Source: an uncultured Oscillospiraceae bacterium (GTDB lineage Bacteria > Bacillota > Clostridia > Oscillospirales > Oscillospiraceae). From it: DNA of 64,000 nucleotides. A model generated the notes under the pieces. The model was not told the origin of the DNA. It saw only the letters and a program-made list of their open reading frames with translations, and ran no database searches. The stretch is taken from NCBI GenBank assembly GCA_947588605.1, contig CANPYK010000002.1, positions 1 through 64,000 of the forward strand, given 5' to 3'. A program made the translations under genes and the position numbers. How positions within the stretch are numbered: the stretch's first letter is position 1; every line of letters begins with the position of its first letter. This document shows, one piece after another, positions 1-64,000 of the stretch.

Positions 1-79
1 ACTTGAAGACGCCCACCAGGCCCCAGTTGATGCCGCCGATTATCAAGAGGATAAGGGCGATCCTGTCCATGATCATCAT
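1..79 (-). CDS. DUF378 family small membrane protein (partial, C-terminus off the left edge)
   Basis: Only the first 26 codons lie in the window. They read MMIMDRIALILLIIGG followed by INWGLVGVFK, the hydrophobic start and the NWGLVG motif typical of DUF378/YuzA-like small membrane proteins. The start is ATG at 79, about 7 nt after a GGAGGG ribosome-binding site at 82-90. The family has no well-defined function; members are short proteins with two membrane segments. It is divergent from the dipeptidase to its right. Confidence 0.7.
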   Translation of the reverse strand, partial: MMIMDRIALILLIIGGINWGLVGVFK

Positions 80-175
80 GTGATCCCTCCTTTTTTGTTC
101 GCGCCCTTAATATGCCCGCCTCCCAACGCTTTTATTCTTCTGCCGGTTTTTGGATGCCTTTTTCCGATTTTGCTG

Positions 176-204
176 TTGTAAACAAAACCTGTTTCCTTTA
201 TAAT
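176..204 (+). promoter_or_regulatory. Predicted sigma-A promoter of the dipeptidase gene
   Basis: TTGTAA (176-181), 17-nt spacer, TATAAT (199-204). It lies 30 nt before the dipeptidase ATG, which has its own AAAGGGGG ribosome-binding site. Prediction from consensus match only. Confidence 0.6.
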
Positions 205-233
205 CATAAAAAGAAACGAAAGGGGGACTTTAA

Positions 234-1208
234 ATGAAGACCGTTGACCTCCACTGCGACACGATCATGCGTTTTTACGAGGGCGCGCACCTCAGGGACC
301 TTCAGGATGCCCACATAAGCCTGGAAAAGCTCCGAAAGGGCCAGGTCCTGGCCCAGTGCTTCGCCATCTTCGTGCCCACCCACGACGCCGCCCGCCGTTC
401 CGGCCTGCCCGACGACCCGGCGGCGTACTTCGACCGAGCCTACGCGGCCTACCTCCGGGAGCTCGCCCTCAACGCCGACGCCCTCGCCCCGGCCTATACC
501 GTCGCCGACGTCGAGAAAAACGAAAGGGCCGGCAAGGTCAGCGCCATCCTCACGGTGGAGGACGGCGTGACCCTGGACGGCCGGATCGAAAACGTGGACG
601 ACTACTACCGCAAGGGCGTGCGCATGGTGGCCCTCACCTGGAATTACGAGAACTCCCTAGGGTATCCTCAGAGCGGCGACCCCAAAAAGCACGCCCTGGG
701 CCTGAAGCCCTTCGGCATCGAGTGCGTCCGGCGGATGAACGAGCTGGGCATCGCCGTAGACGTGTCGCACCTCTCCGAGGGCGGCTTTTGGGACGTGGCG
801 AAGCATTCAAAAAAGCCCTTTATCGCCTCCCACTCCTGCTGCCGCGCCCTGTGCGACATCGGCCGGAACCTGACGGACGAACAGATCCGCGCCGTGGCCG
901 ACGCCGGCGGCGTCGTCGGGCTCAACTACTGCAACGCCTTCCTGCATCCTGTCTCCCGCCGGTTTGAGGACGATCTTACCGCCGTTTCCGAGCTCCTGCG
1001 CCACCTCCGGCACCTTGTGGCCATGGGCGGCGAGGACGTAGCCGCCCTGGGGTCCGACTACGACGGCATCGAATCAAAGCTGGAGTGGGGCGACTGCGGC
1101 GGCCAACAGCGTTTTATAGAGGCCATTGCCGCCGCCTTCGGCGAAAGGACCGCCGAGAAGATCGCCTATCAAAACGCCCTGCGGGCGCTCAAAGACATTA
1201 TCGGTTAA
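234..1208 (+). CDS. Membrane-dipeptidase-like metallopeptidase, family M19
   Basis: A 324-residue protein of the renal dipeptidase (M19) family, which hydrolyses dipeptides using a binuclear zinc centre. Expected metal ligands are visible: HCD near residue 7, the Glu of TVEDG near 109, His in DVSHLSE and IASHS, and Asp in GSDYDGI near 280. Length is normal. No signal peptide is seen, so it is probably cytoplasmic, as for most bacterial members. Its stop codon (1206-1208) overlaps the stop of the convergent surface-protein gene within a shared TTAA, leaving no room for a terminator between them. The substrate is not predictable; members act on L-D or D-D dipeptides. Confidence 0.88.
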   Translation: MKTVDLHCDTIMRFYEGAHLRDLQDAHISLEKLRKGQVLAQCFAIFVPTHDAARRSGLPDDPAAYFDRAYAAYLRELALNADALAPAYTVADVEKNERAGKVSAILTVEDGVTLDGRIENVDDYYRKGVRMVALTWNYENSLGYPQSGDPKKHALGLKPFGIECVRRMNELGIAVDVSHLSEGGFWDVAKHSKKPFIASHSCCRALCDIGRNLTDEQIRAVADAGGVVGLNYCNAFLHPVSRRFEDDLTAVSELLRHLRHLVAMGGEDVAALGSDYDGIESKLEWGDCGGQQRFIEAIAAAFGERTAEKIAYQNALRALKDIIG

Positions 1209-2452
1209 CCGGCGCGCAATGATTTATCCGCCATGCGCCCCAGGAACGCCGCCGCCTCGGCGCGGGTCAGGGCGTCGTAGGGGTGGAAGAGCCCGCCGGA
1301 CCCGGTGATCACCCCGCACCGCGTGAGGGCCGTGACGGCGCTTTGGTATTTGGCGGGCACATCCGGGAAGACGGTGTCGATGTCGCCGCCCCGGGCCTCT
1401 TGAGGAAGCGCCCGGTCCATGAGCCGGGCAAACTCGCCGCGCGTGACGCTCTCGCCGGGAGCGGCGAAGGACGTGTCGATGCCCCAGCGCCTTAAGTAGT
1501 CGTAATACCCCTCATACCACGCCCCGGAGGAGCCAAAGTCCCACCGGTCGTCGTAGTAGAGGGAGAGGAACCTGGCGCAAAGCGTCACGGCCTCGGCGGC
1601 AGTGACGTTCCCCTCCGGGTCGAAGAGGGTGGGGGCGCGCCCGTCCACGAAGCCTGTCTCATAGGCCCCGGATACCAACCTGTAAAACCAGTCCCCGGGA
1701 CGCACATCCCGGAACTGCCCGCCGTAGCTCCTGACCTTCCCGAGGCGGCCCACATACGCCGGGGTCCGGGTGACAGCCTCCGTCTTGGGCTGGACGATGA
1801 AGCTGATCTTATACCCCCGCCCGCCAACGCTGGTGCTGTTGAAGGTGTCCCAGCTGCGCTCCGTCACCCGGATGAGGCCCTTCCCGTCGCCGTTTCCCTC
1901 CAGGTACGTGATGCCGCTGGCGTCATAGCTCAGGATGACGAGGGAGTGTCCGGCGTTGCCGTTGTAAGACCCGTCGGCGTTGGACGTGGTGCGCAGCAGC
2001 GCCCCGAAGCCGATGCCCAGGCGCTGAAATTCGCTGTAAGAGGCACTGGAGAGGTTCCTGGCGGCGGTGTAGGAGCTCTTCCACCCCGCGTCCTCCCCGT
2101 GGTAGGGCACGTCCCCGAAGAGCGTGGCGTACACGGCGTTGGCGTATATGTAGCAGGAGGTCCCGGAATAGACCTGGCCGTTTGCGCTCTTGACGTAATA
2201 CGTTTTTCCCAACGGCACGTTCCGGCTCCCGATGGGCGCCGAGGCCCTGGATGTGCACCGGATATCCTCGTACATCTCCGGCGTCCCGGCAAAGACCGCG
2301 TCGAGCCTGGCGGCTAAAAGCGCGTCGCCGGTGAAATCGGCGGCCCGCAGGGCCCCGGCGCTCGTCGTATACCGGCTCCCGGCCTGGGCCGTCGCCGCAA
2401 GTGTGAGCGAGAGGACCAGCGCCAGCGCAAGAGAGAGCAGTTTCTTTTTCAT
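1205..2452 (-). CDS. Secreted SLH-domain surface protein with a cysteine-peptidase-like domain
   Basis: A 415-residue exported protein. It starts with a clear signal peptide (MKKKLLSLALALVLSLTLAA, cut near ATAQA). Residues about 70-215 hold a Cys in GTSCYIYANAVY and a His in AGHSLVILSYD, spaced as in papain-fold (CHAP/NlpC-like) peptidases or amidases; this assignment is tentative. Residues about 245-415 form three S-layer homology repeats (FRDVRPGDWFY, a second around GAWYEGYYDYLRRWGI, and FPDVPAKYQSAV), which normally bind secondary cell-wall polymer. It is therefore likely to be attached to the cell wall and may act on peptides or peptidoglycan. ATG start with a moderate ribosome-binding site. 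Confidence 0.75.
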   Translation of the reverse strand: MKKKLLSLALALVLSLTLAATAQAGSRYTTSAGALRAADFTGDALLAARLDAVFAGTPEMYEDIRCTSRASAPIGSRNVPLGKTYYVKSANGQVYSGTSCYIYANAVYATLFGDVPYHGEDAGWKSSYTAARNLSSASYSEFQRLGIGFGALLRTTSNADGSYNGNAGHSLVILSYDASGITYLEGNGDGKGLIRVTERSWDTFNSTSVGGRGYKISFIVQPKTEAVTRTPAYVGRLGKVRSYGGQFRDVRPGDWFYRLVSGAYETGFVDGRAPTLFDPEGNVTAAEAVTLCARFLSLYYDDRWDFGSSGAWYEGYYDYLRRWGIDTSFAAPGESVTRGEFARLMDRALPQEARGGDIDTVFPDVPAKYQSAVTALTRCGVITGSGGLFHPYDALTRAEAAAFLGRMADKSLRAG

Positions 2453-2493
2453 ACCATCACCACTTTTGCAGGATCTGCGTTTCCGCGTGACCC

Positions 2494-2522
2494 ATGATAC
2501 CGCAAAAAGCGACGGGAATCAA
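2494..2522 (-). promoter_or_regulatory. Predicted promoter of the SLH surface protein
   Basis: On the minus strand: TTGATT (2522-2517), 17-nt spacer, TATCAT (2499-2494), about 40 nt before the start codon. Confidence 0.5.
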
Positions 2523-2593
2523 GACAACCCACCAAATTGGTATGATTTACTTTAGTCTGCTAATCAATTCCGAAAGCTGTAATTGTTTGTAAT

Positions 2594-2622
2594 TTGCTTT
2601 TCGTGTCAAATGATGTTATAAT
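2594..2622 (+). promoter_or_regulatory. Predicted promoter of the chromate-transporter operon
   Basis: TTGCTT (2594-2599), 17-nt spacer, TATAAT (2617-2622), about 50 nt before the first chromate-transporter gene. AT-rich sequence flanks it. Confidence 0.5.
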
Positions 2623-2674
2623 GTTAAAAGACTAACAATCGAGGACGGCCCGCGCCGTTTCTCCGGAGAAGACC

Positions 2675-3274
2675 ATGGAGCTATTGAAAATGTTTCTCAC
2701 CTTCGCCAAGGTGGGCGTGATGACCTTCGGCGGGGGCTACGCCATGCTGCCCATTTTGCAAAGGGAGATCGTGGAAAAAAACGGCTGGGCCACGGAATCG
2801 GAGCTCACCGACTACTTCGCTATCGGCCAGTGTACGCCGGGAGTTATCGCGGTGAACACCGCCACCTTCATCGGCTACAAGCACAAGGGCGTTCTGGGCG
2901 GGATCGTCACCACCCTGGGTGTGGTTTTCCCTTCCCTGGTGATCATCTCCCTCATCGCGGCCTTTCTTGTGAACTTCGCGGACATTCCCGTGGTGCAAAA
3001 CGCCCTGGCGGGCGTCAACGCCTGCGTGGTGGCGCTCATCGCCTCCAGCGTTTTGAAGCTGGGGAAGTCCACCCTCAAAAATTCTCCCAGCGTCTGCGTT
3101 TTCGCCGCCGTGGCGGTGCTGGCCACGGTGGGGAGCTTTGTGACCTTCCCCCAGACCTGGTGGGGCCGGGCCCTCGATACCCTCTGCTCGCCGGCGGTGC
3201 TCATCGTTCTGGCCGGCGTCACCGGGCTCATCCTCTGGATGCCTGACGGCAGGAGGGGAGGGGAGAAGAAGTGA
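2675..3274 (+). CDS. Chromate transporter family protein, N-terminal-type half subunit
   Basis: A 199-residue short-chain CHR-family membrane protein. The family hallmark VGVMTFGGGYAMLP near the N-terminus and the GQCTPGVIAVNTATFIGY segment are present, followed by about five hydrophobic helices. Full-length ChrA has two homologous halves; here each half is a separate gene, as in the Bacillus two-gene systems that work as heterodimers. Known members export chromate in exchange for sulfate or protons, though in anaerobes the natural substrate is uncertain. Its stop overlaps the GTG start of the second half (GTGA), which points to translational coupling. Confidence 0.88.
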   Translation: MELLKMFLTFAKVGVMTFGGGYAMLPILQREIVEKNGWATESELTDYFAIGQCTPGVIAVNTATFIGYKHKGVLGGIVTTLGVVFPSLVIISLIAAFLVNFADIPVVQNALAGVNACVVALIASSVLKLGKSTLKNSPSVCVFAAVAVLATVGSFVTFPQTWWGRALDTLCSPAVLIVLAGVTGLILWMPDGRRGGEKK

Positions 3275-3864
3275 TCTTCCTGCGCCTCTTTTTTGAGTTT
3301 TTCAAGACCGGCCTCTTCGCCGTAGGCGGGGGCCTGGCCACCATCCCGTTTTTGCGGGATATCGGCGCCGCCACCGGCTGGTTTACGGACGCGGACCTCA
3401 CCACCATGCTGGCGGTGAGCGAGTCCACCCCCGGCCCCATCGGCGTCAATATGGCCACCTACGTGGGCTTCCACATCGGCTCCGCCCAGGGCCCCTTTCT
3501 GGGGATCCCCGGCGCGGTGATCACCACCCTGGGGCTCATCACTCCCTCCATCATCGTCATCCTCATCGTCGCCACCGTCCTGGAGCGGTTCCGCTCCTCG
3601 CGGTTGGTGGATTCCGCTTTCCGTGGGCTGCGCCCCGCCTCCACCGCCCTCATCTGCGCGGCCGGCCTGGGCGTAGCCAAAAACGTGCTCTTTGACTTCG
3701 GCGCCGCCGGGGGCCTTACCGCCGCCGTCCGTTGGCCGTCGCTCCTTTTGTGCCTGGCGGTCTTCGCCTGCACGCAACTGAAGTGGACGAAAAAGCTCCA
3801 CCCCATCCTGTTCATCGGCCTTTCCGCCGTCATCGGCGCCGTCTTCAAATTCGCCGGCGCGTAA
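3271..3864 (+). CDS. Chromate transporter family protein, C-terminal-type half subunit
   Basis: A 197-residue partner of the preceding protein, starting with GTG at 3271 and preceded by a strong AGGAGGGGAGGGGAG purine run. It carries the second-half CHR signature (GLFAVGGGLATIPFLRDIG, SESTPGPIGVNMATYVG) and several membrane helices. The pair is expected to form one anion transporter in the cytoplasmic membrane. An OhrR-type regulator follows 88 nt downstream in the same direction, so redox-linked regulation is possible but not shown. Confidence 0.87.
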   Translation: MIFLRLFFEFFKTGLFAVGGGLATIPFLRDIGAATGWFTDADLTTMLAVSESTPGPIGVNMATYVGFHIGSAQGPFLGIPGAVITTLGLITPSIIVILIVATVLERFRSSRLVDSAFRGLRPASTALICAAGLGVAKNVLFDFGAAGGLTAAVRWPSLLLCLAVFACTQLKWTKKLHPILFIGLSAVIGAVFKFAGA

Positions 3865-3952
3865 GTTGCCCCACCGCCGGCGCGGGTCAAATAAACGGAT
3901 AAGCCCTCCCCGGAGGGCCAATATATACAGATCCGACATTGGGAGGAGAAAC

Positions 3953-4399
3953 ATGGAAGACAACAAATACGAATCGCTGAAGCTGTCCAATCAACTCTGC
4001 TTTCCGCTTTACGCCTGCTCGCGGGAGGTGATCAAGCGCTACAAGCCCTATCTCGACAGGTTGGACCTCACCTACACCCAGTACATTGCCATGATGGTGT
4101 TGTGGGAGCGCCGTCAGGTCAACGTCAAGGAGCTGGGGGAATGCCTGTACCTGGACTCCGGCACCCTCACGCCGCTCCTGAAGAAGATGGAGCACAAGGG
4201 CCTGGTGTCCCGCACCCGCTCCGACAAGGACGAGCGCAACCTTATCGTCAGCGTCACCGACCGCGGCCTGGAGCTACGCGACAAGGCCCTCTCCGTCCCC
4301 GCCGAGATGGCCTCCTGCGCCCCCCTTACCCCCGAGGATTCCGCCACCCTCTACACCCTCCTCTATAAGATCCTGACCTCCGATCAGGATAAGGACTGA
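3953..4399 (+). CDS. MarR-family regulator, OhrR-like peroxide sensor
   Basis: A 148-residue winged-helix regulator. The N-terminus NQLCFPLYACSREVIKRYKP matches the OhrR subgroup, in which the Cys of the LCF motif (Cys16 here) is the reactive cysteine oxidised by organic hydroperoxides, releasing the repressor from DNA. The winged-helix region (NVKELGECLYLDSGTLTPLL, RTRSDKDERN wing) is intact. The start at 3953 is chosen for GGGAGGAG eight bases upstream; the frame is open further upstream but has no better site. No ohr peroxiredoxin gene is next to it; the upstream neighbours are the chromate-transporter genes, which may be its targets (inference). Confidence 0.85.
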   Translation: MEDNKYESLKLSNQLCFPLYACSREVIKRYKPYLDRLDLTYTQYIAMMVLWERRQVNVKELGECLYLDSGTLTPLLKKMEHKGLVSRTRSDKDERNLIVSVTDRGLELRDKALSVPAEMASCAPLTPEDSATLYTLLYKILTSDQDKD

Positions 4400-4422
4400 C
4401 CCCGCCGCCGCACGGATAAATC

Positions 4423-4458
4423 AAAGGTTTGCGCCGCTTTGCGGAGCAAACCTTTTTT
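4423..4458 (+). terminator. Intrinsic terminator after the OhrR-like gene
   Basis: A 10-bp stem (AAAGGTTTGC at 4423-4432 pairing with GCAAACCTTT at 4446-4455) followed by a T run to 4458. Confidence 0.75.
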
Positions 4459-4745
4459 GTAGGGGCGGGTTCTAAACCCGCCCTTAAGCTCCCCCTGGGG
4501 GAGCTGGCACGGCCAAAGGCCGTGACTGAAGGGCCCCCCGTCCCCGCCGCAGCGGAAAATAAAAACTGCGGCGAAGCCGCAACCTATTTGCCCCTCCCAC
4601 GAGGCAATGTTTCAGATAAGCAAAATCCGAACTGCTCCAAACGGGCGGGTTTAGAACCCGCCCCTACGAAACGGTTCGGAAAGACTCCTTGAAGTTAGGA
4701 TAAGCTTCATTTTGCCTGTAGGGGCGGGTTCCAAACCCGCCCTTA
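4459..4745. repeat. Cluster of three short palindromic repeats with a terminator-like hairpin
   Basis: This gene-free stretch holds three copies of a 21-bp palindrome with arms GGGCGGGTT and AACCCGCCC (4463-4483, 4643-4663, 4722-4742). They are joined to GTAGG or CCTAC at the outer edge. Between them lie CTCCCCCTGGGGGAG (hairpin) and a CTGCGGCGAAGCCGCAACCT hairpin near 4565. The same parts recur at many places in the window. Translations of this block give low-complexity Pro/Arg/Lys peptides with no homology that I recognise, so no gene is called. Confidence 0.8.
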
Positions 4746-4759
4746 CTTCTTTGCATGGC

Positions 4760-6709
4760 TTAATCCGGCTGTCCGATGCTCATCATATACCGCATATCCT
4801 CCTCTGAAATTCTTGCAAAATAGTGGTCGTAAAAAATCACATTGTTTTCATCGGAAAAATAAAACACAAGATCATTGTTGGCAAGCTGAAACTCGCCGTC
4901 GAAATAAAATTGTATTCGGTCAACGATATAGTCGTCATTCCACATTGTTACGCTGTCCAGGATCCGGCCGATCCTGTCCGCCTGTTCCGCGGTGAGCTGA
5001 ACACGGTACCGAACGGGCTTTAACCTGTTTACATATGGCGCTTCATCTACCGGCGCGGCATAAAAGGAAAGGGATCCCGCTTGATTTAGTCCATAAGGTT
5101 CCCCTCCAGCCTGATCCGCCACACGCGCGATCAGGCTCCCGCTTCGAATGTCCCACTCGACGGTATCGTAGGCGTTGAAGATCCGGTCGCCCTCCGAGCC
5201 GGCGTCGGCGCCGAGCCAGTTGAGCTTTGTGTTCATGGGCAGGAAGCACCGAAGCTCGCTGCCGTCCCCGGCGATGTACAGGGTCACGCTGGCGCCGTAT
5301 TCCGCCTCCGGGCCGGACACGCCGGCGGGGGACCTGTAGACGTAGCCCACGCCGTTGTCATAGACGACGTCCTGGTCAAAGGCGTCGTAGGACGGCACGC
5401 CGAAGACGTCCTCCCGGAGGTCGATACGGACGCAGGGCACGCTTTCGGAGAAGCCGGGGAAGAAGCCGTCGCGGATCTGACCGTCGGACAGGGTGACGGA
5501 CTCGTTCCACCACGCGGGGTACAGGAGGGAGACGTTCAGCGCCGCGCTCTCATAGACCGAAAGCTCGGGCGTTTGGGCCGAACCGGAAGTCCCCGTTGCG
5601 GTGGGTGTTGTTTCTGCTGGTCCCGTGCCGGCGGGCGTTGTGTCCGCCGGCCCCGTCACGGCGGGATCGACGGTGGTTTCGCCGCCCGCCTTGGGCTCCT
5701 CGAAGGCCGCGCCGGCGAAGGTACAGCCCACGGCGACGCCGGTGATGAAGGCGACGGCCAGGAGGACGGCCACGGTGGCCTTCGGCCGGCGGGCGATGAG
5801 CTCCACCCGTTCCCGGAGGGAGCGCTTCCCGCCGGCCATGGCGGTGGCGGCGCACAGGGGCGACACGGCCCGGGCGTTGTGGACGGAGAGGCTGATGAGC
5901 GTCCCGCCGTAGGACTCCCGCTGGGCCTCGCCCAGACGCCGGAGGGCCCCGGCGTCGGCGAAGAGCTCGCTGTCCTGCCGGGATTTGGACGCCGCCAGCC
6001 AGACCAGAGGGTTGAACCAGTGGATCGTCAGCGCCGCGCACCTCGTGAGGGCCCAGAGGCCGTCCAGATGCCGCCGGTGGCTGAGCTCGTGGGCCAGGAC
6101 GTGGCGGAGCTTTGTCTCGTCCGCCGCCGTCTCTGAGTTTACATAAATCGCGTTCAGGAAGAGGCAGGAGGACTCCAGCCCCTCCACCTCATAGACCCGC
6201 GCCGGAGCGTCCAGGTCGAGACGATGCCTCCGCCGGCGGAGGTTGACATAAAACAGCGTGTTCGTGGCAACAAAGACAGCCAGCACCGCCACGCTGCCCG
6301 TGACCCAGACCGTCTCGGCCACGTTGCGCAGGCTCAGGGTGGAGCGAAGCCGCTCAAAGCGCTCCGGCGTCACGTCCTGGGCCAGGATCACCGGTTCTTC
6401 CGCCGCCTCGCCCGTCGCCGCGGGCCGGGCGGGCGTGCCGGCGACCTGCCCCGCCGGGGAGTAGGTTACATCGTCCACCTCCCGAAGAAGGTCCAGATCC
6501 TGCCCCAATTGGGTGTGGGAGACGGGGGCCTCCACGTTCACGGGGCTGGTCCAGAAGCTCCCGGGGAGGAGCAGACGCACCAGCACCAGCGCCCAGAGGG
6601 CGTACCGCAGGCCCGGACGCAGCTTCCGCCCGAAGAGCGCCCGGATCAAAAGAACGGCCAAAATAAGCACGCCGGATGAGAGGATCCAAATAAGCTCGTT
6701 CATGATCAT
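4760..6709 (-). CDS. M56 (BlaR1/MecR1-type) membrane metallopeptidase with an extracellular sensor-like domain
   Basis: A 649-residue protein. Membrane helices at about 5-27, 36-52, 137-158 and 314-332 flank a cytoplasmic M56 peptidase domain with the zinc motif HELSH at 207-211 and downstream EL in QDSELFADAGALRRL. After the last helix comes a Thr/Pro-rich linker (about 340-375) and a roughly 270-residue outer domain that lacks the penicillin-binding motifs of BlaR1, so the inducing signal is unknown. The gene starts in an ATGA overlap with the blaI-like repressor gene. By analogy the protein senses an envelope signal and triggers cleavage of the repressor. A second in-frame ATG at 6703 is an alternative start. 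Confidence 0.85.
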   Translation of the reverse strand: MIMNELIWILSSGVLILAVLLIRALFGRKLRPGLRYALWALVLVRLLLPGSFWTSPVNVEAPVSHTQLGQDLDLLREVDDVTYSPAGQVAGTPARPAATGEAAEEPVILAQDVTPERFERLRSTLSLRNVAETVWVTGSVAVLAVFVATNTLFYVNLRRRRHRLDLDAPARVYEVEGLESSCLFLNAIYVNSETAADETKLRHVLAHELSHRRHLDGLWALTRCAALTIHWFNPLVWLAASKSRQDSELFADAGALRRLGEAQRESYGGTLISLSVHNARAVSPLCAATAMAGGKRSLRERVELIARRPKATVAVLLAVAFITGVAVGCTFAGAAFEEPKAGGETTVDPAVTGPADTTPAGTGPAETTPTATGTSGSAQTPELSVYESAALNVSLLYPAWWNESVTLSDGQIRDGFFPGFSESVPCVRIDLREDVFGVPSYDAFDQDVVYDNGVGYVYRSPAGVSGPEAEYGASVTLYIAGDGSELRCFLPMNTKLNWLGADAGSEGDRIFNAYDTVEWDIRSGSLIARVADQAGGEPYGLNQAGSLSFYAAPVDEAPYVNRLKPVRYRVQLTAEQADRIGRILDSVTMWNDDYIVDRIQFYFDGEFQLANNDLVFYFSDENNVIFYDHYFARISEEDMRYMMSIGQPD

Positions 6710-7077
6710 TTTCTCCCTTCCTTGAGGATGCGGTAGAGCTCGTCGATCTCCTCGTCGGTGAGCTCACAGTCCCGCGCCATGGTGCTGACGAGAAGGCCCA
6801 GACCGCCCGTCCGGACCCGCGCCAGCGTGTTTTTCGCCTCCTGCCGCACCGCGTCGTCGCGGCTGATCAGGGGATAGTATTGCTTGGCTCTCCCGGAGGC
6901 GTCCACCCGGACGGCCCCCTTGTCCGCCAGCCTTCCCAGCATGATGTTGATGGTGGCCTTCGTCCAGGCGGTGTCGTTTTCCAGCGCCCTGACCATGGCG
7001 CCAATGGTCAGGGGGGATTTGTCCCAGAGCAGGTTCATGAGCTTCCATTCGCCGTCGGACAGTGACAGTCTTGCCAT
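6706..7077 (-). CDS. BlaI/MecI-family transcriptional repressor
   Basis: A 123-residue winged-helix repressor with the family pattern: LSDGEWKLMNLLWDKSPLTI, then TKATINIMLGRLADKGAV (recognition region) and the wing GRAKQYYPLISRDDAV. The C-terminal helix forms the dimer and is the usual site of proteolysis. It is the first gene of a two-gene operon with the M56 protein and has an inverted repeat over its own promoter, consistent with autoregulation. No beta-lactamase gene lies nearby, so the regulated target is probably the operon itself or a distant gene. Confidence 0.88.
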   Translation of the reverse strand: MARLSLSDGEWKLMNLLWDKSPLTIGAMVRALENDTAWTKATINIMLGRLADKGAVRVDASGRAKQYYPLISRDDAVRQEAKNTLARVRTGGLGLLVSTMARDCELTDEEIDELYRILKEGRK

Positions 7078-7100
7078 AAAAATGCCTCCTCGCGGATTGG

Positions 7101-7147
7101 TTAACAGCTGTTATCCTAACCATACCACGTTGGATAACAAATGTCAA
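7101..7147 (-). promoter_or_regulatory. Promoter and probable operator of the blaI-M56 operon
   Basis: Minus strand: TTGACA (7147-7142), 17-nt spacer, TATGGT (7124-7119). Overlapping it are GTTATCC and GGATAAC arms flanking the -10 region, and a perfect TAACAGCTGTTA palindrome at 7102-7113. The arrangement is what is expected for an autoregulated repressor; that BlaI binds here is inferred. Confidence 0.6.
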
Positions 7148-7240
7148 CACCCAATTTACAATTTTTTTCGGTAGGGATTGTATTTTTTTCAAAAGATGAT
7201 AAGATAAGAGTCAGGAAAAAGCTTGAAAGGAGTTTTTCAT

Positions 7241-7951
7241 ATGGATCAAAACGAGTGGCGGCCCTATGGCGGCGTGACGCCGGCGGTGACGTTCAATCAG
7301 TACCTTTCGCGGACCTTCGGGTGGATGTTCGCGGGGCTGGCGGTGACCTTCGCGGTGGCGGCGGGCCTGTGCCTGACGGACGCGGCGTATATACTGGCGG
7401 CGTCCCCGGCGGTGGTGCTGGCGGTGACGGTGGCGGAGCTTGTGGTGGTCATCGCCTTCTCCGTCAGCATCCTCAAGCGCCCGGTGGGGGTGACGAGGGC
7501 GCTCTTTTTCACCTACGCGGTGCTGAACGGCCTTGTGTTCTCCATGTACTTTTTGATGTTTGAGATGACCAGCCTCATCACCGTCTTCGGCCTGACGGCG
7601 CTCTTCTTCGGCTTCTTCGCCCTGTACGGCATGAGGACACAGAGCGATTTGGGGCGGCTGCGGCCCATCCTCTTCGGGGGACTGGTGGCGCTGCTCCTCA
7701 TGGGGCTCGTCTCCGCGGTCTTCAGCTTCTCCGGGATGGAGACGCTCATCTGCTTTGCGGGCATCGCCCTCTTCGTGGCCTTCACCGCCTACGACGTGCA
7801 GATGATCAAGAAAAACTACGCCTATTTTGCCGAGAACGGCGAGCTCCTGGAAAAGGCGTCCGTCTACTCCGCCCTCCAGCTCTACCTCGACTTCATCAAC
7901 CTCTTTCTCCGCCTCCTCCAGCTCCTGGGCAGGACGAGAAGCAACAACTGA
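7241..7951 (+). CDS. Bax inhibitor-1 / YbhL-family membrane protein
   Basis: A 236-residue protein with about seven membrane helices and the family features: an N-terminal cytoplasmic tail with FNQYLSRTFGWMFAGL, an aromatic-rich core (FFGFFALYG), and the C-terminal AFTAYDVQMIKK and YSALQLYLDFINLFLRLL segments. Bacterial members (BsYetJ, E. coli YbhL/YccA) are membrane proteins with calcium-leak activity shown for YetJ or links to FtsH. The chosen ATG at 7241 follows AAAGGAG; an upstream TTG at 7223 is less likely because that site would then lie inside the gene. It is monocistronic as far as can be seen. Confidence 0.88.
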   Translation: MDQNEWRPYGGVTPAVTFNQYLSRTFGWMFAGLAVTFAVAAGLCLTDAAYILAASPAVVLAVTVAELVVVIAFSVSILKRPVGVTRALFFTYAVLNGLVFSMYFLMFEMTSLITVFGLTALFFGFFALYGMRTQSDLGRLRPILFGGLVALLLMGLVSAVFSFSGMETLICFAGIALFVAFTAYDVQMIKKNYAYFAENGELLEKASVYSALQLYLDFINLFLRLLQLLGRTRSNN

Positions 7952-8042
7952 CCGGTCCGCAACCACCGGTTGCGCAATTGCCTACCCGTATATATAGCGT
8001 TCTACCGGTACGTTTGGTATGCTCGACGTGAAAGGAGGAACT

Positions 8043-8513
8043 ATGGCGCTTTCTGAAAAGCTGTACACGCTTCGTAAAAAGAGCGGCCTTTCACAGGAGC
8101 AGCTGGCGGAACGGCTGAACGTATCCCGGCAGGCGATCTCAAAATGGGAGTCGGGAGCGTCGACCCCGGAGAGCGACAAGCTCATCGCCATCAGCCGGTA
8201 TTTCAACGTTTCCCTGGACAGTCTTATGAAGGAGGACGACGGGCCAATCGAGGACGCGCCCCCGGGAGAGCAAAACGCCCCCGCGCCGGCGTCGGAACGC
8301 ACGCGCCGGCTGGTGGGCCTTACGGTCTGCGTCGGTGGGGTCGTCTGCCTGTTGATCTGGGGTCTGTTGTCCCTTCTCAGCCCCGCGTCCTCCGCCGGGA
8401 TCGGCGAGTCCTCCCGGATCGCCCTGGACGGCAACGGTATTTATCTGCTTCTTTGCGCGGCCGCCGTCGTCGCCGGCGCCGTCCTGCTCCTGAAAGGCTC
8501 CGGAAAAAGGTGA
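8043..8513 (+). CDS. XRE-family regulator with a C-terminal two-helix membrane anchor
   Basis: A 156-residue protein. Residues 5-63 form a Cro/CI helix-turn-helix (LYTLRKKSGLSQEQLAERLN, then VSRQAISKWESG). After an acidic Ala/Pro linker come two hydrophobic segments (about 87-107 and 133-150). Such membrane-tethered regulators are common in Clostridia and often control the next gene. The start at 8043 follows AAAGGAGG; an ATG at 8019 would place that site inside the gene. The next gene begins 13 nt downstream. Confidence 0.85.
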   Translation: MALSEKLYTLRKKSGLSQEQLAERLNVSRQAISKWESGASTPESDKLIAISRYFNVSLDSLMKEDDGPIEDAPPGEQNAPAPASERTRRLVGLTVCVGGVVCLLIWGLLSLLSPASSAGIGESSRIALDGNGIYLLLCAAAVVAGAVLLLKGSGKR

Positions 8514-8526
8514 AAGGAGTCTTCCC

Positions 8527-8751
8527 ATGAAAAAGCTGTCCACCCTCTTTGCCGCGTTGACGGTCCTGCTGTCCGATGTGATGTGCGCGGTGGTCGCGTA
8601 CAACTACTGCGACCTCCTCTGGGGCGCAAAGTACGCCGGTTACAGCGCCCCCGCGAGCACGGCCTTTTTGGTCGCCGTCCCGTATGCCGTCGCTATTGCC
8701 GTCTGCGCTGTTTTGGCATTCGTTTTTAGAAAACGCGCCCTTCCCAAATAG
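8527..8751 (+). CDS. Small membrane protein of unknown function
   Basis: A 74-residue protein with two hydrophobic helices (about 6-26 and 46-66) separated by a short loop containing YNYCDLLWGAKYAGYSAP. It has a GAAAGGAG ribosome-binding site and follows the membrane-anchored XRE regulator by 13 nt, so the two are almost certainly cotranscribed. I do not recognise the family; a role as partner of the regulator is only inference from position. Confidence 0.75.
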   Translation: MKKLSTLFAALTVLLSDVMCAVVAYNYCDLLWGAKYAGYSAPASTAFLVAVPYAVAIAVCAVLAFVFRKRALPK

Positions 8752-9060
8752 CCGCACCCCGTAGGGGCCGCCAAGAGAGGCGGCCCGCTTCGCAAAGCCT
8801 TCCATAGACGCCGTACGGGCCGCCGCCTACGGCGGCCCTTGCCCCTTTGACCGGCATTTACCGTTTTATCGGGACCGTTCCCGTCACGCAGCGTGGCACG
8901 GGCGGGTTTAGAACCCGCCCCTACTGACGGAATGGGAGGCGAACCCATAAAGCCGCGGGGGAGGTCATCGAAACGCGGGCCGCCCCTCTTGGCGGCCCGT
9001 ACGGCGGTGATCGAAGGAAATCTGGAAAAATGTAGGGGCGGGTTCCAAACCCGCCCGCGT
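8752..9060. repeat. Intergenic repeat block with GGCCGCC and GGGCGGG palindromes
   Basis: This roughly 300-bp stretch holds several inverted repeats and no credible gene. GGCCGCC-type palindromes lie at 8761-8790, 8812-8842 and 8977-9010. GGGCGGGTT/AACCCGCCC palindromes lie at 8900-8920 and 9036-9056. The segment 8857-8925 (CCGTTTTATCGG, CCGTTCCCGTCAC, CGTGGCACGGGCGG) recurs almost unchanged at 63826-63890. Confidence 0.8.
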
Positions 9061-9122
9061 TGTCTTCGCGCCTCCTCCACGAAGGCTTTTTTTATTTTTC
9101 CCAAGAACTTTTCCTCCAACGG

Positions 9123-9151
9123 TTGCGAAAACGGGCGGGAGGTGGTAGAAT
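9123..9151 (+). promoter_or_regulatory. Predicted promoter of the flavodiiron-rubredoxin operon
   Basis: TTGCGA (9123-9128), 17-nt spacer, TAGAAT (9146-9151), 36 nt before the start codon, which follows an AAAGGGAGG ribosome-binding site. Confidence 0.5.
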
Positions 9152-9186
9152 GATAGGGTTGGAATTTCCGAAAGGGAGGTTTTTGC

Positions 9187-10977
9187 ATGAACATCACAAA
9201 GGACATCAAATATGTGGGCGTCAACGACCACAAGGTGGACCTCTTTGAGGGGCAGTACACGGTGCCCAACGGCATGGCGTACAACTCCTACGTCATCCTG
9301 GACGACAAGGTGGCCGTCATGGACACGGTGGACCGGAACTTCACCCACGAGTGGCTGGACAACCTCTCGGAGGCGCTGGGTGCGCGCCGGCCCGATTACC
9401 TCATCGTCCAGCATATGGAGCCGGACCACTCTGCGAACATCGTGAGTTTTATGAACACATACCCGGAGGCCGTTATCGTCTCCTCTCAAAAAGCCTTCGC
9501 CATGATGAAAAACTTCTTCGGCACGGAGTTTGAGGACCGCCGGGTCGTGGTGGGGGAGGGGGACACCCTGGAGCTGGGGCGTCACACCCTCACCTTCGTC
9601 ACCGCCCCCATGGTCCACTGGCCGGAGGTCATCGTGACCTACGATAGTCTGGACAAGGTGCTCTTCTCCGCCGACGGCTTCGGCAAGTTCGGCGCTCTGG
9701 ACGTGGAGGAGGACTGGGCCTGCGAGGCGCGGCGGTATTATATCGGCATCGTGGGCAAGTACGGCGCCCAGGTCCAGGCCCTTTTGAAGAAGGCCGCCGG
9801 CCTCGACATCCAGATCATCTGCCCCCTTCACGGGCCGGTGCTCACGGAGAACCTGGGCTATTACCTGAACCTCTACAACATCTGGTCCAGCTACGCCGTG
9901 GAGAGCGAGGGCGTGGTCATCGCCTACACCTCCGTCTACGGCCACACGAAGAAGGCCGTGGAGCTTTTAGCGGACAAGCTCCGCGCCCGCGGCTGTCCCA
10001 AGGTGGTGGTCACCGACCTTGCCCGGGACGACATGGCCGAGGCGGTGGAGGACGCCTTCCGGTACGGAAAGCTGGTCCTGGCTACCACCACCTACAATGC
10101 GGAGATCTTCCCCTTCATGCGGGAGTTCATCAACCACCTCACCGAGCGGGGCTACAAAAACCGCACCGTGGGCCTCATTGAAAACGGCTCCTGGGCCCCC
10201 CAGGCGGCCAAGGTCATGAAGTCCATGATGGAGGGCTGCAAGAACATCACCTGGACGGACACCACCGTGCGCATCCTCTCCGCTCTCAATGACGACAGCA
10301 AGGCCCAGCTGGACGCCCTGGCGGAGGAGCTCAGCCGCGACTACGTGGCCCAGAACGGCGACACCGCCAACAAAAACGACCTCGCCGCCCTTTTCAAGAT
10401 CGGCTACGGCCTCTACGTGGTCACCTCCAACGACGGCAAGCGCGACAACGGCCTCATCGTCAATACCGTGAGCCAGGTCACGAGCCAGCCCAACCGGGTG
10501 GCGGTATGCATCAACAAGGACAACTACTCCCACCACATCATCAAGCAGACCGGGAAGATGAACGTCAACTGCCTCTCCGTGGAGGCGCCCTTCTCCGTCT
10601 TCGAGTGCTTCGGCTTCCGCAGCGGCCGGAACGTGGACAAGTTTGAGGGCTGGGAGACGCTGAGAAGCGACAACGGCCTTGTGTTCCTCCCCAAGTACAT
10701 CAACTCCTTCATGTCCCTGAAGGTTGAGCAGTACGTGGACCTGGGCACCCACGGCATGTTCATCTGCTCCGTCACCGAGGCCCGCGTCATGTCCGATAAG
10801 GAGACCATGACCTACACCTACTACCAGAGCAACGTGAAGCCCAAGCCCAAGACCGAGGGCAAGAAGGGCTGGGTCTGCAAGGTCTGCGGCTACGTCTACG
10901 AGGGCGAGGAACTGCCCGAGGACTTCGTCTGCCCCCTGTGCAAGCACGGCGCGGCGGACTTTGAGCCCATCAAATAA
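9187..10977 (+). CDS. Multidomain flavodiiron protein (diiron, flavodoxin, flavin-reductase and rubredoxin domains)
   Basis: A 596-residue oxygen- and/or NO-reducing enzyme. Residues 1-250 are the metallo-beta-lactamase-like diiron domain with the HxExDH motif in QHMEPDHSANI and later His ligands (VHWPE, LHGPV). Residues about 255-395 are a flavodoxin domain (YTSVYGHTKKAV). Residues about 405-545 resemble a flavin-reductase-type FMN-binding domain (NGLIVNTVSQVTSQPNRVAV). The last 45 residues are a rubredoxin domain (CKVCGYVYEG, CPLCKHG). This lets electrons pass from NAD(P)H or a rubredoxin partner to the diiron site in one chain, protecting an anaerobe from O2. A separate rubredoxin gene follows 30 nt downstream. 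Confidence 0.92.
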   Translation: MNITKDIKYVGVNDHKVDLFEGQYTVPNGMAYNSYVILDDKVAVMDTVDRNFTHEWLDNLSEALGARRPDYLIVQHMEPDHSANIVSFMNTYPEAVIVSSQKAFAMMKNFFGTEFEDRRVVVGEGDTLELGRHTLTFVTAPMVHWPEVIVTYDSLDKVLFSADGFGKFGALDVEEDWACEARRYYIGIVGKYGAQVQALLKKAAGLDIQIICPLHGPVLTENLGYYLNLYNIWSSYAVESEGVVIAYTSVYGHTKKAVELLADKLRARGCPKVVVTDLARDDMAEAVEDAFRYGKLVLATTTYNAEIFPFMREFINHLTERGYKNRTVGLIENGSWAPQAAKVMKSMMEGCKNITWTDTTVRILSALNDDSKAQLDALAEELSRDYVAQNGDTANKNDLAALFKIGYGLYVVTSNDGKRDNGLIVNTVSQVTSQPNRVAVCINKDNYSHHIIKQTGKMNVNCLSVEAPFSVFECFGFRSGRNVDKFEGWETLRSDNGLVFLPKYINSFMSLKVEQYVDLGTHGMFICSVTEARVMSDKETMTYTYYQSNVKPKPKTEGKKGWVCKVCGYVYEGEELPEDFVCPLCKHGAADFEPIK

Positions 10978-11007
10978 GTTAACATAACACTGAAAGGAGG
11001 ACCACCC

Positions 11008-11166
11008 ATGAAATACGTATGCGACCTGTGCGGCTGGGAATACGATGAGTCCGTTGGCGACCCCGACAACGGCATCGCCCCCGGCACCAAATTCGAGGAC
11101 CTGCCCGACGATTTCACCTGCCCCCTCTGCGGCGCGGGGAAGGAGAGCTTTAGCGAACTGGCTTGA
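11008..11166 (+). CDS. Rubredoxin
   Basis: A 52-residue rubredoxin with both iron-binding pairs ([12 protein letters not shown] and [13 protein letters not shown]) and the conserved [15 protein letters not shown] loop. ATG at 11008 follows TGAAAGGAGG. It is a small soluble one-electron carrier and most likely feeds, or is recycled with, the flavodiiron protein encoded immediately upstream in the same operon. Confidence 0.95.
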
Positions 11167-11205
11167 AAGACCGTTCCGGCTTTTCAATGCCAAGGGGAAC
11201 GTGCG

Positions 11206-11248
11206 AACCCCCCGGAGTGAATTCTGCGGAATTCACTCCGGGGGTTTC
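11206..11248 (+). terminator. Terminator-like hairpin after rubredoxin
   Basis: A 16-bp perfect stem (11209-11224 with 11229-11244) and a 4-nt TGCG loop, followed by only TTT. The stem is very stable; the short T run makes termination probable rather than certain. Confidence 0.65.
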
Positions 11249-11344
11249 TGCTGTCGCCCTGCGCGCGCCCCTTCGGGGCACACTTGGGCGACAAAAGGAA
11301 TTTTTTCCGACGTACATGCCGCCGGAAAAAATGGCTCAATGAGG

Positions 11345-11480
11345 GAGTTTTTACCTCCCCCTTGGGGGAGGTGCCGAGCGTAGCGAGGCGGAAGGGTTCC
11401 TCGCCGCGGCGGATAAAAAATTGCGGCATCAGCCGCAGACTTTTTTAAGTCCCCTCCTTGTAGGAGGGGGCGGAGGGAAG
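11345..11480. repeat. Dispersed composite repeat (hairpin modules)
   Basis: Modules seen elsewhere in the window: CCTCCCCCTTGGGGGAGG, GCCGAGCGTAGCGAGGC, TTGCGGCATCAGCCGCA followed by a T run, and CCCCTCCTTGTAGGAGGGG. There is no coding sequence here. The surrounding gene-free stretch (11167-11782) also holds two terminators and the 54-bp palindrome, listed separately. Confidence 0.7.
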
Positions 11481-11505
11481 CAAGGGCGGGAAGAATGAGC
11501 AACGA

Positions 11506-11559
11506 ATACTTTAGTATACTGAAATGTTCCACGTAGAACATTTCAGTATACTAAAGTAT
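11506..11559. repeat. 54-bp perfect palindrome with a parS-like core
   Basis: Two 24-nt arms (11506-11529 and 11536-11559) are exact inverse complements around a 6-nt centre (CACGTA). The central 16 bases TGTTCCACGTAGAACA (11525-11540) differ by one base from TGTTCCACGTGGAACA, a parS form known from Pseudomonas, and by two from the Bacillus consensus TGTTNCACGTGAAACA. There is no T run, so it is not a normal terminator. It could be a ParB-family binding site, a large regulatory operator or a recombination site. Confidence 0.7.
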
Positions 11560-11588
11560 CCTTATCCCTTCCCTCGCTTCCCCCTGTC

Positions 11589-11622
11589 CAAAAAGAGGCC
11601 GCATTTCTGCGGCCTCTTTTTT
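11589..11622 (-). terminator. Bidirectional intrinsic terminator after the polyamine-transport operon
   Basis: A 12-bp stem AAAAGAGGCCGC / GCGGCCTCTTTT (11591-11602, 11609-11620) with A and T runs on both sides, so it can work in both directions. It ends the minus-strand pot operon. Confidence 0.75.
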
Positions 11623-11782
11623 GGAGTTCGGTGCTTTGGCAGGCGTGGCGTTCTCCTGCATCTCTCGGGTTTCCCCTGTCAGTACCATCGGCGTGTGGCT
11701 GCCACGAAATTGACCACCTCAAAGCACCTATCTATCCTACTTATAATACAGATGTACTGTACGGCGGAATTTTTCTGGTCGT

Positions 11783-13792
11783 TCAGATCCCCAGCTTGAT
11801 CCACAGCTCGTTATAGAGGAAGCGGGTGGGTTTGGGGAGGCAGAGGTACATTTCGCAGCGGTCCAGAACGTCCTGGGGGGCGGCGATGATCTCGTAGATC
11901 TCCGGGTCCAGGGGCTCCTCGTACTGCTCCTCGTACCAGGCCGGGTAGCGCTCCAGGGCCTCGGCGTTGGGGGAGGCGTACCAGATGTAGTCCATGTTCC
12001 GCAGGTTGGCGTCCGTGGAGGCGATGAAGTTGATCCACTTCATGGCGTTGTCGTAGTTGTCGGCTGTCTTGAGGACGCACATGGCGTCCACGAACCAGTT
12101 GGAGCCCTCCTCCGGGACTACGAACCTGAGGTCCTCGTTGTTCTCCAGCATGGAGAGGTAGTCGCCGGCGTAGTAGCTGGCGATGGCGGCGTTGCCGCCC
12201 TCCATGACCTGGAAGACCTCGTCCATGACCTTGCCCTGGAAGACCCCGCGCTCGTAAGCGTCCGCCACCAGCTCGTAGGCCTCACGGATCTCGTCCTCGT
12301 CGGTGGTGTTCATGGAGTAGCCCAGATACTTCAGGGCAATGCCGAAGGCGTCCCGGGAGTTGCCGATGAGCAGGACCTGGCCGGCGTAGCGGTCGTCATA
12401 GAGCGCCGACCAGCTGGTGATCTCCTCGTCCACCAGGGCCGCGTTGTAGATGAGGCCCACGGTGCCCCAGGTGTAGGGGACGGTGTACTTGTTCTCCGGG
12501 TCGTAGGGGAGGTTCCGGAAGCGCTGGTCGATGAGCTCAAAGTTGGGGATCTGGGAGTAGTCCAGCTCCGCCAGCATCCCCTCCTCGATGAGCTGGGAGA
12601 TCATATAGTCCGAGGGGACGATGACGTCATAGTCCGCGCCGCCGGACTTGAGGAGAGAGTACATCGTTTCGTTGGACTCGGCGGTCTGGTAGTTGACGCG
12701 GATGCCGGTCTTCTCCTCAAATTCCGCGATCAGGTCCTCGTCGATATACTCGCCCCAGGAGCACACGTTCACCACGGGCTGGCTCTGAGTGAAGGCGGTG
12801 AGGAACACGGTGGTCCCCACGAAGGCCGCGCACAGGACTACGGCGGTGAGGCGCTTCGCGAACCTGCCGCGGGGGGTATAGAGCCATTCCTTGAACCGCG
12901 CCACCCGGGGATTCTCCCGGACGGGCTCAAAGGACGCCCGCTTGGCGGCGAGGCGTGCCTGCTTGGCCGAGCGGATGTTGTTGATGACGAGGACCGTGAG
13001 GACCGCCAGGAACATGATGGTGCTCACCGCGTTGACCACCGGCGTCACCCGCTTTTTCGTCATGCCGTAGATGCTCATGGACAGGGTCTGGACGGAGGAC
13101 CCGGCGGTGAAGTAGGAGATGACGAAGTCGTCCACGCTCATGGTGAAGGCGATGAGCGCGCCGGAGACGATGCCGGGCTTGATCTCCGGCAAGATCACCT
13201 TCACGAACGCCTGCATCCACGTACAGCCCAGGTCCTGGGCGGCGTCCACCAGGTTGGAGTCCATCTGCCTTAAACGCGGGGCCACGTTCAGGATGACGTA
13301 GGGGATGTCGAAGCACACATGGGCGAGGACAAGGGTGGTGAGGCCCAGATGGAGCTGCTCCGGCAGGGTGAAGAGGTCCTGCCAGGAGTTGACCCACCGG
13401 GCGACAGCGCCCCAGCCGTGGAAGAACGCCACGAAGAAAAGGCACAGGCTGACGCCGGTGACGATGTCCGCGTTCATCATCGGGAGGTCGTTGACCACCA
13501 GAACGGGGTCGCGCCACTTTTTCGTGAGGCTGTAGATGCCCACGGCGGCGAAGGTGCCGGCCACGGTGGCGATGGCGGTGGCCAGGAGCGAGACGAGAAG
13601 CGTGGTGGCCAGGGAGTCCAGCACCAGGCGGTTTTCGAAGAGCTCCGCGTACCAGTGGAGGGAGAAGCCCTTCCAGACGGCGCTGGAGTCGCCCTTGTTG
13701 AAGCTGAAGACGATCAGCAGGAAAATGGGCAGATAGAGAAAGAGAAAGCAAAGCCCAATGAGGAACCGGCCGCCGAGGCTGTTTTTCTTCAT
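11783..13792 (-). CDS. potCD: Spermidine/putrescine ABC transporter, fused permease (PotC) and substrate-binding protein (PotD)
   Basis: A 669-residue fusion. Residues 1-275 are a PotC-type permease with six membrane helices and an EAA loop (LVDAAQDLGCTWMQAFVKVILPE). A basic linker leads to one more membrane helix (about 312-333). Residues about 340-669 are a PotD-type extracellular binding domain (VNVCSWGEYIDEDLIAEFEE, YDVIVPSDYMISQL). The helix tethers the binding domain to the outer face beside the permease, replacing a lipoprotein anchor. It imports polyamines together with PotB and the PotA ATPase. The ATG overlaps the potB stop by one base (TGATG). Such fusions occur in other bacteria but are a minority arrangement. 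Confidence 0.92.
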   Translation of the reverse strand: MKKNSLGGRFLIGLCFLFLYLPIFLLIVFSFNKGDSSAVWKGFSLHWYAELFENRLVLDSLATTLLVSLLATAIATVAGTFAAVGIYSLTKKWRDPVLVVNDLPMMNADIVTGVSLCLFFVAFFHGWGAVARWVNSWQDLFTLPEQLHLGLTTLVLAHVCFDIPYVILNVAPRLRQMDSNLVDAAQDLGCTWMQAFVKVILPEIKPGIVSGALIAFTMSVDDFVISYFTAGSSVQTLSMSIYGMTKKRVTPVVNAVSTIMFLAVLTVLVINNIRSAKQARLAAKRASFEPVRENPRVARFKEWLYTPRGRFAKRLTAVVLCAAFVGTTVFLTAFTQSQPVVNVCSWGEYIDEDLIAEFEEKTGIRVNYQTAESNETMYSLLKSGGADYDVIVPSDYMISQLIEEGMLAELDYSQIPNFELIDQRFRNLPYDPENKYTVPYTWGTVGLIYNAALVDEEITSWSALYDDRYAGQVLLIGNSRDAFGIALKYLGYSMNTTDEDEIREAYELVADAYERGVFQGKVMDEVFQVMEGGNAAIASYYAGDYLSMLENNEDLRFVVPEEGSNWFVDAMCVLKTADNYDNAMKWINFIASTDANLRNMDYIWYASPNAEALERYPAWYEEQYEEPLDPEIYEIIAAPQDVLDRCEMYLCLPKPTRFLYNELWIKLGI

Positions 13793-14667
13793 CAGAGCAT
13801 CACCGCCTCTCCCTCACCGTCGCCGAAGTGGTTCATGATGAGCATACAGATGACGACGATGACCATCATCACCATGGAGATGGCCGCGCCCAGGTGGGGG
13901 TTGTAGGCCCCGCCCAGGAACTGGTTCTCGATGAGGTCGCCCAGCATCATCTGCGTCCCGCCGCCGAGGAGCCGGGAGATGGCGAAGGTGGACACCGACG
14001 GCACGAAGACCATGGTGACCCCGGAGACGATGCCGGAAAGGGACAGCGGCAGGGTGACGCGGCGGAAGACCGTGGAGGAATTGGCCCCCAGGTCCTGGGC
14101 CGCCTCGATGAGCCGGTGGTCCAGCTTGGTCAGCACCGTGTAGATGGGCAGGATCATGAAGGGCAGGTAGTTATAGACCATGCCCAGCACCACCGCGCCG
14201 GAGGTGCGGAGCATCTGGAAGTGGTCGATGTCCGCCCCGGTGATCTTGTTGTAGAGGGAGATGACGCCGATCTTGCGCAAAAGCTGGTTGAGTAGGCCGT
14301 TGTTTTCCAAAATCGCCATCCAGGAGTAGGTCCGCAGGAGGAAGTTCATCCACATGGGCAGCATGATGAGCGCCATGGCCACCCGCTGGAACCCGGGGCC
14401 CTCCCGGCTCATGAGGTACGCCACCGGGTAGCCGATCAAAAGGCAGATGAGGGTGGCGATGACCGCCAGGAGGAAGGACCGCCCGAAGACGCTGGCGTAG
14501 AGGGTCATGCCGGTGAAGTTCTCCAGGGACCCCGTCAGCGCCGTGCCGGCGGCGGTGTCCACTTCCACGGTGAGGGAGTAGACCAGCATGATAACGATGG
14601 GAATGACCACGAAAAGGGCCATCCAGATGACGTAGGGAAAGGCGAACCAGCCCCGTTTATTCCTCAT
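13792..14667 (-). CDS. potB: Spermidine/putrescine ABC transporter permease
   Basis: A 291-residue inner-membrane permease with six predicted helices and the EAA coupling motif [20 protein letters not shown]. The chosen start (ATG at 14667, [15 protein letters not shown]) lies inside the last codons of potA, an 11-nt overlap consistent with translational coupling. It pairs with the permease half of the fused downstream protein to form the membrane channel. Confidence 0.92.
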
Positions 14668-15835
14668 CGTCCCGGCCCTCCTCGTCCACTTCAACAAGGG
14701 TGGGGTCGTTGATTTCGTCGTACTCCTCGGAATAGGAGGAGTAGTCCCCGAACATACCGGAATATTTGCTCTTTTTCATGACGTGGATGCCGTCGGGGTC
14801 GATCTTGATGCCGATGCGGGAGTCCACGGGGCAGTAGTCCGTCGTCTCGATGAGCCACTTAAAGCCGTAGAAGTCCACGATGGTGTCATAGTGGACGCCC
14901 TTGAAGGTGACGGCCGTCACCACGCCGCGCAGCTGTCCCTCCGCCTCGGAGACGATGTCCACGTCCTCGGGCCGGATGACCACGTCCACCGGCTCGTCCT
15001 TTTCAAAGCCGGCGTCCAGGCAGGCGAAGCGGCGGTTGAAGATCTCCACCACCTTATCCTCCCGCATGATGCCGTCCACGATGTTGCTCTCGCCGATGAA
15101 GTCCGCCACGAAGGCGTTTTTCGGCTCGTTGTATATGTCCTCCGGGGTGCCGATCTGCTGGATGACGCCCTCATTGATGACCACCACGGTGTCGGACATG
15201 GCCAGAGCCTCCTCCTGGTCGTGGGTGACGTTGATGAAGGTGATGCCCAGCCGCTGCTGGATGCGCTTGAGCTCCTGCTGCATGTCCTTGCGAAGGCGCA
15301 TGTCCAGGGCCCCCAGGGGTTCGTCAAGAAGGAGCACGCGGGGGCGGTTCACCAGGGCCCTGGCAATGGCCACACGCTGCTGCTGGCCGCCGGAGAGGGA
15401 AGCGATGGAGCGGTGCTCAAAGCCCTTCAGGCTCACCACCTCCAGCATCTCCCGGACGCGCGCGTCGATCTCCTCCTTGGAAAGCTTGATCTTCTCCCGG
15501 CTCCCGTCCTCGGCCTCCTTGGGGATCCTGAGGCCAAAGGCCACGTTCTCGTAGACGTTGAGATGCGGGAACAGGGCGTACTTCTGGAAGACAGTGTTCA
15601 CCTTGCGCTTATAGGGCGGCACATCGTTGATGCGCTGGCCGTCGAAGAAGACATCCCCGCTGGTCGGCGTTTGGAAGCCGCCGATGATCCGCAGCATGGT
15701 GGTCTTCCCACACCCGGACGGGCCTAAGAGCGTGAGAAATTCGCTGTCGTTGAAGTAGATGTTCACATGGTCCAGGACGGTCTCGCCGTCGAAGACCTGG
15801 GTCACGTCCTGAAGACGTATGAGTTCTTTGGACAT
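14657..15835 (-). CDS. potA: Spermidine/putrescine ABC transporter ATP-binding protein
   Basis: A 392-residue ATPase with Walker [10 protein letters not shown] near 38, Q-loop, the signature [15 protein letters not shown], Walker [13 protein letters not shown] and the switch His in [10 protein letters not shown]. The C-terminal TOBE-type domain (about 285-365) is followed by an acidic tail ([20 protein letters not shown]) longer than usual. ATG at 15835 follows GGGGGAGG. It powers the PotB/PotCD importer. Confidence 0.93.
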
Positions 15836-15975
15836 TATCCTCCCCCTCTTTTCTCGGAACCGTTTTTTTCGGTTTCCGAACAGATTAGAAAAAGTACCCG
15901 TGAAGACCCCAGCTTCCAACCAAGAATCCTCACGGATACCGTGATAAATATACAGATTTGTGACTTGTTTGTCAA
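15836..15975 (-). promoter_or_regulatory. pot operon promoter and structured leader
   Basis: Minus strand: TTGACA (15975-15970), 17-nt spacer, TATATT (15952-15947). The roughly 100-nt leader contains CCGTGAGGA pairing with TCTTCACGG, followed by a T-rich run (possible attenuator), and a second hairpin CGGAAACCG / CGGTTCCG just before the ribosome-binding site. The promoter lies within the 3' end of the upstream RluA gene region, which is on the same strand. Confidence 0.6.
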
Positions 15976-15989
15976 CAAATATTTCGCGT

Positions 15990-16937
15990 TTAGAAATATT
16001 TTTCGACAAAAGACGGATTCGGCAGGCGAAACTCCCGGCCTTTGAGATAATTTAACGAACCGGCGTCGGTCCGAAAGTCAAAACGCAGCCTGTAGGAGCA
16101 CAGCGCCTGGCCGGGCAGGGCGGGGGAGGCCTTGTCCGTGCCGTACTTCCCGTCGCCCACCAGGGGATGCCCCGCGGCGGCCAGCTGCGCCCGGATCTGG
16201 TGGGTCCGGCCGGTCAGGAGCTCGCATTCCACCAGGGAAAGGCCGCCCTTCACCTTCAGCGTCCGGTAGCGCGTCACCGCCTTTTTGGCCCCCGGCTCCG
16301 GCTTTTGCCGGACGTACACCCGGCCTAATTTCGCGTCCTTGAAGATAAACCCCGTCAGCTCTCCCTCCGGCGGGTCCATGGTCCCGTGGACGGCGGCGAG
16401 GTAGAATTTTCCGATCTCCCGGTCCCGGATCTTCTCGTCCAGCACCCGCAGGGCCTCGGCTGTCTTGGCGGCAATGACGAGGCCCTGAGTGTTCCGGTCG
16501 ATGCGGTTGGCAAGGGCGGGGGCGAAGGAGTTCTCCCGCGTGGGGTCCCATTCGCCCTTTTTATAGAGGTATGCCTTGATGTGATCGATGAGGGTGTTCC
16601 ACTCCCCGCCGTCCCCGGCGTGGCACAGCACCCCGGCGGACTTGTCCGCCAGAAGAATATTCTCGTCCTCGTAGACCACTTTAAGGCGCGGGACGTTTAC
16701 CCGCCGCCAGGAGTTCTCCTCCGTGGGCCGCTCAAAAAACTCATCGCCGATGTACATCGCCACCACGTCGCCCTCACAAAGCCGCGCGTCCCTCTTGGCG
16801 GCCTTCCCGTTGACCTTGAGACGCTTTAACCGGATATACTTCTGCAACAGCGCCTCCGGCAGCAGGGGAGCGGCCTTCCCCGCGAACCGGTCCAGCCTCT
16901 GCCCCGCGTCATTGCGATTGACGGTAAATTCTTTCAT
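15990..16937 (-). CDS. RluA-family 23S rRNA pseudouridine synthase (RluC/RluD-like)
   Basis: A 315-residue enzyme. An S4 RNA-binding domain (about 13-65; [20 protein letters not shown]) precedes the pseudouridine-synthase domain with catalytic Asp in [15 protein letters not shown] and the conserved [20 protein letters not shown] segment. It converts specific uridines of large-subunit rRNA to pseudouridine. The exact target site cannot be told from sequence. A TATAAT at 16969-16964 (minus strand) suggests its own promoter. The gene ends close to the pot promoter. Confidence 0.9.
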
Positions 16938-17084
16938 ACCAGACTCCCAGCGTGTTTTTTCCCATTATACCAAACTTCCGGACAGAAATAAACCCCGACT
17001 TTGCGCCGGCGGAAAAAGGCCGCGGCTCGCGCCGAATTTAAATCGACCTTATGTTCCCGGTCAAAACCATAAATAATAGTCTAC

Positions 17085-17160
17085 TGCCAACATGGTTAGT
17101 CAGGACAGCGGATAGGAACGCTCTGGACGAGACAAAATCGCCGGAGCGTTCTCTTTTCGA
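17085..17160 (+). other. Orphan terminator-like hairpin: possible small RNA or leader
   Basis: An 11-bp stem GAACGCTCTGG / CCGGAGCGTTC (17116-17126, 17141-17151) with a 14-nt loop is followed by TCTTTTC. No plus-strand gene lies upstream, so a terminator here suggests a short transcript or a leader attenuator for the GNAT gene 140 nt downstream. I could not match it to a known riboswitch. The rest of 16938-17298 shows no gene. Confidence 0.4.
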
Positions 17161-17298
17161 CATACACAGAGATTTAAGAAAAAGATTTTGATAACCGTGC
17201 TTAAAGAGTGATAGATTTCTTCACATTTGTGTGATACAATATATAATACTTGTTGGGTGACTGTTCGACAAATTGAGAGTTTGCGGAGGTATAGGAGA

Positions 17299-18135
17299 AT
17301 GTTAGTAAAAGCTTTAAAAGAAGATATTGAGCAGTGTATGGATTTTGCTTACTCTCTCGCAATGGATCAAACGAAATCCGGCTATCCTCTTTGGTCCGAC
17401 GGTGTTTCCACAAAAGGGGAATTTGTGGAACGTGTCTGGAGAAGTTATGAGCGTGAAGATCGGGACATACTTCTTTTTGTTGTAGACGGGGTGATGGAGG
17501 GGTGGATTCAGTTTTTCTATATTGCGGAGGATCGGTATCTCCAAACGAACGGATTTCTGATTAACAGCCACACAGAGCAGGCTTTAACGGAATTTCTGGA
17601 ATATGCCCATGCGCATTTTCCGGGATATGACCTGTATTTAGGCTTTCCGAAACAAAATACCGACGCGATCTCCGCCCTGCAAAAAAGAAATTGCAGATTG
17701 ATTCAGGAATGCTATCACGATATTTATATTTTTGACGGCGCTGACATACAAGCCGAGACGGACGGAATCGTAAGGGTCACTGAAAGCAATTTCTCAGAAT
17801 TTCGTAAATTACATCAAACCGACCCTGAAACATATTGGAATTCAGAACGTATTTTTCAGGCGCTGGACGAGTGGCTGATATATCTGCTGTATCGAGAAGA
17901 TATAGCCGCAGGGTACGTATGCGCGAGAAACGGGGATGTTGTCAGCTTGGGTTATCGAGATAATGTATTTGATAAATCTGCTTATAAGGCTTTAGTAGCC
18001 GTCATATTGAGAGATGTGCAAGCGGCAGGGTACAAACATTTGATATTCTTTAACGACGAGGAAAGTCAGTCAGCCGCCCTTGAGCTTGGTTTCTCTTGTG
18101 TCAGTGAATATGTTTTATATCTTGCAAGCGTATAG
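17299..18135 (+). CDS. GNAT-like N-acetyltransferase, two-domain (AT-rich, likely transferred)
   Basis: A 278-residue protein with two GNAT-like regions: residues 1-150 (MLVKALKEDIEQCMDFAYSL, FLEYAHAHFPGYDLYLGFPK) and 155-278 ending in a weak acetyl-CoA-site region (IAAGYVCARNGDVVSLGY, ALELGFSCVSEYVLYL). The Q/RxxGxG/A motif is poorly conserved, so activity is uncertain. Start ATG at 17299 follows ATAGGAG. Codon use is visibly more AT-rich than flanking genes, suggesting recent acquisition. The substrate is unknown. Confidence 0.7.
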   Translation: MLVKALKEDIEQCMDFAYSLAMDQTKSGYPLWSDGVSTKGEFVERVWRSYEREDRDILLFVVDGVMEGWIQFFYIAEDRYLQTNGFLINSHTEQALTEFLEYAHAHFPGYDLYLGFPKQNTDAISALQKRNCRLIQECYHDIYIFDGADIQAETDGIVRVTESNFSEFRKLHQTDPETYWNSERIFQALDEWLIYLLYREDIAAGYVCARNGDVVSLGYRDNVFDKSAYKALVAVILRDVQAAGYKHLIFFNDEESQSAALELGFSCVSEYVLYLASV

Positions 18136-18229
18136 ACTCAATTCTTGGACTTGTCGTTCAGTTGAAAACCCCTTTATGAACAAAAGGACGCACTTCTATA
18201 CAAAGTCTCCGGGCCTGGTATCGCGTGCT

Positions 18230-18860
18230 TGGAAGGTTCTCCCTCCCTGACAGCAGGAAGCCAAACTCCGACGGCATCGCGCGCCTTGGCAGAGGTTTCG
18301 CCGCTTCGCGACCTCAATGGGGGCTGCATCCCCTTGCACGCTTGCACGGCTGTCCCCTCCGCAGGAGGGGCTGACGTGTCGGGGGTGGTGCGATTCCCCG
18401 GAACCTCCAGCGACGACCAACGGGCTCGAATACCCCGTCGCTGCGGCGGCACCCCATCTCCGGCCTAAGAGCCGCCACGTCGTCGCTCAAGCCGCTTTGC
18501 TTCAAGCTCCCTTCGGTCGCTTTCAGGCGCTGGCTTGGCTCCTCCTTTCCCACGCGATTTTTAATCGCGTGGGAACCCTATGCGGTTGGCCTCCGAAACA
18601 CGCCTGCGGGCGTAGTTTTTCCGAAAAAGGGGTCGGGGGAATAAGGTTGCGGCTTCGCCGCGTTTGAATTAATTGCACCTCCGGCGCAATAAAAATCGAG
18701 ATTGCGGCGAAGCCGCTCCTTTTTTACCCCCTTTGGGGCAAAGGGGGTAAGGGGGATTCGAGCCCTCGTCCCCGCCGCGGCGGGCAAATCAAAAAATGCG
18801 CCGTAGGCGCAACCTTTTAAAAGCCCCCTCCTCGTAGGAGGGGGGCAGGGGGGAAGCGAG
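18230..18860. repeat. Long composite intergenic repeat block
   Basis: An 880-bp stretch without a gene (18136-19017). It contains the modules CGGCTGTCCCCTCCGCAGG, GGCTCGAATACCCC (18422), CCGAAAAAGGGGTCGGGGGA (18616 region), TTGCGGCGAAGCCGC followed by a T run (18694), and CCCCCTCCTCGTAGGAGGGG (18823 region). These also occur at 42590-42990 and 46620-46914. Open frames here are low-complexity Pro/Arg/Ala shadows of the repeats. Confidence 0.8.
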
Positions 18861-18957
18861 CGTAGGCAGACTGAGCGCTTCCGGCGATGCGCCCCGCCTC
18901 TGGTTCTCCCCCTCTTTTAAAACCTTTTAAAAACTTCCCGCACGCCACAAAAAAGGG

Positions 18958-18986
18958 TTGACAACGGGGGAAATTTCGCTTATAAT
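18958..18986 (+). promoter_or_regulatory. Perfect consensus promoter of the DUF177-rpmF operon
   Basis: TTGACA (18958-18963), exactly 17-nt spacer, TATAAT (18981-18986), 31 nt before the start codon. A strong promoter fits ribosomal-protein expression. Confidence 0.8.
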
Positions 18987-19017
18987 ACCTTAGCGCGACT
19001 TGGAAGGGGTGAGCGGT

Positions 19018-19518
19018 GTGAAGCTTGATTTGAATGAGCTCATCGCCTCGCCGGGGTCGAAAAAGGAATTTTCCTTTGTGCTTCCCGTGGACGACCTCAC
19101 CTTCGACGGCGTGCTCGCGTACCTGACGCCCGTGACCGTGGAGGGCGCGGTGGAGAACCACGCGGGGCTTTTGGAGCTCCACGCCGTCATCTCGGCGGAG
19201 CTTCTCTGCCAGTGCGCCAGGTGCCTGAAGGAGTTTCCCATGCCCTATCGGTGCGAGGCCGCCGCATACCTCGCCGATGAGCTGGAGGATGAGGACAGCG
19301 AGGACTACTACCTCCTCACGGACGGCGTGGCCGACCTGGAGGAGATCGCCCGGGACGCGCTGATCTTCAATTTTGAACCCCGCGTCCTTTGCAAGGAGGA
19401 CTGCAAGGGCCTGTGCGAAAAGTGCGGTAAGGATCTGAACGACGGCCCTTGCGACTGCAAGGAGGACCTGGACCCCAGATGGCTCGCTTTAGGGCAGCTT
19501 CTGGAGAATGAAAACTAA
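19018..19518 (+). CDS. DUF177/YceD family protein
   Basis: A 166-residue protein of the YceD family, nearly always encoded next to rpmF and linked to large-subunit rRNA (23S) accumulation. It has the family CxxC-type cysteines (LLCQCARCLKEF near 64; CKEDCKGLCEKCGKDL and CDC near the C-terminus) and an acidic middle. GTG at 19018 is preferred because GGAAGGGG lies 8 nt upstream; a TTG at 19000 would overlap that site. Confidence 0.88.
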   Translation: MKLDLNELIASPGSKKEFSFVLPVDDLTFDGVLAYLTPVTVEGAVENHAGLLELHAVISAELLCQCARCLKEFPMPYRCEAAAYLADELEDEDSEDYYLLTDGVADLEEIARDALIFNFEPRVLCKEDCKGLCEKCGKDLNDGPCDCKEDLDPRWLALGQLLENEN

Positions 19519-19532
19519 CAGGAGGTGTCATT

Positions 19533-19715
19533 ATGGCAGTACCGAAGGGGAAAGTATCCAAGGCGAGGAGAGACCGGCGCCGGGGCTCCAACTGGAAGCT
19601 GAGCGTGCCCGCTCTCGTGGCTTGCCCGAAGTGCGGCGAGCTTCATCTGCCCCACAGGGCCTGCAAGGCCTGCGGCACATACAATGGCCGTGAAGTCGTA
19701 GCTGTGGACGAGTAA
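19533..19715 (+). CDS. rpmF: 50S ribosomal protein L32
   Basis: A 60-residue basic protein with the L32 N-terminus MAVPKGKVSKARRDRRR and a four-cysteine zinc ribbon (ACPKCGELH, ACKACGTYNG). Good AGGAGG site; second gene of the DUF177-rpmF operon. Confidence 0.96.
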   Translation: MAVPKGKVSKARRDRRRGSNWKLSVPALVACPKCGELHLPHRACKACGTYNGREVVAVDE

Positions 19716-19732
19716 TAGCGAGCAAAGAAAAA

Positions 19733-19757
19733 CGGCGGGGCACCCCCGCCGCTTTTT
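19733..19757 (+). terminator. Intrinsic terminator after rpmF
   Basis: Stem CGGCGGGG / CCCCGCCG (19733-19740, 19744-19751) followed by CTTTTT. Confidence 0.8.
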
Positions 19758-19800
19758 CGTTAGAACGCCTTTTTTGGGGCGGGGAACAGGAGGAGGGCCC

Positions 19801-21108
19801 ATGGCCGGAGAACGCAATCGAATCAAGACCGTGGCGCCGGAGTCCCCGGCGGCGCGGGCGGGGATACGGCCGGGGGACAAGCTCCTGCGGGTGAACGGGA
19901 ACCGTATCGCGGACGTGCTGGACTATATGTACTTCGCCTACGACGAGGAGAGCGTCTTCGAGCTGGAGCGGGACGGCGAGATCTTCACCGCCGCCGTGGA
20001 GAAGGACGCCGGGCAGGACGCGGGGCTGGAGTTCGAGGAATATCTCATGGACGGGATGCGCTCCTGCGCCAACAACTGCGTCTTCTGCTTCGTGGACCAG
20101 ATGCCGCCGGGAATGCGGGAGACGTTGTACTTCAAGGACGACGACGTGCGCCTTTCCTTCCTCACCGGCTCCTACCTTACCCTCACCAACATGGGGGAGA
20201 GGGAGGTCCAGCGGGTCATCGACCTGAAGATCTCCCCCATCAACGTCTCCGTCCACACCATGGATCCGGACCTCCGGTGTCTCATGCTGGGCAACAAGAA
20301 CGCCGGGCGGGGCATCGAGATCTTGAAGCGCTTCGCCCGCGCCGGCATCGAGCTCAACTGCCAGATCGTCTGCTGTCCCGGCCTCAACGACGGCCGGGAG
20401 CTTGCCCGCACCATGCGCCGGCTCGCCCGTCTGGCCCCCCAGGTCCACAGCTGCTCCGTCATCCCCGTGGGGCTCACTCGCTTCCGGGAGGGCCTTTACC
20501 CCCTGAAACCCTTTGACCGGGAGCTGGCGCGGGAGACGGTGGCGCTGGTGGAGAGATACGGGGAGCATTGCCGCAAACGCCACGGCAGCCGCATCTTCTT
20601 CTGCTCCGACGAGCTCTATCTGAAGGCGGACCTGCCCATCCCGGAGGACGACTTCTACGAGGGCTATCCACAGCTGGAAAACGGTGTGGGCCTCCTGCGC
20701 CTCCTCTACACCGAGTTCGAGGAGGCCCTGGCGAACGCCTCCAACGAGGCGCGAGGAACCCGTGCCACCGTCGCCACCGGCGTGTCGGCGGCCAAGACGC
20801 TGACGCGCCTGCGGGACCTGGCGAAGGCCAAATTTCCCAATATCCGGGTGGAGATCGTCCCCATCGTCAACGACTTTTTCGGCCGCACCATCGACGTGGC
20901 GGGCCTCATCACCGGCCGCGACCTCATCGCCCAGCTCAAGGGCCGGGACCTGGGGGAGCGGGTCTACATCACCAACCGTATGCTCCGCGACGGCGGCAGC
21001 GTCTTCCTGGACGACGTGACCCTCCGGGACGCGGAATCCGCCCTGGGCGTCCCCGTGACCCCCATCGACACCGGCGGCGAGGAGCTTTTGAAGGTGTTTT
21101 TATCATGA
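19801..21108 (+). CDS. PDZ and radical-SAM-type DUF512 family protein
   Basis: A 435-residue protein. Residues 1-65 are a PDZ-like domain (APESPAARAGIRPGDKLLRV). The radical-SAM-like core has CxxxCxxC in SCANNCVFCFVDQMP near 80-92, followed by a C-terminal DUF512 region (VEIVPIVNDFFGRTIDVAGL). Function is unproven. In many Clostridia this gene lies directly before der; here a degraded island with an IS element separates them by about 1.9 kb. ATG at 19801 follows GGAGGAG. Confidence 0.88.
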   Translation: MAGERNRIKTVAPESPAARAGIRPGDKLLRVNGNRIADVLDYMYFAYDEESVFELERDGEIFTAAVEKDAGQDAGLEFEEYLMDGMRSCANNCVFCFVDQMPPGMRETLYFKDDDVRLSFLTGSYLTLTNMGEREVQRVIDLKISPINVSVHTMDPDLRCLMLGNKNAGRGIEILKRFARAGIELNCQIVCCPGLNDGRELARTMRRLARLAPQVHSCSVIPVGLTRFREGLYPLKPFDRELARETVALVERYGEHCRKRHGSRIFFCSDELYLKADLPIPEDDFYEGYPQLENGVGLLRLLYTEFEEALANASNEARGTRATVATGVSAAKTLTRLRDLAKAKFPNIRVEIVPIVNDFFGRTIDVAGLITGRDLIAQLKGRDLGERVYITNRMLRDGGSVFLDDVTLRDAESALGVPVTPIDTGGEELLKVFLS

Positions 21109-21318
21109 GAGCGCCGTGTCCTTCCCAAATATCTTTTCGCGTTCCAGTGCGTTACCGAGTTAAGGCTGTCCAATGAACACACCGGCTGCGAGTGGCTGAG
21201 CTTTGACGACGCCATGGCGCGCCTGACGTGGGATTACAATAAAACGGCCTTATATGATACTAGGGCTTGTTTGAAAAATGAAAGTTGCACAAACGGTGAA
21301 AAGGTGTAAACTATACAT

Positions 21319-21669
21319 ATGGGTACAAGAAGATATGAACTCACGGAAAGTGAGTGGAAGCGAATCGAGGAATTGCTGCCGCCAGAACACCCGAAAGAAG
21401 GGAAACGCGGACGCCCGGCAAAATGTGATAACCGCAGTGCGATGAATGGGATACTGTGGATTGCCAGAGGAGGGGCGCCGTGGAGAGAACTTCCGGAGAG
21501 ATATGGCCCGTGGCAGACAGTCTACAGCCGTTTCCGCAAATGGAAAGAGATGGGCGTTTTTGAAAGAGTATTTCAAGCTCTTTCCATAGACGCAGACTTT
21601 GAGAACCTCTCTATAGACTCTACCTCCTGCAAGGTGCATCAAAGCGCCAACGGCGGGGAAAAAAACTGA
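21319..21669 (+). CDS. IS5-family transposase, N-terminal frame
   Basis: A 116-residue reading frame beginning MGTRRYELTESEWKRIEELL. It carries the IS5 N-terminal domain (DUF4096 type; GGAPWRELPERYGPWQTVYS) and the first catalytic Asp in LSIDSTSCKVHQ. It stops at TGA 21667-21669, just after a run of seven A (21659-21665). The downstream frame continues the protein. Deletion of one A, or slippage at the A run, would join the two frames. Confidence 0.9.
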   Translation: MGTRRYELTESEWKRIEELLPPEHPKEGKRGRPAKCDNRSAMNGILWIARGGAPWRELPERYGPWQTVYSRFRKWKEMGVFERVFQALSIDADFENLSIDSTSCKVHQSANGGEKN

Positions 21670-21685
21670 GGATAAGGCTGTTGGT

Positions 21686-22093
21686 ATGTCCAAAGGCGGC
21701 AGGAACACAAAAATCCATGCTTTAGTGGATGGCTTGGGAAATCCGCTTGCTTTTCTGCTCTCTCCAGGCCAGGATCACGATTCTGTTCACGCGGTTGAAC
21801 TGCTCCGTCAGGTCAATATTGAAGGCTGCAATATCCTGGGGGATAAAGCCTATGGGGCCAAGGCCATTCGGGAGTATATTACGTCACAAAACGTTGCTTA
21901 TACGATTCCACCAAAGGATTCTGCCACTGACCCATGGCCCGTCGATTGGCACATTTACAAGGAGCGTCATCTGGTGGAGTGTTTCTTCCAGAAGCTCAAG
22001 TGGTTTCGCAGGATCTTTACTCGCTACGATAAACTCGATTCCTCGTTCCTGGCTTTCGTTTATGTTGGCGCTATTGCTATCTTGGTGAAATAG
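21686..22093 (+). CDS. IS5-family transposase, C-terminal frame
   Basis: A 135-residue frame (first ATG at 21686, but open from the A run at 21659 onward, reading KKTEDKAVG before MSKGGRNTK). It has the second catalytic Asp in NILGDKAYGAKAI and the Glu in ERHLVECFFQKLKWFRRIFT. It lies in the +1 frame relative to the N-terminal part, so full transposase needs frameshifting or transcript slippage; otherwise the element is inactive. Confidence 0.88.
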   Translation: MSKGGRNTKIHALVDGLGNPLAFLLSPGQDHDSVHAVELLRQVNIEGCNILGDKAYGAKAIREYITSQNVAYTIPPKDSATDPWPVDWHIYKERHLVECFFQKLKWFRRIFTRYDKLDSSFLAFVYVGAIAILVK

Positions 22094-22227
22094 CACTATT
22101 GTTCCCTATTTTTAAAACAAGGCCTAGTATGAGCTGCACGGCCGGCTGATGGAAGAAAGCTAAACGATAGACCAATTGGAAACAATGCGTAAAGTATGAA
22201 TTTGGAATTTGTGCTATCAAAATATGG

Positions 22228-22371
22228 ATGTATTTAAAATACGCCCGCGTCGCCTATGTGCAAATGCTGAAGGATATACGTCCCTCGTCGGACTACGTGA
22301 TCGACGGGGCGCGGAGTCTTGAAAGCATTGTGGATGAAATGATAAAAATAATTGCCAAAACGGCAAAGTGA
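22228..22371 (+). pseudogene. Short remnant, C-terminus of an unidentified gene (47 codons)
   Basis: The frame reads MYLKYARVAYVQMLKDIRPS, then SDYVIDGARSLESIVDEMIK and a lysine-rich end. No ribosome-binding site is visible. The composition looks like the C-terminal end of a P-loop nucleoside-type kinase (DYVIDGA...I-DE), but I cannot assign it with confidence. It is part of the degraded island between the DUF512 gene and der. Confidence 0.35.
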
Positions 22372-22411
22372 GCAGGCGAAAAACAGAAATGGATCGGGGT
22401 GAACGGATGGT

Positions 22412-22818
22412 ATGAATCTGAGAATTTGCGAGTTGACCACATTCGATTTTGATACGATCCTAAAGCTGTATGCAAGCGTCGGCTGGACAAATTATACAGA
22501 GAAACCTGAAATGTTGAAGAAAGCGTTTGAAAACTCTCTGCTGATTTTAGGCGCATACGATAACGATAAATTGGTTGGCGTGATTCGTGTTGTCGGCGAC
22601 GGAGCTTCTGTTGTGCTGATTCAGGACATTTTGGTTTTCCGGAATATCAGCGCAGAGGAATAGGAACACAGCTTCTTCGAGAGGTCATGGATCGGTATTC
22701 CTCGGTTTACCAAATGGAGCTGATGACGGATAACACACCCAAAACCGTTTCCTTCTATCGATCACTTGGCCTTGTTAAGGCTGATGATATGGGATGCTGC
22801 GCTTTTATGAGGATGTAA
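22412..22818 (+). pseudogene. GNAT acetyltransferase, frameshifted
   Basis: The first part (22412 onward) reads MNLRICELTTFDFDTILKLY and GAYDNDKLVGVIRVVGDGAS. It runs into a stop at 22663 after ILVFRN. Shifting frame at the T run at 22635-22638 restores the conserved acetyl-CoA site PEYQRRGIGTQLLREVMDRY and continues to KTVSFYRSLGLVKADDMGCC with a stop at 22816-22818. A single lost base explains the break. A complete GNAT of about 135 residues existed before. Confidence 0.85.
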
Positions 22819-22840
22819 TACCAATACTTTGGGAACATAA

Positions 22841-23020
22841 AAGGGAATTGGGATTTTAGAAAAGGGGCTGTCCGAGGTAAGAAGAGTTTTGAAGGAAAGG
22901 ATCGAGGAGCGCTTTACTTCTATGGCGCATAAAGAGTCAAAAAGGCATGAAAAAAATAAAGTTACGCGTATCAGAATCATCAGGAACACAGACCCCCGTC
23001 CGGGGGAGGAAATAGCTTAA
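22841..23020 (+). other. Open frame fragment before der, unidentified
   Basis: A 59-codon open frame without a good start (first ATG at 22922) reads GLSEVRRVLKERIEERFTSM and is rich in Lys and Arg after that. It ends at 23018-23020, in the purine-rich site used by der. It may be a gene tail left by rearrangement. A small ACCCCCGTCCGGGGGA hairpin lies within it. I find no clear consensus promoter for der in this stretch. Confidence 0.3.
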
Positions 23021-23030
23021 GGAGGTACAC

Positions 23031-24359
23031 ATGAGACCCTTAGTTGCCATTGTGGGCAGGCCCAATGTGGGGAAGAGCCTTTTGTTTAACAGGCTGGCGG
23101 GGGAGCGGCTCAGCATTGTGGAGGACACGCCCGGCGTCACGCGGGACAGGCTGTACGCCAAGTGCGAGTGGTCCGGGCGGACCTTCGACATCGTGGACAC
23201 CGGCGGCATCGAGCCCAGTACCGACAGCGAAATTTTGACCTTCATGCGGGAGCAGGCGCTCATCGCCATCGACGCGGCGGACGTCATCATCTTCGTGTGC
23301 GACATCCGCTCCGGCGTCACCGCCTCGGACCACGAGGTGGCGGACATGCTCCTGCGCTCCGGCAAGCCCGTGGTGCTGGCGGTGAACAAGATGGACTCCA
23401 CCGGCCCCGTGGACCCGGACATCTACGAGTTCTACGGCCTGGGGCTGGGCGATCCCATCGCCCTCTCCGCCCTCCACGGCCACGGGACGGGGGACATTCT
23501 GGACGAGTGCCTGAGACACTTCCCGCCCAAGGAGGACGAGGACGCCGACGCGGACGCGGTGAAGCTCGCGTTCATCGGCAAGCCCAACGTGGGCAAGAGC
23601 TCCATCGTCAACAAAATTTTGGGCGAGGAGCGGGTCATCGTCTCTGACCTCGCCGGCACCACCCGGGACGCGGTGGACACGCCCTTTGAGAACAAGTACG
23701 GCAAATTCGTGCTCATCGACACCGCCGGAATGCGCCGGAAGTCCAAGGTGGAGGACCGGGTGGAAAAGTTCTCCGTCATGCGCGCGCAGCTGGCCATCGA
23801 GCGCTCCGACGTGTGCCTCATCATGCTGGACGCCAGGGACGGCGTCACCGAGCAGGACACCAAGGTGGCGGGCATGGCCCACGAGGCGGGCAGGGCCAGC
23901 ATCGTTTTAGTCAACAAGTGGGACCTTGTGGAGAAGGACGGCAAGACCATGGAGAAGCTGCGTGCCGACATCCGGCGGGACCTCTCCTTCATGCCCTACG
24001 CCCCCATCCTCTTCGTCTCGGCCCTCACCGGCCAGCGGGTGGAGAAAATTTTCGAGCTTGCCAACTCCGTGAACGAGCAGTCTGGCCGCCGGGTCACCAC
24101 GGGGCTTTTGAACAACGTCCTGGCCGACGCCCAGGCCCGGGTCCAGCCGCCCTCCGACAAGGGCAAGCGGCTCAAGATCTTCTACATGACCCAGGTCGGC
24201 GTCCGGCCCCCCACCTTCGTCATCTTCTGCAACGACGCCGAGCTTTTCCACTTCTCCTATCAGAGATACCTGGAAAACCAGTTCCGCGCCGCCTTCGGTT
24301 TCGCCGGCACCCCCATCCGCCTCCTCATCCGCGAGCGCGGCGACCGGGAGGACGGCTGA
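23031..24359 (+). CDS. der: Ribosome-biogenesis GTPase Der (EngA)
   Basis: A 442-residue protein with two tandem GTPase domains: the first has GRPNVGKSLLFNRL and DTGGIE with NKMD; the second has GKPNVGKSSIVNKI, DTAGMRRK and NKWD. A C-terminal KH-like domain (about 355-435) binds rRNA. Der is essential for 50S subunit assembly. AAGGAGG lies 6 nt before the ATG. It sits downstream of an IS-containing island, so it may depend on a promoter inside that island. Confidence 0.97.
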   Translation: MRPLVAIVGRPNVGKSLLFNRLAGERLSIVEDTPGVTRDRLYAKCEWSGRTFDIVDTGGIEPSTDSEILTFMREQALIAIDAADVIIFVCDIRSGVTASDHEVADMLLRSGKPVVLAVNKMDSTGPVDPDIYEFYGLGLGDPIALSALHGHGTGDILDECLRHFPPKEDEDADADAVKLAFIGKPNVGKSSIVNKILGEERVIVSDLAGTTRDAVDTPFENKYGKFVLIDTAGMRRKSKVEDRVEKFSVMRAQLAIERSDVCLIMLDARDGVTEQDTKVAGMAHEAGRASIVLVNKWDLVEKDGKTMEKLRADIRRDLSFMPYAPILFVSALTGQRVEKIFELANSVNEQSGRRVTTGLLNNVLADAQARVQPPSDKGKRLKIFYMTQVGVRPPTFVIFCNDAELFHFSYQRYLENQFRAAFGFAGTPIRLLIRERGDREDG

Positions 24360-24361
24360 AA

Positions 24362-24404
24362 TCTGTTGTCATACCGGCCTTCCATGAGAAGGCCATGGTG
24401 AAAA
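24362..24404 (+). pseudogene. Short duplicated fragment of a GT2 glycosyltransferase N-terminus
   Basis: These 43 bases encode SVVIPAFHEKAMVK and match 27645-27687, the start of the GT2 gene (SAVIPAFNEEAMVE), at about 35 of 43 positions without gaps. It is probably a remnant of a related gene or a partial duplication. It overlaps no functional feature except the beginning of the next terminator. Confidence 0.5.
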
Positions 24405-24405
24405 G

Positions 24406-24438
24406 GCTCCCCGGCTCCCGCGGCCGGGGAGCTTTTTT
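24406..24438 (+). terminator. Intrinsic terminator after der
   Basis: A 10-bp stem GCTCCCCGGC / GCCGGGGAGC (24406-24415, 24423-24432) followed by six T. Confidence 0.85.
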
Positions 24439-24488
24439 GCAAATCACCGCAAAGTATGAAGCTATATCCGCAAGTCGTTCCGAAGCTG

Positions 24489-24517
24489 TTGAAGGATCCT
24501 GTCCGGTCCGTTATAAT
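24489..24517 (+). promoter_or_regulatory. Predicted promoter of the LytTR regulator
   Basis: TTGAAG (24489-24494), 17-nt spacer, TATAAT (24512-24517), 33 nt before the start codon. Confidence 0.65.
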
Positions 24518-24549
24518 GAATGCCGGAAGAAATTGATGGGAAGGAGGAC

Positions 24550-25008
24550 ATGCCGGTGAAAATCAGACTGGCCGTCAGCAAAGAGCGGTATCCGGAATTG
24601 AGAGCCGCGCTTGAAAGCCGTGGGATCGAGATAGACGATACCGCCGGTTTAATTTTGAGCGAAGCCGCATCCTATGTTGACAGTCTTATTTTACGGGACA
24701 GAGAAACCGGCGAAAGGGTCGTTATGCCCGTTGATGAAATCATTTTTATTGAAACCTACGGTCACAGTGTTGAAGTCCATTCCGTGAAAGGATCATACCA
24801 GTCCTTGGACCGCTTATATAAGATCTACAGCCTTCTGGATCAAAGCAAGTTTATTCGTATCAGCAACTCTGTGATCATTGCGAAAAACAAAGTTTTGAAG
24901 ATCACGCCAACGCTTTCCATGAAGTTTATTTTGACCATGATAAACGGAGAAAAGGTCGATGTAACGAGAAACTATTATTACATCTTCAAGGAAGCTTTCG
25001 GTATATAG
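24550..25008 (+). CDS. LytTR-family DNA-binding regulator without a receiver domain
   Basis: A 152-residue protein. The C-terminal 95 residues are a LytTR DNA-binding domain (VDEIIFIETYGHSVEVHSVK, FIRISNSVIIAKNKVLKITP). The N-terminal 55 residues are not a phospho-acceptor receiver domain, so it is not a classical response regulator. Stand-alone LytTR proteins are usually paired with a membrane protein that holds them inactive; the next gene, 11 nt downstream, encodes a membrane protein and is a likely partner. ATG at 24550 follows AAGGAGG. It is less GC-rich than most neighbours. Confidence 0.85.
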   Translation: MPVKIRLAVSKERYPELRAALESRGIEIDDTAGLILSEAASYVDSLILRDRETGERVVMPVDEIIFIETYGHSVEVHSVKGSYQSLDRLYKIYSLLDQSKFIRISNSVIIAKNKVLKITPTLSMKFILTMINGEKVDVTRNYYYIFKEAFGI

Positions 25009-25019
25009 GAGGCGTACAT

Positions 25020-25526
25020 ATGGGTTTTCCGATATTTTTTATTTTCGCGTTCTTTTTCGCGGCGCTGCTGATCGGCACGATCGTCGTTTACCTGCAGGTA
25101 TATAAAAGCCATATCAACAGAGCCCTGCGTCACGAAACAAAGCCCACGACGATGGCGCCGCCATACAAGGTCGCTCTTGTCCTGACGATCGCGGTCTTAA
25201 CGGTCGGCGTATTCGTGAGCTTTCTGGCCGGCTTTAAGGCCGCCAATGACCGCTTTATGACCGCGAGCATGACGTTTGATGTGCATTCTTTTTACGCTGA
25301 AGTAAAAGAAGTAGACAAAAATACGATAACTGTCGATGGGATCGCGCTCAACGAGGAGAAGTATCGGGGAGAGCTTCAGTATGAGGTTTATGACAGTGTT
25401 GGCATCCTTTGGAAGGATGGACCGATCGGCCTTTCAGATCTGGAGCCAGGGGATCTTGTATGCGTGACGCTTGTGACCGGCGGAGGAGATGTCACCGAGC
25501 TTTTCAAAATACAGCTCCTGAGATGA
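25020..25526 (+). CDS. Membrane protein with a C-terminal soluble domain, putative LytTR partner
   Basis: A 168-residue protein with two membrane helices (about 3-25 and 55-75). A roughly 85-residue domain follows (DVHSFYAEVKEVDKNTITVD ... GDLVCVTLVTGGGDVTELFK) that looks like a small beta-barrel. I do not recognise the family; it is not the usual DUF3021 partner. Short spacing to the LytTR gene suggests one operon and a sensing or anti-activator role, by inference. Confidence 0.65.
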   Translation: MGFPIFFIFAFFFAALLIGTIVVYLQVYKSHINRALRHETKPTTMAPPYKVALVLTIAVLTVGVFVSFLAGFKAANDRFMTASMTFDVHSFYAEVKEVDKNTITVDGIALNEEKYRGELQYEVYDSVGILWKDGPIGLSDLEPGDLVCVTLVTGGGDVTELFKIQLLR

Positions 25527-25573
25527 GCGGACGGAAAATGAAAGCCTGCCGTTCTTTGCCGGGCATTGGGCAG

Positions 25574-25602
25574 TTGACAGGGACTTTTTGGCGTGCTATA
25601 AT
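25574..25602 (+). promoter_or_regulatory. Perfect consensus promoter of the surface-polymer operon
   Basis: TTGACA (25574-25579), exactly 17-nt spacer, TATAAT (25597-25602), 36 nt before the LtaS-like start. No strong terminator is seen until 33635, so all seven genes are likely to be transcribed from here. Confidence 0.8.
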
Positions 25603-25637
25603 GCCGAAAACCGAATGTTTTTTGAGGCGATCATCCT

Positions 25638-27611
25638 ATGAACAGGTTAGCAACTATGAAAGAAACGCTCCGTACAGGGCCCTGGCAGCGGCGGCTGCGC
25701 GTCGCCCGGTATGTTTTCGTGTGCGCGTCCTTCTTCCTGCTGGACGTGTGGCTCAGAGTGGCCACCAGGGACATCGGAAAGCACAGCCCCCTCTATATCC
25801 CCGCCAATGTCTTCTCCGTCTTCTGGTCCATGATCCTGGCCTCCGTCCCCCTGGCGATGCCCAAAAGGACGGCGGGGCGCGTCGTTTACGCGGTGCTCTA
25901 CTACGCCGCCGCCGTCTACGTGGTGGTACAGTACGGGTATTACCGGCTCATGGGCTCCTTCCTCTATTTCAGCGACCTCCTCTACGCCGGGGAGGGGAGC
26001 GGGTATCTTGGCTATGTGGACAAGATTTTGAACGCGGGCTTCGTGCTCCAGGTCCTGCTGCTCTTCGCCGTGGGCCTTGCGGGCATTGCCGTTTTCCCCG
26101 CGCCGGAGCGGGAGCGGGTGTCCCTGCGGACGCTGGGCAAGGCGCTCCTGGCCGGGGTGCTGGGCGTGGCGCTGACGCCGCTCCTTTACGGCACCTATAA
26201 CGAGACGAAGTGGAACGCCTACAAGTCCCCGGCCTTCCAGTACCGGAAGTTCATCAACGCCACGGCGGACCTGGAGCTCACCGGCACCTACCAGTTCGTC
26301 TTCAAAAACGCGGTGATGGCGGTACAGGACACCGGCGTCTTCACCGACGAAGCGGAGGCGGACGCCTCCGTACAGAAGGTCGAGGAGTTCTTCGCCGCCC
26401 GTCCCGCCCATGAGGACAACGACATGACCGGCCTGTTCGCCGGCCGGAACGTCATCGTGGTGATGATGGAGAGCATGGACGACTGGCTCATCACCGAAGA
26501 CGACACCCCCACCCTCTACCGCCTGCGGGAGGAGGGCATCGACTTTACCCATATGTACACCCCGGAGTACGCCAGCGGCTACACCTTCAACACGGAGTTT
26601 GCCGCCCACACCGGCGTCTACCCCTACACCAACTCCAACGCCGCCTACGGCCTTCCCGGCAACGATTTCCCCTACGCCCTGCCCCGGCTTTTCGCCGACG
26701 GGGCATACCGGGTCAACTCCTACCACCGCAGCGAGGCGGATTTCTACAACCGGGGCATGATGCACGCGGCCTTCGGCTACGAGCTCTACCACAGCTATTT
26801 TGACTATACCATCGACGGCGAGGACGCCGTGAGCCAGGACAACGACACCTTCCTCACCCGGTGCCCGGAGCTTTGGGAGGACATGTTCGCAGCCCAGCCC
26901 TTCATGGACTTCGTCATCACCTACAGCGGCCACCTGCCCTACGATGACCTGACGGAGCCGCTGACCCAGGAGGCCCTGGCCCTCCATCCGGAGTACGCCC
27001 GGGAGCCCCTGACGGAGCTTTCCGTGTTGAAGGCCAAGATCCGGCTGACGGACGATATGTTCGCCGAGCTCCTCGCCCATCTTGAGGAGAAGGGCCTTTT
27101 GGAGAACACCGTTATCGTGGCCTTCGGCGACCACTACTGCTATGGCTTCTCGGACGAGGAATACCTGCAAAGCGCCTCCGAGGCCGCGGGGAACCCCATC
27201 CTCCAGCGCACGCCCTTCTTCATCTGGAGCGCGGACGTGCAGCCCCTGAAGATGGAGAAGACCATCCAGACCATTGACATCATGCCCACCCTGGCCAACC
27301 TCTTTGGCCTTCCCGTGCCCCGGGAGGTCATGGGGCGGGACGCCTTCGACCCGGCCTATGAAGGCTGGGCCGTCTTCCCGGACGGCACCTGGATCCACAA
27401 CGGTACCTACGTCGCCGCCGGTCAGGTCCAGTTGAACGGGGACGGCCTTTCTGACGAGGACATCGAGCGCATGAACAACTACGTCTACACAAGCTACGAG
27501 ATCAACGATCTCATTCTGGATACCGACTACTACCGCGCCGCCCTGGCAATGGCCCAGGAGCCCACGGACGCTGTCGGGGACGGATTTGACGGCGGCCTTT
27601 CCAACGACTAA
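25638..27611 (+). CDS. LTA synthase-family phosphoglycerol transferase (sulfatase fold)
   Basis: A 657-residue membrane enzyme with about five N-terminal helices (24-40, 58-75, 84-104, 133-156, 170-188) and an extracellular alkaline-phosphatase/sulfatase-fold domain. Metal and catalytic features are in place: Glu278 in VMMESMDDW, Thr316 in SGYTFNTEF (aligned with the catalytic Thr of LtaS) and FGDHYCYG near 500. Known members move glycerol-phosphate units from phosphatidylglycerol onto glycolipid or glycan. It heads an operon of polymer-decorating functions, so it probably builds or decorates a surface glycopolymer. The weak ribosome-binding site (GAGGCGAT) leaves a second ATG at 25656 possible. 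Confidence 0.88.
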   Translation: MNRLATMKETLRTGPWQRRLRVARYVFVCASFFLLDVWLRVATRDIGKHSPLYIPANVFSVFWSMILASVPLAMPKRTAGRVVYAVLYYAAAVYVVVQYGYYRLMGSFLYFSDLLYAGEGSGYLGYVDKILNAGFVLQVLLLFAVGLAGIAVFPAPERERVSLRTLGKALLAGVLGVALTPLLYGTYNETKWNAYKSPAFQYRKFINATADLELTGTYQFVFKNAVMAVQDTGVFTDEAEADASVQKVEEFFAARPAHEDNDMTGLFAGRNVIVVMMESMDDWLITEDDTPTLYRLREEGIDFTHMYTPEYASGYTFNTEFAAHTGVYPYTNSNAAYGLPGNDFPYALPRLFADGAYRVNSYHRSEADFYNRGMMHAAFGYELYHSYFDYTIDGEDAVSQDNDTFLTRCPELWEDMFAAQPFMDFVITYSGHLPYDDLTEPLTQEALALHPEYAREPLTELSVLKAKIRLTDDMFAELLAHLEEKGLLENTVIVAFGDHYCYGFSDEEYLQSASEAAGNPILQRTPFFIWSADVQPLKMEKTIQTIDIMPTLANLFGLPVPREVMGRDAFDPAYEGWAVFPDGTWIHNGTYVAAGQVQLNGDGLSDEDIERMNNYVYTSYEINDLILDTDYYRAALAMAQEPTDAVGDGFDGGLSND

Positions 27612-27630
27612 GAGAAAAGAAGGCCAGACA

Positions 27631-28548
27631 ATGGATAAGCTCCTTTCTGCGGTGATCCCCGCCTTCAATGAGGAGGCCATGGTGGAAAAAACCGCCGTGA
27701 CCGTGGCCGGGGTCCTCCGGGACGCCGGGATCCCCTATGAACTCATTTTCGTGGACGACGGCTCCCGGGACGGCACCTGGGAGGCGATTTTGCGCGCCCA
27801 CGAGGCGGACAAGCACGTGCGCGGCGTCTCCTTCTCCCGGAATTTCGGGAAGGACCGGGCCATTTTCGCGGGGCTCAGCCGGGCGAAAGGCGACTGCGCG
27901 GCCGTGCTGGACTGCGACCTTCAGCACCCGCCCCAGGTTCTCCCCACCATGACGGCCCTCTGGGAGCAGGGCTTTGAGCTGGTGGAGGGCGTCAAGCGCG
28001 ACAGGGGAGAGGAGTCCGGCTTCCACCGCCTGTGCGCCGGGGCCTTTTACGCCGTGATCTCGAAGCTTGCCAAGCTCGACATGAAGCGCTCCTCAGACTT
28101 CAAGCTCCTGGACCGCAAGGTGGTGGACACGCTTTTAGCCCTGCCGGAGGAGGACGTCTTCTTCCGGGGCCTCACGGCCTTCGTGGGCTTCAAAAAGACT
28201 GAGGTGGAGTTCGACGTGGCGGAGCGCACGGCGGGGCAGTCCAAGTGGTCCTTCCGGTCCCTGGCCCGTTACGCCGTGTCCTCGGTGACGGCTTTCTCCG
28301 CCGCCCCCATGCAGCTTGCCATGATTTTCGGCGCGCTCTTCGCGCTCATCGCCGTCGTCACCGGCATCCTCTACGCCATCGTGGGCTATGACGCCTCCGG
28401 GTGGCTGGTGTTCCTGGGCGTGACGGCCCTTCTGGCCCTGGCCTGTGTGCTTTTGTGCCTGGGCGTGATGGGCTATTACCTGGGCCGCCTTTTCCGCCAG
28501 AGTATGGGCCGGCCCCGGTACATCATTGCGAGGGAGTGCGGTGAGTGA
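27631..28548 (+). CDS. GT2 glycosyltransferase, polyprenyl-phosphate type (GtrB/DPM1-like)
   Basis: A 305-residue enzyme: a GT-A domain (VIPAFNEEAMVEK, FVDDGSRDGTW, AVLDCDLQHPP metal motif, AGQSKWSFRSL acceptor loop) followed by two membrane helices (about 229-254 and 264-288). This type moves a sugar from a nucleotide to polyprenyl phosphate on the cytoplasmic face. The next gene encodes GtrA, the putative flippase partner, which supports the role. ATG at 27631 follows AGAAGG; the frame is open upstream, but no better start is seen. Confidence 0.92.
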   Translation: MDKLLSAVIPAFNEEAMVEKTAVTVAGVLRDAGIPYELIFVDDGSRDGTWEAILRAHEADKHVRGVSFSRNFGKDRAIFAGLSRAKGDCAAVLDCDLQHPPQVLPTMTALWEQGFELVEGVKRDRGEESGFHRLCAGAFYAVISKLAKLDMKRSSDFKLLDRKVVDTLLALPEEDVFFRGLTAFVGFKKTEVEFDVAERTAGQSKWSFRSLARYAVSSVTAFSAAPMQLAMIFGALFALIAVVTGILYAIVGYDASGWLVFLGVTALLALACVLLCLGVMGYYLGRLFRQSMGRPRYIIARECGE

Positions 28549-28993
28549 CATGGCGGACAAGCTCAAGGCGTTCATCGCCAAATTCTTTGACAAGACCTTC
28601 TGGAAATTCATCCTGGTGGGCATCGTCAACACCCTCTTCGGCACGGCGATCATGTTCGGCTTTTATAACCTCCTGCACCTGAGCTACTGGGTGTCCTCCG
28701 CCGCCAACTACTTCTTCGGGAGCATCCTGAGCTACTTCCTCAATAAGCGCTTCACCTTCCAAAATAAGGAGAAGGGCGCGGGGACGGCGGTGCGCTTCGC
28801 GCTGGAGATCAGCGTCTGCTACCTCATCGCCTACGGCGCGGCCAAGCCCCTCACGCGCCTCGTCCTCTCCGGCGCCTCCAAAACGGTGCGGGAGAACATC
28901 GCCATGCTGGTAGGCATGGGCCTTTTCGTGATCCTCAACTACATCGGCCAGCGCTTCTTCGCCTTCGCGGAGAAGAGGGCGAAGGACAAATAA
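28541..28993 (+). CDS. GtrA-family membrane protein (putative polyprenyl-phosphate-sugar flippase)
   Basis: A 150-residue four-helix protein with GtrA features (FWKFILVGIVNTLFGTAIMF, NYFFGSILSYFLNKRFTF, ILNYIGQRFFAF). With the GT2 enzyme it would supply lipid-linked sugar to the outer face for glycosylating a polymer. The start is uncertain: GTG at 28541 has AGGGAG 5 nt upstream, while ATG at 28550 is 13 nt away; both overlap or abut the GT2 stop. Confidence 0.9.
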   Translation: MSDMADKLKAFIAKFFDKTFWKFILVGIVNTLFGTAIMFGFYNLLHLSYWVSSAANYFFGSILSYFLNKRFTFQNKEKGAGTAVRFALEISVCYLIAYGAAKPLTRLVLSGASKTVRENIAMLVGMGLFVILNYIGQRFFAFAEKRAKDK

Positions 28994-29015
28994 CACGCGT
29001 GAAAGGAAAATGACT

Positions 29016-30791
29016 ATGAATCCCGCTCTCCAGTGGCCGTTCGACCCCCAACTCATTCTGAAAAAACGAAGAAGCCTCCGCCGGGAGCTTTTGGCCGACG
29101 GGACCCCGCGCCTCCATAAGCGCGTGGCCGTGCTGGGCGGGTCCACCACCCATGACGTCACGGCCACGCTGGAGCTTTTTCTGCTGGACGCGGGCATCGA
29201 GCCGGAGTTTTACGAGTCGGAGTTCGGCCTATATTACGAGGACGCCATGTTCGGCGAGGAGCTGGAGAGCTTCCGGCCGGAGATCGTCTATATCCACACC
29301 TCCCTTCGAAACATCCCTGTTTTCCCCGCGCCCGGGGACAGCGAGGAGGCCGTAGAGGAGAAGCTCCAGGCGGTGTACGGACGCTTCGAGGCCATGTGGC
29401 TCAGGTTAGGGGAGCGGTTTGCCGCGCCTGTCATCCAGAATAACTTCGAGATGCCCTTTTACCGGCTTCTCGGCAACCGGGACGCCTGGGACCACCGTGG
29501 ACGGGTGAGCTTCGTCACACGGCTCAACGAGATGTTCGCCCGCTACGCCAGGAGCCACACCGGCTTTTACCTCAACGACATCAACTACCTCAGCGCCGAT
29601 TACGGCCTGTCCCGCTGGTCCGACCCGCTTTACTGGCACATGTACAAGTACTGCCTTTGCCTGGACGCTATCCCCGCGCTGGCCTATAACGTGGCGAACA
29701 TCGTCAAGTCTGTCTACGGGAAAAAGAAGAAGGCCCTGGTGCTGGACCTGGACAACACCCTGTGGGGCGGCGTGGTGGGCGACGACGGGGTAGAGGGCAT
29801 CGAGATCGGCCACGAGACAAGCATGGGCCAGGTGTACAGCGAGTTCCAACGGTATGTGAAGGAGCTGGCGGGCTACGGCGTCATGCTGAACGTGGACTCG
29901 AAAAACGACGAGGCCAACGCCAGGGCAGGCCTTGAGCACCCGGAGGGGACGCTGCGGCCGGAGGACTTCATCGTCCTCAAGGCCAACTGGGAGCCCAAGG
30001 ACCTGAATTTTCAGGAGATCGCCCGCGAGCTCAACATCCTGCCGGAGAGTATGGTCTTCGTGGACGACAACCCGGCGGAGCGGGCCATCGTCACGGGACA
30101 GCTCCCTGATGTGGCCGCCCCGGCGCTGGACGCCCCGGAGCATTACATCGCCGCCATCGACAAAAACGGGTACTTCGAGGTCACGGAGCTTTCCGTGGAC
30201 GATCTGACGAGGAACGACATGTACAAGGCAAACCTCCAACGCGCGGCGCTGGAGAAGAGCTTTGCCAGCTATACCGACTACCTCTTGTCGCTGGACATGC
30301 GGGCCAAGATCGGCCCCTTCGAGCCGGTGTACATCCCGCGTATCGCGCAGCTGACCAACAAATCCAACCAGTTCAACCTGACCACCCGGCGCTATACGGA
30401 GAGCGAGATGCGCGCCGTCGCCGCTGACCCACAATATCTCACGCTCTACGGGAAGCTTACGGACCGGTTCGGGGATAACGGCGTCATCACCGTGGTCCTC
30501 GGACGCCTGACGGGGGAGACAGTAGAGATCGAGCTTTGGCTCATGAGCTGCCGGGTGCTCAAGCGCAACATGGAGCACGCCATGCTGGATGCCCTGGCGG
30601 AGAGCGCCCGCCGGGCCGGCGCCCATACGCTGCGGGGATATTATTACAAGACCGCCAAAAACGCCATGGTCCGGGATTTTTACCGGGATTTTGGCTTCAC
30701 CCTCGTCTCCCAAAACGGGGAGGACACGGTGTGGGAGCTGGACATCACGGACTACACGGCGAAAAATCATGTGATAAGGGTGGAGAATTGA
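29016..30791 (+). CDS. FkbH/HAD-IIIC protein with SGNH-like N-terminus and GNAT-like C-terminus
   Basis: A 591-residue protein. The N-terminal 230 residues resemble the SGNH-like domain of FkbH proteins (VAVLGGSTTHDVTATLE). The HAD-IIIC core has the nucleophile Asp244 and Asp246 in LVLDLDNTLWGG, plus VFVDDNPAERAIV. The C-terminal 150 residues look like a GNAT fold (LWLMSCRVLKRNMEHAMLD). In polyketide pathways FkbH takes phosphoglycerate from 1,3-bisphosphoglycerate, dephosphorylates it and loads glyceryl onto an acyl carrier protein. An acyl carrier protein gene follows 3 nt downstream, so the same chemistry is likely here, in place of DltA. ATG at 29016 is preferred for spacing over 29010. 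Confidence 0.88.
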   Translation: MNPALQWPFDPQLILKKRRSLRRELLADGTPRLHKRVAVLGGSTTHDVTATLELFLLDAGIEPEFYESEFGLYYEDAMFGEELESFRPEIVYIHTSLRNIPVFPAPGDSEEAVEEKLQAVYGRFEAMWLRLGERFAAPVIQNNFEMPFYRLLGNRDAWDHRGRVSFVTRLNEMFARYARSHTGFYLNDINYLSADYGLSRWSDPLYWHMYKYCLCLDAIPALAYNVANIVKSVYGKKKKALVLDLDNTLWGGVVGDDGVEGIEIGHETSMGQVYSEFQRYVKELAGYGVMLNVDSKNDEANARAGLEHPEGTLRPEDFIVLKANWEPKDLNFQEIARELNILPESMVFVDDNPAERAIVTGQLPDVAAPALDAPEHYIAAIDKNGYFEVTELSVDDLTRNDMYKANLQRAALEKSFASYTDYLLSLDMRAKIGPFEPVYIPRIAQLTNKSNQFNLTTRRYTESEMRAVAADPQYLTLYGKLTDRFGDNGVITVVLGRLTGETVEIELWLMSCRVLKRNMEHAMLDALAESARRAGAHTLRGYYYKTAKNAMVRDFYRDFGFTLVSQNGEDTVWELDITDYTAKNHVIRVEN

Positions 30792-30794
30792 CCT

Positions 30795-31034
30795 ATGGAC
30801 AGAAACGAGATCTTTGATCGCCTCAACGTCGTCTTCCGGGACGTCTTTGACGACAGCACCATCACCGTGGGGGAGGACACCACCGCCGCCGATATCGACG
30901 GCTGGGATTCTCTCATGCACATCACGCTGATCTCCGCGGTGGAGGACGAATTTGGCGTCAGCTTCAATATGCGGGACGTGGTAAAAATGAAGAACGTGGG
31001 AGACATGGCCGACCTCATAGAAAACGAGGCGTGA
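30795..31034 (+). CDS. Acyl carrier protein
   Basis: A 79-residue acidic carrier protein with the phosphopantetheine-attachment Ser39 in DGWDSLMHITLI. Helices are as in DltC or FAS-type ACPs (ISAVEDEFGVSFNMRDVVKM). Sitting between the FkbH-like loader and the MBOAT acyltransferase, it is expected to present a glyceryl-type thioester to the membrane enzyme, as DltC presents D-alanine. A phosphopantetheinyl transferase is not in the window. Confidence 0.93.
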   Translation: MDRNEIFDRLNVVFRDVFDDSTITVGEDTTAADIDGWDSLMHITLISAVEDEFGVSFNMRDVVKMKNVGDMADLIENEA

Positions 31035-31035
31035 C

Positions 31036-32619
31036 ATGCTGTTCACCTCCTTCCGCTTTCTTGTCTTTTTGCTGGCGCTTTTCGCCGGCTACTTCCTCCT
31101 GCCCAAAAGGGTCCGGTGGATGTGGCTCCTGTTGGGAAGCGCCTTCTTCTATCTGTGTACCGGCCTCAAATATTGCCTCTTCCTGCTGGCTTCCATCCTG
31201 TCGGCCTGGGCCTTCGGGCTTGCGTGCGGGAGGCTGGACCGGAGGGCGCGGGCCTATGACGCCGAGGAGCACAGCCGGGAGGAAAAGCGGGCGTTCCGTG
31301 CCGCCCTGGACAAAAAACGCAGGCTGGCCGCCGCGCTCGTCATCGTCTTCAACCTGGGCGTGCTGGCGGTCCTGAAGTACGCCGATTTCGTGCTGGCCAA
31401 CGTCGCCGCCGCCGTCCGGCTCTTCGTCCCCTCCTTCCGCATCCCTTCCCTGGGCCTTCTCCTGCCGCTGGGGATCTCCTTTTACACCTTCATGGCGGTG
31501 GGCTACTGCGTGGATGTGTACCGGGGCGTGACCGAGGCCGAGCGCGACCCCTTCAAGCTGGCGCTTTTCCTCTCCTTCTTCCCCCACATCACCCAGGGCC
31601 CCATCGACCGGTACGACGCCCTGTCCCCCCAGCTTTTCGAGGGCCACGGCTTCGATTTCGACCGTGTCCAACGGGGCCTTTGCCGGATGCTGTGGGGCTT
31701 TTTCCAGAAGCTCGTGGTGGCGGACAGGCTGGCCATTCTGGTGGATCACGTCTTCGACGCCCCCGGAAGCTTCAGCGGCCTTTACCTCGCCTTTGCCGTG
31801 GTGTGCTACGCCGTCCAGATCTACGCCGACTTCGCCGGGTACATGGACATCGCCCTGGGCGCGGGCCGCGTCCTGGGCATCGAGCTCGCGGAGAATTTTG
31901 ACGCGCCGTACCTGTCCTCCGGCATCCCGGAGTATTGGCGGCGGTGGCATATCACCCTGGGCGCCTGGTTCAGGGATTACCTCTTTTATCCCATCCAGCG
32001 CAGCGCCCCCATGAAAAAGCTGAACCGCGCCCTCCAAAAGCGCCGGAGCCGCGCCTTCGCCTCCCTGGTGACCACCTCCGCGGCCCTGGCGGTGGTGTGG
32101 TTCGCCACGGGCCTCTGGCACGGGGCCAGCTGGCATTATATCGCCTGGGGTGTCTATTACGGAGTCCTCATCATCCTCTCCACGTGGACGAAGCCCCTCG
32201 CCGACCGCGTTGTCGGGAAGCTGCGGATCGACCGGGGGACCTCCGGCTGGCGGATGTTTTGCGTGCTTCGGACCTTCGCTCTGGTGCTGGTGGGGTATGT
32301 CCTGTTCCGGGCGGCCAACGTGGCCCAAGCGGCGGAGATCTTTGGACGTATCGTCACCAGGTTCCTGCCCTCAAACAACGCCCCCGGCGTGTCCCTGGGG
32401 CTGGATATGGCCGACCTGAAGGCGGCGCTTTTGGGGACGGCGGTCATCTTCATCGCGGATATGCTCAAGTTCCACAAGGTGGACGTCTGGAAGCTCTTTC
32501 GCGGCCTGCCGCTGGTGATCCGATGGGCCGTTTTGTACGCCGCCATTGCCGCCGTACTGGTCTACGGCGTCTACGGACCGGATTACAACGCCGCGTCGTT
32601 CATCTATTTCCAGTTCTGA
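31036..32619 (+). CDS. MBOAT-family acyltransferase (DltB/AlgI-like)
   Basis: A 527-residue polytopic membrane protein with the MBOAT pattern: GISFYTFMAVGYCVDVYRG near 150, FFPHITQGPI near 185, SGIPEYWRRWHITLGAWFRD near 295-314 (His305) and the active-site His362 in FATGLWHGASWHYIAWG. Family members move acyl groups from an intracellular donor across the membrane to an outer acceptor. The carrier-protein gene before it and SGNH gene after it are the same pairing as DltC-DltB-DltD and AlgI-AlgJ/X. It starts 2 nt after the ACP stop codon. Confidence 0.93.
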   Translation: MLFTSFRFLVFLLALFAGYFLLPKRVRWMWLLLGSAFFYLCTGLKYCLFLLASILSAWAFGLACGRLDRRARAYDAEEHSREEKRAFRAALDKKRRLAAALVIVFNLGVLAVLKYADFVLANVAAAVRLFVPSFRIPSLGLLLPLGISFYTFMAVGYCVDVYRGVTEAERDPFKLALFLSFFPHITQGPIDRYDALSPQLFEGHGFDFDRVQRGLCRMLWGFFQKLVVADRLAILVDHVFDAPGSFSGLYLAFAVVCYAVQIYADFAGYMDIALGAGRVLGIELAENFDAPYLSSGIPEYWRRWHITLGAWFRDYLFYPIQRSAPMKKLNRALQKRRSRAFASLVTTSAALAVVWFATGLWHGASWHYIAWGVYYGVLIILSTWTKPLADRVVGKLRIDRGTSGWRMFCVLRTFALVLVGYVLFRAANVAQAAEIFGRIVTRFLPSNNAPGVSLGLDMADLKAALLGTAVIFIADMLKFHKVDVWKLFRGLPLVIRWAVLYAAIAAVLVYGVYGPDYNAASFIYFQF

Positions 32620-32631
32620 GGGGGTGGGCGT

Positions 32632-33630
32632 ATGAAAACAGTCAAAAGAGCGGTCAGCACCGTCTTGTTTCTCCTCATCCTCGCCCTTCTCGTCAGCGCC
32701 CTTACACAGATTCTGCGCGACAAGAACGAGGCGAACATCGTCTATCCGTTCTACGACGAGCCGAAGGACTCTCTGGACGTGGTGTTCGTGGGCTCCAGCT
32801 TCACCATGTGCGGGATGTACCCCATGGAGCTCTACGACCAATTTGGTATCGCCTCCTACGACTACGCCTCGTCGGCCCTGGTCTTCCCCCAGGCGTACTA
32901 CCAGACGGTGGAGGCCCTGAAGCGCCAGACCCCGAAGGTGCTGGTCATCGACGCCTCCGGCGCGGTCTACGCGGATAACAAGGTGGGCTCGAAGGAGTAC
33001 GTCCACGTCCAGTTGGACAACATGAAGTGGTCGTTGAACAAGCTCAGAGCCATTCAGGACCTCATCGAGGACCCGTCGGACAGGCTGGAGTATTATTTCC
33101 CCCTGCTCAAATTCCACACCCGCTGGAAGAACGTGACGGAGGAGGATTATAAGCCGATCACCGGCCCGTCCAAGGGTGCGTTCGTCAGCGACGCCGTCCT
33201 GGCCGATCCGACGGTCTACCCCACGGTCCCGGCGGAGGAGAAGGCGGCGCTGTCCCGGACGGCGGAGACGTACCTTCGAAAGATCCTGGACACCTGCCGG
33301 GAGGAGGGCGTCACGGTCCTGCTGGTGAACTACCCCACGCTGTCCAATGAGGACGACCAGAGAAAATATAACGCTGTGGCCGACATCGCCGGGGAATACG
33401 GCGTGGAGTACCTGAACCTCCTCCACGGCTTCGAGGAACTGGGCCTGGACCCGTACACGGATTTTCGGGACCAGTACCATCTCAACCGCAGCGGCGCCTT
33501 GAAGGTGACCGCGGCGCTGGGCGCGTATCTCAAGGAGCGCTACGACCTCCCGGACAGAAGGGAGGACCCGGACTACGCCCCCCGCTGGAACGCCGCGCTT
33601 TCCCTTTACCGGGAGACTTATCCGGACTAA
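32632..33630 (+). CDS. SGNH-type membrane-anchored protein (DltD/AlgJ-like role)
   Basis: A 332-residue protein with one N-terminal membrane helix (about 8-28) and an outer-face SGNH-like domain: VFVGSSFTMCG (Ser55/56 nucleophile region), a middle Asp (LVIDASGAV) and the C-terminal DQYHLNRSGA with its Asp/His pair. In dlt and alginate-acetylation systems such proteins pass the acyl group from the MBOAT protein to the polymer. Last gene of the operon. The acceptor polymer is unknown, but the LtaS-like, GT2 and GtrA genes suggest a polyol-phosphate or glycosylated envelope polymer. Confidence 0.83.
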   Translation: MKTVKRAVSTVLFLLILALLVSALTQILRDKNEANIVYPFYDEPKDSLDVVFVGSSFTMCGMYPMELYDQFGIASYDYASSALVFPQAYYQTVEALKRQTPKVLVIDASGAVYADNKVGSKEYVHVQLDNMKWSLNKLRAIQDLIEDPSDRLEYYFPLLKFHTRWKNVTEEDYKPITGPSKGAFVSDAVLADPTVYPTVPAEEKAALSRTAETYLRKILDTCREEGVTVLLVNYPTLSNEDDQRKYNAVADIAGEYGVEYLNLLHGFEELGLDPYTDFRDQYHLNRSGALKVTAALGAYLKERYDLPDRREDPDYAPRWNAALSLYRETYPD

Positions 33631-33662
33631 AAAAGCACCCCGTCCTTTCGGACGGGGTGCCG
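33631..33662. terminator. Terminator between the surface-polymer operon and rpmB
   Basis: An 11-bp stem GCACCCCGTCC / GGACGGGGTGC (33635-33645, 33650-33660), loop TTTC. On the minus strand it is followed by a T run (for rpmB); on the plus strand only a weak T-rich tail follows, so it is likely to serve both but is stronger for rpmB. Confidence 0.8.
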
Positions 33663-33680
33663 CGGCTTTTAAAGATTCAA

Positions 33681-33869
33681 TCACACCGCACGGGTGACCT
33701 TGCCGCTGCGGAGGCACCGTGTACAGACGTAAACGTGGCGGGGGGAGCCGTCGACCACGGCCTTGACACGTTTGACATTCGGTTTCCAGGTACGGTTGGA
33801 TCTTCTGTGGGAGTGGCTCACCTGAATACCAAATGAGACGCCCTTGCCGCAAAATTCACACTTTGCCAT
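33681..33869 (-). CDS. rpmB: 50S ribosomal protein L28
   Basis: A 62-residue basic protein with L28 features: MAKCEFCGKGVSFG, a basic SHRRSNRTWKPN segment and VCTRCLRSGKV. The cysteines form the zinc-binding (C+) version. ATG at 33869 follows AAGGAGG; longer open sequence upstream is not used. Confidence 0.95.
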   Translation of the reverse strand: MAKCEFCGKGVSFGIQVSHSHRRSNRTWKPNVKRVKAVVDGSPRHVYVCTRCLRSGKVTRAV

Positions 33870-33915
33870 CTGCTGCACCTCCTTGCATGAAAACTTTAGA
33901 TTCGCAAGCTTTGCT

Positions 33916-33944
33916 ATTATAGCAGAACTTATCGGAAAATGCAA
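33916..33944 (-). promoter_or_regulatory. Predicted promoter of rpmB
   Basis: Minus strand: TTGCAT (33944-33939), 17-nt spacer, TATAAT (33921-33916), about 45 nt before the start codon. Confidence 0.65.
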
Positions 33945-33989
33945 GAAAAATTTTTCGTTCCGAATAAAATATTTATATGCCCCAGGCTC

Positions 33990-34018
33990 TTGCAAAAGCG
34001 ACGGTTTTTAGATAAAAT
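33990..34018 (+). promoter_or_regulatory. Predicted promoter of the hprK-dnaE cluster
   Basis: TTGCAA (33990-33995), 17-nt spacer, TAAAAT (34013-34018), 38 nt before hprK. The promoters of rpmB and hprK are divergent. Confidence 0.65.
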
Positions 34019-34056
34019 AGGAACATGCTGTTAGTCAAATCGTCAAGGAGGAGCTT

Positions 34057-34998
34057 ATGGACACGGAACATGGGATCACATTGAAGGCGCTGGCCGAGCA
34101 GGTGGGGCTGGAGGTCTTGTACGCCTCCTCGGACTTTGCCTCCAAGCTCATCACCACCGCGGTCATCAACCGCCCGGGACTCCAGCTCACGGGCTTCTAC
34201 GCCAATTTCACCACGGAGCGGCTCCAGATCCTGGGCTGGAACGAGGACGCCTACCTCCAGCAGTTCTCCGAGGAGGAGCGCCGGGCCAAGCTCGACCGCC
34301 TCATGGCCAGCGGCGTGCCGGCCATCATCATCGCCCACGACGTGAACATCCCGGAGGGGACGCTGGACTCGGCCAAGGAGCATGACGTCACCATTCTCAA
34401 GTCCCACCGGGAGACCAGCGAGCTCATCATCGAGCTCACCACCAAGCTCAACAACGCCCTGGCCCCCACCATCATGCGCCACGGCGTCTTTCTGGAGGTC
34501 TACTCCGAGGGCGTGCTGATCTTGGGCGAGTCCGGCATGGGCAAATCGGAGACGGCCATCGAGCTCATCAAGCGCGGACATCACCTCATCTCCGACGACG
34601 CCGTCATCATCAAGAAGGTCAACTCCACCACCCTCACCGGCACGGCGCCGGACCTCATCCGCAACTACATCGAGCTGCGCGGCATCGGCGTGGTGGACGT
34701 GCGGCGCATCTTCGGCAACGGCGCGGTGAAGTGGAGCGAGAAGGTGGACCTGGTCATCAAGCTGGAGAACTGGAACGCGGAGAACAGCTACGACCGCATG
34801 GGGTCCGAGACGGACTTCATCGACATCCTGGGCGTCAAGGTGCCCTACATCGTGGTGCCCATCAGGCCCGGGCGCAACCTGGCCGTCATCATCGAGGTGG
34901 CCGCCATGAACAACCGGCAAAAGCGCATGGGCTACAACTCCGGCAAGGACTTTGCCGAGCAGCTGGACGACTATTTTGACAGCCTGGAGGCACAATGA
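34057..34998 (+). CDS. hprK: HPr kinase/phosphorylase
   Basis: A 313-residue enzyme. The C-terminal kinase domain has the P-loop GESGMGKSETAI near 157 and the HprK signature (LRGIGVVDVRRIFGNGAVK). It phosphorylates HPr at Ser46 and removes the phosphate, setting carbon catabolite repression in Gram-positive bacteria. It is the first gene of a tightly packed cluster; its stop overlaps the murB start (ATGA). Confidence 0.96.
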   Translation: MDTEHGITLKALAEQVGLEVLYASSDFASKLITTAVINRPGLQLTGFYANFTTERLQILGWNEDAYLQQFSEEERRAKLDRLMASGVPAIIIAHDVNIPEGTLDSAKEHDVTILKSHRETSELIIELTTKLNNALAPTIMRHGVFLEVYSEGVLILGESGMGKSETAIELIKRGHHLISDDAVIIKKVNSTTLTGTAPDLIRNYIELRGIGVVDVRRIFGNGAVKWSEKVDLVIKLENWNAENSYDRMGSETDFIDILGVKVPYIVVPIRPGRNLAVIIEVAAMNNRQKRMGYNSGKDFAEQLDDYFDSLEAQ

Positions 34999-35903
34999 AC
35001 GACGGACTTGACCGCCTGCTGGCGGACCTTCGGGGGGAATACCCGGAGACGGGCGTGACCCTGGGCGAGCCTATGAGCCGCCACACCACCTTTAAGATCG
35101 GCGGGCCTGTGCGGGCGCTTCTGGAGCCCAAGAGCATCGGGGCCTTCGTCTGGTGCGTCCGGGAGCTGGAGGGGCGGGAGCTGCCCTACTTTATCCTGGG
35201 CAACGGCTCCAACCTGCTGATTTCCGACGGCGGGCATAAGGAGGTCGCCCTCTCCACCGCGCGGCTCGACACCGTGCGCGTCAGCGGCGACAGCCTCATC
35301 TGCGGCGCGGGCGTGGTGCTCTCGCGCCTTGCCAACGCCGCCCTCAGCGAGGGGCTCACCGGCCTTGAGTTCGCCCACGGCATCCCCGGCACGCTGGGCG
35401 GCGGCGTCACCATGAACGCCGGGGCCTACGGCGGGGAGCTTGCCGACGTGGTGGAGTCCGTCACCTTCGTGGAGCGGGACGGCCAGGTGCGGGTGGTCCC
35501 CAAGAGCGAGTGCGCCTTCGGTTACCGCTCCTCCCGCTTCCAAAAGGGCGGCGCGATCCTCTCCGCCACCCTGCGTCTGCGCCCCGGCGACCCCAAGGCG
35601 ATCAGGGCCAAAATGGAGGAGCTCATGGAGGCGCGTCGGGAAAAGCAGCCCCTCAACTATCCCTCCGCCGGGAGCACCTTCAAGCGTCCGGAGGGGGACT
35701 ACGCCTCCCGCCTCATCGATGCCTGCGGCCTGAAGGGCCTGCAGGTGGGCGGCGCGCAGGTCTCGGAAAAGCACGCGGGCTTTATCGTGAACCTGGGGAA
35801 CGCCACCTTCTCCGACGTCTACGCCCTCATGGCCATGGTGGTGACGAAGGTCTACAAGGAGACCGGCGTCCGCCTGGAGCCGGAGGTAAAGATCATCGTT
35901 TAA
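34995..35903 (+). CDS. murB: UDP-N-acetylenolpyruvoylglucosamine reductase
   Basis: A 302-residue FAD enzyme of cytoplasmic peptidoglycan precursor synthesis: N-terminal THTTFKIGGPV-type motif (RHTTFKIGGPVRAL), FAD-binding LGNGSNLLISDGG, catalytic YRSSRF region, and the type-II C-terminus (NYPSAGSTFKRPEGDYASRL, LEPEVKIIV). It makes UDP-MurNAc using NADPH. Translationally coupled to hprK. Confidence 0.96.
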   Translation: MNDGLDRLLADLRGEYPETGVTLGEPMSRHTTFKIGGPVRALLEPKSIGAFVWCVRELEGRELPYFILGNGSNLLISDGGHKEVALSTARLDTVRVSGDSLICGAGVVLSRLANAALSEGLTGLEFAHGIPGTLGGGVTMNAGAYGGELADVVESVTFVERDGQVRVVPKSECAFGYRSSRFQKGGAILSATLRLRPGDPKAIRAKMEELMEARREKQPLNYPSAGSTFKRPEGDYASRLIDACGLKGLQVGGAQVSEKHAGFIVNLGNATFSDVYALMAMVVTKVYKETGVRLEPEVKIIV

Positions 35904-35942
35904 GAGCTTTAGCGATTTGTACTTACGAAACGGGGTGACACC

Positions 35943-36800
35943 ATGGAAATGCTCATCATCTCCGGCCTGTCCGGCGCGGGGAAGAGCCGCGTGGCGGCGG
36001 CGCTGGAGGATCTGGACTTTTACTGCGTGGACAATATGCCGGGGGAGCTCATTCCCCGCTTTGCCGAGCTGTGCGCCGCCACCAGAGGCCGGTATGAGCG
36101 TGTGGCGCTGGTGTCCGACATCCGCAGCGGCGACGGCTTCGGGCATCTCTTCTCCGCCCTGGAGGAGCTGGAGCGGGCGGGCTTCGCCTACAAGATCCTC
36201 TACGTGGACGCCACGGTGGAGACGATCGTCAAGCGCTACAAGGAGACCCGCCGCCGCCACCCCCTGGACGGCGAGGCCGTGGGCCTGGAGGCCGCGGTGC
36301 ACCGGGAGATCGAGGCCCTGGAGCCGGTGCGGCGCAGGGCGGACTATGTCATCAACACCACCGGCCTCACCCTGGGCAAGCTCCAGCGGACCCTCTACCG
36401 TCTCTTCGGCGCGGGGGACGAGCAGAAGCTGCGGGTGACGGTGATGTCCTTCGGCTTTAAGTACGGTATCCCCATGGAGGCCGACCTGGTCTTCGACGTG
36501 CGCTTCCTCCCAAACCCCTTCTATGTGCCGGAGCTCATGGAGAAGAACGGCCTGGACGCGGACGTGTTCGACTACGTCATGAGCTCGGACCAGTCCAGGG
36601 AGTTTTTGCGGAGGCTGACGGACCTCATCGACTTTCTGCTCCCCAATTACGAGGAGGAGGGGAAGATGAACCTCACCGTCTGCGTGGGCTGTACCGGCGG
36701 CCACCACCGGTCCGTGGCGGTGACGGAGGCGCTGGCAAAGCACTTGGCCCTCACCGGTCACGAGACGGAGCGCGTCCACCGGGACATCGCCAAAAATTAA
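35943..36800 (+). CDS. rapZ: RNase adapter / nucleotide-binding protein RapZ (YvcJ)
   Basis: A 285-residue P-loop protein (LSGAGKSRVAAALEDLDFYC) with the family C-terminal domain (VMSFGFKYGIP, DVRFLPNPFY, CVGCTGGHHRSV). E. coli RapZ directs glmZ decay; in Gram-positives YvcJ is linked to competence and cell-wall sugar metabolism. It lies between murB and whiA; the yvcK gene often found between rapZ and whiA is absent. Confidence 0.95.
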   Translation: MEMLIISGLSGAGKSRVAAALEDLDFYCVDNMPGELIPRFAELCAATRGRYERVALVSDIRSGDGFGHLFSALEELERAGFAYKILYVDATVETIVKRYKETRRRHPLDGEAVGLEAAVHREIEALEPVRRRADYVINTTGLTLGKLQRTLYRLFGAGDEQKLRVTVMSFGFKYGIPMEADLVFDVRFLPNPFYVPELMEKNGLDADVFDYVMSSDQSREFLRRLTDLIDFLLPNYEEEGKMNLTVCVGCTGGHHRSVAVTEALAKHLALTGHETERVHRDIAKN

Positions 36801-36814
36801 CTGAGGAAACCACC

Positions 36815-37708
36815 ATGTCCTTTTCCTTTGATGTGAAAAATGAGCTCTGCCGGACGGAGATCGGAAAGCGCCCCCAGGCCATGGCCGAGTGTTACGGGGC
36901 GCTTTTGTTCTGCAACCGCTTCGACCGGGAGGAGATCCGCTTTCTCACGGGCTCGGAGGCGTTTGCCGGAAGGCTCCCCAAGCTCTTTCTGCGGGCCTTC
37001 GGCGTCTCCTTCGACGAGGTGAGCCGCGTGAGCGCCGGGGGCAAGCGCACCGTCCTCATGCGCCGGCCGGAGAGCATCCGCGCCGTGGCGGACGCCCTGG
37101 GCTACGGCCCCGGCGTCATCTCCCACCACGTGAACCTCGGCCTTTTGGAGGACGACGAGTCCCGCGCCGGGTTCCTGCGGGGCGCGTTTTTGGCCGGGGG
37201 GAGCGTCACGGACCCCGTCAAGCGCTACCACCTGGAGCTTGTCACCGGCCACTACACCGTCAGCCGCCAGATCACCGCCCTTTTCATCGACATGGGCTTC
37301 GAGCCCAAGAGCGTGGCGCGGGCCGGCAACTATATCATCTACTTCAAGCAAAGCGCCCTCATCGAGGATATCCTCACCACCGCCGGGGCCCCCGTGGCCG
37401 CCATGCGCGTCATGTCCGCCAAGATCGAGAAGGACATGACCAACCTCGTCAACCGCAAGGTCAACTGCGACACCGCCAACGTCGCCAAGTCCGTGGAGGC
37501 CAGCGCACAGGTGCTGGTGGACATCAAAAAGCTCCGGGACAGCGGCGTTCTGACCTCCCTTTCGGATAAGCTCCGGGAGGCGGCGCGGCTCCGGGAGGAA
37601 AACCCCGAGCTGACGCTTTCCGAGCTTGCCGACCTTACCGGCCTTACAAAATCCGGCCTCAACCACCGCCTGCGCAAGCTTTCCGAGATCGCGCGGGCCC
37701 TCAACTGA
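36815..37708 (+). CDS. whiA: DNA-binding protein WhiA
   Basis: A 297-residue protein: an N-terminal LAGLIDADG-like domain (FLRGAFLAGGSVTDP, YHLELVTGHY) and a C-terminal helix-turn-helix (LSELADLTGLTKSGLNHRLR). WhiA acts in chromosome segregation and cell division in Bacillus and in sporulation in Streptomyces. It starts 14 nt after rapZ. Confidence 0.96.
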   Translation: MSFSFDVKNELCRTEIGKRPQAMAECYGALLFCNRFDREEIRFLTGSEAFAGRLPKLFLRAFGVSFDEVSRVSAGGKRTVLMRRPESIRAVADALGYGPGVISHHVNLGLLEDDESRAGFLRGAFLAGGSVTDPVKRYHLELVTGHYTVSRQITALFIDMGFEPKSVARAGNYIIYFKQSALIEDILTTAGAPVAAMRVMSAKIEKDMTNLVNRKVNCDTANVAKSVEASAQVLVDIKKLRDSGVLTSLSDKLREAARLREENPELTLSELADLTGLTKSGLNHRLRKLSEIARALN

Positions 37709-37734
37709 CAAATTCGTTGAAAAGAGGTGACACC

Positions 37735-40700
37735 ATGGCCTTTACCCACCTGCACGTCCACTCCGAATATAGCCTCCTGGACGGGGCGTGCCGCATCAAG
37801 GAGCTTCCCAAACGCGCCAAGGAGCTGGGCCAGACGGCCCTGGCCGTCACGGACCACGGGGTCATGTACGGGGCCGTGGCCTTTTACGAGGCGTGCTTAG
37901 CCGAGGGCGTCAAGCCCATCATCGGGTGCGAGGTCTACGTGGCCCCCCGCACACGCTTTGACAAGGAGCACGGGGAGGATTCGGTGCGCTACCACCTCAT
38001 CCTGCTGTGCAAAAACGAGACGGGATATAAGAACCTCTGCTATCTCGTCTCCATGGGCTTTGTGGAGGGGTTTTATATGAAGCCCCGCATCGACATGGAC
38101 CTTCTCCGGGCCCACGCCGAGGGGCTCGTCGCCCTCTCCGCCTGCGTCCAGGGGCAGGTGCCCCAGCTTCTGCTCCATGACCGCTACGACGAGGCCAAGA
38201 AAACGGCCCTGGAGTTTCAGAGCATTTTCGGCGAGGGAAACTATTACCTGGAGCTCCAGGACCACGGCATCGCCGACGAGCGCCGCGCCGCCCAGGGCCT
38301 CATCCGGCTCCACCGGGAGACGGGCATCCCCCTGGTGCTCACCAACGACGTCCACTACCTCCGGCGGGAGGACGCCTACGCCCAGGACGTGCTGATGTGC
38401 ATCCAGACGGGCAAGACCCTCACCGACGAAAACCGCATGAAGTTCGAAAGCGACAGCCTCTACCTCAAAAGCGAGGAGGAGATGCGCGCCCTCTACCCGG
38501 ACCTTCCCGAGGCGGCGGAGAACACCAACGTCATCGCGGACATGTGCAACGTGGAGTTTGAGTTCGGCCACTACCACCTGCCGGAATTCAAGGTCCCGGA
38601 GGGCTACACGGCCAAGGCGTATCTGGAAAAGCTCTGCTATGAGGGCTTCGCCCAACGCTACCCCCATTCCCCCGAGGTGGAAAAGCAGCTGCGCTATGAG
38701 CTCAGTATGATCGACCGCATGGGCTTTACCGACTACTTCCTCATCGTCCAGGACTTCGTCATGTACGCCAAACGAAACGGCATCCCCGTGGGGCCGGGGC
38801 GTGGGAGCGCCGCCGGGAGCGTGGTGAGCTACTGCCTGCGCATCACCGACATCGACCCCATCAAGTACAGCCTCTATTTTGAGCGCTTTCTGAACCCGGA
38901 GCGCGTCTCCATGCCGGATATCGACATGGACTTCTGCGAGCGCCGCCGGGGGGAGGTGGTGGACTACGTCAAGCGCAAGTACGGCGCGGACCACGTGGCC
39001 CAGATCGTCACCTTCAACACCCTGAAGGCCAAGAACGCCGTGCGCAGCGTCTCCAAGGTCCTGGGCCTCACCTTCGCCGAGGAGAACGAGCTGGCCAAGA
39101 CCCTGCCGGACGACTTTCGCATCACCCTCTCCGACGCCATCCGCGTCTCCCAACAGCTCCGGGACAAGATGGCGGAGGACCCGCGGTTCGAGCAGGTCAT
39201 CAACACCGCTCTCGCGCTGGAGGATATGCCCAAGGACTCCGGCACCCACGCCGCCGGGGTGGTCATCACCCGCAACCCCGTCCACACCTACGTGCCCCTG
39301 ACCCTTTCCAAGAAGGACAACACCATCGCCACCCAGTACACCATGACCACCATCGAGCACCTGGGGCTTTTGAAGATGGACTTCCTGGGCCTTCGGAACC
39401 TTACCGTCATCGACGACGCGGTGCGCGACATCCGCAAAAGGGTCCCGGACTTTGATATCTCCGCGATCCCGGACGACGATAAGGAGACCTACGACATGCT
39501 GGCCGCCGGCAAGACCTCCGGCGTCTTTCAGCTGGAATCGGCCGGCATGACCGGCGTGTGCGTGGGCATGAAGGCCAAGAGCATCGAGGACATCACCGCC
39601 GTCATCGCCCTCTACCGCCCCGGCCCCATGGACTCCATCCCCCGCTTCCTGGAGGCCAGCGCCAACCCGGACAAGATCCGCTACAAGCACCCCCTCCTGG
39701 AGCCCATCCTGAACGTCACCTACGGGTGCATCGTCTACCAGGAGCAGGTCATCGAGATCTTCCGCAGGCTCGCCGGCTTCTCCCTGGGCCAGGCGGACAT
39801 GATCCGCCGCGCCATGTCCAAGAAGAAGATGGCGGAGATCCAGAAGGAACGGCAGACCTTCATCTTCGGCGACGAGGAGCGGGGCATCCACGGCTGTGTG
39901 AAAAACGGCGTTCCCGAGGACGTGGCCGGGTCCATCTACGACGAGATCACCGATTTTGCCAACTACGCCTTCAACAAGGCCCATGCGGTGAGCTACGCCG
40001 TGGTGGCCTATGAGACGGCTTACCTCAAGTGCCACTACCCCCGGGAGTATATGGCGGCGCTGATGACCTCGGTGCTGGGGTACGCCGAGAAGGTGGCGGA
40101 GTACACCGCCGAGTGCGCGGCGCTGGGCATCAAGCTCCTGCCGCCGGATGTGAACAGGTCCGCCAACCGCTTCAGCGTGGAGGGGGACAACATCCGCTAC
40201 GGCCTTGTGGCGGTGAAGAACATCGGCTCGAAGTTCATCGAGAGCGTCATGGCGGAGCGGCAGGCCAACGGGCCCTTCACCTCCTTCACCGATTTCTGCG
40301 AGCGGGCCTTCGGGCCGGATATGAACCGGCGGGCGCTGGAGAGCCTCATCAAGGCCGGGGCCTTCGACTCCATGGGCCTCAAGCGCCGCCAGCTCATGGA
40401 GGGCGTGGGCCTGGTCCTGGACGAGATCGCCGACCGCCGCCGGAAGAACGTGGAGGGGCAGATGGACCTCTTCGGCATGACCGACGAGGAGGAGGCCCCC
40501 CGGAGCCGGGTGGAGCTACCCGACGTGGAGGAGTATTCCCCCATGGAGCGCATGGCCATGGAGCGGGAGGTCACGGGCCTTTACCTCTCCGGCCACCCCA
40601 TGGACGGCTGGCGGGATGTGGCGCGGCGTCTGGGCGCCGTGAGCATCGGCGCCATCGAGGCCGACTACAGCGAGGAGCGGGAGACCCACCGCTACCACGA

Positions 40701-41196
40701 CGACCAGGAGCTCATCCTGTGCGGCGTCATCACGGCGGTGAAGACCAAGGCCACGAAAAACGGCGGCCTCATGGCCTACGTCACCCTGGACGACGGCACC
40801 GGCGACATGGAGCTTCTCGCCTTCCAGCGGGTGCTGGACGCCTCCGGCGGCTATATGCGCGCCGGGGAGCTGGTGAGCGTCGCCGGACGGCTGTCTGTCC
40901 GGGACGAAAAGGCTCCCCAGGCGGTGATCAATTTCCTGCGCCCCCTCGCCGACAACCGCCGGGGGCCGGAACGGCCGAAAACCGAGGCCACCAAGCTCTA
41001 CGCAAAGCTCAAGAGTAAGGACAGCGCCGCTTATCAGCGCATCAAGCTCGTCCTCACCATGTTCCCCGGCGACCAGCAGCTCATCCTCTACTTCGAGGAC
41101 ACCAAGGCGCGCCAGGGCGCGCCCTGCGTCATCCACCCGGCGCTGGTGCAGGAGCTCCGGGAGCTTCTAGGGGAGGAGAACGTGGTGGTCAAATGA
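37735..41196 (+). CDS. dnaE: DNA polymerase III subunit alpha, DnaE type
   Basis: A 1153-residue replicative polymerase. The N-terminal PHP domain (FTHLHVHSEYSLLDG, VTDHGVMYG), the palm with catalytic Asp in MPDIDMDFCERRR near 400, thumb and fingers (NTLKAKNAVRSV, GVFQLES), helix-hairpin-helix region and a C-terminal OB domain (GVITAVKTKATKNGGLMAYV) are in order. ATG at 37735 follows AAGAGGTGAC. It ends in a 4-nt overlap with a GNAT gene. Confidence 0.96.
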   Translation: MAFTHLHVHSEYSLLDGACRIKELPKRAKELGQTALAVTDHGVMYGAVAFYEACLAEGVKPIIGCEVYVAPRTRFDKEHGEDSVRYHLILLCKNETGYKNLCYLVSMGFVEGFYMKPRIDMDLLRAHAEGLVALSACVQGQVPQLLLHDRYDEAKKTALEFQSIFGEGNYYLELQDHGIADERRAAQGLIRLHRETGIPLVLTNDVHYLRREDAYAQDVLMCIQTGKTLTDENRMKFESDSLYLKSEEEMRALYPDLPEAAENTNVIADMCNVEFEFGHYHLPEFKVPEGYTAKAYLEKLCYEGFAQRYPHSPEVEKQLRYELSMIDRMGFTDYFLIVQDFVMYAKRNGIPVGPGRGSAAGSVVSYCLRITDIDPIKYSLYFERFLNPERVSMPDIDMDFCERRRGEVVDYVKRKYGADHVAQIVTFNTLKAKNAVRSVSKVLGLTFAEENELAKTLPDDFRITLSDAIRVSQQLRDKMAEDPRFEQVINTALALEDMPKDSGTHAAGVVITRNPVHTYVPLTLSKKDNTIATQYTMTTIEHLGLLKMDFLGLRNLTVIDDAVRDIRKRVPDFDISAIPDDDKETYDMLAAGKTSGVFQLESAGMTGVCVGMKAKSIEDITAVIALYRPGPMDSIPRFLEASANPDKIRYKHPLLEPILNVTYGCIVYQEQVIEIFRRLAGFSLGQADMIRRAMSKKKMAEIQKERQTFIFGDEERGIHGCVKNGVPEDVAGSIYDEITDFANYAFNKAHAVSYAVVAYETAYLKCHYPREYMAALMTSVLGYAEKVAEYTAECAALGIKLLPPDVNRSANRFSVEGDNIRYGLVAVKNIGSKFIESVMAERQANGPFTSFTDFCERAFGPDMNRRALESLIKAGAFDSMGLKRRQLMEGVGLVLDEIADRRRKNVEGQMDLFGMTDEEEAPRSRVELPDVEEYSPMERMAMEREVTGLYLSGHPMDGWRDVARRLGAVSIGAIEADYSEERETHRYHDDQELILCGVITAVKTKATKNGGLMAYVTLDDGTGDMELLAFQRVLDASGGYMRAGELVSVAGRLSVRDEKAPQAVINFLRPLADNRRGPERPKTEATKLYAKLKSKDSAAYQRIKLVLTMFPGDQQLILYFEDTKARQGAPCVIHPALVQELRELLGEENVVVK

Positions 41197-41702
41197 GAGA
41201 GGAGAACGGTTTTTTGACGGAACAAAACGCGACCATCCGCAGGGCCGAGGCGCGGGACCTTCCTGCCCTCGGGGCCCTTCTGGAGCAGGTGGAGATGGTC
41301 CACCACCTGGGCCGGCCCGACCTATTCAAAAACGGCGGCCGGAAATACGATGACGGCCAGCTTCTGGACATGCTGCCGGACGACCGCCGCCCCATCTTCG
41401 TCTACGATAGTGCTGAGGACGGGGTCCTGGGCTACGCCTTCTGCCTTCTGGAGGACCACGCCGGGGACAACGTGATGACCCCCATCCGCACCCTCTACGT
41501 GGACGACATCTGCGTCTTCGACCACGCCCGCGGGCGGGGCATCGGACGGGCCATTTATGAGTACGTCCGAGCATACGCGCGCCAAATCGGGTGCCATGAC
41601 CTGACGCTGAACGTCTGGGAGTGCAACCCCGGGGCCAGGGCGTTTTATGAAAGGATGGGCATGAGGCCCTATAAAACAGGCATGGAGGACATTTTGACAT
41701 GA
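41193..41702 (+). CDS. GNAT-family N-acetyltransferase
   Basis: A 169-residue acetyltransferase with the acetyl-CoA site DHARGRGIGRAIYEYVRAYA and the usual C-terminus LNVWECNPGARAFYERMGM. Start overlaps dnaE (ATGA) and stop overlaps the following lipid-kinase gene (ATGA), so all three are translationally coupled. The acetyl acceptor is unknown. Confidence 0.9.
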   Translation: MREENGFLTEQNATIRRAEARDLPALGALLEQVEMVHHLGRPDLFKNGGRKYDDGQLLDMLPDDRRPIFVYDSAEDGVLGYAFCLLEDHAGDNVMTPIRTLYVDDICVFDHARGRGIGRAIYEYVRAYARQIGCHDLTLNVWECNPGARAFYERMGMRPYKTGMEDILT

Positions 41703-42580
41703 AAAAGGTACTGCTGATCGCCAATCCCAAGTCCGGCAAGCAGAAGATACAGACGGAGCTCTTCCACATCGTGGACAGGCTCAACGACGCGGGATACCTC
41801 CCCACCGTGGCCCTGACGGCCCATCGCGGCCACGCCACCGAGCTCGCCGCCGGGGCGGAGGGGTACGACCTTCTCGCCTGCACCGGCGGGGACGGCACCC
41901 TCAACGAGGTCATCAGCGGCCTTGTGGAGGCGGGCCTGGACATCCCCATCGGCTACATCCCCCTGGGCTCCACCAACGACTTCGCCGGCTCCCTGGGCAT
42001 TCCGGACACCATCGACGGGGCCCTGGACAATCTGCTGGAGGGCACGCCCACCCCGGTGGACGTGGGGCTTTTCAACGGCCGCGCCTTCCTGGACGTGGGG
42101 CTTCTGGGCATCTTCTCCCGCACCTGCTACGAGACGCCCCAGAACATGAAAAACACCCTGGGCTTCCTGGCCTACGTCCTGGAGGGCATCCGGGAGGTCC
42201 CCACCGTCCACCCCATCCCCCTGCGGGTCGAGGTGGGGGAGCGGGTCTTCGAGGGGGAGTACCTGGCGTGCGTGGTGTCCAACTCCCGGAAGCTGGGGGG
42301 CGTGGTGTCCCTCAGCGAAAACCAGGTCAGCCTCTCCGACGGGCTTTTTGAGCTTTTGCTGGTAGAGAAGGAGAAGACGCCCCTGCAGTTGCACGGCTAC
42401 GTGAAGGCCCTGCGCACCGCCACCCTGGAGGCCGAGGGCATGACCTTCCTCTCCGCCCCGTCCCTTCGCATCACCTCCCCCGACCGCGAGCCCTGGACCC
42501 TGGACGGCGAACGCGCCGACTGGGATGGCGCCGCCGATATCCGCGTTGTACCGGGCGCGGTGCGGATCCTGATGAAATGA
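41699..42580 (+). CDS. Diacylglycerol kinase-family lipid kinase (YegS/DgkB-like)
   Basis: A 293-residue enzyme with the DAGK catalytic motif ACTGGDGTLNEVISGL near 60-75 and IPLGSTNDFAGSL near 88-100. Related enzymes phosphorylate diacylglycerol (recycling lipid from lipoteichoic-acid synthesis) or other lipids. In this window an LtaS-like enzyme that would release diacylglycerol makes DgkB-type function plausible, but this is inference. Confidence 0.9.
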   Translation: MKKVLLIANPKSGKQKIQTELFHIVDRLNDAGYLPTVALTAHRGHATELAAGAEGYDLLACTGGDGTLNEVISGLVEAGLDIPIGYIPLGSTNDFAGSLGIPDTIDGALDNLLEGTPTPVDVGLFNGRAFLDVGLLGIFSRTCYETPQNMKNTLGFLAYVLEGIREVPTVHPIPLRVEVGERVFEGEYLACVVSNSRKLGGVVSLSENQVSLSDGLFELLLVEKEKTPLQLHGYVKALRTATLEAEGMTFLSAPSLRITSPDREPWTLDGERADWDGAADIRVVPGAVRILMK

Positions 42581-42589
42581 CCCCGGCTG

Positions 42590-42990
42590 CGGAACCACCC
42601 CTGCCGCTTTGCGGCTGTCCCCTCCGCGGGAGGGGCAAAAGGGAACGCACAGGTAGTCCAGCCCCTTCTAGGTCGGGGTGGCGCGAAGCGCCGGGGTGGT
42701 TCCGAAATGCGCTTCCCGGAAGCCCCAGCGACGGGCAACAGGCTCGAATACCCCGGCCCTGCGGGGCCACCCCTTTTTCCGAAAAAGGGGTCGGGGGAAT
42801 GAGGTTGCGGCGCTTCGCGCCGCATTTTAAAAATTGCGCCGCAAAGCGGCGCAAAACCTTTTTTACCCCCTTTGGGGCAAAGGGGGCAGGGGGGATTCGA
42901 GCCCCCGTCCCCGCCGCGCGGGCAATTCTAAACCGCGGCGAAGCCGCAACCTTTTTTGCCCCCTCCTCGCGGGGCGTTCAGGGGGGAAAC
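42590..42990. repeat. Composite intergenic repeat element (copy 2)
   Basis: A roughly 300-bp element nearly colinear with 46620-46914. It holds GAACCACCCCTGCCGCTT, CGGCTGTCCCC, GGTCGGGGTGGCGCGAAGCG, GGCTCGAATACCCC, CCGAAAAAGGGGTCGGGGGA, and TTGCGCCGC-AAA-GCGGCGCAA followed by a T run. A further CCGCGGCGAAGCCGCAACC hairpin follows at 42930-42960. Non-coding. Confidence 0.85.
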
Positions 42991-43034
42991 GAGCCTGGGA
43001 TGACGGTGCCCTCCAAAATCCCGCAAAAAAATAC

Positions 43035-43063
43035 TTGCCATTTCCAAACTCCTGCTGTAGAAT
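43035..43063 (+). promoter_or_regulatory. Predicted promoter with a long leader for the LRR/SLH surface protein
   Basis: TTGCCA (43035-43040), 17-nt spacer, TAGAAT (43058-43063). The start codon lies about 290 nt further, giving an unusually long leader. It contains a GGGGAAG/CTTCCCC hairpin (43094-43113) and a GC-rich inverted repeat near 43290-43325. Confidence 0.5.
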
Positions 43064-43355
43064 AGAGACGGATAACAAAATAAGCGGCAGGCCGGGGAAG
43101 TTGCAGCTTCCCCAGCCCTGCGCGGGTGCTCGAACCACCCACACAACAGAATTATCTGCACCGCCCCTATTGTACCTTGCTTTTGTCTTTTTTGCAAGTA
43201 CAATCGGGTTTGTGTGGCTTATTCGCGCGTGTGTCGGGTCCTTCCTTGCCCGCCACGCGCGATTTTTGTTATCCCCGAGGGCCACACCGGGGAGGCGTCC
43301 GCCTCCCCGGCCGCGCCCGAGGGGAAAACAGAATTTTTTTACAAGGAGGACCCCT

Positions 43356-44693
43356 ATGAAAAAGCTTCTCGCAGCCCTTTTAGCTCTCACCCTGCTTTTC
43401 TCCCTCGCTCCCATGGCCCTGGCCGCATCCAGTTACTACCCGGATGATACCCCCTACCCGGTAGAGGGCGGCAACATTTACATCGACGAGGAAACCAAGA
43501 CCGTCGACGGCGCCGACTGGGGGACCGTCACCTCAGCCGCCATCCCCAATGGCGTTACCACTATTGGAAGTTATGCGTTTGCCGGGTGCGATTTCCTGAC
43601 CAACGTCACCATCCCCAACAGCGTCAACAAAATTGGAGAATACGCGTTCGCTGAGTGCAACGGCCTGACCAGCATTACCATCCCAAACAGCGTTACCTAC
43701 CTTGGAACCTTTGCGTTCGAGAAATGCGGCAGCCTGGTCAGCGTGACCCTCTCCAACAAGCTCTCCTATATCAATGTCGCCGCGTTCGCAGACTGCACCA
43801 GCCTTACCAGCGTGACCATCCCCAGCAGCGTTAAAGAAATTGGAGAAGGCGCGTTTTCGGGATGCACGGGCCTTACCAGCGTCACTATTCCCAGCAGCGT
43901 CACGACTATTCAAAGCTTTGCGTTCCAGGGATGCACAAGCCTTACCGGCATCACCATCCCCAGCAGCGTCAAGAGCATCCAAAATTATGTGTTTTCTGAT
44001 TGTCCCAACCTGACTGATATCTATTTTGGAGGGTCTAAAGCTCAGTGGGACTCTCTCGACGGTCCAACTGTATTCGGAGGTGAAGTATCGAGTGATACCT
44101 GGTTTGACCCCAATATCACCACCGTCCACTACAACTCCTCCGGCCCTTCCACCACCACCCCCGCCGGCTTCACTGACCTTGTGGATTGGAACAAAGCCCC
44201 CGTCAACTGGGCTGTGGACAACAAATTTGCCGACGCCAAGAGCGCTTCCGTCTTCGGGACCACCGATCCCTGCCCCCGGTGGGAGGTGGTGGACATGATC
44301 TGGAAGGCCATGGGGTCCCCCGAGCCGACGGCCACTTCCGTCCCGTTTACCGACGTGGACCCCTCGGCCCCTTATTTCAAGGCCGTCTGCTGGGCCTATG
44401 AGGAAAAGATCACCAACGGCATCAACCCCACCACCTTCGGGCCTGATACCACCGTGGAGCGCGGCGACGCCATGACCTTCCTCTACCGCGCCGCCAAGAA
44501 GCCCGCCGTCACCGTCACGAATACCTTCCCCGATGTCCCCGTGGGCGAATATTACGCCGCCCCCATCACCTGGGCCGTCAACCAGAAGACCCCCATCACC
44601 ACCGGCGCCAACGGCGTCTTCCTGCCCGAGGAGTCCGTCAAGCGCGGCGAGATGGTCACCTTCCTCTACCGCTGGGTCGTAGAGAATAAATAA
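43356..44693 (+). CDS. Surface protein with BspA-type leucine-rich repeats and SLH domains
   Basis: A 445-residue exported protein. A signal peptide (about 1-23, ending ALAAS) is followed by seven 23-residue LRR_5/BspA-type repeats (pattern IPNSVxxIGxYAFAxCxxLT, about residues 60-225). A Thr/Ser/Pro linker leads to three SLH repeats (WAVDNKFADAKSA, FTDVDPSAPYFKAVCWAYEE, FPDVPVGEYYAAPITWAVNQ). BspA-type repeats bind host or bacterial surface proteins in other species; SLH anchors to wall polymer. ATG at 43356 follows AAGGAGG. Confidence 0.9.
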   Translation: MKKLLAALLALTLLFSLAPMALAASSYYPDDTPYPVEGGNIYIDEETKTVDGADWGTVTSAAIPNGVTTIGSYAFAGCDFLTNVTIPNSVNKIGEYAFAECNGLTSITIPNSVTYLGTFAFEKCGSLVSVTLSNKLSYINVAAFADCTSLTSVTIPSSVKEIGEGAFSGCTGLTSVTIPSSVTTIQSFAFQGCTSLTGITIPSSVKSIQNYVFSDCPNLTDIYFGGSKAQWDSLDGPTVFGGEVSSDTWFDPNITTVHYNSSGPSTTTPAGFTDLVDWNKAPVNWAVDNKFADAKSASVFGTTDPCPRWEVVDMIWKAMGSPEPTATSVPFTDVDPSAPYFKAVCWAYEEKITNGINPTTFGPDTTVERGDAMTFLYRAAKKPAVTVTNTFPDVPVGEYYAAPITWAVNQKTPITTGANGVFLPEESVKRGEMVTFLYRWVVENK

Positions 44694-44704
44694 GGAAACA
44701 ACGA

Positions 44705-44750
44705 ACCCCCGGCGCGGATCCCATGGGATCCACACCGGGGGTCCATTTTT
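44705..44750 (+). terminator. Intrinsic terminator after the LRR/SLH gene
   Basis: ACCCCCGG / CCGGGGGT outer stem and GGATCCCATGGGATCC inner palindrome (44716-44731), followed by CCATTTTTT. Confidence 0.8.
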
Positions 44751-44781
44751 TAAACCCGCCCGCGTTGTTTGAATGAGAGCA

Positions 44782-45513
44782 TCAGTTGTGGGAAAGCCGA
44801 TACCCCGCCATGCCCACCGCCGCCAGGGTCATGGCGGCGGACCAGAGGAGGACAGGCCAGAGGTGGGGGAGCAGGTTTGCATAATCTAGGGCCAGCGCCG
44901 CGCGGGCGGCCTGGGCGGCGTGGAGGAAGGGGAAGACTTTGACGACCTTTTCGAAAACGCCGCCGACCAGCGCCGGGTCGAACCAGACGCCGGAGAGCCA
45001 GGCGGAGACGTTGGTGACCAGCGCCCCGCACACGCCGCCGATCTGCTTTTCCGTGAGGAGGCTTCCCAGCAGCAGCCCCAGGGCATCATAAAAGAGGCCC
45101 ATGGGCAGGAGGACCGCCGCCGCCAAAAGGGTGCCCGGGCCCGGCTTCAGCCCGAAGAACGCGGCGAACATAAGGCACGCCAGACTTTGCGCCAGCCCCA
45201 CGGGCAAAAGCGGCAGGAGATACCCCCCGATGAAGTCCGCCGGCCGCATGGGCGAGGCCAGAAGCCGCGTCATGAACGCCCCGGACCTGTCCCGGGCCGC
45301 CAGCATCCCGGCAAAGAGGCTGAGAAAGCTGAGGCCGAAGACGGCGATCCCCGGGGCCAGGGAGCCGATGGGGAAGATGTCCGCCGGGACGCTCTGACCG
45401 ATGAGGGACATGAGCGCCAGGATCAAAAGGGGAAAGAGGACGCCGAAAAAGAGCGTCAGCTTGTCCCGCGCGATCTCCTTGCCGTTTCTCCCGGCAAAGG
45501 CAAGACATTTCAT
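44782..45513 (-). CDS. ABC-2 type transporter permease
   Basis: A 243-residue permease with about six membrane helices (for example LTLFFGVLFPLLILALMSLI and LLAAAVLLPMGLFYDALGLL) in the ABC-2 pattern. It starts in a 4-nt overlap with the ATPase gene before it. The pair is expected to form an exporter for a lipid, drug, antimicrobial peptide or polymer; the substrate cannot be told. Confidence 0.88.
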   Translation of the reverse strand: MKCLAFAGRNGKEIARDKLTLFFGVLFPLLILALMSLIGQSVPADIFPIGSLAPGIAVFGLSFLSLFAGMLAARDRSGAFMTRLLASPMRPADFIGGYLLPLLPVGLAQSLACLMFAAFFGLKPGPGTLLAAAVLLPMGLFYDALGLLLGSLLTEKQIGGVCGALVTNVSAWLSGVWFDPALVGGVFEKVVKVFPFLHAAQAARAALALDYANLLPHLWPVLLWSAAMTLAAVGMAGYRLSHN

Positions 45514-46232
45514 GGCTCGTCACCTCCCGCCAGCTTCACAAAGGCGTCCTCAAAGGCCGTGACGCCCGCAAGTTTACATAATTCATCCGCCGTGCCCCGC
45601 GCCGCCAATTTTCCGCCGGCCATGATGCCGATCTCGTCGGCCAGGGCCCGGGCCTCCTCCAGATAGTGGGTGGTGAGCACCAGCGTCACCTGGCCCCGCA
45701 GGCCCTCGATGACGCGCCAGAGCTCCCGCCGCGCCAGCACGTCCAGCCCCAGGGTGGGCTCGTCCAGGAAGAGCACGCGGGGCTCGGTGATCAGCGCCAT
45801 GGCGATGGACAGCCGCCTCTGCCACCCGCCGGAGAGGGTGGAGGCCCTCTGTCCCGCCCGGTCCGTCAGGGATAGCTCCGCCATGAGCTCCTCCGTGCGT
45901 CGGCGCCTGTCGGGCAGGCCGTAGAGCCCGCACATGAGCTCCAGATTCTCCCGCACCGTCAGGCGCGCCGCCACGGCGGTCTCCTGGGGCGAGACGGCGG
46001 TGAGGGCCTTGGCGGCCAGGGCGTCGTGTACCACACTGCGGCCGAGGATCAGCGCGTCCCCGCCGCTGGGGGCGGTGAGGCCCGTGAGCATCCGGACGGT
46101 GGTGGTTTTCCCGGCCCCGTTGACGCCCAGAAGGGCGAAAAAGCACCCCTCCCGCACCGTCAGGTCCAGCGCGTCCACCGCCGTCACGTTCTTGTAGCGC
46201 TTGGTGAGCGCCCGCGTCTCGATGGCGTTCAC
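45510..46232 (-). CDS. ABC transporter ATP-binding protein
   Basis: A 240-residue ATPase of the ABC-2 exporter type with Walker A GVNGAGKTTTVRML, signature LSGGWQRRLSIAMAL (W in place of the usual Q/M), Walker B VLFLDEPTLGLD and the switch His in TTHYLEEARAL. GTG start overlaps the stop of the AbrB-like gene (GTGA). It powers the permease encoded next. Confidence 0.92.
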   Translation of the reverse strand: MNAIETRALTKRYKNVTAVDALDLTVREGCFFALLGVNGAGKTTTVRMLTGLTAPSGGDALILGRSVVHDALAAKALTAVSPQETAVAARLTVRENLELMCGLYGLPDRRRRTEELMAELSLTDRAGQRASTLSGGWQRRLSIAMALITEPRVLFLDEPTLGLDVLARRELWRVIEGLRGQVTLVLTTHYLEEARALADEIGIMAGGKLAARGTADELCKLAGVTAFEDAFVKLAGGDEP

Positions 46233-46528
46233 GGCTCCTCCCCGGAAAGCGTTTTCCGCACCTCCCCGGCGAAGACCTCCGCGTTTTCCGGGTCCTCCGC
46301 CGGCAGGACCTCCGACGCCCGCCCGTCAAAGACGGCGTCCGCCAGCTTCGTCAGCACCGACGGCCGCTCCAGGGCGATGCCCCGCCTGGGGTGGGCCAGC
46401 AGGACCAGCGTGTCCCCGGGCTCCAGCCCGAACATCTCCCGCACCTCCTTGGGCACCACGATCTGCCCCTTCGGCCCCAGCCTCACCGTCCCCATAAACG
46501 GTGTGGGCGCGTCTTTTTTTCGTTTCAT
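46229..46528 (-). CDS. AbrB/SpoVT-family DNA-binding protein
   Basis: A 99-residue protein. Residues about 12-55 form a swapped-hairpin AbrB domain (MGTVRLGPKGQIVVPKEVRE, FGLEPGDTLVLLAHPRRGIA). The C-terminal part is acidic and unassigned. First gene of a three-gene operon with the ABC-2 exporter, so it is probably a local regulator. ATG at 46528 is chosen because GAGGTGATCC lies just upstream. Confidence 0.88.
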   Translation of the reverse strand: MKRKKDAPTPFMGTVRLGPKGQIVVPKEVREMFGLEPGDTLVLLAHPRRGIALERPSVLTKLADAVFDGRASEVLPAEDPENAEVFAGEVRKTLSGEEP

Positions 46529-46576
46529 ACGGATCACCTCGTGCAAGAAGTATAAAAAGTATTACTTTTCTTACTT

Positions 46577-46605
46577 ATGATACCATGGGCTGCGCGTTTT
46601 GTCAA
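46577..46605 (-). promoter_or_regulatory. Promoter and possible operator of the AbrB-ABC operon
   Basis: Minus strand: TTGACA (46605-46600), 17-nt spacer, TATCAT (46582-46577). Just downstream (46547-46575) is an AT-rich inverted repeat AAGTA...TACTT, a plausible AbrB-type site. Confidence 0.65.
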
Positions 46606-46619
46606 GAGGAAATTTGAAC

Positions 46620-46914
46620 CGACACGAACCACCCCTGCCGCTTCGCGGCTGTCCCCACCGTAGGAGGGGCTAAAGGGAGGACGCCGGCCCCACCAAGGTC
46701 GGGGTGGCGCGAAGCGCCGGGGTGGTGCTGCAATCCGTTCATCGGAAGTGTCAGTTACGCTCAACAAGCTCGAATACCCCGCCGCTGCGGCGGCGCCCTT
46801 TTTCCGAAAAAGGGGTCAAGGGGAATAAGGATGCGGCGCTTTGCGCCGCGTTTAAAAAATTGCGCCGCAAAGCGGCGCAACCTTTTTTGGTAGGGGCGGG
46901 TTCTAAACCCGCCC
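46620..46914. repeat. Composite intergenic repeat element (copy 3) with a short palindrome at its end
   Basis: Almost colinear with 42590-42865: GAACCACCCCTGCCGCTT, CGGCTGTCCCC, GGTCGGGGTGGCGCGAAGCG, AGCTCGAATACCCC, CCGAAAAAGGGGTC, TTGCGCCGC-AAA-GCGGCGCAA with a T run (46859-46888). It ends with a GGGCGGGTT/AACCCGCCC palindrome at 46894-46914. The middle third differs between copies. Confidence 0.85.
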
Positions 46915-47006
46915 GTTCCCCGTTCCTGCCCTTCGTAAAAATTTTGTGAACCCCTTGCATTTCACGGGAAAAGCATGTAAGCTTTAGGGTGGAAGGAGGT
47001 GGGAGT

Positions 47007-47819
47007 ATGCCTTGCGCGTACGCGCACAAACGGTTTGCGGACGAGGTGCTCCGGGAGCTTCCGCGGCAGACGCGGGAGGAGATCCTGGCGTTTCGGGAGC
47101 TTTATGACATCGGCCTGCACGGGCCGGACATCCTTTTCTACCACAGCCCGCTGACGCCCAGCGCCGTCACCAGGATCGGCCACGGCACCCACCACATCAG
47201 CGGCCGGGACGTGTTCGCCCACGCTGCCAAGGTCCTGCGCGCCCATCCCGAGCCTCTTTACCGGGTCTACGTGTGGGGGTATATGTGCCACTTCGCCCTG
47301 GACTGCATGTGCCACGGGTACGTGAACCGGTTCGCCAAGGACCGGGGCGTCAGCCACAACGAGATCGAGATGGAGTTCGACCGGTTCCTCACCGTCTCGG
47401 ACGGCTTCGATCCCCTGCGGTACGATACCGCCGCCCATCTGGTCCCCAGCCGCCGGAACGCCGCCGTGGCGGCGGCCTTCTTCACCGGCGTGGAGGCGAA
47501 GGACGTGATGAAGTCCCTGCGGTCCATGAAGCGCTGCCTGCGGCTGCTTTTAGCGCCGGACATGCTCAAGCGCCGGGCGCTTTTAGCGGCCTTCCGGGCC
47601 ACGGGGCACTATAAGGAGCTCTCGGGCCTTGTTATGAGCCTGGAGCCCAGCCCCCTGTGCCGCGAGAGCAGCCAGCGGCTATCGGAGCTTTACAAGCTGG
47701 CCGTTCCCCTGGCCGTGAAGCTCATCACCGAGTTCGACCGCGTCACGGCAGGCAAGCTCCCCCCGGACCGCCACCTGGACATGGACTTCCTCTCCACCGT
47801 GCCGGGGAAAAAGAAATAG
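47007..47819 (+). CDS. Zinc-dependent phospholipase C-like protein
   Basis: A 270-residue protein related to the zinc-dependent phospholipase C/S1-P1 nuclease fold: N-terminal AYAHKRFADEVL, GLHGPDILFYH, a GHGTHHISGRD stretch and CHFALDCMCHGYVNRF supply His/Asp metal ligands. No signal peptide is seen, unlike secreted clostridial alpha-toxin types, so this belongs to the uncharacterised cytoplasmic group. ATG at 47007 follows GGAAGGAGG. Substrate unknown. Confidence 0.82.
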   Translation: MPCAYAHKRFADEVLRELPRQTREEILAFRELYDIGLHGPDILFYHSPLTPSAVTRIGHGTHHISGRDVFAHAAKVLRAHPEPLYRVYVWGYMCHFALDCMCHGYVNRFAKDRGVSHNEIEMEFDRFLTVSDGFDPLRYDTAAHLVPSRRNAAVAAAFFTGVEAKDVMKSLRSMKRCLRLLLAPDMLKRRALLAAFRATGHYKELSGLVMSLEPSPLCRESSQRLSELYKLAVPLAVKLITEFDRVTAGKLPPDRHLDMDFLSTVPGKKK

Positions 47820-47826
47820 AGAACGC

Positions 47827-47867
47827 AAAAACCGCTTCCCGGTTCTGATGCCGGGAGGCGGTTTTTT
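47827..47867 (+). terminator. Intrinsic terminator after the phospholipase-like gene
   Basis: AAACCGCTTCCCGG pairing with CCGGGAGGCGGTTT (one mismatch) and a six-T run. Confidence 0.8.
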
Positions 47868-47877
47868 GGCAAGGGGG

Positions 47878-47960
47878 ACGGGCGGGTTTGGAACCCGCCC
47901 CTACAGCGGGAATTGGAGCAATCCGAAACAACAACACGGGCGGGCACATGGGCCCGCCCG
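47878..47960. repeat. Two short palindromic repeats
   Basis: GGGCGGGTT/AACCCGCCC at 47880-47900 and a variant GGGCGGGC-ACATG-GGCCCGCCC at 47938-47959, the latter ending close to the stop of the RadC gene. Confidence 0.75.
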
Positions 47961-47971
47961 CTTTCGCCGGC

Positions 47972-48715
47972 TCAGTATTTCGGCTGCCTGAAATTTACCA
48001 CATTTGGGTCGGTCTTGTACCGGGCCAGGAGGGGACTGGCGGGAGGGGCGAGGGGGTGCTCGCTGGCCATGGAGACGAAGTCGAAGCCGGCCACCACCAG
48101 GTGGTCCAGGAGCGTGACGCCGTAGCCGGCCAGGAACCGGGAGAGGCTGTCGGTGGTGAGCCTGTCCTCCCGGGAGGGGAGGGCCACGCCGTTGGGGTGG
48201 TTGTGGGCGATGATGAGGGCCGCGGCGTCCCGCTCCTGGGCCTCGATGAGCAGGGCGTAGGTGTCCACCTTCAGCCGGGAGACATCGCCCTCGCAGATGG
48301 CGCGGCAGGAGAGAAGGCGCAGGTCCTCGTCCAGGCAAAGCGCGTACATCATCTCCCGCTCCAGGCCGAGCAGCCGGGGCACCAGATAGTCCCCCGCCCG
48401 GGCGGGGCCGGAAATGACCGGCAGGGCGGCCTTCTCGCTCAGCGACCGGCGCACGAGACAGCCGGCCAGCGCCGTCAGGGCGGCGGCGCTTTTGTCCAGA
48501 CCCTCCAGTCCCAGAAGCTCCTCGGGACCGGCGTTGAGGACGCCGGAGAGAGAGTCAAAGTAGGTGAGCAGGCCCCTGGCGGCGGGAGTCAGGCGGTCCT
48601 CCGGCTCCACGTAGCTGAGCAGGAGCTCCAGAAGCTCCCGCGGGGGAAGCTCCGCGTGGGGCGCGCGGAGGAAGCGTTCCTTGAGAGCGGCGCGTCGGGC
48701 CGCGATGCCGCTCAC
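47972..48715 (-). CDS. RadC-family protein with intact JAMM motif
   Basis: A 247-residue RadC-like protein: an N-terminal helix-hairpin-helix region (LLGLEGLDKSAAALTALAGC) and a C-terminal JAB/MPN domain with the complete JAMM zinc motif (AALIIAHNHPNGVALPSRED). Despite the name, RadC is not proven to act in DNA repair; the JAMM motif predicts zinc peptidase activity. It starts in a 4-nt overlap with a second RadC-like gene. Confidence 0.9.
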   Translation of the reverse strand: MSGIAARRAALKERFLRAPHAELPPRELLELLLSYVEPEDRLTPAARGLLTYFDSLSGVLNAGPEELLGLEGLDKSAAALTALAGCLVRRSLSEKAALPVISGPARAGDYLVPRLLGLEREMMYALCLDEDLRLLSCRAICEGDVSRLKVDTYALLIEAQERDAAALIIAHNHPNGVALPSREDRLTTDSLSRFLAGYGVTLLDHLVVAGFDFVSMASEHPLAPPASPLLARYKTDPNVVNFRQPKY

Positions 48716-49419
48716 GGCTTCGGCCCTCGCCCGTCGGGCAAGCGGAAGGACGGGCCGTTAGGGGAGAGGCGGCTGACGGTGGGCAGGTAATCCGTGGGGG
48801 TGACCACGATATAGTCCCGGAGAACGATGCCCGCCCGCTCCAGCTCCCGCTTAAGGCCGATGGCCAGGGACAGGTCCATATCGGGGACGCCGCCGGGGCC
48901 GCCGAGGCCCCGCCCTAAATAGAGGGCGGAGGAGCCGATGAGCCGCGCCTGGTTGGCGATGACCGCCGCCAGCCCGGCGCTGTCGGGCCTTTCCGGGACG
49001 GAGGAGGAGCGCAGGGCCGCCACGGTGCCGTCCTGCCCCAGGTAGACCGCCAGGTACTTGTCCCGCTCCGCCCCGCGCAGATTGGCCAGGAGCAGGTCCC
49101 GGATGCCGCGGCCCGTGAGGCGCGTGCCCGCAAGGCCCCGGCTTCTGGCCATGTCCCGACAGCAGCCCAGGATCCCCAGGAGCAGCGCCGAGTGCTCGCC
49201 CACGCCGGCGATCTCGCACAGCTCGGCGGCGGAGGCGTCAAAGATGGCCGTGAGACTGCCGAAGCGCCGCAAAAGGCTTTCCGCCAGCGGGCGCACGTCC
49301 CGCCGGGGGATGGAGACGAAAAGCGCCAGCTCCAAAAGCTCCGCGTCCGTCACGCCCTCCCCGCCGGAGGCGAGGAACCGCGTCCTCAACCGCTCCCGGT
49401 GCCCGTCATGCTCGCCCAA
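48712..49419 (-). CDS. RadC-like protein with a degenerate JAMM motif
   Basis: A 235-residue paralogue of the next protein: the helical N-terminus (RERLRTRFLASGGEGVTDAE, ELCEIAGVGEHSALLLGILG) is well kept. At the place of the HxHP...SxxD zinc motif it has LYLGRGLGGPGGVPDMDLSL, without the histidines, so it cannot bind zinc in the usual way. The start is TTG at 49419 after AGGAGGCGAGGG; the nearby ATG is out of frame. It is coupled to the active-looking RadC and may act as its partner or regulator, as non-catalytic MPN proteins do. Confidence 0.83.
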   Translation of the reverse strand: MGEHDGHRERLRTRFLASGGEGVTDAELLELALFVSIPRRDVRPLAESLLRRFGSLTAIFDASAAELCEIAGVGEHSALLLGILGCCRDMARSRGLAGTRLTGRGIRDLLLANLRGAERDKYLAVYLGQDGTVAALRSSSVPERPDSAGLAAVIANQARLIGSSALYLGRGLGGPGGVPDMDLSLAIGLKRELERAGIVLRDYIVVTPTDYLPTVSRLSPNGPSFRLPDGRGPKP

Positions 49420-49458
49420 CTGCCCTCGCCTCCTGTCTCTTTCGTGTCCCGCCGCCCT

Positions 49459-50973
49459 TTATGACCGCTCTTCGATGAGGGGCAGGTAGTGGAGATACTC
49501 GCTCTCCAGGATGCACTTCTTTTCCGTGTTCGCCATGGCCTTTTTCACCTCGCCGGTGGAGTAGGCCACATTGGCGATGGTGCCGGCGCCGGCCACACAG
49601 CCGCCGGGACAGCCCATGCCCTCCAGGAGGTAGCCGTTATACTTCCCGGCCTTGGCTAAAGTCAGCATCTTTTTGCACTCCTGAAGGCCGTTGGCGTTGG
49701 CGACCTTGATCTCCCGGTCCGGGGCCAGCTGTTTGGCGGCGTTGACCACCGCCTGCGCCACGCCGCCGGCCACGGCGAAGCCCTTGCCGTCGGCGGTGGC
49801 CTCGTCCAGGACGTCGCCGGCCAGCTCCGCCGGGTCGATCTCCTTGGCGTCGAACATACCCAGCACCTCCTCGAAGGTGAGGACGAAGTCCACGTCGGAG
49901 CGTATCTCCTTCCGGCTGGCCTCCAGCTTCTTGGCCGCGCAGGGGCCGATGAAGCAGACCTTGCATCCCGGGTGGTCCTTCTTGATCATCCGGCCCGTGA
50001 GCACCATGGGCGTCAGGGCCATGGAGATGTTGTCCGCGATGGTAGGGAAGAGCTTCTTGGCCATCATGGTCCACGCGGGACAGCAGGAGGTGGCCATGAA
50101 GGGCCGCTCCTCCGGGACCTCCCGGAGGAAGTCCTGGGCCTCCTGGAGGGTGCAGATGTCCGCGCCGATGGAGACCTCCACCACGTCCTCAAAGCCCAGG
50201 GCCTTGAAGGCGGGGCGGATCTTGTCGTATGTAAGGTGCGTGCCGAACTGTCCGCAGAAGGCCGGGGCAATAGCGGCGTAGACGGGCGTCTCGGACTTGA
50301 TGGCCATGACGGTCTGGTAGATCTGGCCCTTGTCGGCGATGGCGGCGAAGGGACAGCTCACCAGGCACTGGCCGCAGGAGACGCACTTGGACTGATCGAT
50401 CTCCGCCCGGCCGTAGGAGTCGGTGCGGATGGCGCCCATGCCGCAGGCGGCGGCGCAGGGGCGCTCCTGCTTGATGATGGCGTGATAGGAGCAGGCGTCG
50501 GCGCACCGGCCGCACTTGACGCACAGGTGCTCGTCGATGACGCTTTTGCCGTCCGCCATGGAGATGGCCTTCCGGGGGCAGACCTCCAGGCACGGATGCT
50601 CAAAGCACCCCTGGCAGGCGTTGGTGACGATGACCGCCTTCTCCGGGCACTTGTTGCAGGCGAATTTGATGACGTTCACCAGTGGAGGGGTGTAGTATTT
50701 CTCGGCGATGACGCTGTCGCTGACGCCGTCGTTGAGCTCCACCTGCTCGGCCACGTTGCGGATGGGAAGGCCCATGGCCAGCCTGAGCCTCTCGCCCACG
50801 ATGGCCCGCTCTAAGAAGATGCTGTCCCGGTAGGTGGCCACCTCGCCGGGGATGATCTTGTAGGGAAGGCGCACGATCTCCCTGGAGATGTCCCCGCCCT
50901 CGTAGGCGACGCGGGCGATCTCCGTAAAAATCTTGTGGCGGATCTTTGTCTTGTTGGATTCCAGTCCTCGCAT
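49459..50973 (-). CDS. Monomeric [FeFe]-hydrogenase (group B-like) with N-terminal ferredoxin-type clusters
   Basis: A 504-residue protein. Cys-rich segments (CQGCFEHPCLEVCP; CVKCGRCADACSYHAI; CVSCGQCLVSCPFAAI) bind [4Fe-4S] clusters. The H-cluster motifs are TSCCPAW (L1), FIGPCAAKK (L2) and EGMGCPGGCVAG (L3), keeping all four cluster cysteines. This pattern matches the clostridial group-B hydrogenases with no known partner subunits; they likely oxidise or produce H2 with ferredoxin. Maturation genes are not in the window. ATG at 50973 follows AGGAGG. Confidence 0.92.
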   Translation of the reverse strand: MRGLESNKTKIRHKIFTEIARVAYEGGDISREIVRLPYKIIPGEVATYRDSIFLERAIVGERLRLAMGLPIRNVAEQVELNDGVSDSVIAEKYYTPPLVNVIKFACNKCPEKAVIVTNACQGCFEHPCLEVCPRKAISMADGKSVIDEHLCVKCGRCADACSYHAIIKQERPCAAACGMGAIRTDSYGRAEIDQSKCVSCGQCLVSCPFAAIADKGQIYQTVMAIKSETPVYAAIAPAFCGQFGTHLTYDKIRPAFKALGFEDVVEVSIGADICTLQEAQDFLREVPEERPFMATSCCPAWTMMAKKLFPTIADNISMALTPMVLTGRMIKKDHPGCKVCFIGPCAAKKLEASRKEIRSDVDFVLTFEEVLGMFDAKEIDPAELAGDVLDEATADGKGFAVAGGVAQAVVNAAKQLAPDREIKVANANGLQECKKMLTLAKAGKYNGYLLEGMGCPGGCVAGAGTIANVAYSTGEVKKAMANTEKKCILESEYLHYLPLIEERS

Positions 50974-51008
50974 ATCGGTGAGCCTCCTATGTAAATTTTT
51001 TGTTTTCC

Positions 51009-51899
51009 CTATTTTATCACAGATCCCGGGTCCGGTTCAAGAGGGTCTTTTTGGACCCAGGGGACGCGGCCGGGTACCGGCGGGCGCTCGTAGAAGCGGC
51101 ATGTCTCCTCCCGGCGGGTGCCCTCCCAGTGGTCGAAGCCCAGGGGGTCGATGTGGGCCTCATAGGTACAGTTTTCAAAGACGCACATCCCATGATCCCG
51201 CCAGGGACGGGCCAGGTACACGCTCCCGTCCGCCACGCCGGGGCCTTTCGTGAAGCGGCAGTTTTGAAAGAGGAACCCCCGCTTTTGCCTTGTCTCGTGG
51301 GAGGGCGCGGCGGCGTAGCCCCGGCCCCGGGCGTCGTGAAGGGAGCGGAGCTCGCAGTCTTCGAACACCGCCTCGCCGCAGCCGAAGATGAAGTCCACCG
51401 TCCCCTCGATGAGGCAGTCCCGGAAGGTCTGGCGGCAGGGCTTGCGCAGCCGCAGCTCCTCGGGGAGGAAGCCCTCGTAGCGGTCGATGAGGTCGTCGGG
51501 CAGGGGACCGAGGAAGAGGGTGTCCTGGGTGGAGGTGAGGCGGCAGTTCTCCATGAGGAAGTTGTCGCCGTACACCGTCAGGGCCACCTCCTGGCCCTTC
51601 GTCTCCGGGGCGAGGGCGTCGTTGACCACGGCAAGGCCCCGCAGGGTCACGTTGTCGGCGCACACCGCCAGGGTGGGGGTCCGGAAGGTCACATACTCCA
51701 GGCCCTGCCCGTCCACCTTTTTGGCGTAGTCGTCCCAGACGAGGACCGTCCTGTCCGCCCCGGCGCCCTCGACGGTGATGTTTGGCGCGCGGATGACGCA
51801 CTTGGCCCGAAAGGTCCCCTCCGGCAGGAAAATGTGCTCTCCCGACGGGGCGGAAGCCAGAATTTGGGCCGCGTTCTGGCCTTGTTGCACGAAAATCAC
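51009..51899 (-). CDS. Pectinesterase (carbohydrate esterase family 8), cytoplasmic
   Basis: A 296-residue right-handed beta-helix enzyme that removes methyl groups from pectin. The family residues are present: STQDTLFLG, GTVDFIFGCG and YLARPWRDHG (catalytic Gln/Asp/Asp/Arg set). There is no signal peptide, so it probably acts on imported oligogalacturonides. GTG at 51899 follows AAGGGGGGA and is preferred; the frame stays open further upstream but lacks a site. It is divergent from the importer genes beside it. Confidence 0.85.
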   Translation of the reverse strand: MIFVQQGQNAAQILASAPSGEHIFLPEGTFRAKCVIRAPNITVEGAGADRTVLVWDDYAKKVDGQGLEYVTFRTPTLAVCADNVTLRGLAVVNDALAPETKGQEVALTVYGDNFLMENCRLTSTQDTLFLGPLPDDLIDRYEGFLPEELRLRKPCRQTFRDCLIEGTVDFIFGCGEAVFEDCELRSLHDARGRGYAAAPSHETRQKRGFLFQNCRFTKGPGVADGSVYLARPWRDHGMCVFENCTYEAHIDPLGFDHWEGTRREETCRFYERPPVPGRVPWVQKDPLEPDPGSVIK

Positions 51900-52186
51900 G
51901 TCGATCCCCCCTTGATTTTTTGGTATATTATATACTATAATAGGGGACAGGAGACAGAGAAAACGGACAAAAAATCTGTTTTGTATATAAATTGGCGTGT
52001 TTTGTCCATATACATAAAAACCGCCAGCATGTATAATAATAGACAAATTAGAGTTCCACTTGTGAGCATTTTGCACAAAAATGACGGACTCGGCAAGATA
52101 TATACCGATTTTCACAGCCCGAAATCAGCCAAAAAACGGCGATTCTGGGTTCTTTTAAGTGCGTACAGGCACTTTTTGGAGGAAAA
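51900..52186. promoter_or_regulatory. Divergent regulatory region of the pectin locus
   Basis: AT-rich 290-bp region between the pectinesterase and transporter operons. Candidate -10 elements: TATAAT on the minus strand near 51924-51937 (within TATATTATATAC) and TATAAT on the plus strand at 52032-52037; neither has a good -35. A hairpin AAGTGC/GCACTT (52157-52174) lies just before the ribosome-binding site GGAGG of 52187. A regulator binding site is likely but not identifiable. Confidence 0.5.
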
Positions 52187-52777
52187 ATGGAGCGACAGAG
52201 GACCTTCGGACAGTACAAGCTTATCGATCTTGCCATCTTCGCGGTACTGACCTGCGTCTTTGAGTACCTCATCCTCAAGGCCGCCTCGACCTGGTTCTCC
52301 GACCAGCTCTACTATGTCTCCCTGGCGGCGATCATGACCGCCATCGTCTACATGCGCTGGGGCGCGTGGGGCGGCATCCACGCGGTCCTTGCCGGTTTCG
52401 TCTACTGCCTGGTCCTCGGAGGCTCCGGGGACGAGTATATCATATTCTGCGTCGGGAATCTCTTCTCCCTCCTGTCCCTGATCCTGCTCTTCCGGGTGGG
52501 GAAGGAGAAGGTGCGGACGTCCAAGCTCCTGTCCTTGGCGTTCCCGCTGCTCGTTCAGCTCCTGATGCACGGCGGTAGGGCGTTGACGGCGCTTTTACTG
52601 GGGACGCCGGCGGCGGGTGTGGCCGACTATTTTCTGGAGGACAGTCTGTCATACGTTTTTACCCTGGTGATCGCGTGGATCGTCAGAAGGCTGGATGGCG
52701 TCTACGAGGATCAAAAACATTACCTTCTTCGTCTTAACGCGGAGAAGGAAAAAAAGGAGGTTAAAAATGAAAGTTAG
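52187..52777 (+). CDS. Membrane protein of unknown function, first gene of the pectin importer operon
   Basis: A 196-residue protein with about five membrane helices (DLAIFAVLTCVFEYLIL, VSLAAIMTAIVYMRWGAWGG, YIIFCVGNLFSLLSLILLFR and two near 125-165) and a basic, Lys/Glu-rich tail. The GAWGGIHAVLAGF loop and overall shape are reminiscent of ECF-type S components, but I cannot assign it. It overlaps the next permease gene by 11 nt, so it is part of the import operon. Confidence 0.75.
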   Translation: MERQRTFGQYKLIDLAIFAVLTCVFEYLILKAASTWFSDQLYYVSLAAIMTAIVYMRWGAWGGIHAVLAGFVYCLVLGGSGDEYIIFCVGNLFSLLSLILLFRVGKEKVRTSKLLSLAFPLLVQLLMHGGRALTALLLGTPAAGVADYFLEDSLSYVFTLVIAWIVRRLDGVYEDQKHYLLRLNAEKEKKEVKNES

Positions 52778-53825
52778 GGCAGCGGATTTCCTCGATTATG
52801 ACCAGGAAGCTGGCGTATACAGAGAAAATCCGGAACAAGCCGTCCGGGACGACGTGGAAAAGCACTACTGGCTCCACGTGGTCCGAACGATCGTGAAAGA
52901 CTGGCGCCTCTACCTGATGCTGGTCCCGATGCTCCTGGTCTTCCTGTTCTGGCGGTACTTCCCGATGTACGAGCTCCTTAGCTGCTTCAAGGTCTACGAT
53001 GGCGTCCTGCCGGTGTCAAAGCAGCTCTTCTCAGGATTTTCATACTTCAAGCAGCTGCTGGTGGGCGGGACCCAGCTCTCGACGAACTTCTGGAGGGCCA
53101 TGAGGAACACCTTTATCCTCAGCTTCTACGGTCTGTGCTTCGGTTTCCCGATGCCTATTATCCTGGCCCTCTTCTTCAATGAGATCAAGTCCAACGCGGC
53201 CCGGAGCGTCTATCAGGTCCTCACCTACCTTCCCAAGTTCATGTCCACTGTTATCATGACCTCTCTGGTGACCATGCTTGTGAAGCAGGGGTCCTCCATC
53301 TCCGGCATGGGCATTATCAGCCGCGCGCTTGTGGGCCTGAAGCTCATCTCAGAGAAGACAGGAACCGCCGGACTTCTCAACAACCCATCCTTCTTCCGTT
53401 CAATTTACCAGATCAGCGGCATCTGGGAGGGCGCGGGCTATGACAGCATCGTGTTCTTCGCGGCGATCATCGCCATCTCTCCCACCAGCTATGAGGCCGC
53501 GCAGATCGACGGCGCCAACAAGTGGGCCCAGATGCGGTACGTGGTCATTCCCAGTATCCTGTCCACCGTGGTCATCATGCTCATCACCCGTATCGGCTCC
53601 CTGCTGAATGTCGGCTATGAGAAGGTATTGCTCCTTTACAACACCGACACCTATGTCACCGCCGACGTGGTCTCCACACTATCCTACCGACTTGGCATGA
53701 TGGGCTCGCAGACGACGCAAGGCATAGCCTCGGCGGCCGAGATGATGAACAACGTCGTCGGGATGCTGCTGGTCATCGGGGCGAACACCATAGCCCGCAA
53801 GGCGTCCAACACGTCGCTGTATTAA
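52767..53825 (+). CDS. CUT1-family sugar ABC transporter permease (LplB/YteP-like)
   Basis: A 352-residue permease with an extended N-terminal cytoplasmic part and six membrane helices; the EAA motif EAAQIDGANKWAQMRYVVIP contacts the ATPase. Its type (LplB/YteP) pairs with a LplC/YtcP-like permease and a large lipoprotein binding protein, as in uptake of oligogalacturonides or rhamnogalacturonan fragments. ATG at 52767 follows AAGGAGG. Confidence 0.92.
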   Translation: MKVRAADFLDYDQEAGVYRENPEQAVRDDVEKHYWLHVVRTIVKDWRLYLMLVPMLLVFLFWRYFPMYELLSCFKVYDGVLPVSKQLFSGFSYFKQLLVGGTQLSTNFWRAMRNTFILSFYGLCFGFPMPIILALFFNEIKSNAARSVYQVLTYLPKFMSTVIMTSLVTMLVKQGSSISGMGIISRALVGLKLISEKTGTAGLLNNPSFFRSIYQISGIWEGAGYDSIVFFAAIIAISPTSYEAAQIDGANKWAQMRYVVIPSILSTVVIMLITRIGSLLNVGYEKVLLLYNTDTYVTADVVSTLSYRLGMMGSQTTQGIASAAEMMNNVVGMLLVIGANTIARKASNTSLY

Positions 53826-53837
53826 TAGGAGGGTGCC

Positions 53838-54728
53838 ATGAAAAGAAAGCTTGAAATCACGGAGCTGATCTTCAAAATCATAAGCTACACCCTGCTGACC
53901 GCGTTCGCGTTGGCGTGCCTTTATCCCTTCGTCTTCGCCATCTCGTCGGCCATTTCCGACCGCCACTCGGTGGAGTACAGCGAGATCATCCTGTTCCCGA
54001 AGGGGATACAGTTCCAGGCGTTCTCCCAGATGTTCCACAACAACATGTTCTGGAACTCCTACTCCAACACGCTGTTCATCACCTTGTACGGTACCATCTG
54101 GGCCATGTTCACCGCGATTTTGGGCGCTTACGCCCTTTCCAAGAAGAGGCTCCTGTTCCGGAAGGTCTTCAACTTCTTCCTGGTGTTCACCATGTGGTTC
54201 TCCGCCGGCGTCGTGCCCCAGTATCTGAACTACATAGCCACGAGAACGGTCTTCAACACCGTGGGCATCACGGACGACAAATGGCTGGTGGTCATCGCCA
54301 TGGGCATGGCGGCCATGAACATCATCCTCCTCCGGAACGCCTTCGAGGGCGTCCCCTCCGAGATCGAGGAGGCGGCCATCGTGGACGGCGCCACGGAGAT
54401 GCAGGTCCTGACCAACGTCTACCTGCCCATGAGCAAATCCACCATCGCGACGGTGGCGCTCTTCTTCGCCATCTCCCGCTGGAACGGCTACTTCTGGGCA
54501 CGCCAGATGATCAGAAACCAGTACGAGCAGCCCCTTCAGGTGTTTATCCGCCAGACGCTGGAGCAGTACACGGAGTCCGAGTTCCTCACGTCCTGGAACG
54601 AGCCCTACGCCTCGGACTCTGTCATCTACGCCCTGGTGGTGTGCTCCATAGTTCCCATCCTTATCATCTATCCCTTCATCCAGAAATACTTCGCCAAGGG
54701 CGTGAACGTCGGCGGCGTCAAGGAGTGA
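53838..54728 (+). CDS. CUT1-family sugar ABC transporter permease (LplC/YtcP-like)
   Basis: A 296-residue permease with six helices and the EAA motif EEAAIVDGATEMQVLTNVYL. It has the YtcP/LplC-type N-terminus (ISSAISDRHSVEYSEIILFP). With the previous protein it forms the membrane channel of the importer. AGGAGG lies 7 nt before the ATG. Confidence 0.92.
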   Translation: MKRKLEITELIFKIISYTLLTAFALACLYPFVFAISSAISDRHSVEYSEIILFPKGIQFQAFSQMFHNNMFWNSYSNTLFITLYGTIWAMFTAILGAYALSKKRLLFRKVFNFFLVFTMWFSAGVVPQYLNYIATRTVFNTVGITDDKWLVVIAMGMAAMNIILLRNAFEGVPSEIEEAAIVDGATEMQVLTNVYLPMSKSTIATVALFFAISRWNGYFWARQMIRNQYEQPLQVFIRQTLEQYTESEFLTSWNEPYASDSVIYALVVCSIVPILIIYPFIQKYFAKGVNVGGVKE

Positions 54729-54865
54729 TTTCTGGCGTGGCGGTCGGTCGAGAGCAGAGGCCGGCTGCGTAAGCCGGTCGCGTGTAAACCGACCACGGAA
54801 GCTGTTTGACCCTTTGTGATCCACCCGGCGGATGCCGGAGGAATATAAATTTTAGGAGGATTCTT

Positions 54866-57076
54866 ATGAAAAAGTTCAGAGCCATGATCGCTGTGCTCCT
54901 CGCTTTTGTGCTTGTGGCCGCGGCAGCCGCGTCCTGCAACAAGATCGAGGTCCCCAACAATAGCGAAAGCAACCCGAGCAGCACCCCGACCACCACCCCG
55001 GGCGGCGACAATCCGACCACCACTCCCAGCGGCGGCGAGGAGGAGGACCCCACCGCCATCAACCACGTCTATACAAACCCTAACCTTCCCTACGCGGAGG
55101 GCACCGAGCTTCGCATGGCTGTCGGCTACAACAGCAAGCAGACCGGTCTTCTCTTCGACGCCGATATCGCCGGAGACGGCATCACCCTGGCTGACGGCGT
55201 GACCTATCACACCGGCGACCTGAAGCCCACCTGGGCGGAGATGCAGAACCGCCTCCACATCAAGTTCGACGGCTCCATGTACTCCGGCGGAAAAGCTTCC
55301 GATGAGTTCAAAAACTGGGTGAATGAGCTTGGCAAGGTGGACATGGTCTCCGGTACCGTCACGCAGCTCTCTGAGAACGGCGTCGCGGGCAAGCTCGTGA
55401 ACATCGCCGAGTATCTGGACAAGATGCCCAACTTCAAGGCGTATCTTGAGGCCAACCCCATCGTCCGCATGGCCATCGTCAGCGACACCGACACCGGCGC
55501 CATCTACGTCAGCCCCTACTTCGACGGTGTCAGCGACATCGAGCGTATGCCCCTTATGCGCGTGGACTGGGTCGTGAAGCTTCTTGACGGCGAGGGCAAG
55601 TTCACCGCCAGTGCCTCCGGCACCACCGCCACTCCCGCCTGGACCCCCTACATGCCCACCTCCGGCAAGTACGAAATCGACGTTGTGAAGCCTGACGGCA
55701 CCGGCGTTGAGCAGGTGACCAAGGACTACGACGCCGCCGGCAACATCATCGAGAAGATGAACGCCGCCGGCCCCATGAGCGGTGTTGACGCCGTCAACAT
55801 GCTCCGTGACTACATCGATACCGCGTACGCCGGATATTACGGCACCACCCGTTCCAACCTGTTCTGCGGCCAGAACGCCGCCTGGGACGCCGACGAGCTC
55901 GTCGCCCTCCTGCGCTGCGTGGTCGCCAACGCCCAGACCCTCAACGGCACCGACACGGTCGGCGGCATCATGTGCCGTGAGAACAGCAACAACAACCGCC
56001 GCATCGATATGTTCCGCTTTGCCGGCACCCTTCTGGGCGTCCGCGGACTTGAGTCCCGCAAGGATTACCTCTATGTGGGCAGCGACGGCGCCATGCACGA
56101 CGCCCGCCTTGAGGCCGATACCTATGAGGCGATGGAGAGGATGAACACCCTTGTCAAGGAGGGGCTCGTCGCCGAGGACTTCGTGAACAAGGCCGATCCT
56201 CAGGCCAAAGAGCTGCTTGAGAAGGACTCCGCTTTCATGCACTATGACTACAACCAGACCCAGACCATTTACAACAAGACCGTTCTTCAGGAGGGCGAGA
56301 AGTACATGGCGGTCATGGTCCCCGTGGCCCGTTGGGATGACGGCACCGGCGAGAAGCTCATGCGGTTCACCGAGTCCTGGCGCTCCGTCAAGACCGACGG
56401 CTGGGGCATCTCCGTTGATGGTATCAACGGCGACCAGGATAAGCTCAACGCCGCCCTCGCCCTCATCGACTACGCCTACACCAAGGACGGCCAGATCCTG
56501 CTCTCCTACGGCCCCGACGCCTTCGTGAAGATGACCGACGAGAACCACTATGAGATGTTCGACTTCAACGGCGAGCAGTGGCCCGTCATCTCCGACGCCT
56601 CCTATGAGGACCTGTGGGAGTTCACCAACGGCAACTACACCGACTACGCCCGTAAGTACATCGGCTCCACCCTGAGCTTCCTCAAGAGCCAGTCCTTTGA
56701 GTATCAGTGCACGCATGAGGTGGGCAAGGAGGGCGCCGGCTATATCTCCAGGGCCATTGCCCTCGGCACCATCAAGCACCCCGAGAACGCCATTACGGAT
56801 AACCGCTGGTACACCAACGTTCCCACCCAGCTGCCGCTGACCGAGCAGGAGAACTCCCTCGCCAAGAGCTACACCGAGCTCAACGACAACTTCAGCCAGG
56901 AGAAGGGCGGAGAAAACATCCTCATCCAGCAGATCGTTTCCGGCTACACCGACTCCGCCCGCACCAGCGCCGAGAAATCCGTCGATACCGTTCTGAATTC
57001 CTGGAGCGGCAAGCAGTGGCTCGCCATCCAGCAGACCGGCTGGGAGAGGGCCCTGGAGTATTACGAGACCCTTTAA
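54866..57076 (+). CDS. Large lipoprotein sugar-binding protein of the importer
   Basis: A 736-residue exported protein with a signal sequence and lipoprotein-like site (AAAAASCNK, Cys near 25), then a Ser/Thr/Pro-rich spacer (30-65). The long substrate-binding domain is like LplA/YtcQ-type binding proteins (EFKNWVNELGKVDMVSGTVT, GWGISVDGINGDQDKLNAAL). The lipobox is not perfect (Ala at -3). It would capture pectic oligosaccharides outside the cell and pass them to the two permeases upstream. ATG at 54866 follows AGGAGG. Confidence 0.88.
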   Translation: MKKFRAMIAVLLAFVLVAAAAASCNKIEVPNNSESNPSSTPTTTPGGDNPTTTPSGGEEEDPTAINHVYTNPNLPYAEGTELRMAVGYNSKQTGLLFDADIAGDGITLADGVTYHTGDLKPTWAEMQNRLHIKFDGSMYSGGKASDEFKNWVNELGKVDMVSGTVTQLSENGVAGKLVNIAEYLDKMPNFKAYLEANPIVRMAIVSDTDTGAIYVSPYFDGVSDIERMPLMRVDWVVKLLDGEGKFTASASGTTATPAWTPYMPTSGKYEIDVVKPDGTGVEQVTKDYDAAGNIIEKMNAAGPMSGVDAVNMLRDYIDTAYAGYYGTTRSNLFCGQNAAWDADELVALLRCVVANAQTLNGTDTVGGIMCRENSNNNRRIDMFRFAGTLLGVRGLESRKDYLYVGSDGAMHDARLEADTYEAMERMNTLVKEGLVAEDFVNKADPQAKELLEKDSAFMHYDYNQTQTIYNKTVLQEGEKYMAVMVPVARWDDGTGEKLMRFTESWRSVKTDGWGISVDGINGDQDKLNAALALIDYAYTKDGQILLSYGPDAFVKMTDENHYEMFDFNGEQWPVISDASYEDLWEFTNGNYTDYARKYIGSTLSFLKSQSFEYQCTHEVGKEGAGYISRAIALGTIKHPENAITDNRWYTNVPTQLPLTEQENSLAKSYTELNDNFSQEKGGENILIQQIVSGYTDSARTSAEKSVDTVLNSWSGKQWLAIQQTGWERALEYYETL

Positions 57077-57150
57077 GTGAACCGACCCCGATTGACCCCA
57101 CGCGAAATTTTTAAGACGACCCCCGGCGAAAGCTTTGGGGAAGTCAAAAC

Positions 57151-57200
57151 GGATGCGCCGCGCATGCCCGGGAGCTTCGGCTCCCGGGGCGGCGGCATCC
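57151..57200 (+). other. Extended hairpin with a UUCG loop between the binding-protein gene and the next membrane-protein gene
   Basis: A 9-bp perfect stem CCCGGGAGC / GCTCCCGGG closed by TTCG (57167-57188), extended by an outer GGATGC...GCATCC pairing. No T run follows. Such structures commonly protect the 3' end of a highly expressed upstream message, which fits a binding-protein gene expressed above its neighbours. Confidence 0.65.
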
Positions 57201-57216
57201 CTGAGAGGAGGTCGTC

Positions 57217-57828
57217 ATGTACAAAACGCATTTAAAGATCCAGAAACTGATCTGTCTGGCGGCTATCATTATCAGCGCGCTGGTGTTTGTCTACGCGCTG
57301 GGGATCATGACAAACATCTATGACAGCTTATACCAGGCGGTGAACATCAAGAGCGAGGAAGGTACAGGCAACAAGTACGCCGCGAGCGAGAAGGTGGCGG
57401 GCGCTGCCATTTACATGGATATGCAGAGCTTCAACCACAATCTGCTCATCGCGAGCATTGTGTTGATCGTTCTGGGCGCGCTTCTCTTTGTGACCAATAC
57501 CAGCACCCGCAGGCGCTACTATATCAGCAACTACATCGCCATAGGGCTCTACTCCGTCTTCGGGCTCGCCCTGACGGTATACAGCCACATCCAGATCCAG
57601 GCGTTCAGGACCCAGTTCCTCACCACCGTGGATTTTAAGGGGCTGAAGGAGTTCGCGGACATGTGGGGCACGCTGTACACCGAGTCCACCTTTCCCTTTG
57701 ACATCCATTATCTGGTGTTCGGGCTGCTGGTGCTTGTGATCGTCGCCCTCATTGGCAACATGGTGTGGAAGCTGAAGCTCATGAGCGAGGAGAAGGCGCT
57801 CCTTGCCGGAAAGGGGGCCAAGGTATGA
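57217..57828 (+). CDS. Membrane protein of unknown function in the pectin importer operon (203 residues)
   Basis: Four predicted helices (LICLAAIIISALVFVYALGI; LLIASIVLIVLGALLFV; YIAIGLYSVFGLALTVY; YLVFGLLVLVIVALIGNMVW) with an extracellular loop after helix 1 and a basic C-terminus. I do not recognise the family. It overlaps the next gene by 4 nt and sits between the binding protein and the first ATPase, so it is likely to be a component or assembly factor of the importer. Confidence 0.8.
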   Translation: MYKTHLKIQKLICLAAIIISALVFVYALGIMTNIYDSLYQAVNIKSEEGTGNKYAASEKVAGAAIYMDMQSFNHNLLIASIVLIVLGALLFVTNTSTRRRYYISNYIAIGLYSVFGLALTVYSHIQIQAFRTQFLTTVDFKGLKEFADMWGTLYTESTFPFDIHYLVFGLLVLVIVALIGNMVWKLKLMSEEKALLAGKGAKV

Positions 57829-58322
57829 GCATGTCCAACGAGGACCGTCTCATCAAAAGAGACAGGATGAGGTATATCAAAAATAAACCCTCAGCCAATC
57901 TGGCCTACCTTGCCATACTTTTAGACGTCATCTACTTCGTCAGCATCTACCAGTCCGACGTGGAGACCTGGTACTACAGGTGGATCATCGGCGTTTCCAT
58001 CGTTTACAACCTGATCTTCATGCTGGCGGCGTTTTTGAGTTCCGAGGGCGTGAAGAATTACCAGAAGAACTACACCTACATCGAGCTGGCTCTGGGCGTC
58101 ATCCAGTTCGTCAGGATCTTCATTCTTCCCGTCCCTGCCCACAATGCCTCGATCACCGTGGGGGATGTGACCATCCAGGTCATGCACGGGGGACAGTTCA
58201 CGCTGTGCGTCGTGTGCCTCATAGCCTCGGGTGTGAGCCTTATAGCCTCCGGGATCATCAACTACATCAAGTGCAACGAGCTTGCCGCTCATTTGAAGAG
58301 CCTTGAAAACCAGAACGCATAA
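57825..58322 (+). CDS. Membrane protein of unknown function in the pectin importer operon (165 residues)
   Basis: About four predicted helices (LAYLAILLDVIYFVSIY; WIIGVSIVYNLIFMLAAFL; YIELALGVIQFVRIFIL; FTLCVVCLIASGVSLIASGI). The N-terminus is charged (SNEDRLIKRDRMRYIKNKP) and the C-terminal helix is amphipathic (LAAHLKSLENQNA). No known motif. Coupled to the previous gene (ATGA overlap) and followed after 12 nt by the ATPase. Confidence 0.8.
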   Translation: MSMSNEDRLIKRDRMRYIKNKPSANLAYLAILLDVIYFVSIYQSDVETWYYRWIIGVSIVYNLIFMLAAFLSSEGVKNYQKNYTYIELALGVIQFVRIFILPVPAHNASITVGDVTIQVMHGGQFTLCVVCLIASGVSLIASGIINYIKCNELAAHLKSLENQNA

Positions 58323-58334
58323 GGAGATGAAGAC

Positions 58335-59408
58335 ATGGCTACGCTGAGTTTACAGCATATCGATAAGATATATGACAACAACGTCCAAGCCGTCTTTGAC
58401 TTCAATCTGGATGTAAAGGACGGCGAGCTCATCGTACTGGTCGGGCCCTCCGGCTGTGGGAAGTCCACCACCCTGCGCATGGTGGCGGGCCTGGAGGATA
58501 TCTCCAACGGCAAGCTCCTGCTGGACGGGAAGGATATCACCCAGACCCCGGCCAAGGACCGCGACATGGCCATGGTGTTCCAGAGCTACGCGCTCTACGG
58601 GCACATGACCATCTACGAAAACATGGCGTTCTCCCTGACCTTGCGCAAGGAGAACCCCAACGTCATCCACAAGAAGGTGCTGGCGGCCGCCGAGATCCTC
58701 GGCCTCACCAGCCAGCTCAACAAAAAGCCGGCGCAGCTGTCCGGCGGCCAGCGCCAGCGCGTGGCCATGGGCCGGTCCATCGTCCGGAACCCCAAAGTGT
58801 TCCTGTTCGACGAGCCGCTCTCCAACCTGGACGCGAAGCTGCGCGGCGCCACCCGGCGTGAGATCCTGCTCCTCCATAAGAGGCTCCAGGCCACCATGCT
58901 CTACGTCACCCACGACCAGACCGAGGCGTTGACGCTTGCCGACCGGATCGTGTGCATGTCCATGGGCCATGTCCAGCAGGTGGGCACGCCCCTCGAGCTC
59001 TACGATTCCCCCGACAACGTGTTCGTGGCCAGCTTCATCGGCCTGCCGCCCATGAACTTCTACGACGTGAAGGTCGCGGGAGACGCGCTCCAGGGCAACG
59101 GCTTCAAGGTGTCGCTCACAGCCGAGGAGAAGGCGGTGCTTGCCGGATACGAGGGCAAGGAGATTACCCTGGGCGTCCGCCCGGAGAACTTCGCCGAAGG
59201 CAATGACATCAAGGTCACCGTCACCAACAACGAGAACCTTGGCATGAACACTTTGGTCTACGGCTCCGTAGGCAACACCGGCGTCAAGGTCACCGCCAAG
59301 CTGAAGGGGTGGCAGAATTACAAGATGGGGGACACCGCGTCCTTCTCCATCGTCAAAAAGCACTTCTTCGACAAGGAGACCACCAACGCGATAAGGGGAG
59401 GTAAGTGA
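58335..59408 (+). CDS. MsmK/UgpC-type sugar ABC transporter ATPase (first copy)
   Basis: A 357-residue ATPase: Walker A VGPSGCGKSTTLRM near 36-49, signature LSGGQRQRVAMGRSI, Walker B VFLFDEPLSNLD, switch His in YVTHDQTEALTL, and a TOBE-type regulatory domain in the last 110 residues. It belongs to the subgroup that serves several CUT1 importers. It sits inside the pectin importer operon between unknown membrane proteins. A second ATPase of the same type is encoded at 62694. Confidence 0.92.
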   Translation: MATLSLQHIDKIYDNNVQAVFDFNLDVKDGELIVLVGPSGCGKSTTLRMVAGLEDISNGKLLLDGKDITQTPAKDRDMAMVFQSYALYGHMTIYENMAFSLTLRKENPNVIHKKVLAAAEILGLTSQLNKKPAQLSGGQRQRVAMGRSIVRNPKVFLFDEPLSNLDAKLRGATRREILLLHKRLQATMLYVTHDQTEALTLADRIVCMSMGHVQQVGTPLELYDSPDNVFVASFIGLPPMNFYDVKVAGDALQGNGFKVSLTAEEKAVLAGYEGKEITLGVRPENFAEGNDIKVTVTNNENLGMNTLVYGSVGNTGVKVTAKLKGWQNYKMGDTASFSIVKKHFFDKETTNAIRGGK

Positions 59409-59410
59409 AC

Positions 59411-60355
59411 ATGACCAACAAAAAAGTTCAGATCGGCAGTATCGTCATGGCCGTATTGCTGGTCGTCAGTGTCGTGGGACTTTTCCTGCCCTTCTCCGGA
59501 CTTCTCGGCATCGACCTCACCGCGGCGCAGTTCCTGCAGTGGGCGGTCCAGGAGTACAGCATCGGCGGGCTCTTCTCCTTGCCCATCGTGTATATCACCA
59601 TAGCGGTGCTGGTGCTCATAGCGGCGCTGGTGCTGGCGGTCCTGGGGATCGTCACCGGCAAGGTCCTGCTTCAGAACATCAGCGGCGTCTGCGCCCTGGC
59701 GGTGGCGGTCGTTATGCTCGTCTGCAAGGGCAGCTACGGCGACGTCCTGGCGGGCTTCTGGGTCATTTTTGCCGGCACGCTGGCGGCGTTTGTGTGCCTA
59801 CTGCTGTGCAAGATGGACCTTAAAGAGGTGTTCCGCAAGTTCATGGTCACCATCAAACGCAGGCCCCAGCTTATCCCGCTGTGCGCCTTCGCGGTGACAT
59901 TCATCTATTACTCCCTGAACCTGACCGACATTTCCAACACCACCGCCAAGATCCAGGCCACCGGGATGGGGCTGGCGGGCTTTGCCACCATGCTCCTGTC
60001 CATCCTGAGCCTTGTGTGCTGTCTCAACGCCTTCCCGTACCGGAAAAAGCCCAACATCCCCATGGTGGTGCTCCTGTTCGTCATGGCGGGCATCGTGATT
60101 TTCGCCGACGTATACTACTCCAACCTTGTGGTCACCGCCCTCAACAACAGCCCAGACGCCGCGAAAATGCTGAATGACACGCCGTCCATCGCCTTGGCGT
60201 ACAATATGCTCCAGGTCCACGTCGTACTTCTGGTGGTGAGCGTGGTGCTCACGGTGTTGTTGCCTGTTTACTCCAAGCTTTTGAGGAAGGTCAAGACCTC
60301 CGTTGAGGTGGAGGGCAACGGCGACATGAAGGCCATCGACATCTCCGGCGAATAA
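59411..60355 (+). CDS. Membrane protein of unknown function in the pectin importer operon (314 residues)
   Basis: A polytopic protein with about eight hydrophobic segments (for example GSIVMAVLLVVSVVGLFLPF, ITIAVLVLIAALVLAVLGIV, VVLLVVSVVLTVLLPVYSKL) and a short hydrophilic tail. No ABC permease EAA motif is present, so it is not a third conventional permease. I do not recognise the family. It starts just after the ATPase gene; ATG at 59411 or an overlapping GTG at 59405 are possible starts. Confidence 0.8.
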   Translation: MTNKKVQIGSIVMAVLLVVSVVGLFLPFSGLLGIDLTAAQFLQWAVQEYSIGGLFSLPIVYITIAVLVLIAALVLAVLGIVTGKVLLQNISGVCALAVAVVMLVCKGSYGDVLAGFWVIFAGTLAAFVCLLLCKMDLKEVFRKFMVTIKRRPQLIPLCAFAVTFIYYSLNLTDISNTTAKIQATGMGLAGFATMLLSILSLVCCLNAFPYRKKPNIPMVVLLFVMAGIVIFADVYYSNLVVTALNNSPDAAKMLNDTPSIALAYNMLQVHVVLLVVSVVLTVLLPVYSKLLRKVKTSVEVEGNGDMKAIDISGE

Positions 60356-60418
60356 GCTTACGCCAATGTGGATCGGGAGGCTCGAAAACGGCCTCCCAAT
60401 CAGCAAAGAGGAGCATCA

Positions 60419-61057
60419 ATGAGCAAAAAGAACGATCGTGCCCGATCCGGAAAAGACGTAGAGAAGACGACGGATTACTACAAGCTCCATACCAAGGCCG
60501 TCAAGGACCTGGCGGAGGCCAACGAGGAGAACTCGCCCCCCGTCCCGGAAAAGGAGCTCAGAAAATACAGGTCCGGCTTTAAGTTCCGTATCCCGGACCT
60601 TGTGAAGATCATGTTCATCAAATGGTGGTTCCCGGCGTCCGTCTGCTACTTCTTCTTCTGGGGTCTGGGCACGTACGTGCAGGATATGCTGGATATGCTC
60701 TTCATCACGGGGATCGCGTTGGGAGTGATCACTGATCTCCTCACCAACAACGTCCTGCGGTTCCTGGAGCCCAGCGCCGGCGCGTGGTCGAGGTGGCTCC
60801 TCTTCTATAAGAAGCGCTACGCCACCTTCCCGCTGAATATCCTCTATTCGTTCGGCCTGCTTTTCCTTGTATTCACATCCTACAACGCTATCAATGTGCT
60901 GCTTCTGAAGGCAAGCTCCTCCGCCGACGCGGCCGCGTTCCTGGGCGTGGAACCCATTGTCTTCGGGCTTCTCTACATGGGCTTTGACATGCTCGTGCTC
61001 GTGATGCGCAATACGTTCAGGAATATCCTGGCCGACGCCAGAAAACCCGGCAGATGA
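60419..61057 (+). CDS. Membrane protein of unknown function in the pectin importer operon (212 residues)
   Basis: A highly charged 60-residue cytoplasmic N-terminus (KKNDRARSGKDVEKTTDYYK) is followed by four helices (ASVCYFFFWGLGTYV; MLFITGIALGVITDLL; LNILYSFGLLFLVFTSY; PIVFGLLYMGFDMLVLVM). Not recognised. ATG at 60419 follows AAGAGGAG. It directly precedes the polygalacturonase gene. Confidence 0.8.
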   Translation: MSKKNDRARSGKDVEKTTDYYKLHTKAVKDLAEANEENSPPVPEKELRKYRSGFKFRIPDLVKIMFIKWWFPASVCYFFFWGLGTYVQDMLDMLFITGIALGVITDLLTNNVLRFLEPSAGAWSRWLLFYKKRYATFPLNILYSFGLLFLVFTSYNAINVLLLKASSSADAAAFLGVEPIVFGLLYMGFDMLVLVMRNTFRNILADARKPGR

Positions 61058-61067
61058 GGTATTTGGA

Positions 61068-62642
61068 ATGATCGACATTTTGTACCGCGGCAGCTCCTCC
61101 GCCTGTTTTGAGTTTTCAGGCACGACCCCTCACTACGCCCCCGAGCCCTATGAGATCTTCGTGAACGGCGAGCCCCGCTTTCGCGGGGACACCAACGTCT
61201 TCTCCCTGTTCGCCCTGACGCCTGACACCGACTACCGCGTGGAGGCGGTCCATGAGGGAGGGGAGAGGGACTGCGTGACGCTCCACACCAAGGCTGAGCC
61301 CTGCGCCTTCAGCGTGCGGGATTTCGGCGCGGTGGGCGACGGCGTCCATGAGGACACCGGCTCCATCCAGGCGGCCATAAACGCCCTTCCGGAGGGCGGG
61401 CGGGTGATCTTCCCCGCGGGGACGTATCTCACCCTGCCCATCTCCCTGAAGAGCCACGTGACCCTGGAGTTTTCCGAGGGGGCCACGCTTTTGGGCTCCA
61501 CGGACCGGGAGCGCTACCCCATCATCACCGGCGTCGCCCATGACGCCGTGACGGGCAAGGAGATCCCCCTGGCGGCCTTTGAGGGCCTGGAGAGGCCCTG
61601 TTACCAGTCACTCCTCTACGCCTCCCACTGCCGGGACATCGCCATCGTGGGCCCCGGGACCGTGGACGGCAACGGGCAGAACGGCGACTGGTGGCAGGAT
61701 TTTGACAGCTTCCCCGCCGCCCGGCCGCGTATCCTCTTTACCAATCGGTGCGAGGACGTGGTCCTCCACGGCGTCACCGTGAAAAACGGTCCCACCTGGC
61801 ACCTGCACCCGTTCTTCTGCAAGAACGTCTCGGTGCTGGACTGCTTCATCACCGCCCCTAAGGTCAGCCCCAACACGGACGGCTGCAACCCCGAGAGCTG
61901 CGACACCGTGAACATCATCGGCTGTAAGTTTTCTGTGGGCGACGACTGCATCGCCATCAAATCCGGCAAGCTGGAGATGGCCGTGAAGTACAAGGCCCCC
62001 GCCGACCGCTACACCATCCGCAACTGCCTCATGCAGTTCGGACACGGCGCGGTGACTTTGGGCAGCGAAGCCTCCGGCGGCGTTACCAATCTCTCCGTCA
62101 CCCAATGCTGGTTCGAGGCCACGGACCGGGGCCTGCGCATCAAGTCCCGCCGCGGCCGGGGAAAGGACAGCGTCATCAACAACGTCCTCTTCGACAACAT
62201 CCGCATGGATAAGGTCCTGACGCCCATCGTCATCAACCTCTGGTACAACTGCTGTGACCCGGACGCCCACGACGAATACGTCTGGAGCCGCGAGAAGCTG
62301 CCGGTGGACGACAGGACGCCGGTGATGGGCTCCTTCACCTTCCGCAATATGGAGTGCACCGGCGCCGAGGTCGCCGCCTGCTACATAGACGGCCTTACCG
62401 AGAAGCCCATCGAGAGCGTGACGCTGGAGAACATCAGCGTCTCCTTCGCTGAAAACGCCAAGCCCGACAGGCCCGCCATGCAGGAGTTCGCGCCGGAGCG
62501 CTGCAGGACCGGCCTCTACCTCGACAACGTCCGCAGGATCACCGTCAAAAACGTGACGCTCACGGGCGTGGAGGGGGAGAAGCTCATCGCGCCCCACTGC
62601 GAGGAGATCGAGACCTCCGGGTTTGACGCGGAACGAGTATAA
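61068..62642 (+). CDS. GH28 polygalacturonase, cytoplasmic
   Basis: A 524-residue enzyme: an N-terminal fibronectin-type-III-like domain (about 1-78), then a beta-helix GH28 domain. The catalytic motifs are SPNTDGCNPESC, VGDDCIAIKSG, QFGHGAVTLGSE and RGLRIKSRRG, in the family order with the three Asp. No signal peptide, so it hydrolyses imported oligogalacturonides (often exo-acting in this arrangement). It pairs functionally with the pectinesterase encoded at the other side of the operon. Confidence 0.93.
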   Translation: MIDILYRGSSSACFEFSGTTPHYAPEPYEIFVNGEPRFRGDTNVFSLFALTPDTDYRVEAVHEGGERDCVTLHTKAEPCAFSVRDFGAVGDGVHEDTGSIQAAINALPEGGRVIFPAGTYLTLPISLKSHVTLEFSEGATLLGSTDRERYPIITGVAHDAVTGKEIPLAAFEGLERPCYQSLLYASHCRDIAIVGPGTVDGNGQNGDWWQDFDSFPAARPRILFTNRCEDVVLHGVTVKNGPTWHLHPFFCKNVSVLDCFITAPKVSPNTDGCNPESCDTVNIIGCKFSVGDDCIAIKSGKLEMAVKYKAPADRYTIRNCLMQFGHGAVTLGSEASGGVTNLSVTQCWFEATDRGLRIKSRRGRGKDSVINNVLFDNIRMDKVLTPIVINLWYNCCDPDAHDEYVWSREKLPVDDRTPVMGSFTFRNMECTGAEVAACYIDGLTEKPIESVTLENISVSFAENAKPDRPAMQEFAPERCRTGLYLDNVRRITVKNVTLTGVEGEKLIAPHCEEIETSGFDAERV

Positions 62643-62693
62643 ACCGTTGTTTCCTGACCCCACAGCGAAAAACATGTGTAAGGAGACAAATCT

Positions 62694-63773
62694 ATGTCAT
62701 ACTTGACCCTTAAGAACATCAACAAGATCTACCCCAACGGCTTCCACGCCGTCCACGACTTCAACCTGGAGATCGAAAAGGGCGAGTTCATCGTCTTCGT
62801 CGGCCCCTCCGGCTGCGGCAAGTCCACCACGCTTCGCATGGTGGCCGGCCTTGAGGACATCTCCAACGGCGAGTTCCTCATCAACGGCAAGCGCGCCAAC
62901 GAGATGGGCCCCCGTGAGCGTGAGATCGCCATGGTCTTCCAGAGCTACGCCCTCTATCCCCAGATGACTGTCTTTGACAACATCGCCTTCGGCCTCACCC
63001 TCCAGGGCGTGGACGAGGATGTCATCGAGGAGAAGGTCAAGAACACCGCCCGCATCCTGGGCCTCACCGATTATCTGGACCGCTATCCCAGAGCGCTTTC
63101 CGGCGGCCAGAGACAGCGAGTGGCCATCGGCCGCGCCATCATCCGCAAGGTGGGCGTGTTCCTCATGGACGAGCCGCTTTCCAACCTGGACGCCAAGCAG
63201 CGCGTGACCATGCGCTCCGAGATCGCCCAGATCCACCGCAACACCGGCGCCACCACCATTTACGTCACCCATGACCAGACCGAGGCCATGACCCTGGCCG
63301 ACCGCATCGTCGTCATGAAGGACGGCTACATCCAGCAGGTCGGCACCCCCTATGACCTCTACTACGAGCCTGTCAACGTCTTCGTGGCCGGGTTCATCGG
63401 CGAGCCGCCCATGAACTTCGTCCGCGGCGTCCTCAAGGACGGCAAGCTCACCTTCGGCGCCAATCAGCTGGACGTGACCAAGAAGCTGGGCGACAAGGCC
63501 AAGAAGTACGAGGGCAAGGAGATCGTCTTCGGCTTCCGCCCCGAGGCCATCGAGCTGGGCTCTAAGCCGGGCGCCTACGTGGTCAAGGCCGACGTGGAGC
63601 TCACCGAGATGCTGGGCGACAACACCAACGTCTACATCACCGCCGGTGAGGACAAGGCCATTTTGAAGGTCGACCCCCACGACACACCCAAGATCGACAC
63701 CACCATCGAATTCTCCATCCCCATGGAGAGCGTCTACCTCTTCGACGGCGAGACGGAAATGGTCATCAAATAA
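62694..63773 (+). CDS. MsmK/UgpC-type sugar ABC transporter ATPase (second copy)
   Basis: A 359-residue ATPase closely related to the one at 58335: Walker A VGPSGCGKSTTLRM, signature LSGGQRQRVAIGRAI, Walker B VFLMDEPLSNLD, YVTHDQTEAMTL, TOBE domain at the end. AGGAG site 8 nt upstream of ATG. Having two such ATPases near one permease pair suggests one may serve other importers in the genome or another function. Confidence 0.92.
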   Translation: MSYLTLKNINKIYPNGFHAVHDFNLEIEKGEFIVFVGPSGCGKSTTLRMVAGLEDISNGEFLINGKRANEMGPREREIAMVFQSYALYPQMTVFDNIAFGLTLQGVDEDVIEEKVKNTARILGLTDYLDRYPRALSGGQRQRVAIGRAIIRKVGVFLMDEPLSNLDAKQRVTMRSEIAQIHRNTGATTIYVTHDQTEAMTLADRIVVMKDGYIQQVGTPYDLYYEPVNVFVAGFIGEPPMNFVRGVLKDGKLTFGANQLDVTKKLGDKAKKYEGKEIVFGFRPEAIELGSKPGAYVVKADVELTEMLGDNTNVYITAGEDKAILKVDPHDTPKIDTTIEFSIPMESVYLFDGETEMVIK

Positions 63774-63785
63774 CATTGGGGCAAT

Positions 63786-63833
63786 ACGGAAAAGCGGTCC
63801 GGATCCAAAGATCCAGGCCGCTTTTCCGTTTTA
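63786..63833 (+). terminator. Intrinsic terminator at the end of the pectin locus
   Basis: A 12-bp outer stem ACGGAAAAGCGG / CCGCTTTTCCGT (63786-63797, 63818-63829) with an inner GGATC/GATCC stem, followed by TTTT. Confidence 0.85.
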
Positions 63834-63890
63834 TCGGAACCGTTCCCGTCACATCACGTGGCACGGGCGGACACATAGGTCCGTCCCTAC
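63826..63890. repeat. Dispersed repeat, second copy of the 8857-8925 element
   Basis: Shares CCGTTTTATCGG, CCGTTCCCGTCAC and CGTGGCACGGGCGG with 8857-8903, then a divergent palindrome GGGCGGAC-ACATAG-GTCCGTCCC (63865-63887) followed by CTAC. Confidence 0.75.
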
Positions 63891-63929
63891 AGAAAAGTTT
63901 GGACGATCCGGGGGACCGGGCACCGCCCG

Positions 63930-64000
63930 TCAGCGCCTTTTCCGGCGCAGGCCGAGTACGTCGTCCGCAGAGACGCCGTAAAATCGACACAGCGTGATGA
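63930..64000 (-). CDS. XRE-family regulator, C-terminal end (partial at right edge)
   Basis: The last 23 codons read ITLCRFYGVSADDVLGLRRK followed by RR and a stop. The FYGVSADDVLGL motif is the usual end of an XRE helix-turn-helix domain. The start is beyond the window. It is convergent with the pectin operon. Confidence 0.7.
   Translation of the reverse strand, partial: ITLCRFYGVSADDVLGLRRKRR

Follow-up and report, generated by a model that had tools for sequence, protein, structure and literature searches.

An FkbH-ACP-MBOAT-SGNH gene cassette of clostridial genomes as a probable dlt-like relay for surface acylation

The four genes at positions 29010-33630 of the window (the whole stretch of 64,000 nt of DNA analysed here) encode an FkbH-type loader, an acyl carrier protein (ACP), a DltB-like MBOAT acyltransferase and an SGNH protein, and we consider it rather likely that together they form a dlt-like transmembrane relay for a glyceryl group, with the acceptor left open. 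Extracytoplasmic acylation by an FkbH-loaded carrier is very likely and glyceryl is probably the group carried, while a polymer linked to the LtaS-like enzyme encoded upstream is a plausible acceptor, to which we hold tentatively. The sequence-only reading had proposed such a relay, and the protein families, motifs and gene linkage support it. The conserved unit is the set of four genes; the LtaS-like, GT2 and GtrA genes that precede it are a lineage-specific neighbour. The gene set, its families and motifs, its conserved linkage and its exchange for a GtrII gene in a sister genome are read directly from the sequence.

The four genes are the distal part of one operon of seven ORFs, all on the + strand, at 25638-33630, with intergenic gaps of at most 19 bp. 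The operon lies behind a perfect TTGACA-17-TATAAT promoter, of which 0 copies were expected in shuffled sequence; another perfect copy is present at 18958. On the + strand, no terminator-like match was found between the operon genes, and those present lay within coding sequence. The ORFs, families and promoter were thus all borne out as first described, and the numbering of ACP Ser39 and of MBOAT His305 and His362 proved correct. The same seven genes were found in another genome record (L019), with 95% nucleotide identity across the locus. Together with the recurrence of the four-gene core at six or more further loci in different surroundings (L026, L032, L034, L037, L167 and L168), this shows that the set is not due to chance.

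Table 1. Features of the operon and its surroundings (positions in the window)
Feature	Position	Strand	Basis or remark
Promoter TTGACA-17-TATAAT	25574..25602	+	~36 bp upstream of the LtaS-like start codon
LtaS-like alkaline-phosphatase-superfamily membrane enzyme, 657 aa	25638..27611	+	PF00884 95 bits
GT2 glycosyltransferase, polyprenyl-phosphate-sugar type	27631..28548	+	PF00535 93 bits
GtrA-family membrane protein	28544..28993	+	PF04138 76 bits
Exchanged segment	28979..33662	+	FkbH-ACP-MBOAT-SGNH here; GtrII + second GtrA in G180 (L163)
FkbH-type loader, 593 aa	29010..30791	+	TIGR01686 281.3 bits, TIGR01681 62 bits
Acyl carrier protein, 79 aa	30795..31034	+	PF00550 33.5 bits
DltB-like MBOAT acyltransferase, 527 aa	31036..32619	+	PF03062 42 bits, TIGR04091 173.7 bits
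C-terminal hexapeptide FIYFQF of MBOAT	32599..32616	+	Acyl-shuttle motif FxYxxF
SGNH acyltransferase	32632..33630	+	Weak GDSL/SGNH 25 bits; predicted model; alignment

The FkbH-type HAD-IIIC identity of the loader, first assigned by eye, was confirmed by the profile search, in which TIGR01686 passed its family cut-off of 146.65 bits, and by the retained HAD motifs. The protein combines an SGNH-like N-terminal domain, a HAD-IIIC domain (DLDNT at 246-250) and a GNAT-like domain with Cys514 (codon 30549-30551). D246, D248, T250, K298, D352, D353 and C514 were conserved, and C514 was the sole invariant cysteine among 91 FkbH sequences. The predicted model (pLDDT 90.3) contained the three expected domains, matched 3slr (TMt 0.89) and GNAT structures, and placed Cys514 at the end of a strand of the GNAT-like domain. 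A cysteine before the SKN motif was dropped as the acyl site of FkbH, as the operon protein has Asp there and a second FkbH copy of the same genome, on contig C28, has Val. The ACP carries its phosphopantetheine site at Ser39 of DGWDSL (codon 30909-30911) and matched generic carrier models only; the DltC equivalog was not reached.

The MBOAT conserves His305 and His362 and matched DltB structures (6bug/8jem, E=3e-33); its score for the DltB equivalog TIGR04091 indicates homology and lies under the cut-off of 375 bits. A C-terminal FxYxxF was present in 88 of 96 MBOAT homologues. In PatA this motif is the demonstrated carrier of the acyl group, and it has also been reported for DltX (PMC12148441); by analogy, the Tyr of FIYFQF is predicted to be a transient acyl carrier. 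Neither this motif nor the exchange of the cassette for GtrII had been remarked on in the sequence-only reading. The SGNH protein has one N-terminal TM-like segment, a GSS nucleophile motif and, in the alignment, conserved D277, H283 and N285. Its assignment, despite the weak profile score, is secured by the predicted model (pLDDT 91.5), which folds as SGNH. Its PDB matches include PatB, DltD and generic SGNH esterases; the top VIA-align rows are the generic esterases, with neither DltD nor PatB singled out, and the profile search gave no match to the DltD family.

Across clostridial genomes, the ACP gene was directly 3' of FkbH in 68 of 77 loci. Of the 35 fully flanked FkbH loci, 30 had an MBOAT gene within 6 kb on the same strand. 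(In some GC-rich loci the gene caller chose antisense ORFs, so homology matches were used there instead.) In seven genomes the closest FkbH homologue stood alone (L020-L025 and L036), and in all seven an ACP gene adjoined an MBOAT gene elsewhere, in clusters where no FkbH was detected; the lone copies are therefore not counter-evidence to the use of ACP with MBOAT. These counts (68/77, 30/35 and 7/7) rule out chance co-location of the cassette genes, and they tie the ACP, in cis and in trans, to the MBOAT and not to fatty-acid or polyketide genes. An FkbH-ACP-MBOAT set is also present in an isolate, Kineothrix alysoides (L046). The standalone cassettes contain no LtaS, GT2 or GtrA, which are joined to the cassette in the genomes of this species only. 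Thus, of the seven-gene set first taken as one system, the FkbH-ACP-MBOAT-SGNH core stands as the unit, and the three upstream genes do not belong to it.

These upstream genes nevertheless bear on the acceptor. The LtaS-like protein has five TM-like segments and a sulfatase-fold domain with the catalytic Thr and metal ligands. In the alignment, its Glu278, Thr316, Asp498, His499, Arg372 and His432 correspond to residues of LtaP (4uop), which was matched at E=7e-22 (LtaS chains to 3e-17); the LtaS equivalog NF053595 was not reached (115.9 bits versus a cut-off of 970). The GT2 enzyme has C-terminal TM segments, and its closest NCBIfam models were PgfS and ArnC. As for a GT-C transferase that would complete a three-component set with GT2 and GtrA, GtrII was found neither in the operon nor in the rest of the genome, and one YfhO homologue is encoded elsewhere in the genome. 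The sister genome G180 is collinear at 92-97% and has, exactly at the place of the cassette, a GtrII glycosyltransferase gene and a second GtrA gene; no FkbH was found in that genome. Judged from this synteny, one decoration seems to have taken the place of another next to an LtaS-like gene that both genomes share. Composition does not mark the cassette as recent foreign DNA (GC 61.7% versus 62.8% for LtaS-GtrA, with slightly lower GC3 in FkbH and ACP), so the exchange rests on synteny and not on composition.

None of the seven operon products contained an AMP-binding domain, and FkbH stands at the place of DltA. That FkbH takes the part of DltA is therefore right for the operon, which lacks an adenylating loader, but not for the organism. 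A DltA-type operon is present on contig C12 in the same order as the cassette (loader, carrier, MBOAT, SGNH), and contig C28 carries a second FkbH-ACP-MBOAT system; nothing has therefore replaced DltA in this genome.

As to which acyl group is moved, in which direction and onto which acceptor, we infer the following relay. Going by family chemistry, 1,3-bisphosphoglycerate would supply FkbH with a glyceryl group, from which the HAD domain would strip the remaining phosphate; bound to Cys514 as a thioester, the glyceryl would move on to the phosphopantetheine at Ser39 of the ACP. By analogy to DltC-DltB, the MBOAT would transfer glyceryl from the ACP to the Tyr in its C-terminal FIYFQF, a stand-in for DltX, and, by analogy to DltD and PatB, the Ser of the membrane-anchored SGNH protein would take up the group and deliver it to a surface-polymer hydroxyl. 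The standalone four-gene cassettes encode no tailoring enzyme, so what FkbH loads is probably also what is transferred. Because the cassette lies behind the LtaS-like, GT2 and GtrA genes, at the place of GtrII in the sister genome, the acceptor would most likely be the polymer or glycan served by this set; as that linkage is confined to one species, the argument comes from one locus. A glyceryl ester is neutral whereas a D-alanine ester is cationic, so the modification would not alter polymer charge in the way D-alanine does, and the change of charge first suggested is doubtful.

The cassette shares with dltABCD and DltX a loader, a carrier, a DltB-like MBOAT, an SGNH protein and an acyl-Tyr hexapeptide. 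It differs in having an FkbH/HAD-IIIC loader instead of the adenylating DltA and in carrying the shuttle motif as the C-terminal end of the MBOAT, where the dlt system has DltX. The group is expected to be a neutral hydroxyacyl instead of a cationic amino acid, with activation by a glycolytic acyl phosphate instead of ATP. PatA/PatB and related MBOAT-SGNH O-acetyltransferases likewise have an MBOAT with C-terminal FxYxxF and an SGNH partner, but they use acetyl-CoA and no carrier protein, whereas the cassette encodes a dedicated ACP and loader. Glyceryl-ACP formation by FkbH, OzmB and Tmn16 in polyketide and tetronate pathways also involves an FkbH-domain enzyme and an adjoining separate ACP, but the cassette lacks polyketide synthase, FabH-like and dehydrogenase genes, and its ACP is paired with an MBOAT. 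The LtaS-like, GT2 and GtrA genes upstream recall LTA synthesis by LtaS and three-component glycosylation (CsbB-GtcA-YfhO and GtrB-GtrA-GtrII). The operon of the sister genome includes GtrII, whereas neither the operon nor the genome here has it; the one YfhO homologue lies elsewhere.

The four-gene cassette is portable. In this gut-type Oscillospiraceae bacterium it appears to charge a carrier protein with a small hydroxy-acid, most likely glycerate drawn directly from glycolysis, and to move it across the membrane to a surface polymer by the relay with which other bacteria D-alanylate teichoic acid. In the subset of the open-access literature that was searched we found no description of an FkbH-loaded MBOAT-SGNH surface acylation. 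If true, it would join D-alanine and acetyl transfer as the third kind of envelope acylation by MBOAT-SGNH pairs, would be common among the Lachnospiraceae and Oscillospiraceae of the gut, and would yield a neutral hydroxyl-rich ester in place of the cation of D-alanine. It would tie the surface to glycolytic flux, decorate the wall without ATP-dependent activation and account for a large set of MBOAT operons that have had no explanation. The fullest version, in which an undescribed relay that is charged from 1,3-bisphosphoglycerate, widespread in gut Clostridia and exchangeable with a glycosyltransferase forms glyceryl esters on a teichoic-acid-like polymer, is one we advance with some reserve. 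The exchange also shows that acylation and glycosylation modules can be found in one and the same chromosomal slot.

The same relay could carry another group, with FkbH loading a different small acyl phosphate (lactyl-phosphate or a further hydroxyacyl-phosphate, for instance), and the sequence does not separate glyceryl from such a group. Some FkbH domains may perform lactyl-type loading; the FkbH here lies far from the polyketide FkbHs that have been characterised, and its FkbH_N domain (PF21211) scored 26.7 bits, just under the cut-off of 27. We regard such a group as unlikely, because the FkbH homologues characterised in PMC3625739, PMC7489565 and PMC8949500 use 1,3-bisphosphoglycerate, from which they load glyceryl onto separate ACPs, and because the phosphate-removing HAD motifs are invariant. 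Local variation is conceivable: in L178 an SDR enzyme encoded between ACP and MBOAT could alter the acyl group.

For the acceptor step only, it is quite possible that the relay serves a capsule-like polysaccharide, a glycolipid or a protein-bound glycan and that the adjacency to the LtaS-like gene is incidental. Some standalone cassettes adjoin housekeeping genes, many FkbH-ACP-MBOAT sets lie within polysaccharide clusters (L046, L047, L076 and L178), and the GT2 enzyme is closest to PgfS, a protein-glycosylation enzyme; the tight operon with LtaS/GT2/GtrA and the replacement of GtrII at exactly that point argue for the LtaS-linked polymer. Very unlikely, in our view, is that the FkbH-ACP pair provides glyceryl inside the cell, either for a secreted metabolite or for the modification of a cytoplasmic sugar, with MBOAT and SGNH working alone from acetyl-CoA. 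FkbH-ACP pairs without a nearby MBOAT do exist (L028, L088, L166 and L179-L182), and the suomilide/banyaside cluster has both FkbH and MBOAT, the former loading an NRPS and the latter acylating the sugar of a soluble glycopeptide (PMC13122637). Unlike for the cassette, neither an SGNH partner nor an ACP-MBOAT link is reported in the passages on that cluster (PMC13122637), and no polyketide or NRPS gene was present in the operon or in the cassettes inspected. The linkage of ACP with MBOAT in cis and in trans also favours the carrier-fed relay, as does the MBOAT tree, in which the operon copy groups with carrier-linked and not with unlinked MBOATs: it falls in an 8-row clade of FkbH cassettes only (SH-aLRT 98), nested in a 44-row clade (SH-aLRT 99) of 31 FkbH-linked, 11 adenylation-domain-linked and 2 MBOATs linked to neither.

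The seven genes of the operon, all on the + strand and nowhere more than 19 bp apart, lie where the sequence-only reading had placed them, and the perfect TTGACA-17-TATAAT promoter that it described is indeed present upstream. Its family calls (LtaS-like, GT2, GtrA, FkbH, carrier protein, MBOAT and GDSL/SGNH) agreed with family searches. These assigned a sulfatase fold to the LtaS-like protein, which retains the catalytic Thr and metal ligands in an alignment with LtaP (4uop). With 116 bits it falls well short of the LtaS equivalog cut-off (970 bits), so this putative enzyme may make a product other than that of LtaS.

Features and their coordinates
Feature	Location	Position	Content
Operon promoter	window, + strand	25574-25602	TTGACA-17-TATAAT
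Seven-gene operon	window, + strand	25638-33630	LtaS-like, GT2, GtrA, FkbH, ACP, MBOAT, SGNH
Cassette	window, + strand	29010-33630	FkbH, ACP, MBOAT, SGNH
Another perfect promoter	window, + strand	18958-18986	TTGACA-17-TATAAT
DltA-type operon	L099, contig C12	6245-10689	adenylation protein (6245-7771), carrier, MBOAT, SGNH
Second FkbH system	L003, contig C28	6425-11053	MBOAT, SGNH-like/polysaccharide deacetylase fusion, ACP, short FkbH
FkbH-ACP and MBOAT cluster	L178	5257-10106	short-chain dehydrogenase in between

The identity of FkbH held in a profile check (281 bits; cut-off 147). Its predicted model has three domains, SGNH-like (N-terminal), HAD (matching 3slr, TMt 0.89) and GNAT-like (C-terminal). 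Across 91 homologues the HAD aspartates are retained and Cys514 is the sole invariant cysteine of the window protein; the 91 include a short copy elsewhere in the window's genome. Because the model places Cys514 at the end of a GNAT-like strand, it is likely the acyl thioester site. FkbH homologues are reported to use 1,3-bisphosphoglycerate as the glyceryl donor for loading separate ACPs (PMC3625739, PMC7489565, PMC8949500).

The MBOAT is DltB-like in family searches, and DltB structures are its sole significant PDB sequence relatives (E=3e-33). It ends in FIYFQF, and an FxYxxF motif terminates 88 of 96 homologues. In PatA/PatB the acyl group passes from MBOAT to SGNH protein on the Tyr of this C-terminal hexapeptide; in the Dlt pathway DltX provides the motif (PMC12148441). 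The GDSL/SGNH family match of the last protein is weak; its identity is settled by a confident predicted model with an SGNH fold (pLDDT 91.5; PatB and DltD among the Foldseek matches) and by conserved GSS, Asp277 and His283 positions.

The sequence shows the genes, their motifs, their linkage and the exchange with GtrII described below. These are best explained by a dlt-like relay with FkbH as its loader, whose chemistry, direction and acceptor we infer. FkbH would form glyceryl-ACP, from which the acyl group would move to the MBOAT Tyr, then to the SGNH Ser and finally to a polymer hydroxyl. The earlier argument that glyceryl decoration changes polymer charge does not follow, because a glyceryl ester is neutral. 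D-glyceric acid is described in the LTA repeat unit of Clostridioides difficile (PMC10642750), where it is glycosylated rather than present as an ester; this is context for the proposal, not support. We found no open-access paper joining FkbH with a carrier-MBOAT-SGNH envelope system, and an earlier description elsewhere is possible; the closest case found is the suomilide cluster (PMC13122637).

Among 80 related loci, ACP directly follows FkbH in 68 of the 77 with at least 600 bp downstream, and a same-strand MBOAT lies within 6 kb in 30 of the 35 that have 5 kb of flanking sequence at each end. The closest FkbH homologues beyond the species (71-74% identity; L020-L025, L036) are encoded alone. 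In all seven of these genomes an ACP relative adjoins an MBOAT elsewhere (L220-L226), in clusters where FkbH was not detected; the apparent exceptions are therefore one set split in two. Standalone four-gene cassettes (L026, L167, L168) adjoin housekeeping genes and contain no tailoring enzymes. In the same genus, a different FkbH-ACP pair (L166, L179-L182), with no MBOAT nearby, adjoins a gene for a small membrane protein that, judged by eye, resembles multidrug exporters. The L178 cluster, with a dTDP-rhamnose reductase-like gene nearby, is possibly a variant that modifies the acyl group once it has been loaded.

On a tree of 92 MBOATs (quick method, long branches), linkage labels cluster strongly (8 changes; 30 in shuffles). 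Eight MBOATs, the window copy among them, form a clade drawn solely from FkbH-ACP-MBOAT-SGNH cassettes (SH-aLRT 98). It is nested in a larger clade of 44 rows, most of them carrier-linked MBOATs (SH-aLRT 99). Another 24 FkbH-linked MBOATs, with a different gene order, form a clade of their own, which suggests that recruitment happened more than once.

On either side of the 4.7-kb cassette, the window is collinear with the sister genome G180 (92% over 24001-28978, 97% over 33663-35000). In place of the cassette, G180 has 2.1 kb encoding GtrII (PF14264, 200 bits) along with a second GtrA. FkbH was not found in the G180 genome, nor GtrII in the window's genome. Since the more distant relatives G020 and G168 have other membrane proteins (DUF6056, DUF6020) after LtaS-GT2, the cassette-free state may perhaps be older. 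Of 150 genomes sampled from the family, 10 contain FkbH, so the trait is patchy.

The window's genome carries two further systems. The DltA-type operon, whose MBOAT ends in FIYNQF, has the same loader-carrier-MBOAT-SGNH order as the cassette, as though a common chassis could take either type of loader. In the second FkbH system the MBOAT ends in FLYFNF and the short FkbH comprises HAD and GNAT only; immediately upstream are genes for an Sfp-type phosphopantetheinyl transferase and for a GT2-GtrA fusion. The SGNH nucleophile motif of the DltA-type operon, and of relatives L140-L144, is GDC rather than GSS, suggesting from sequence that Cys may replace Ser as nucleophile.
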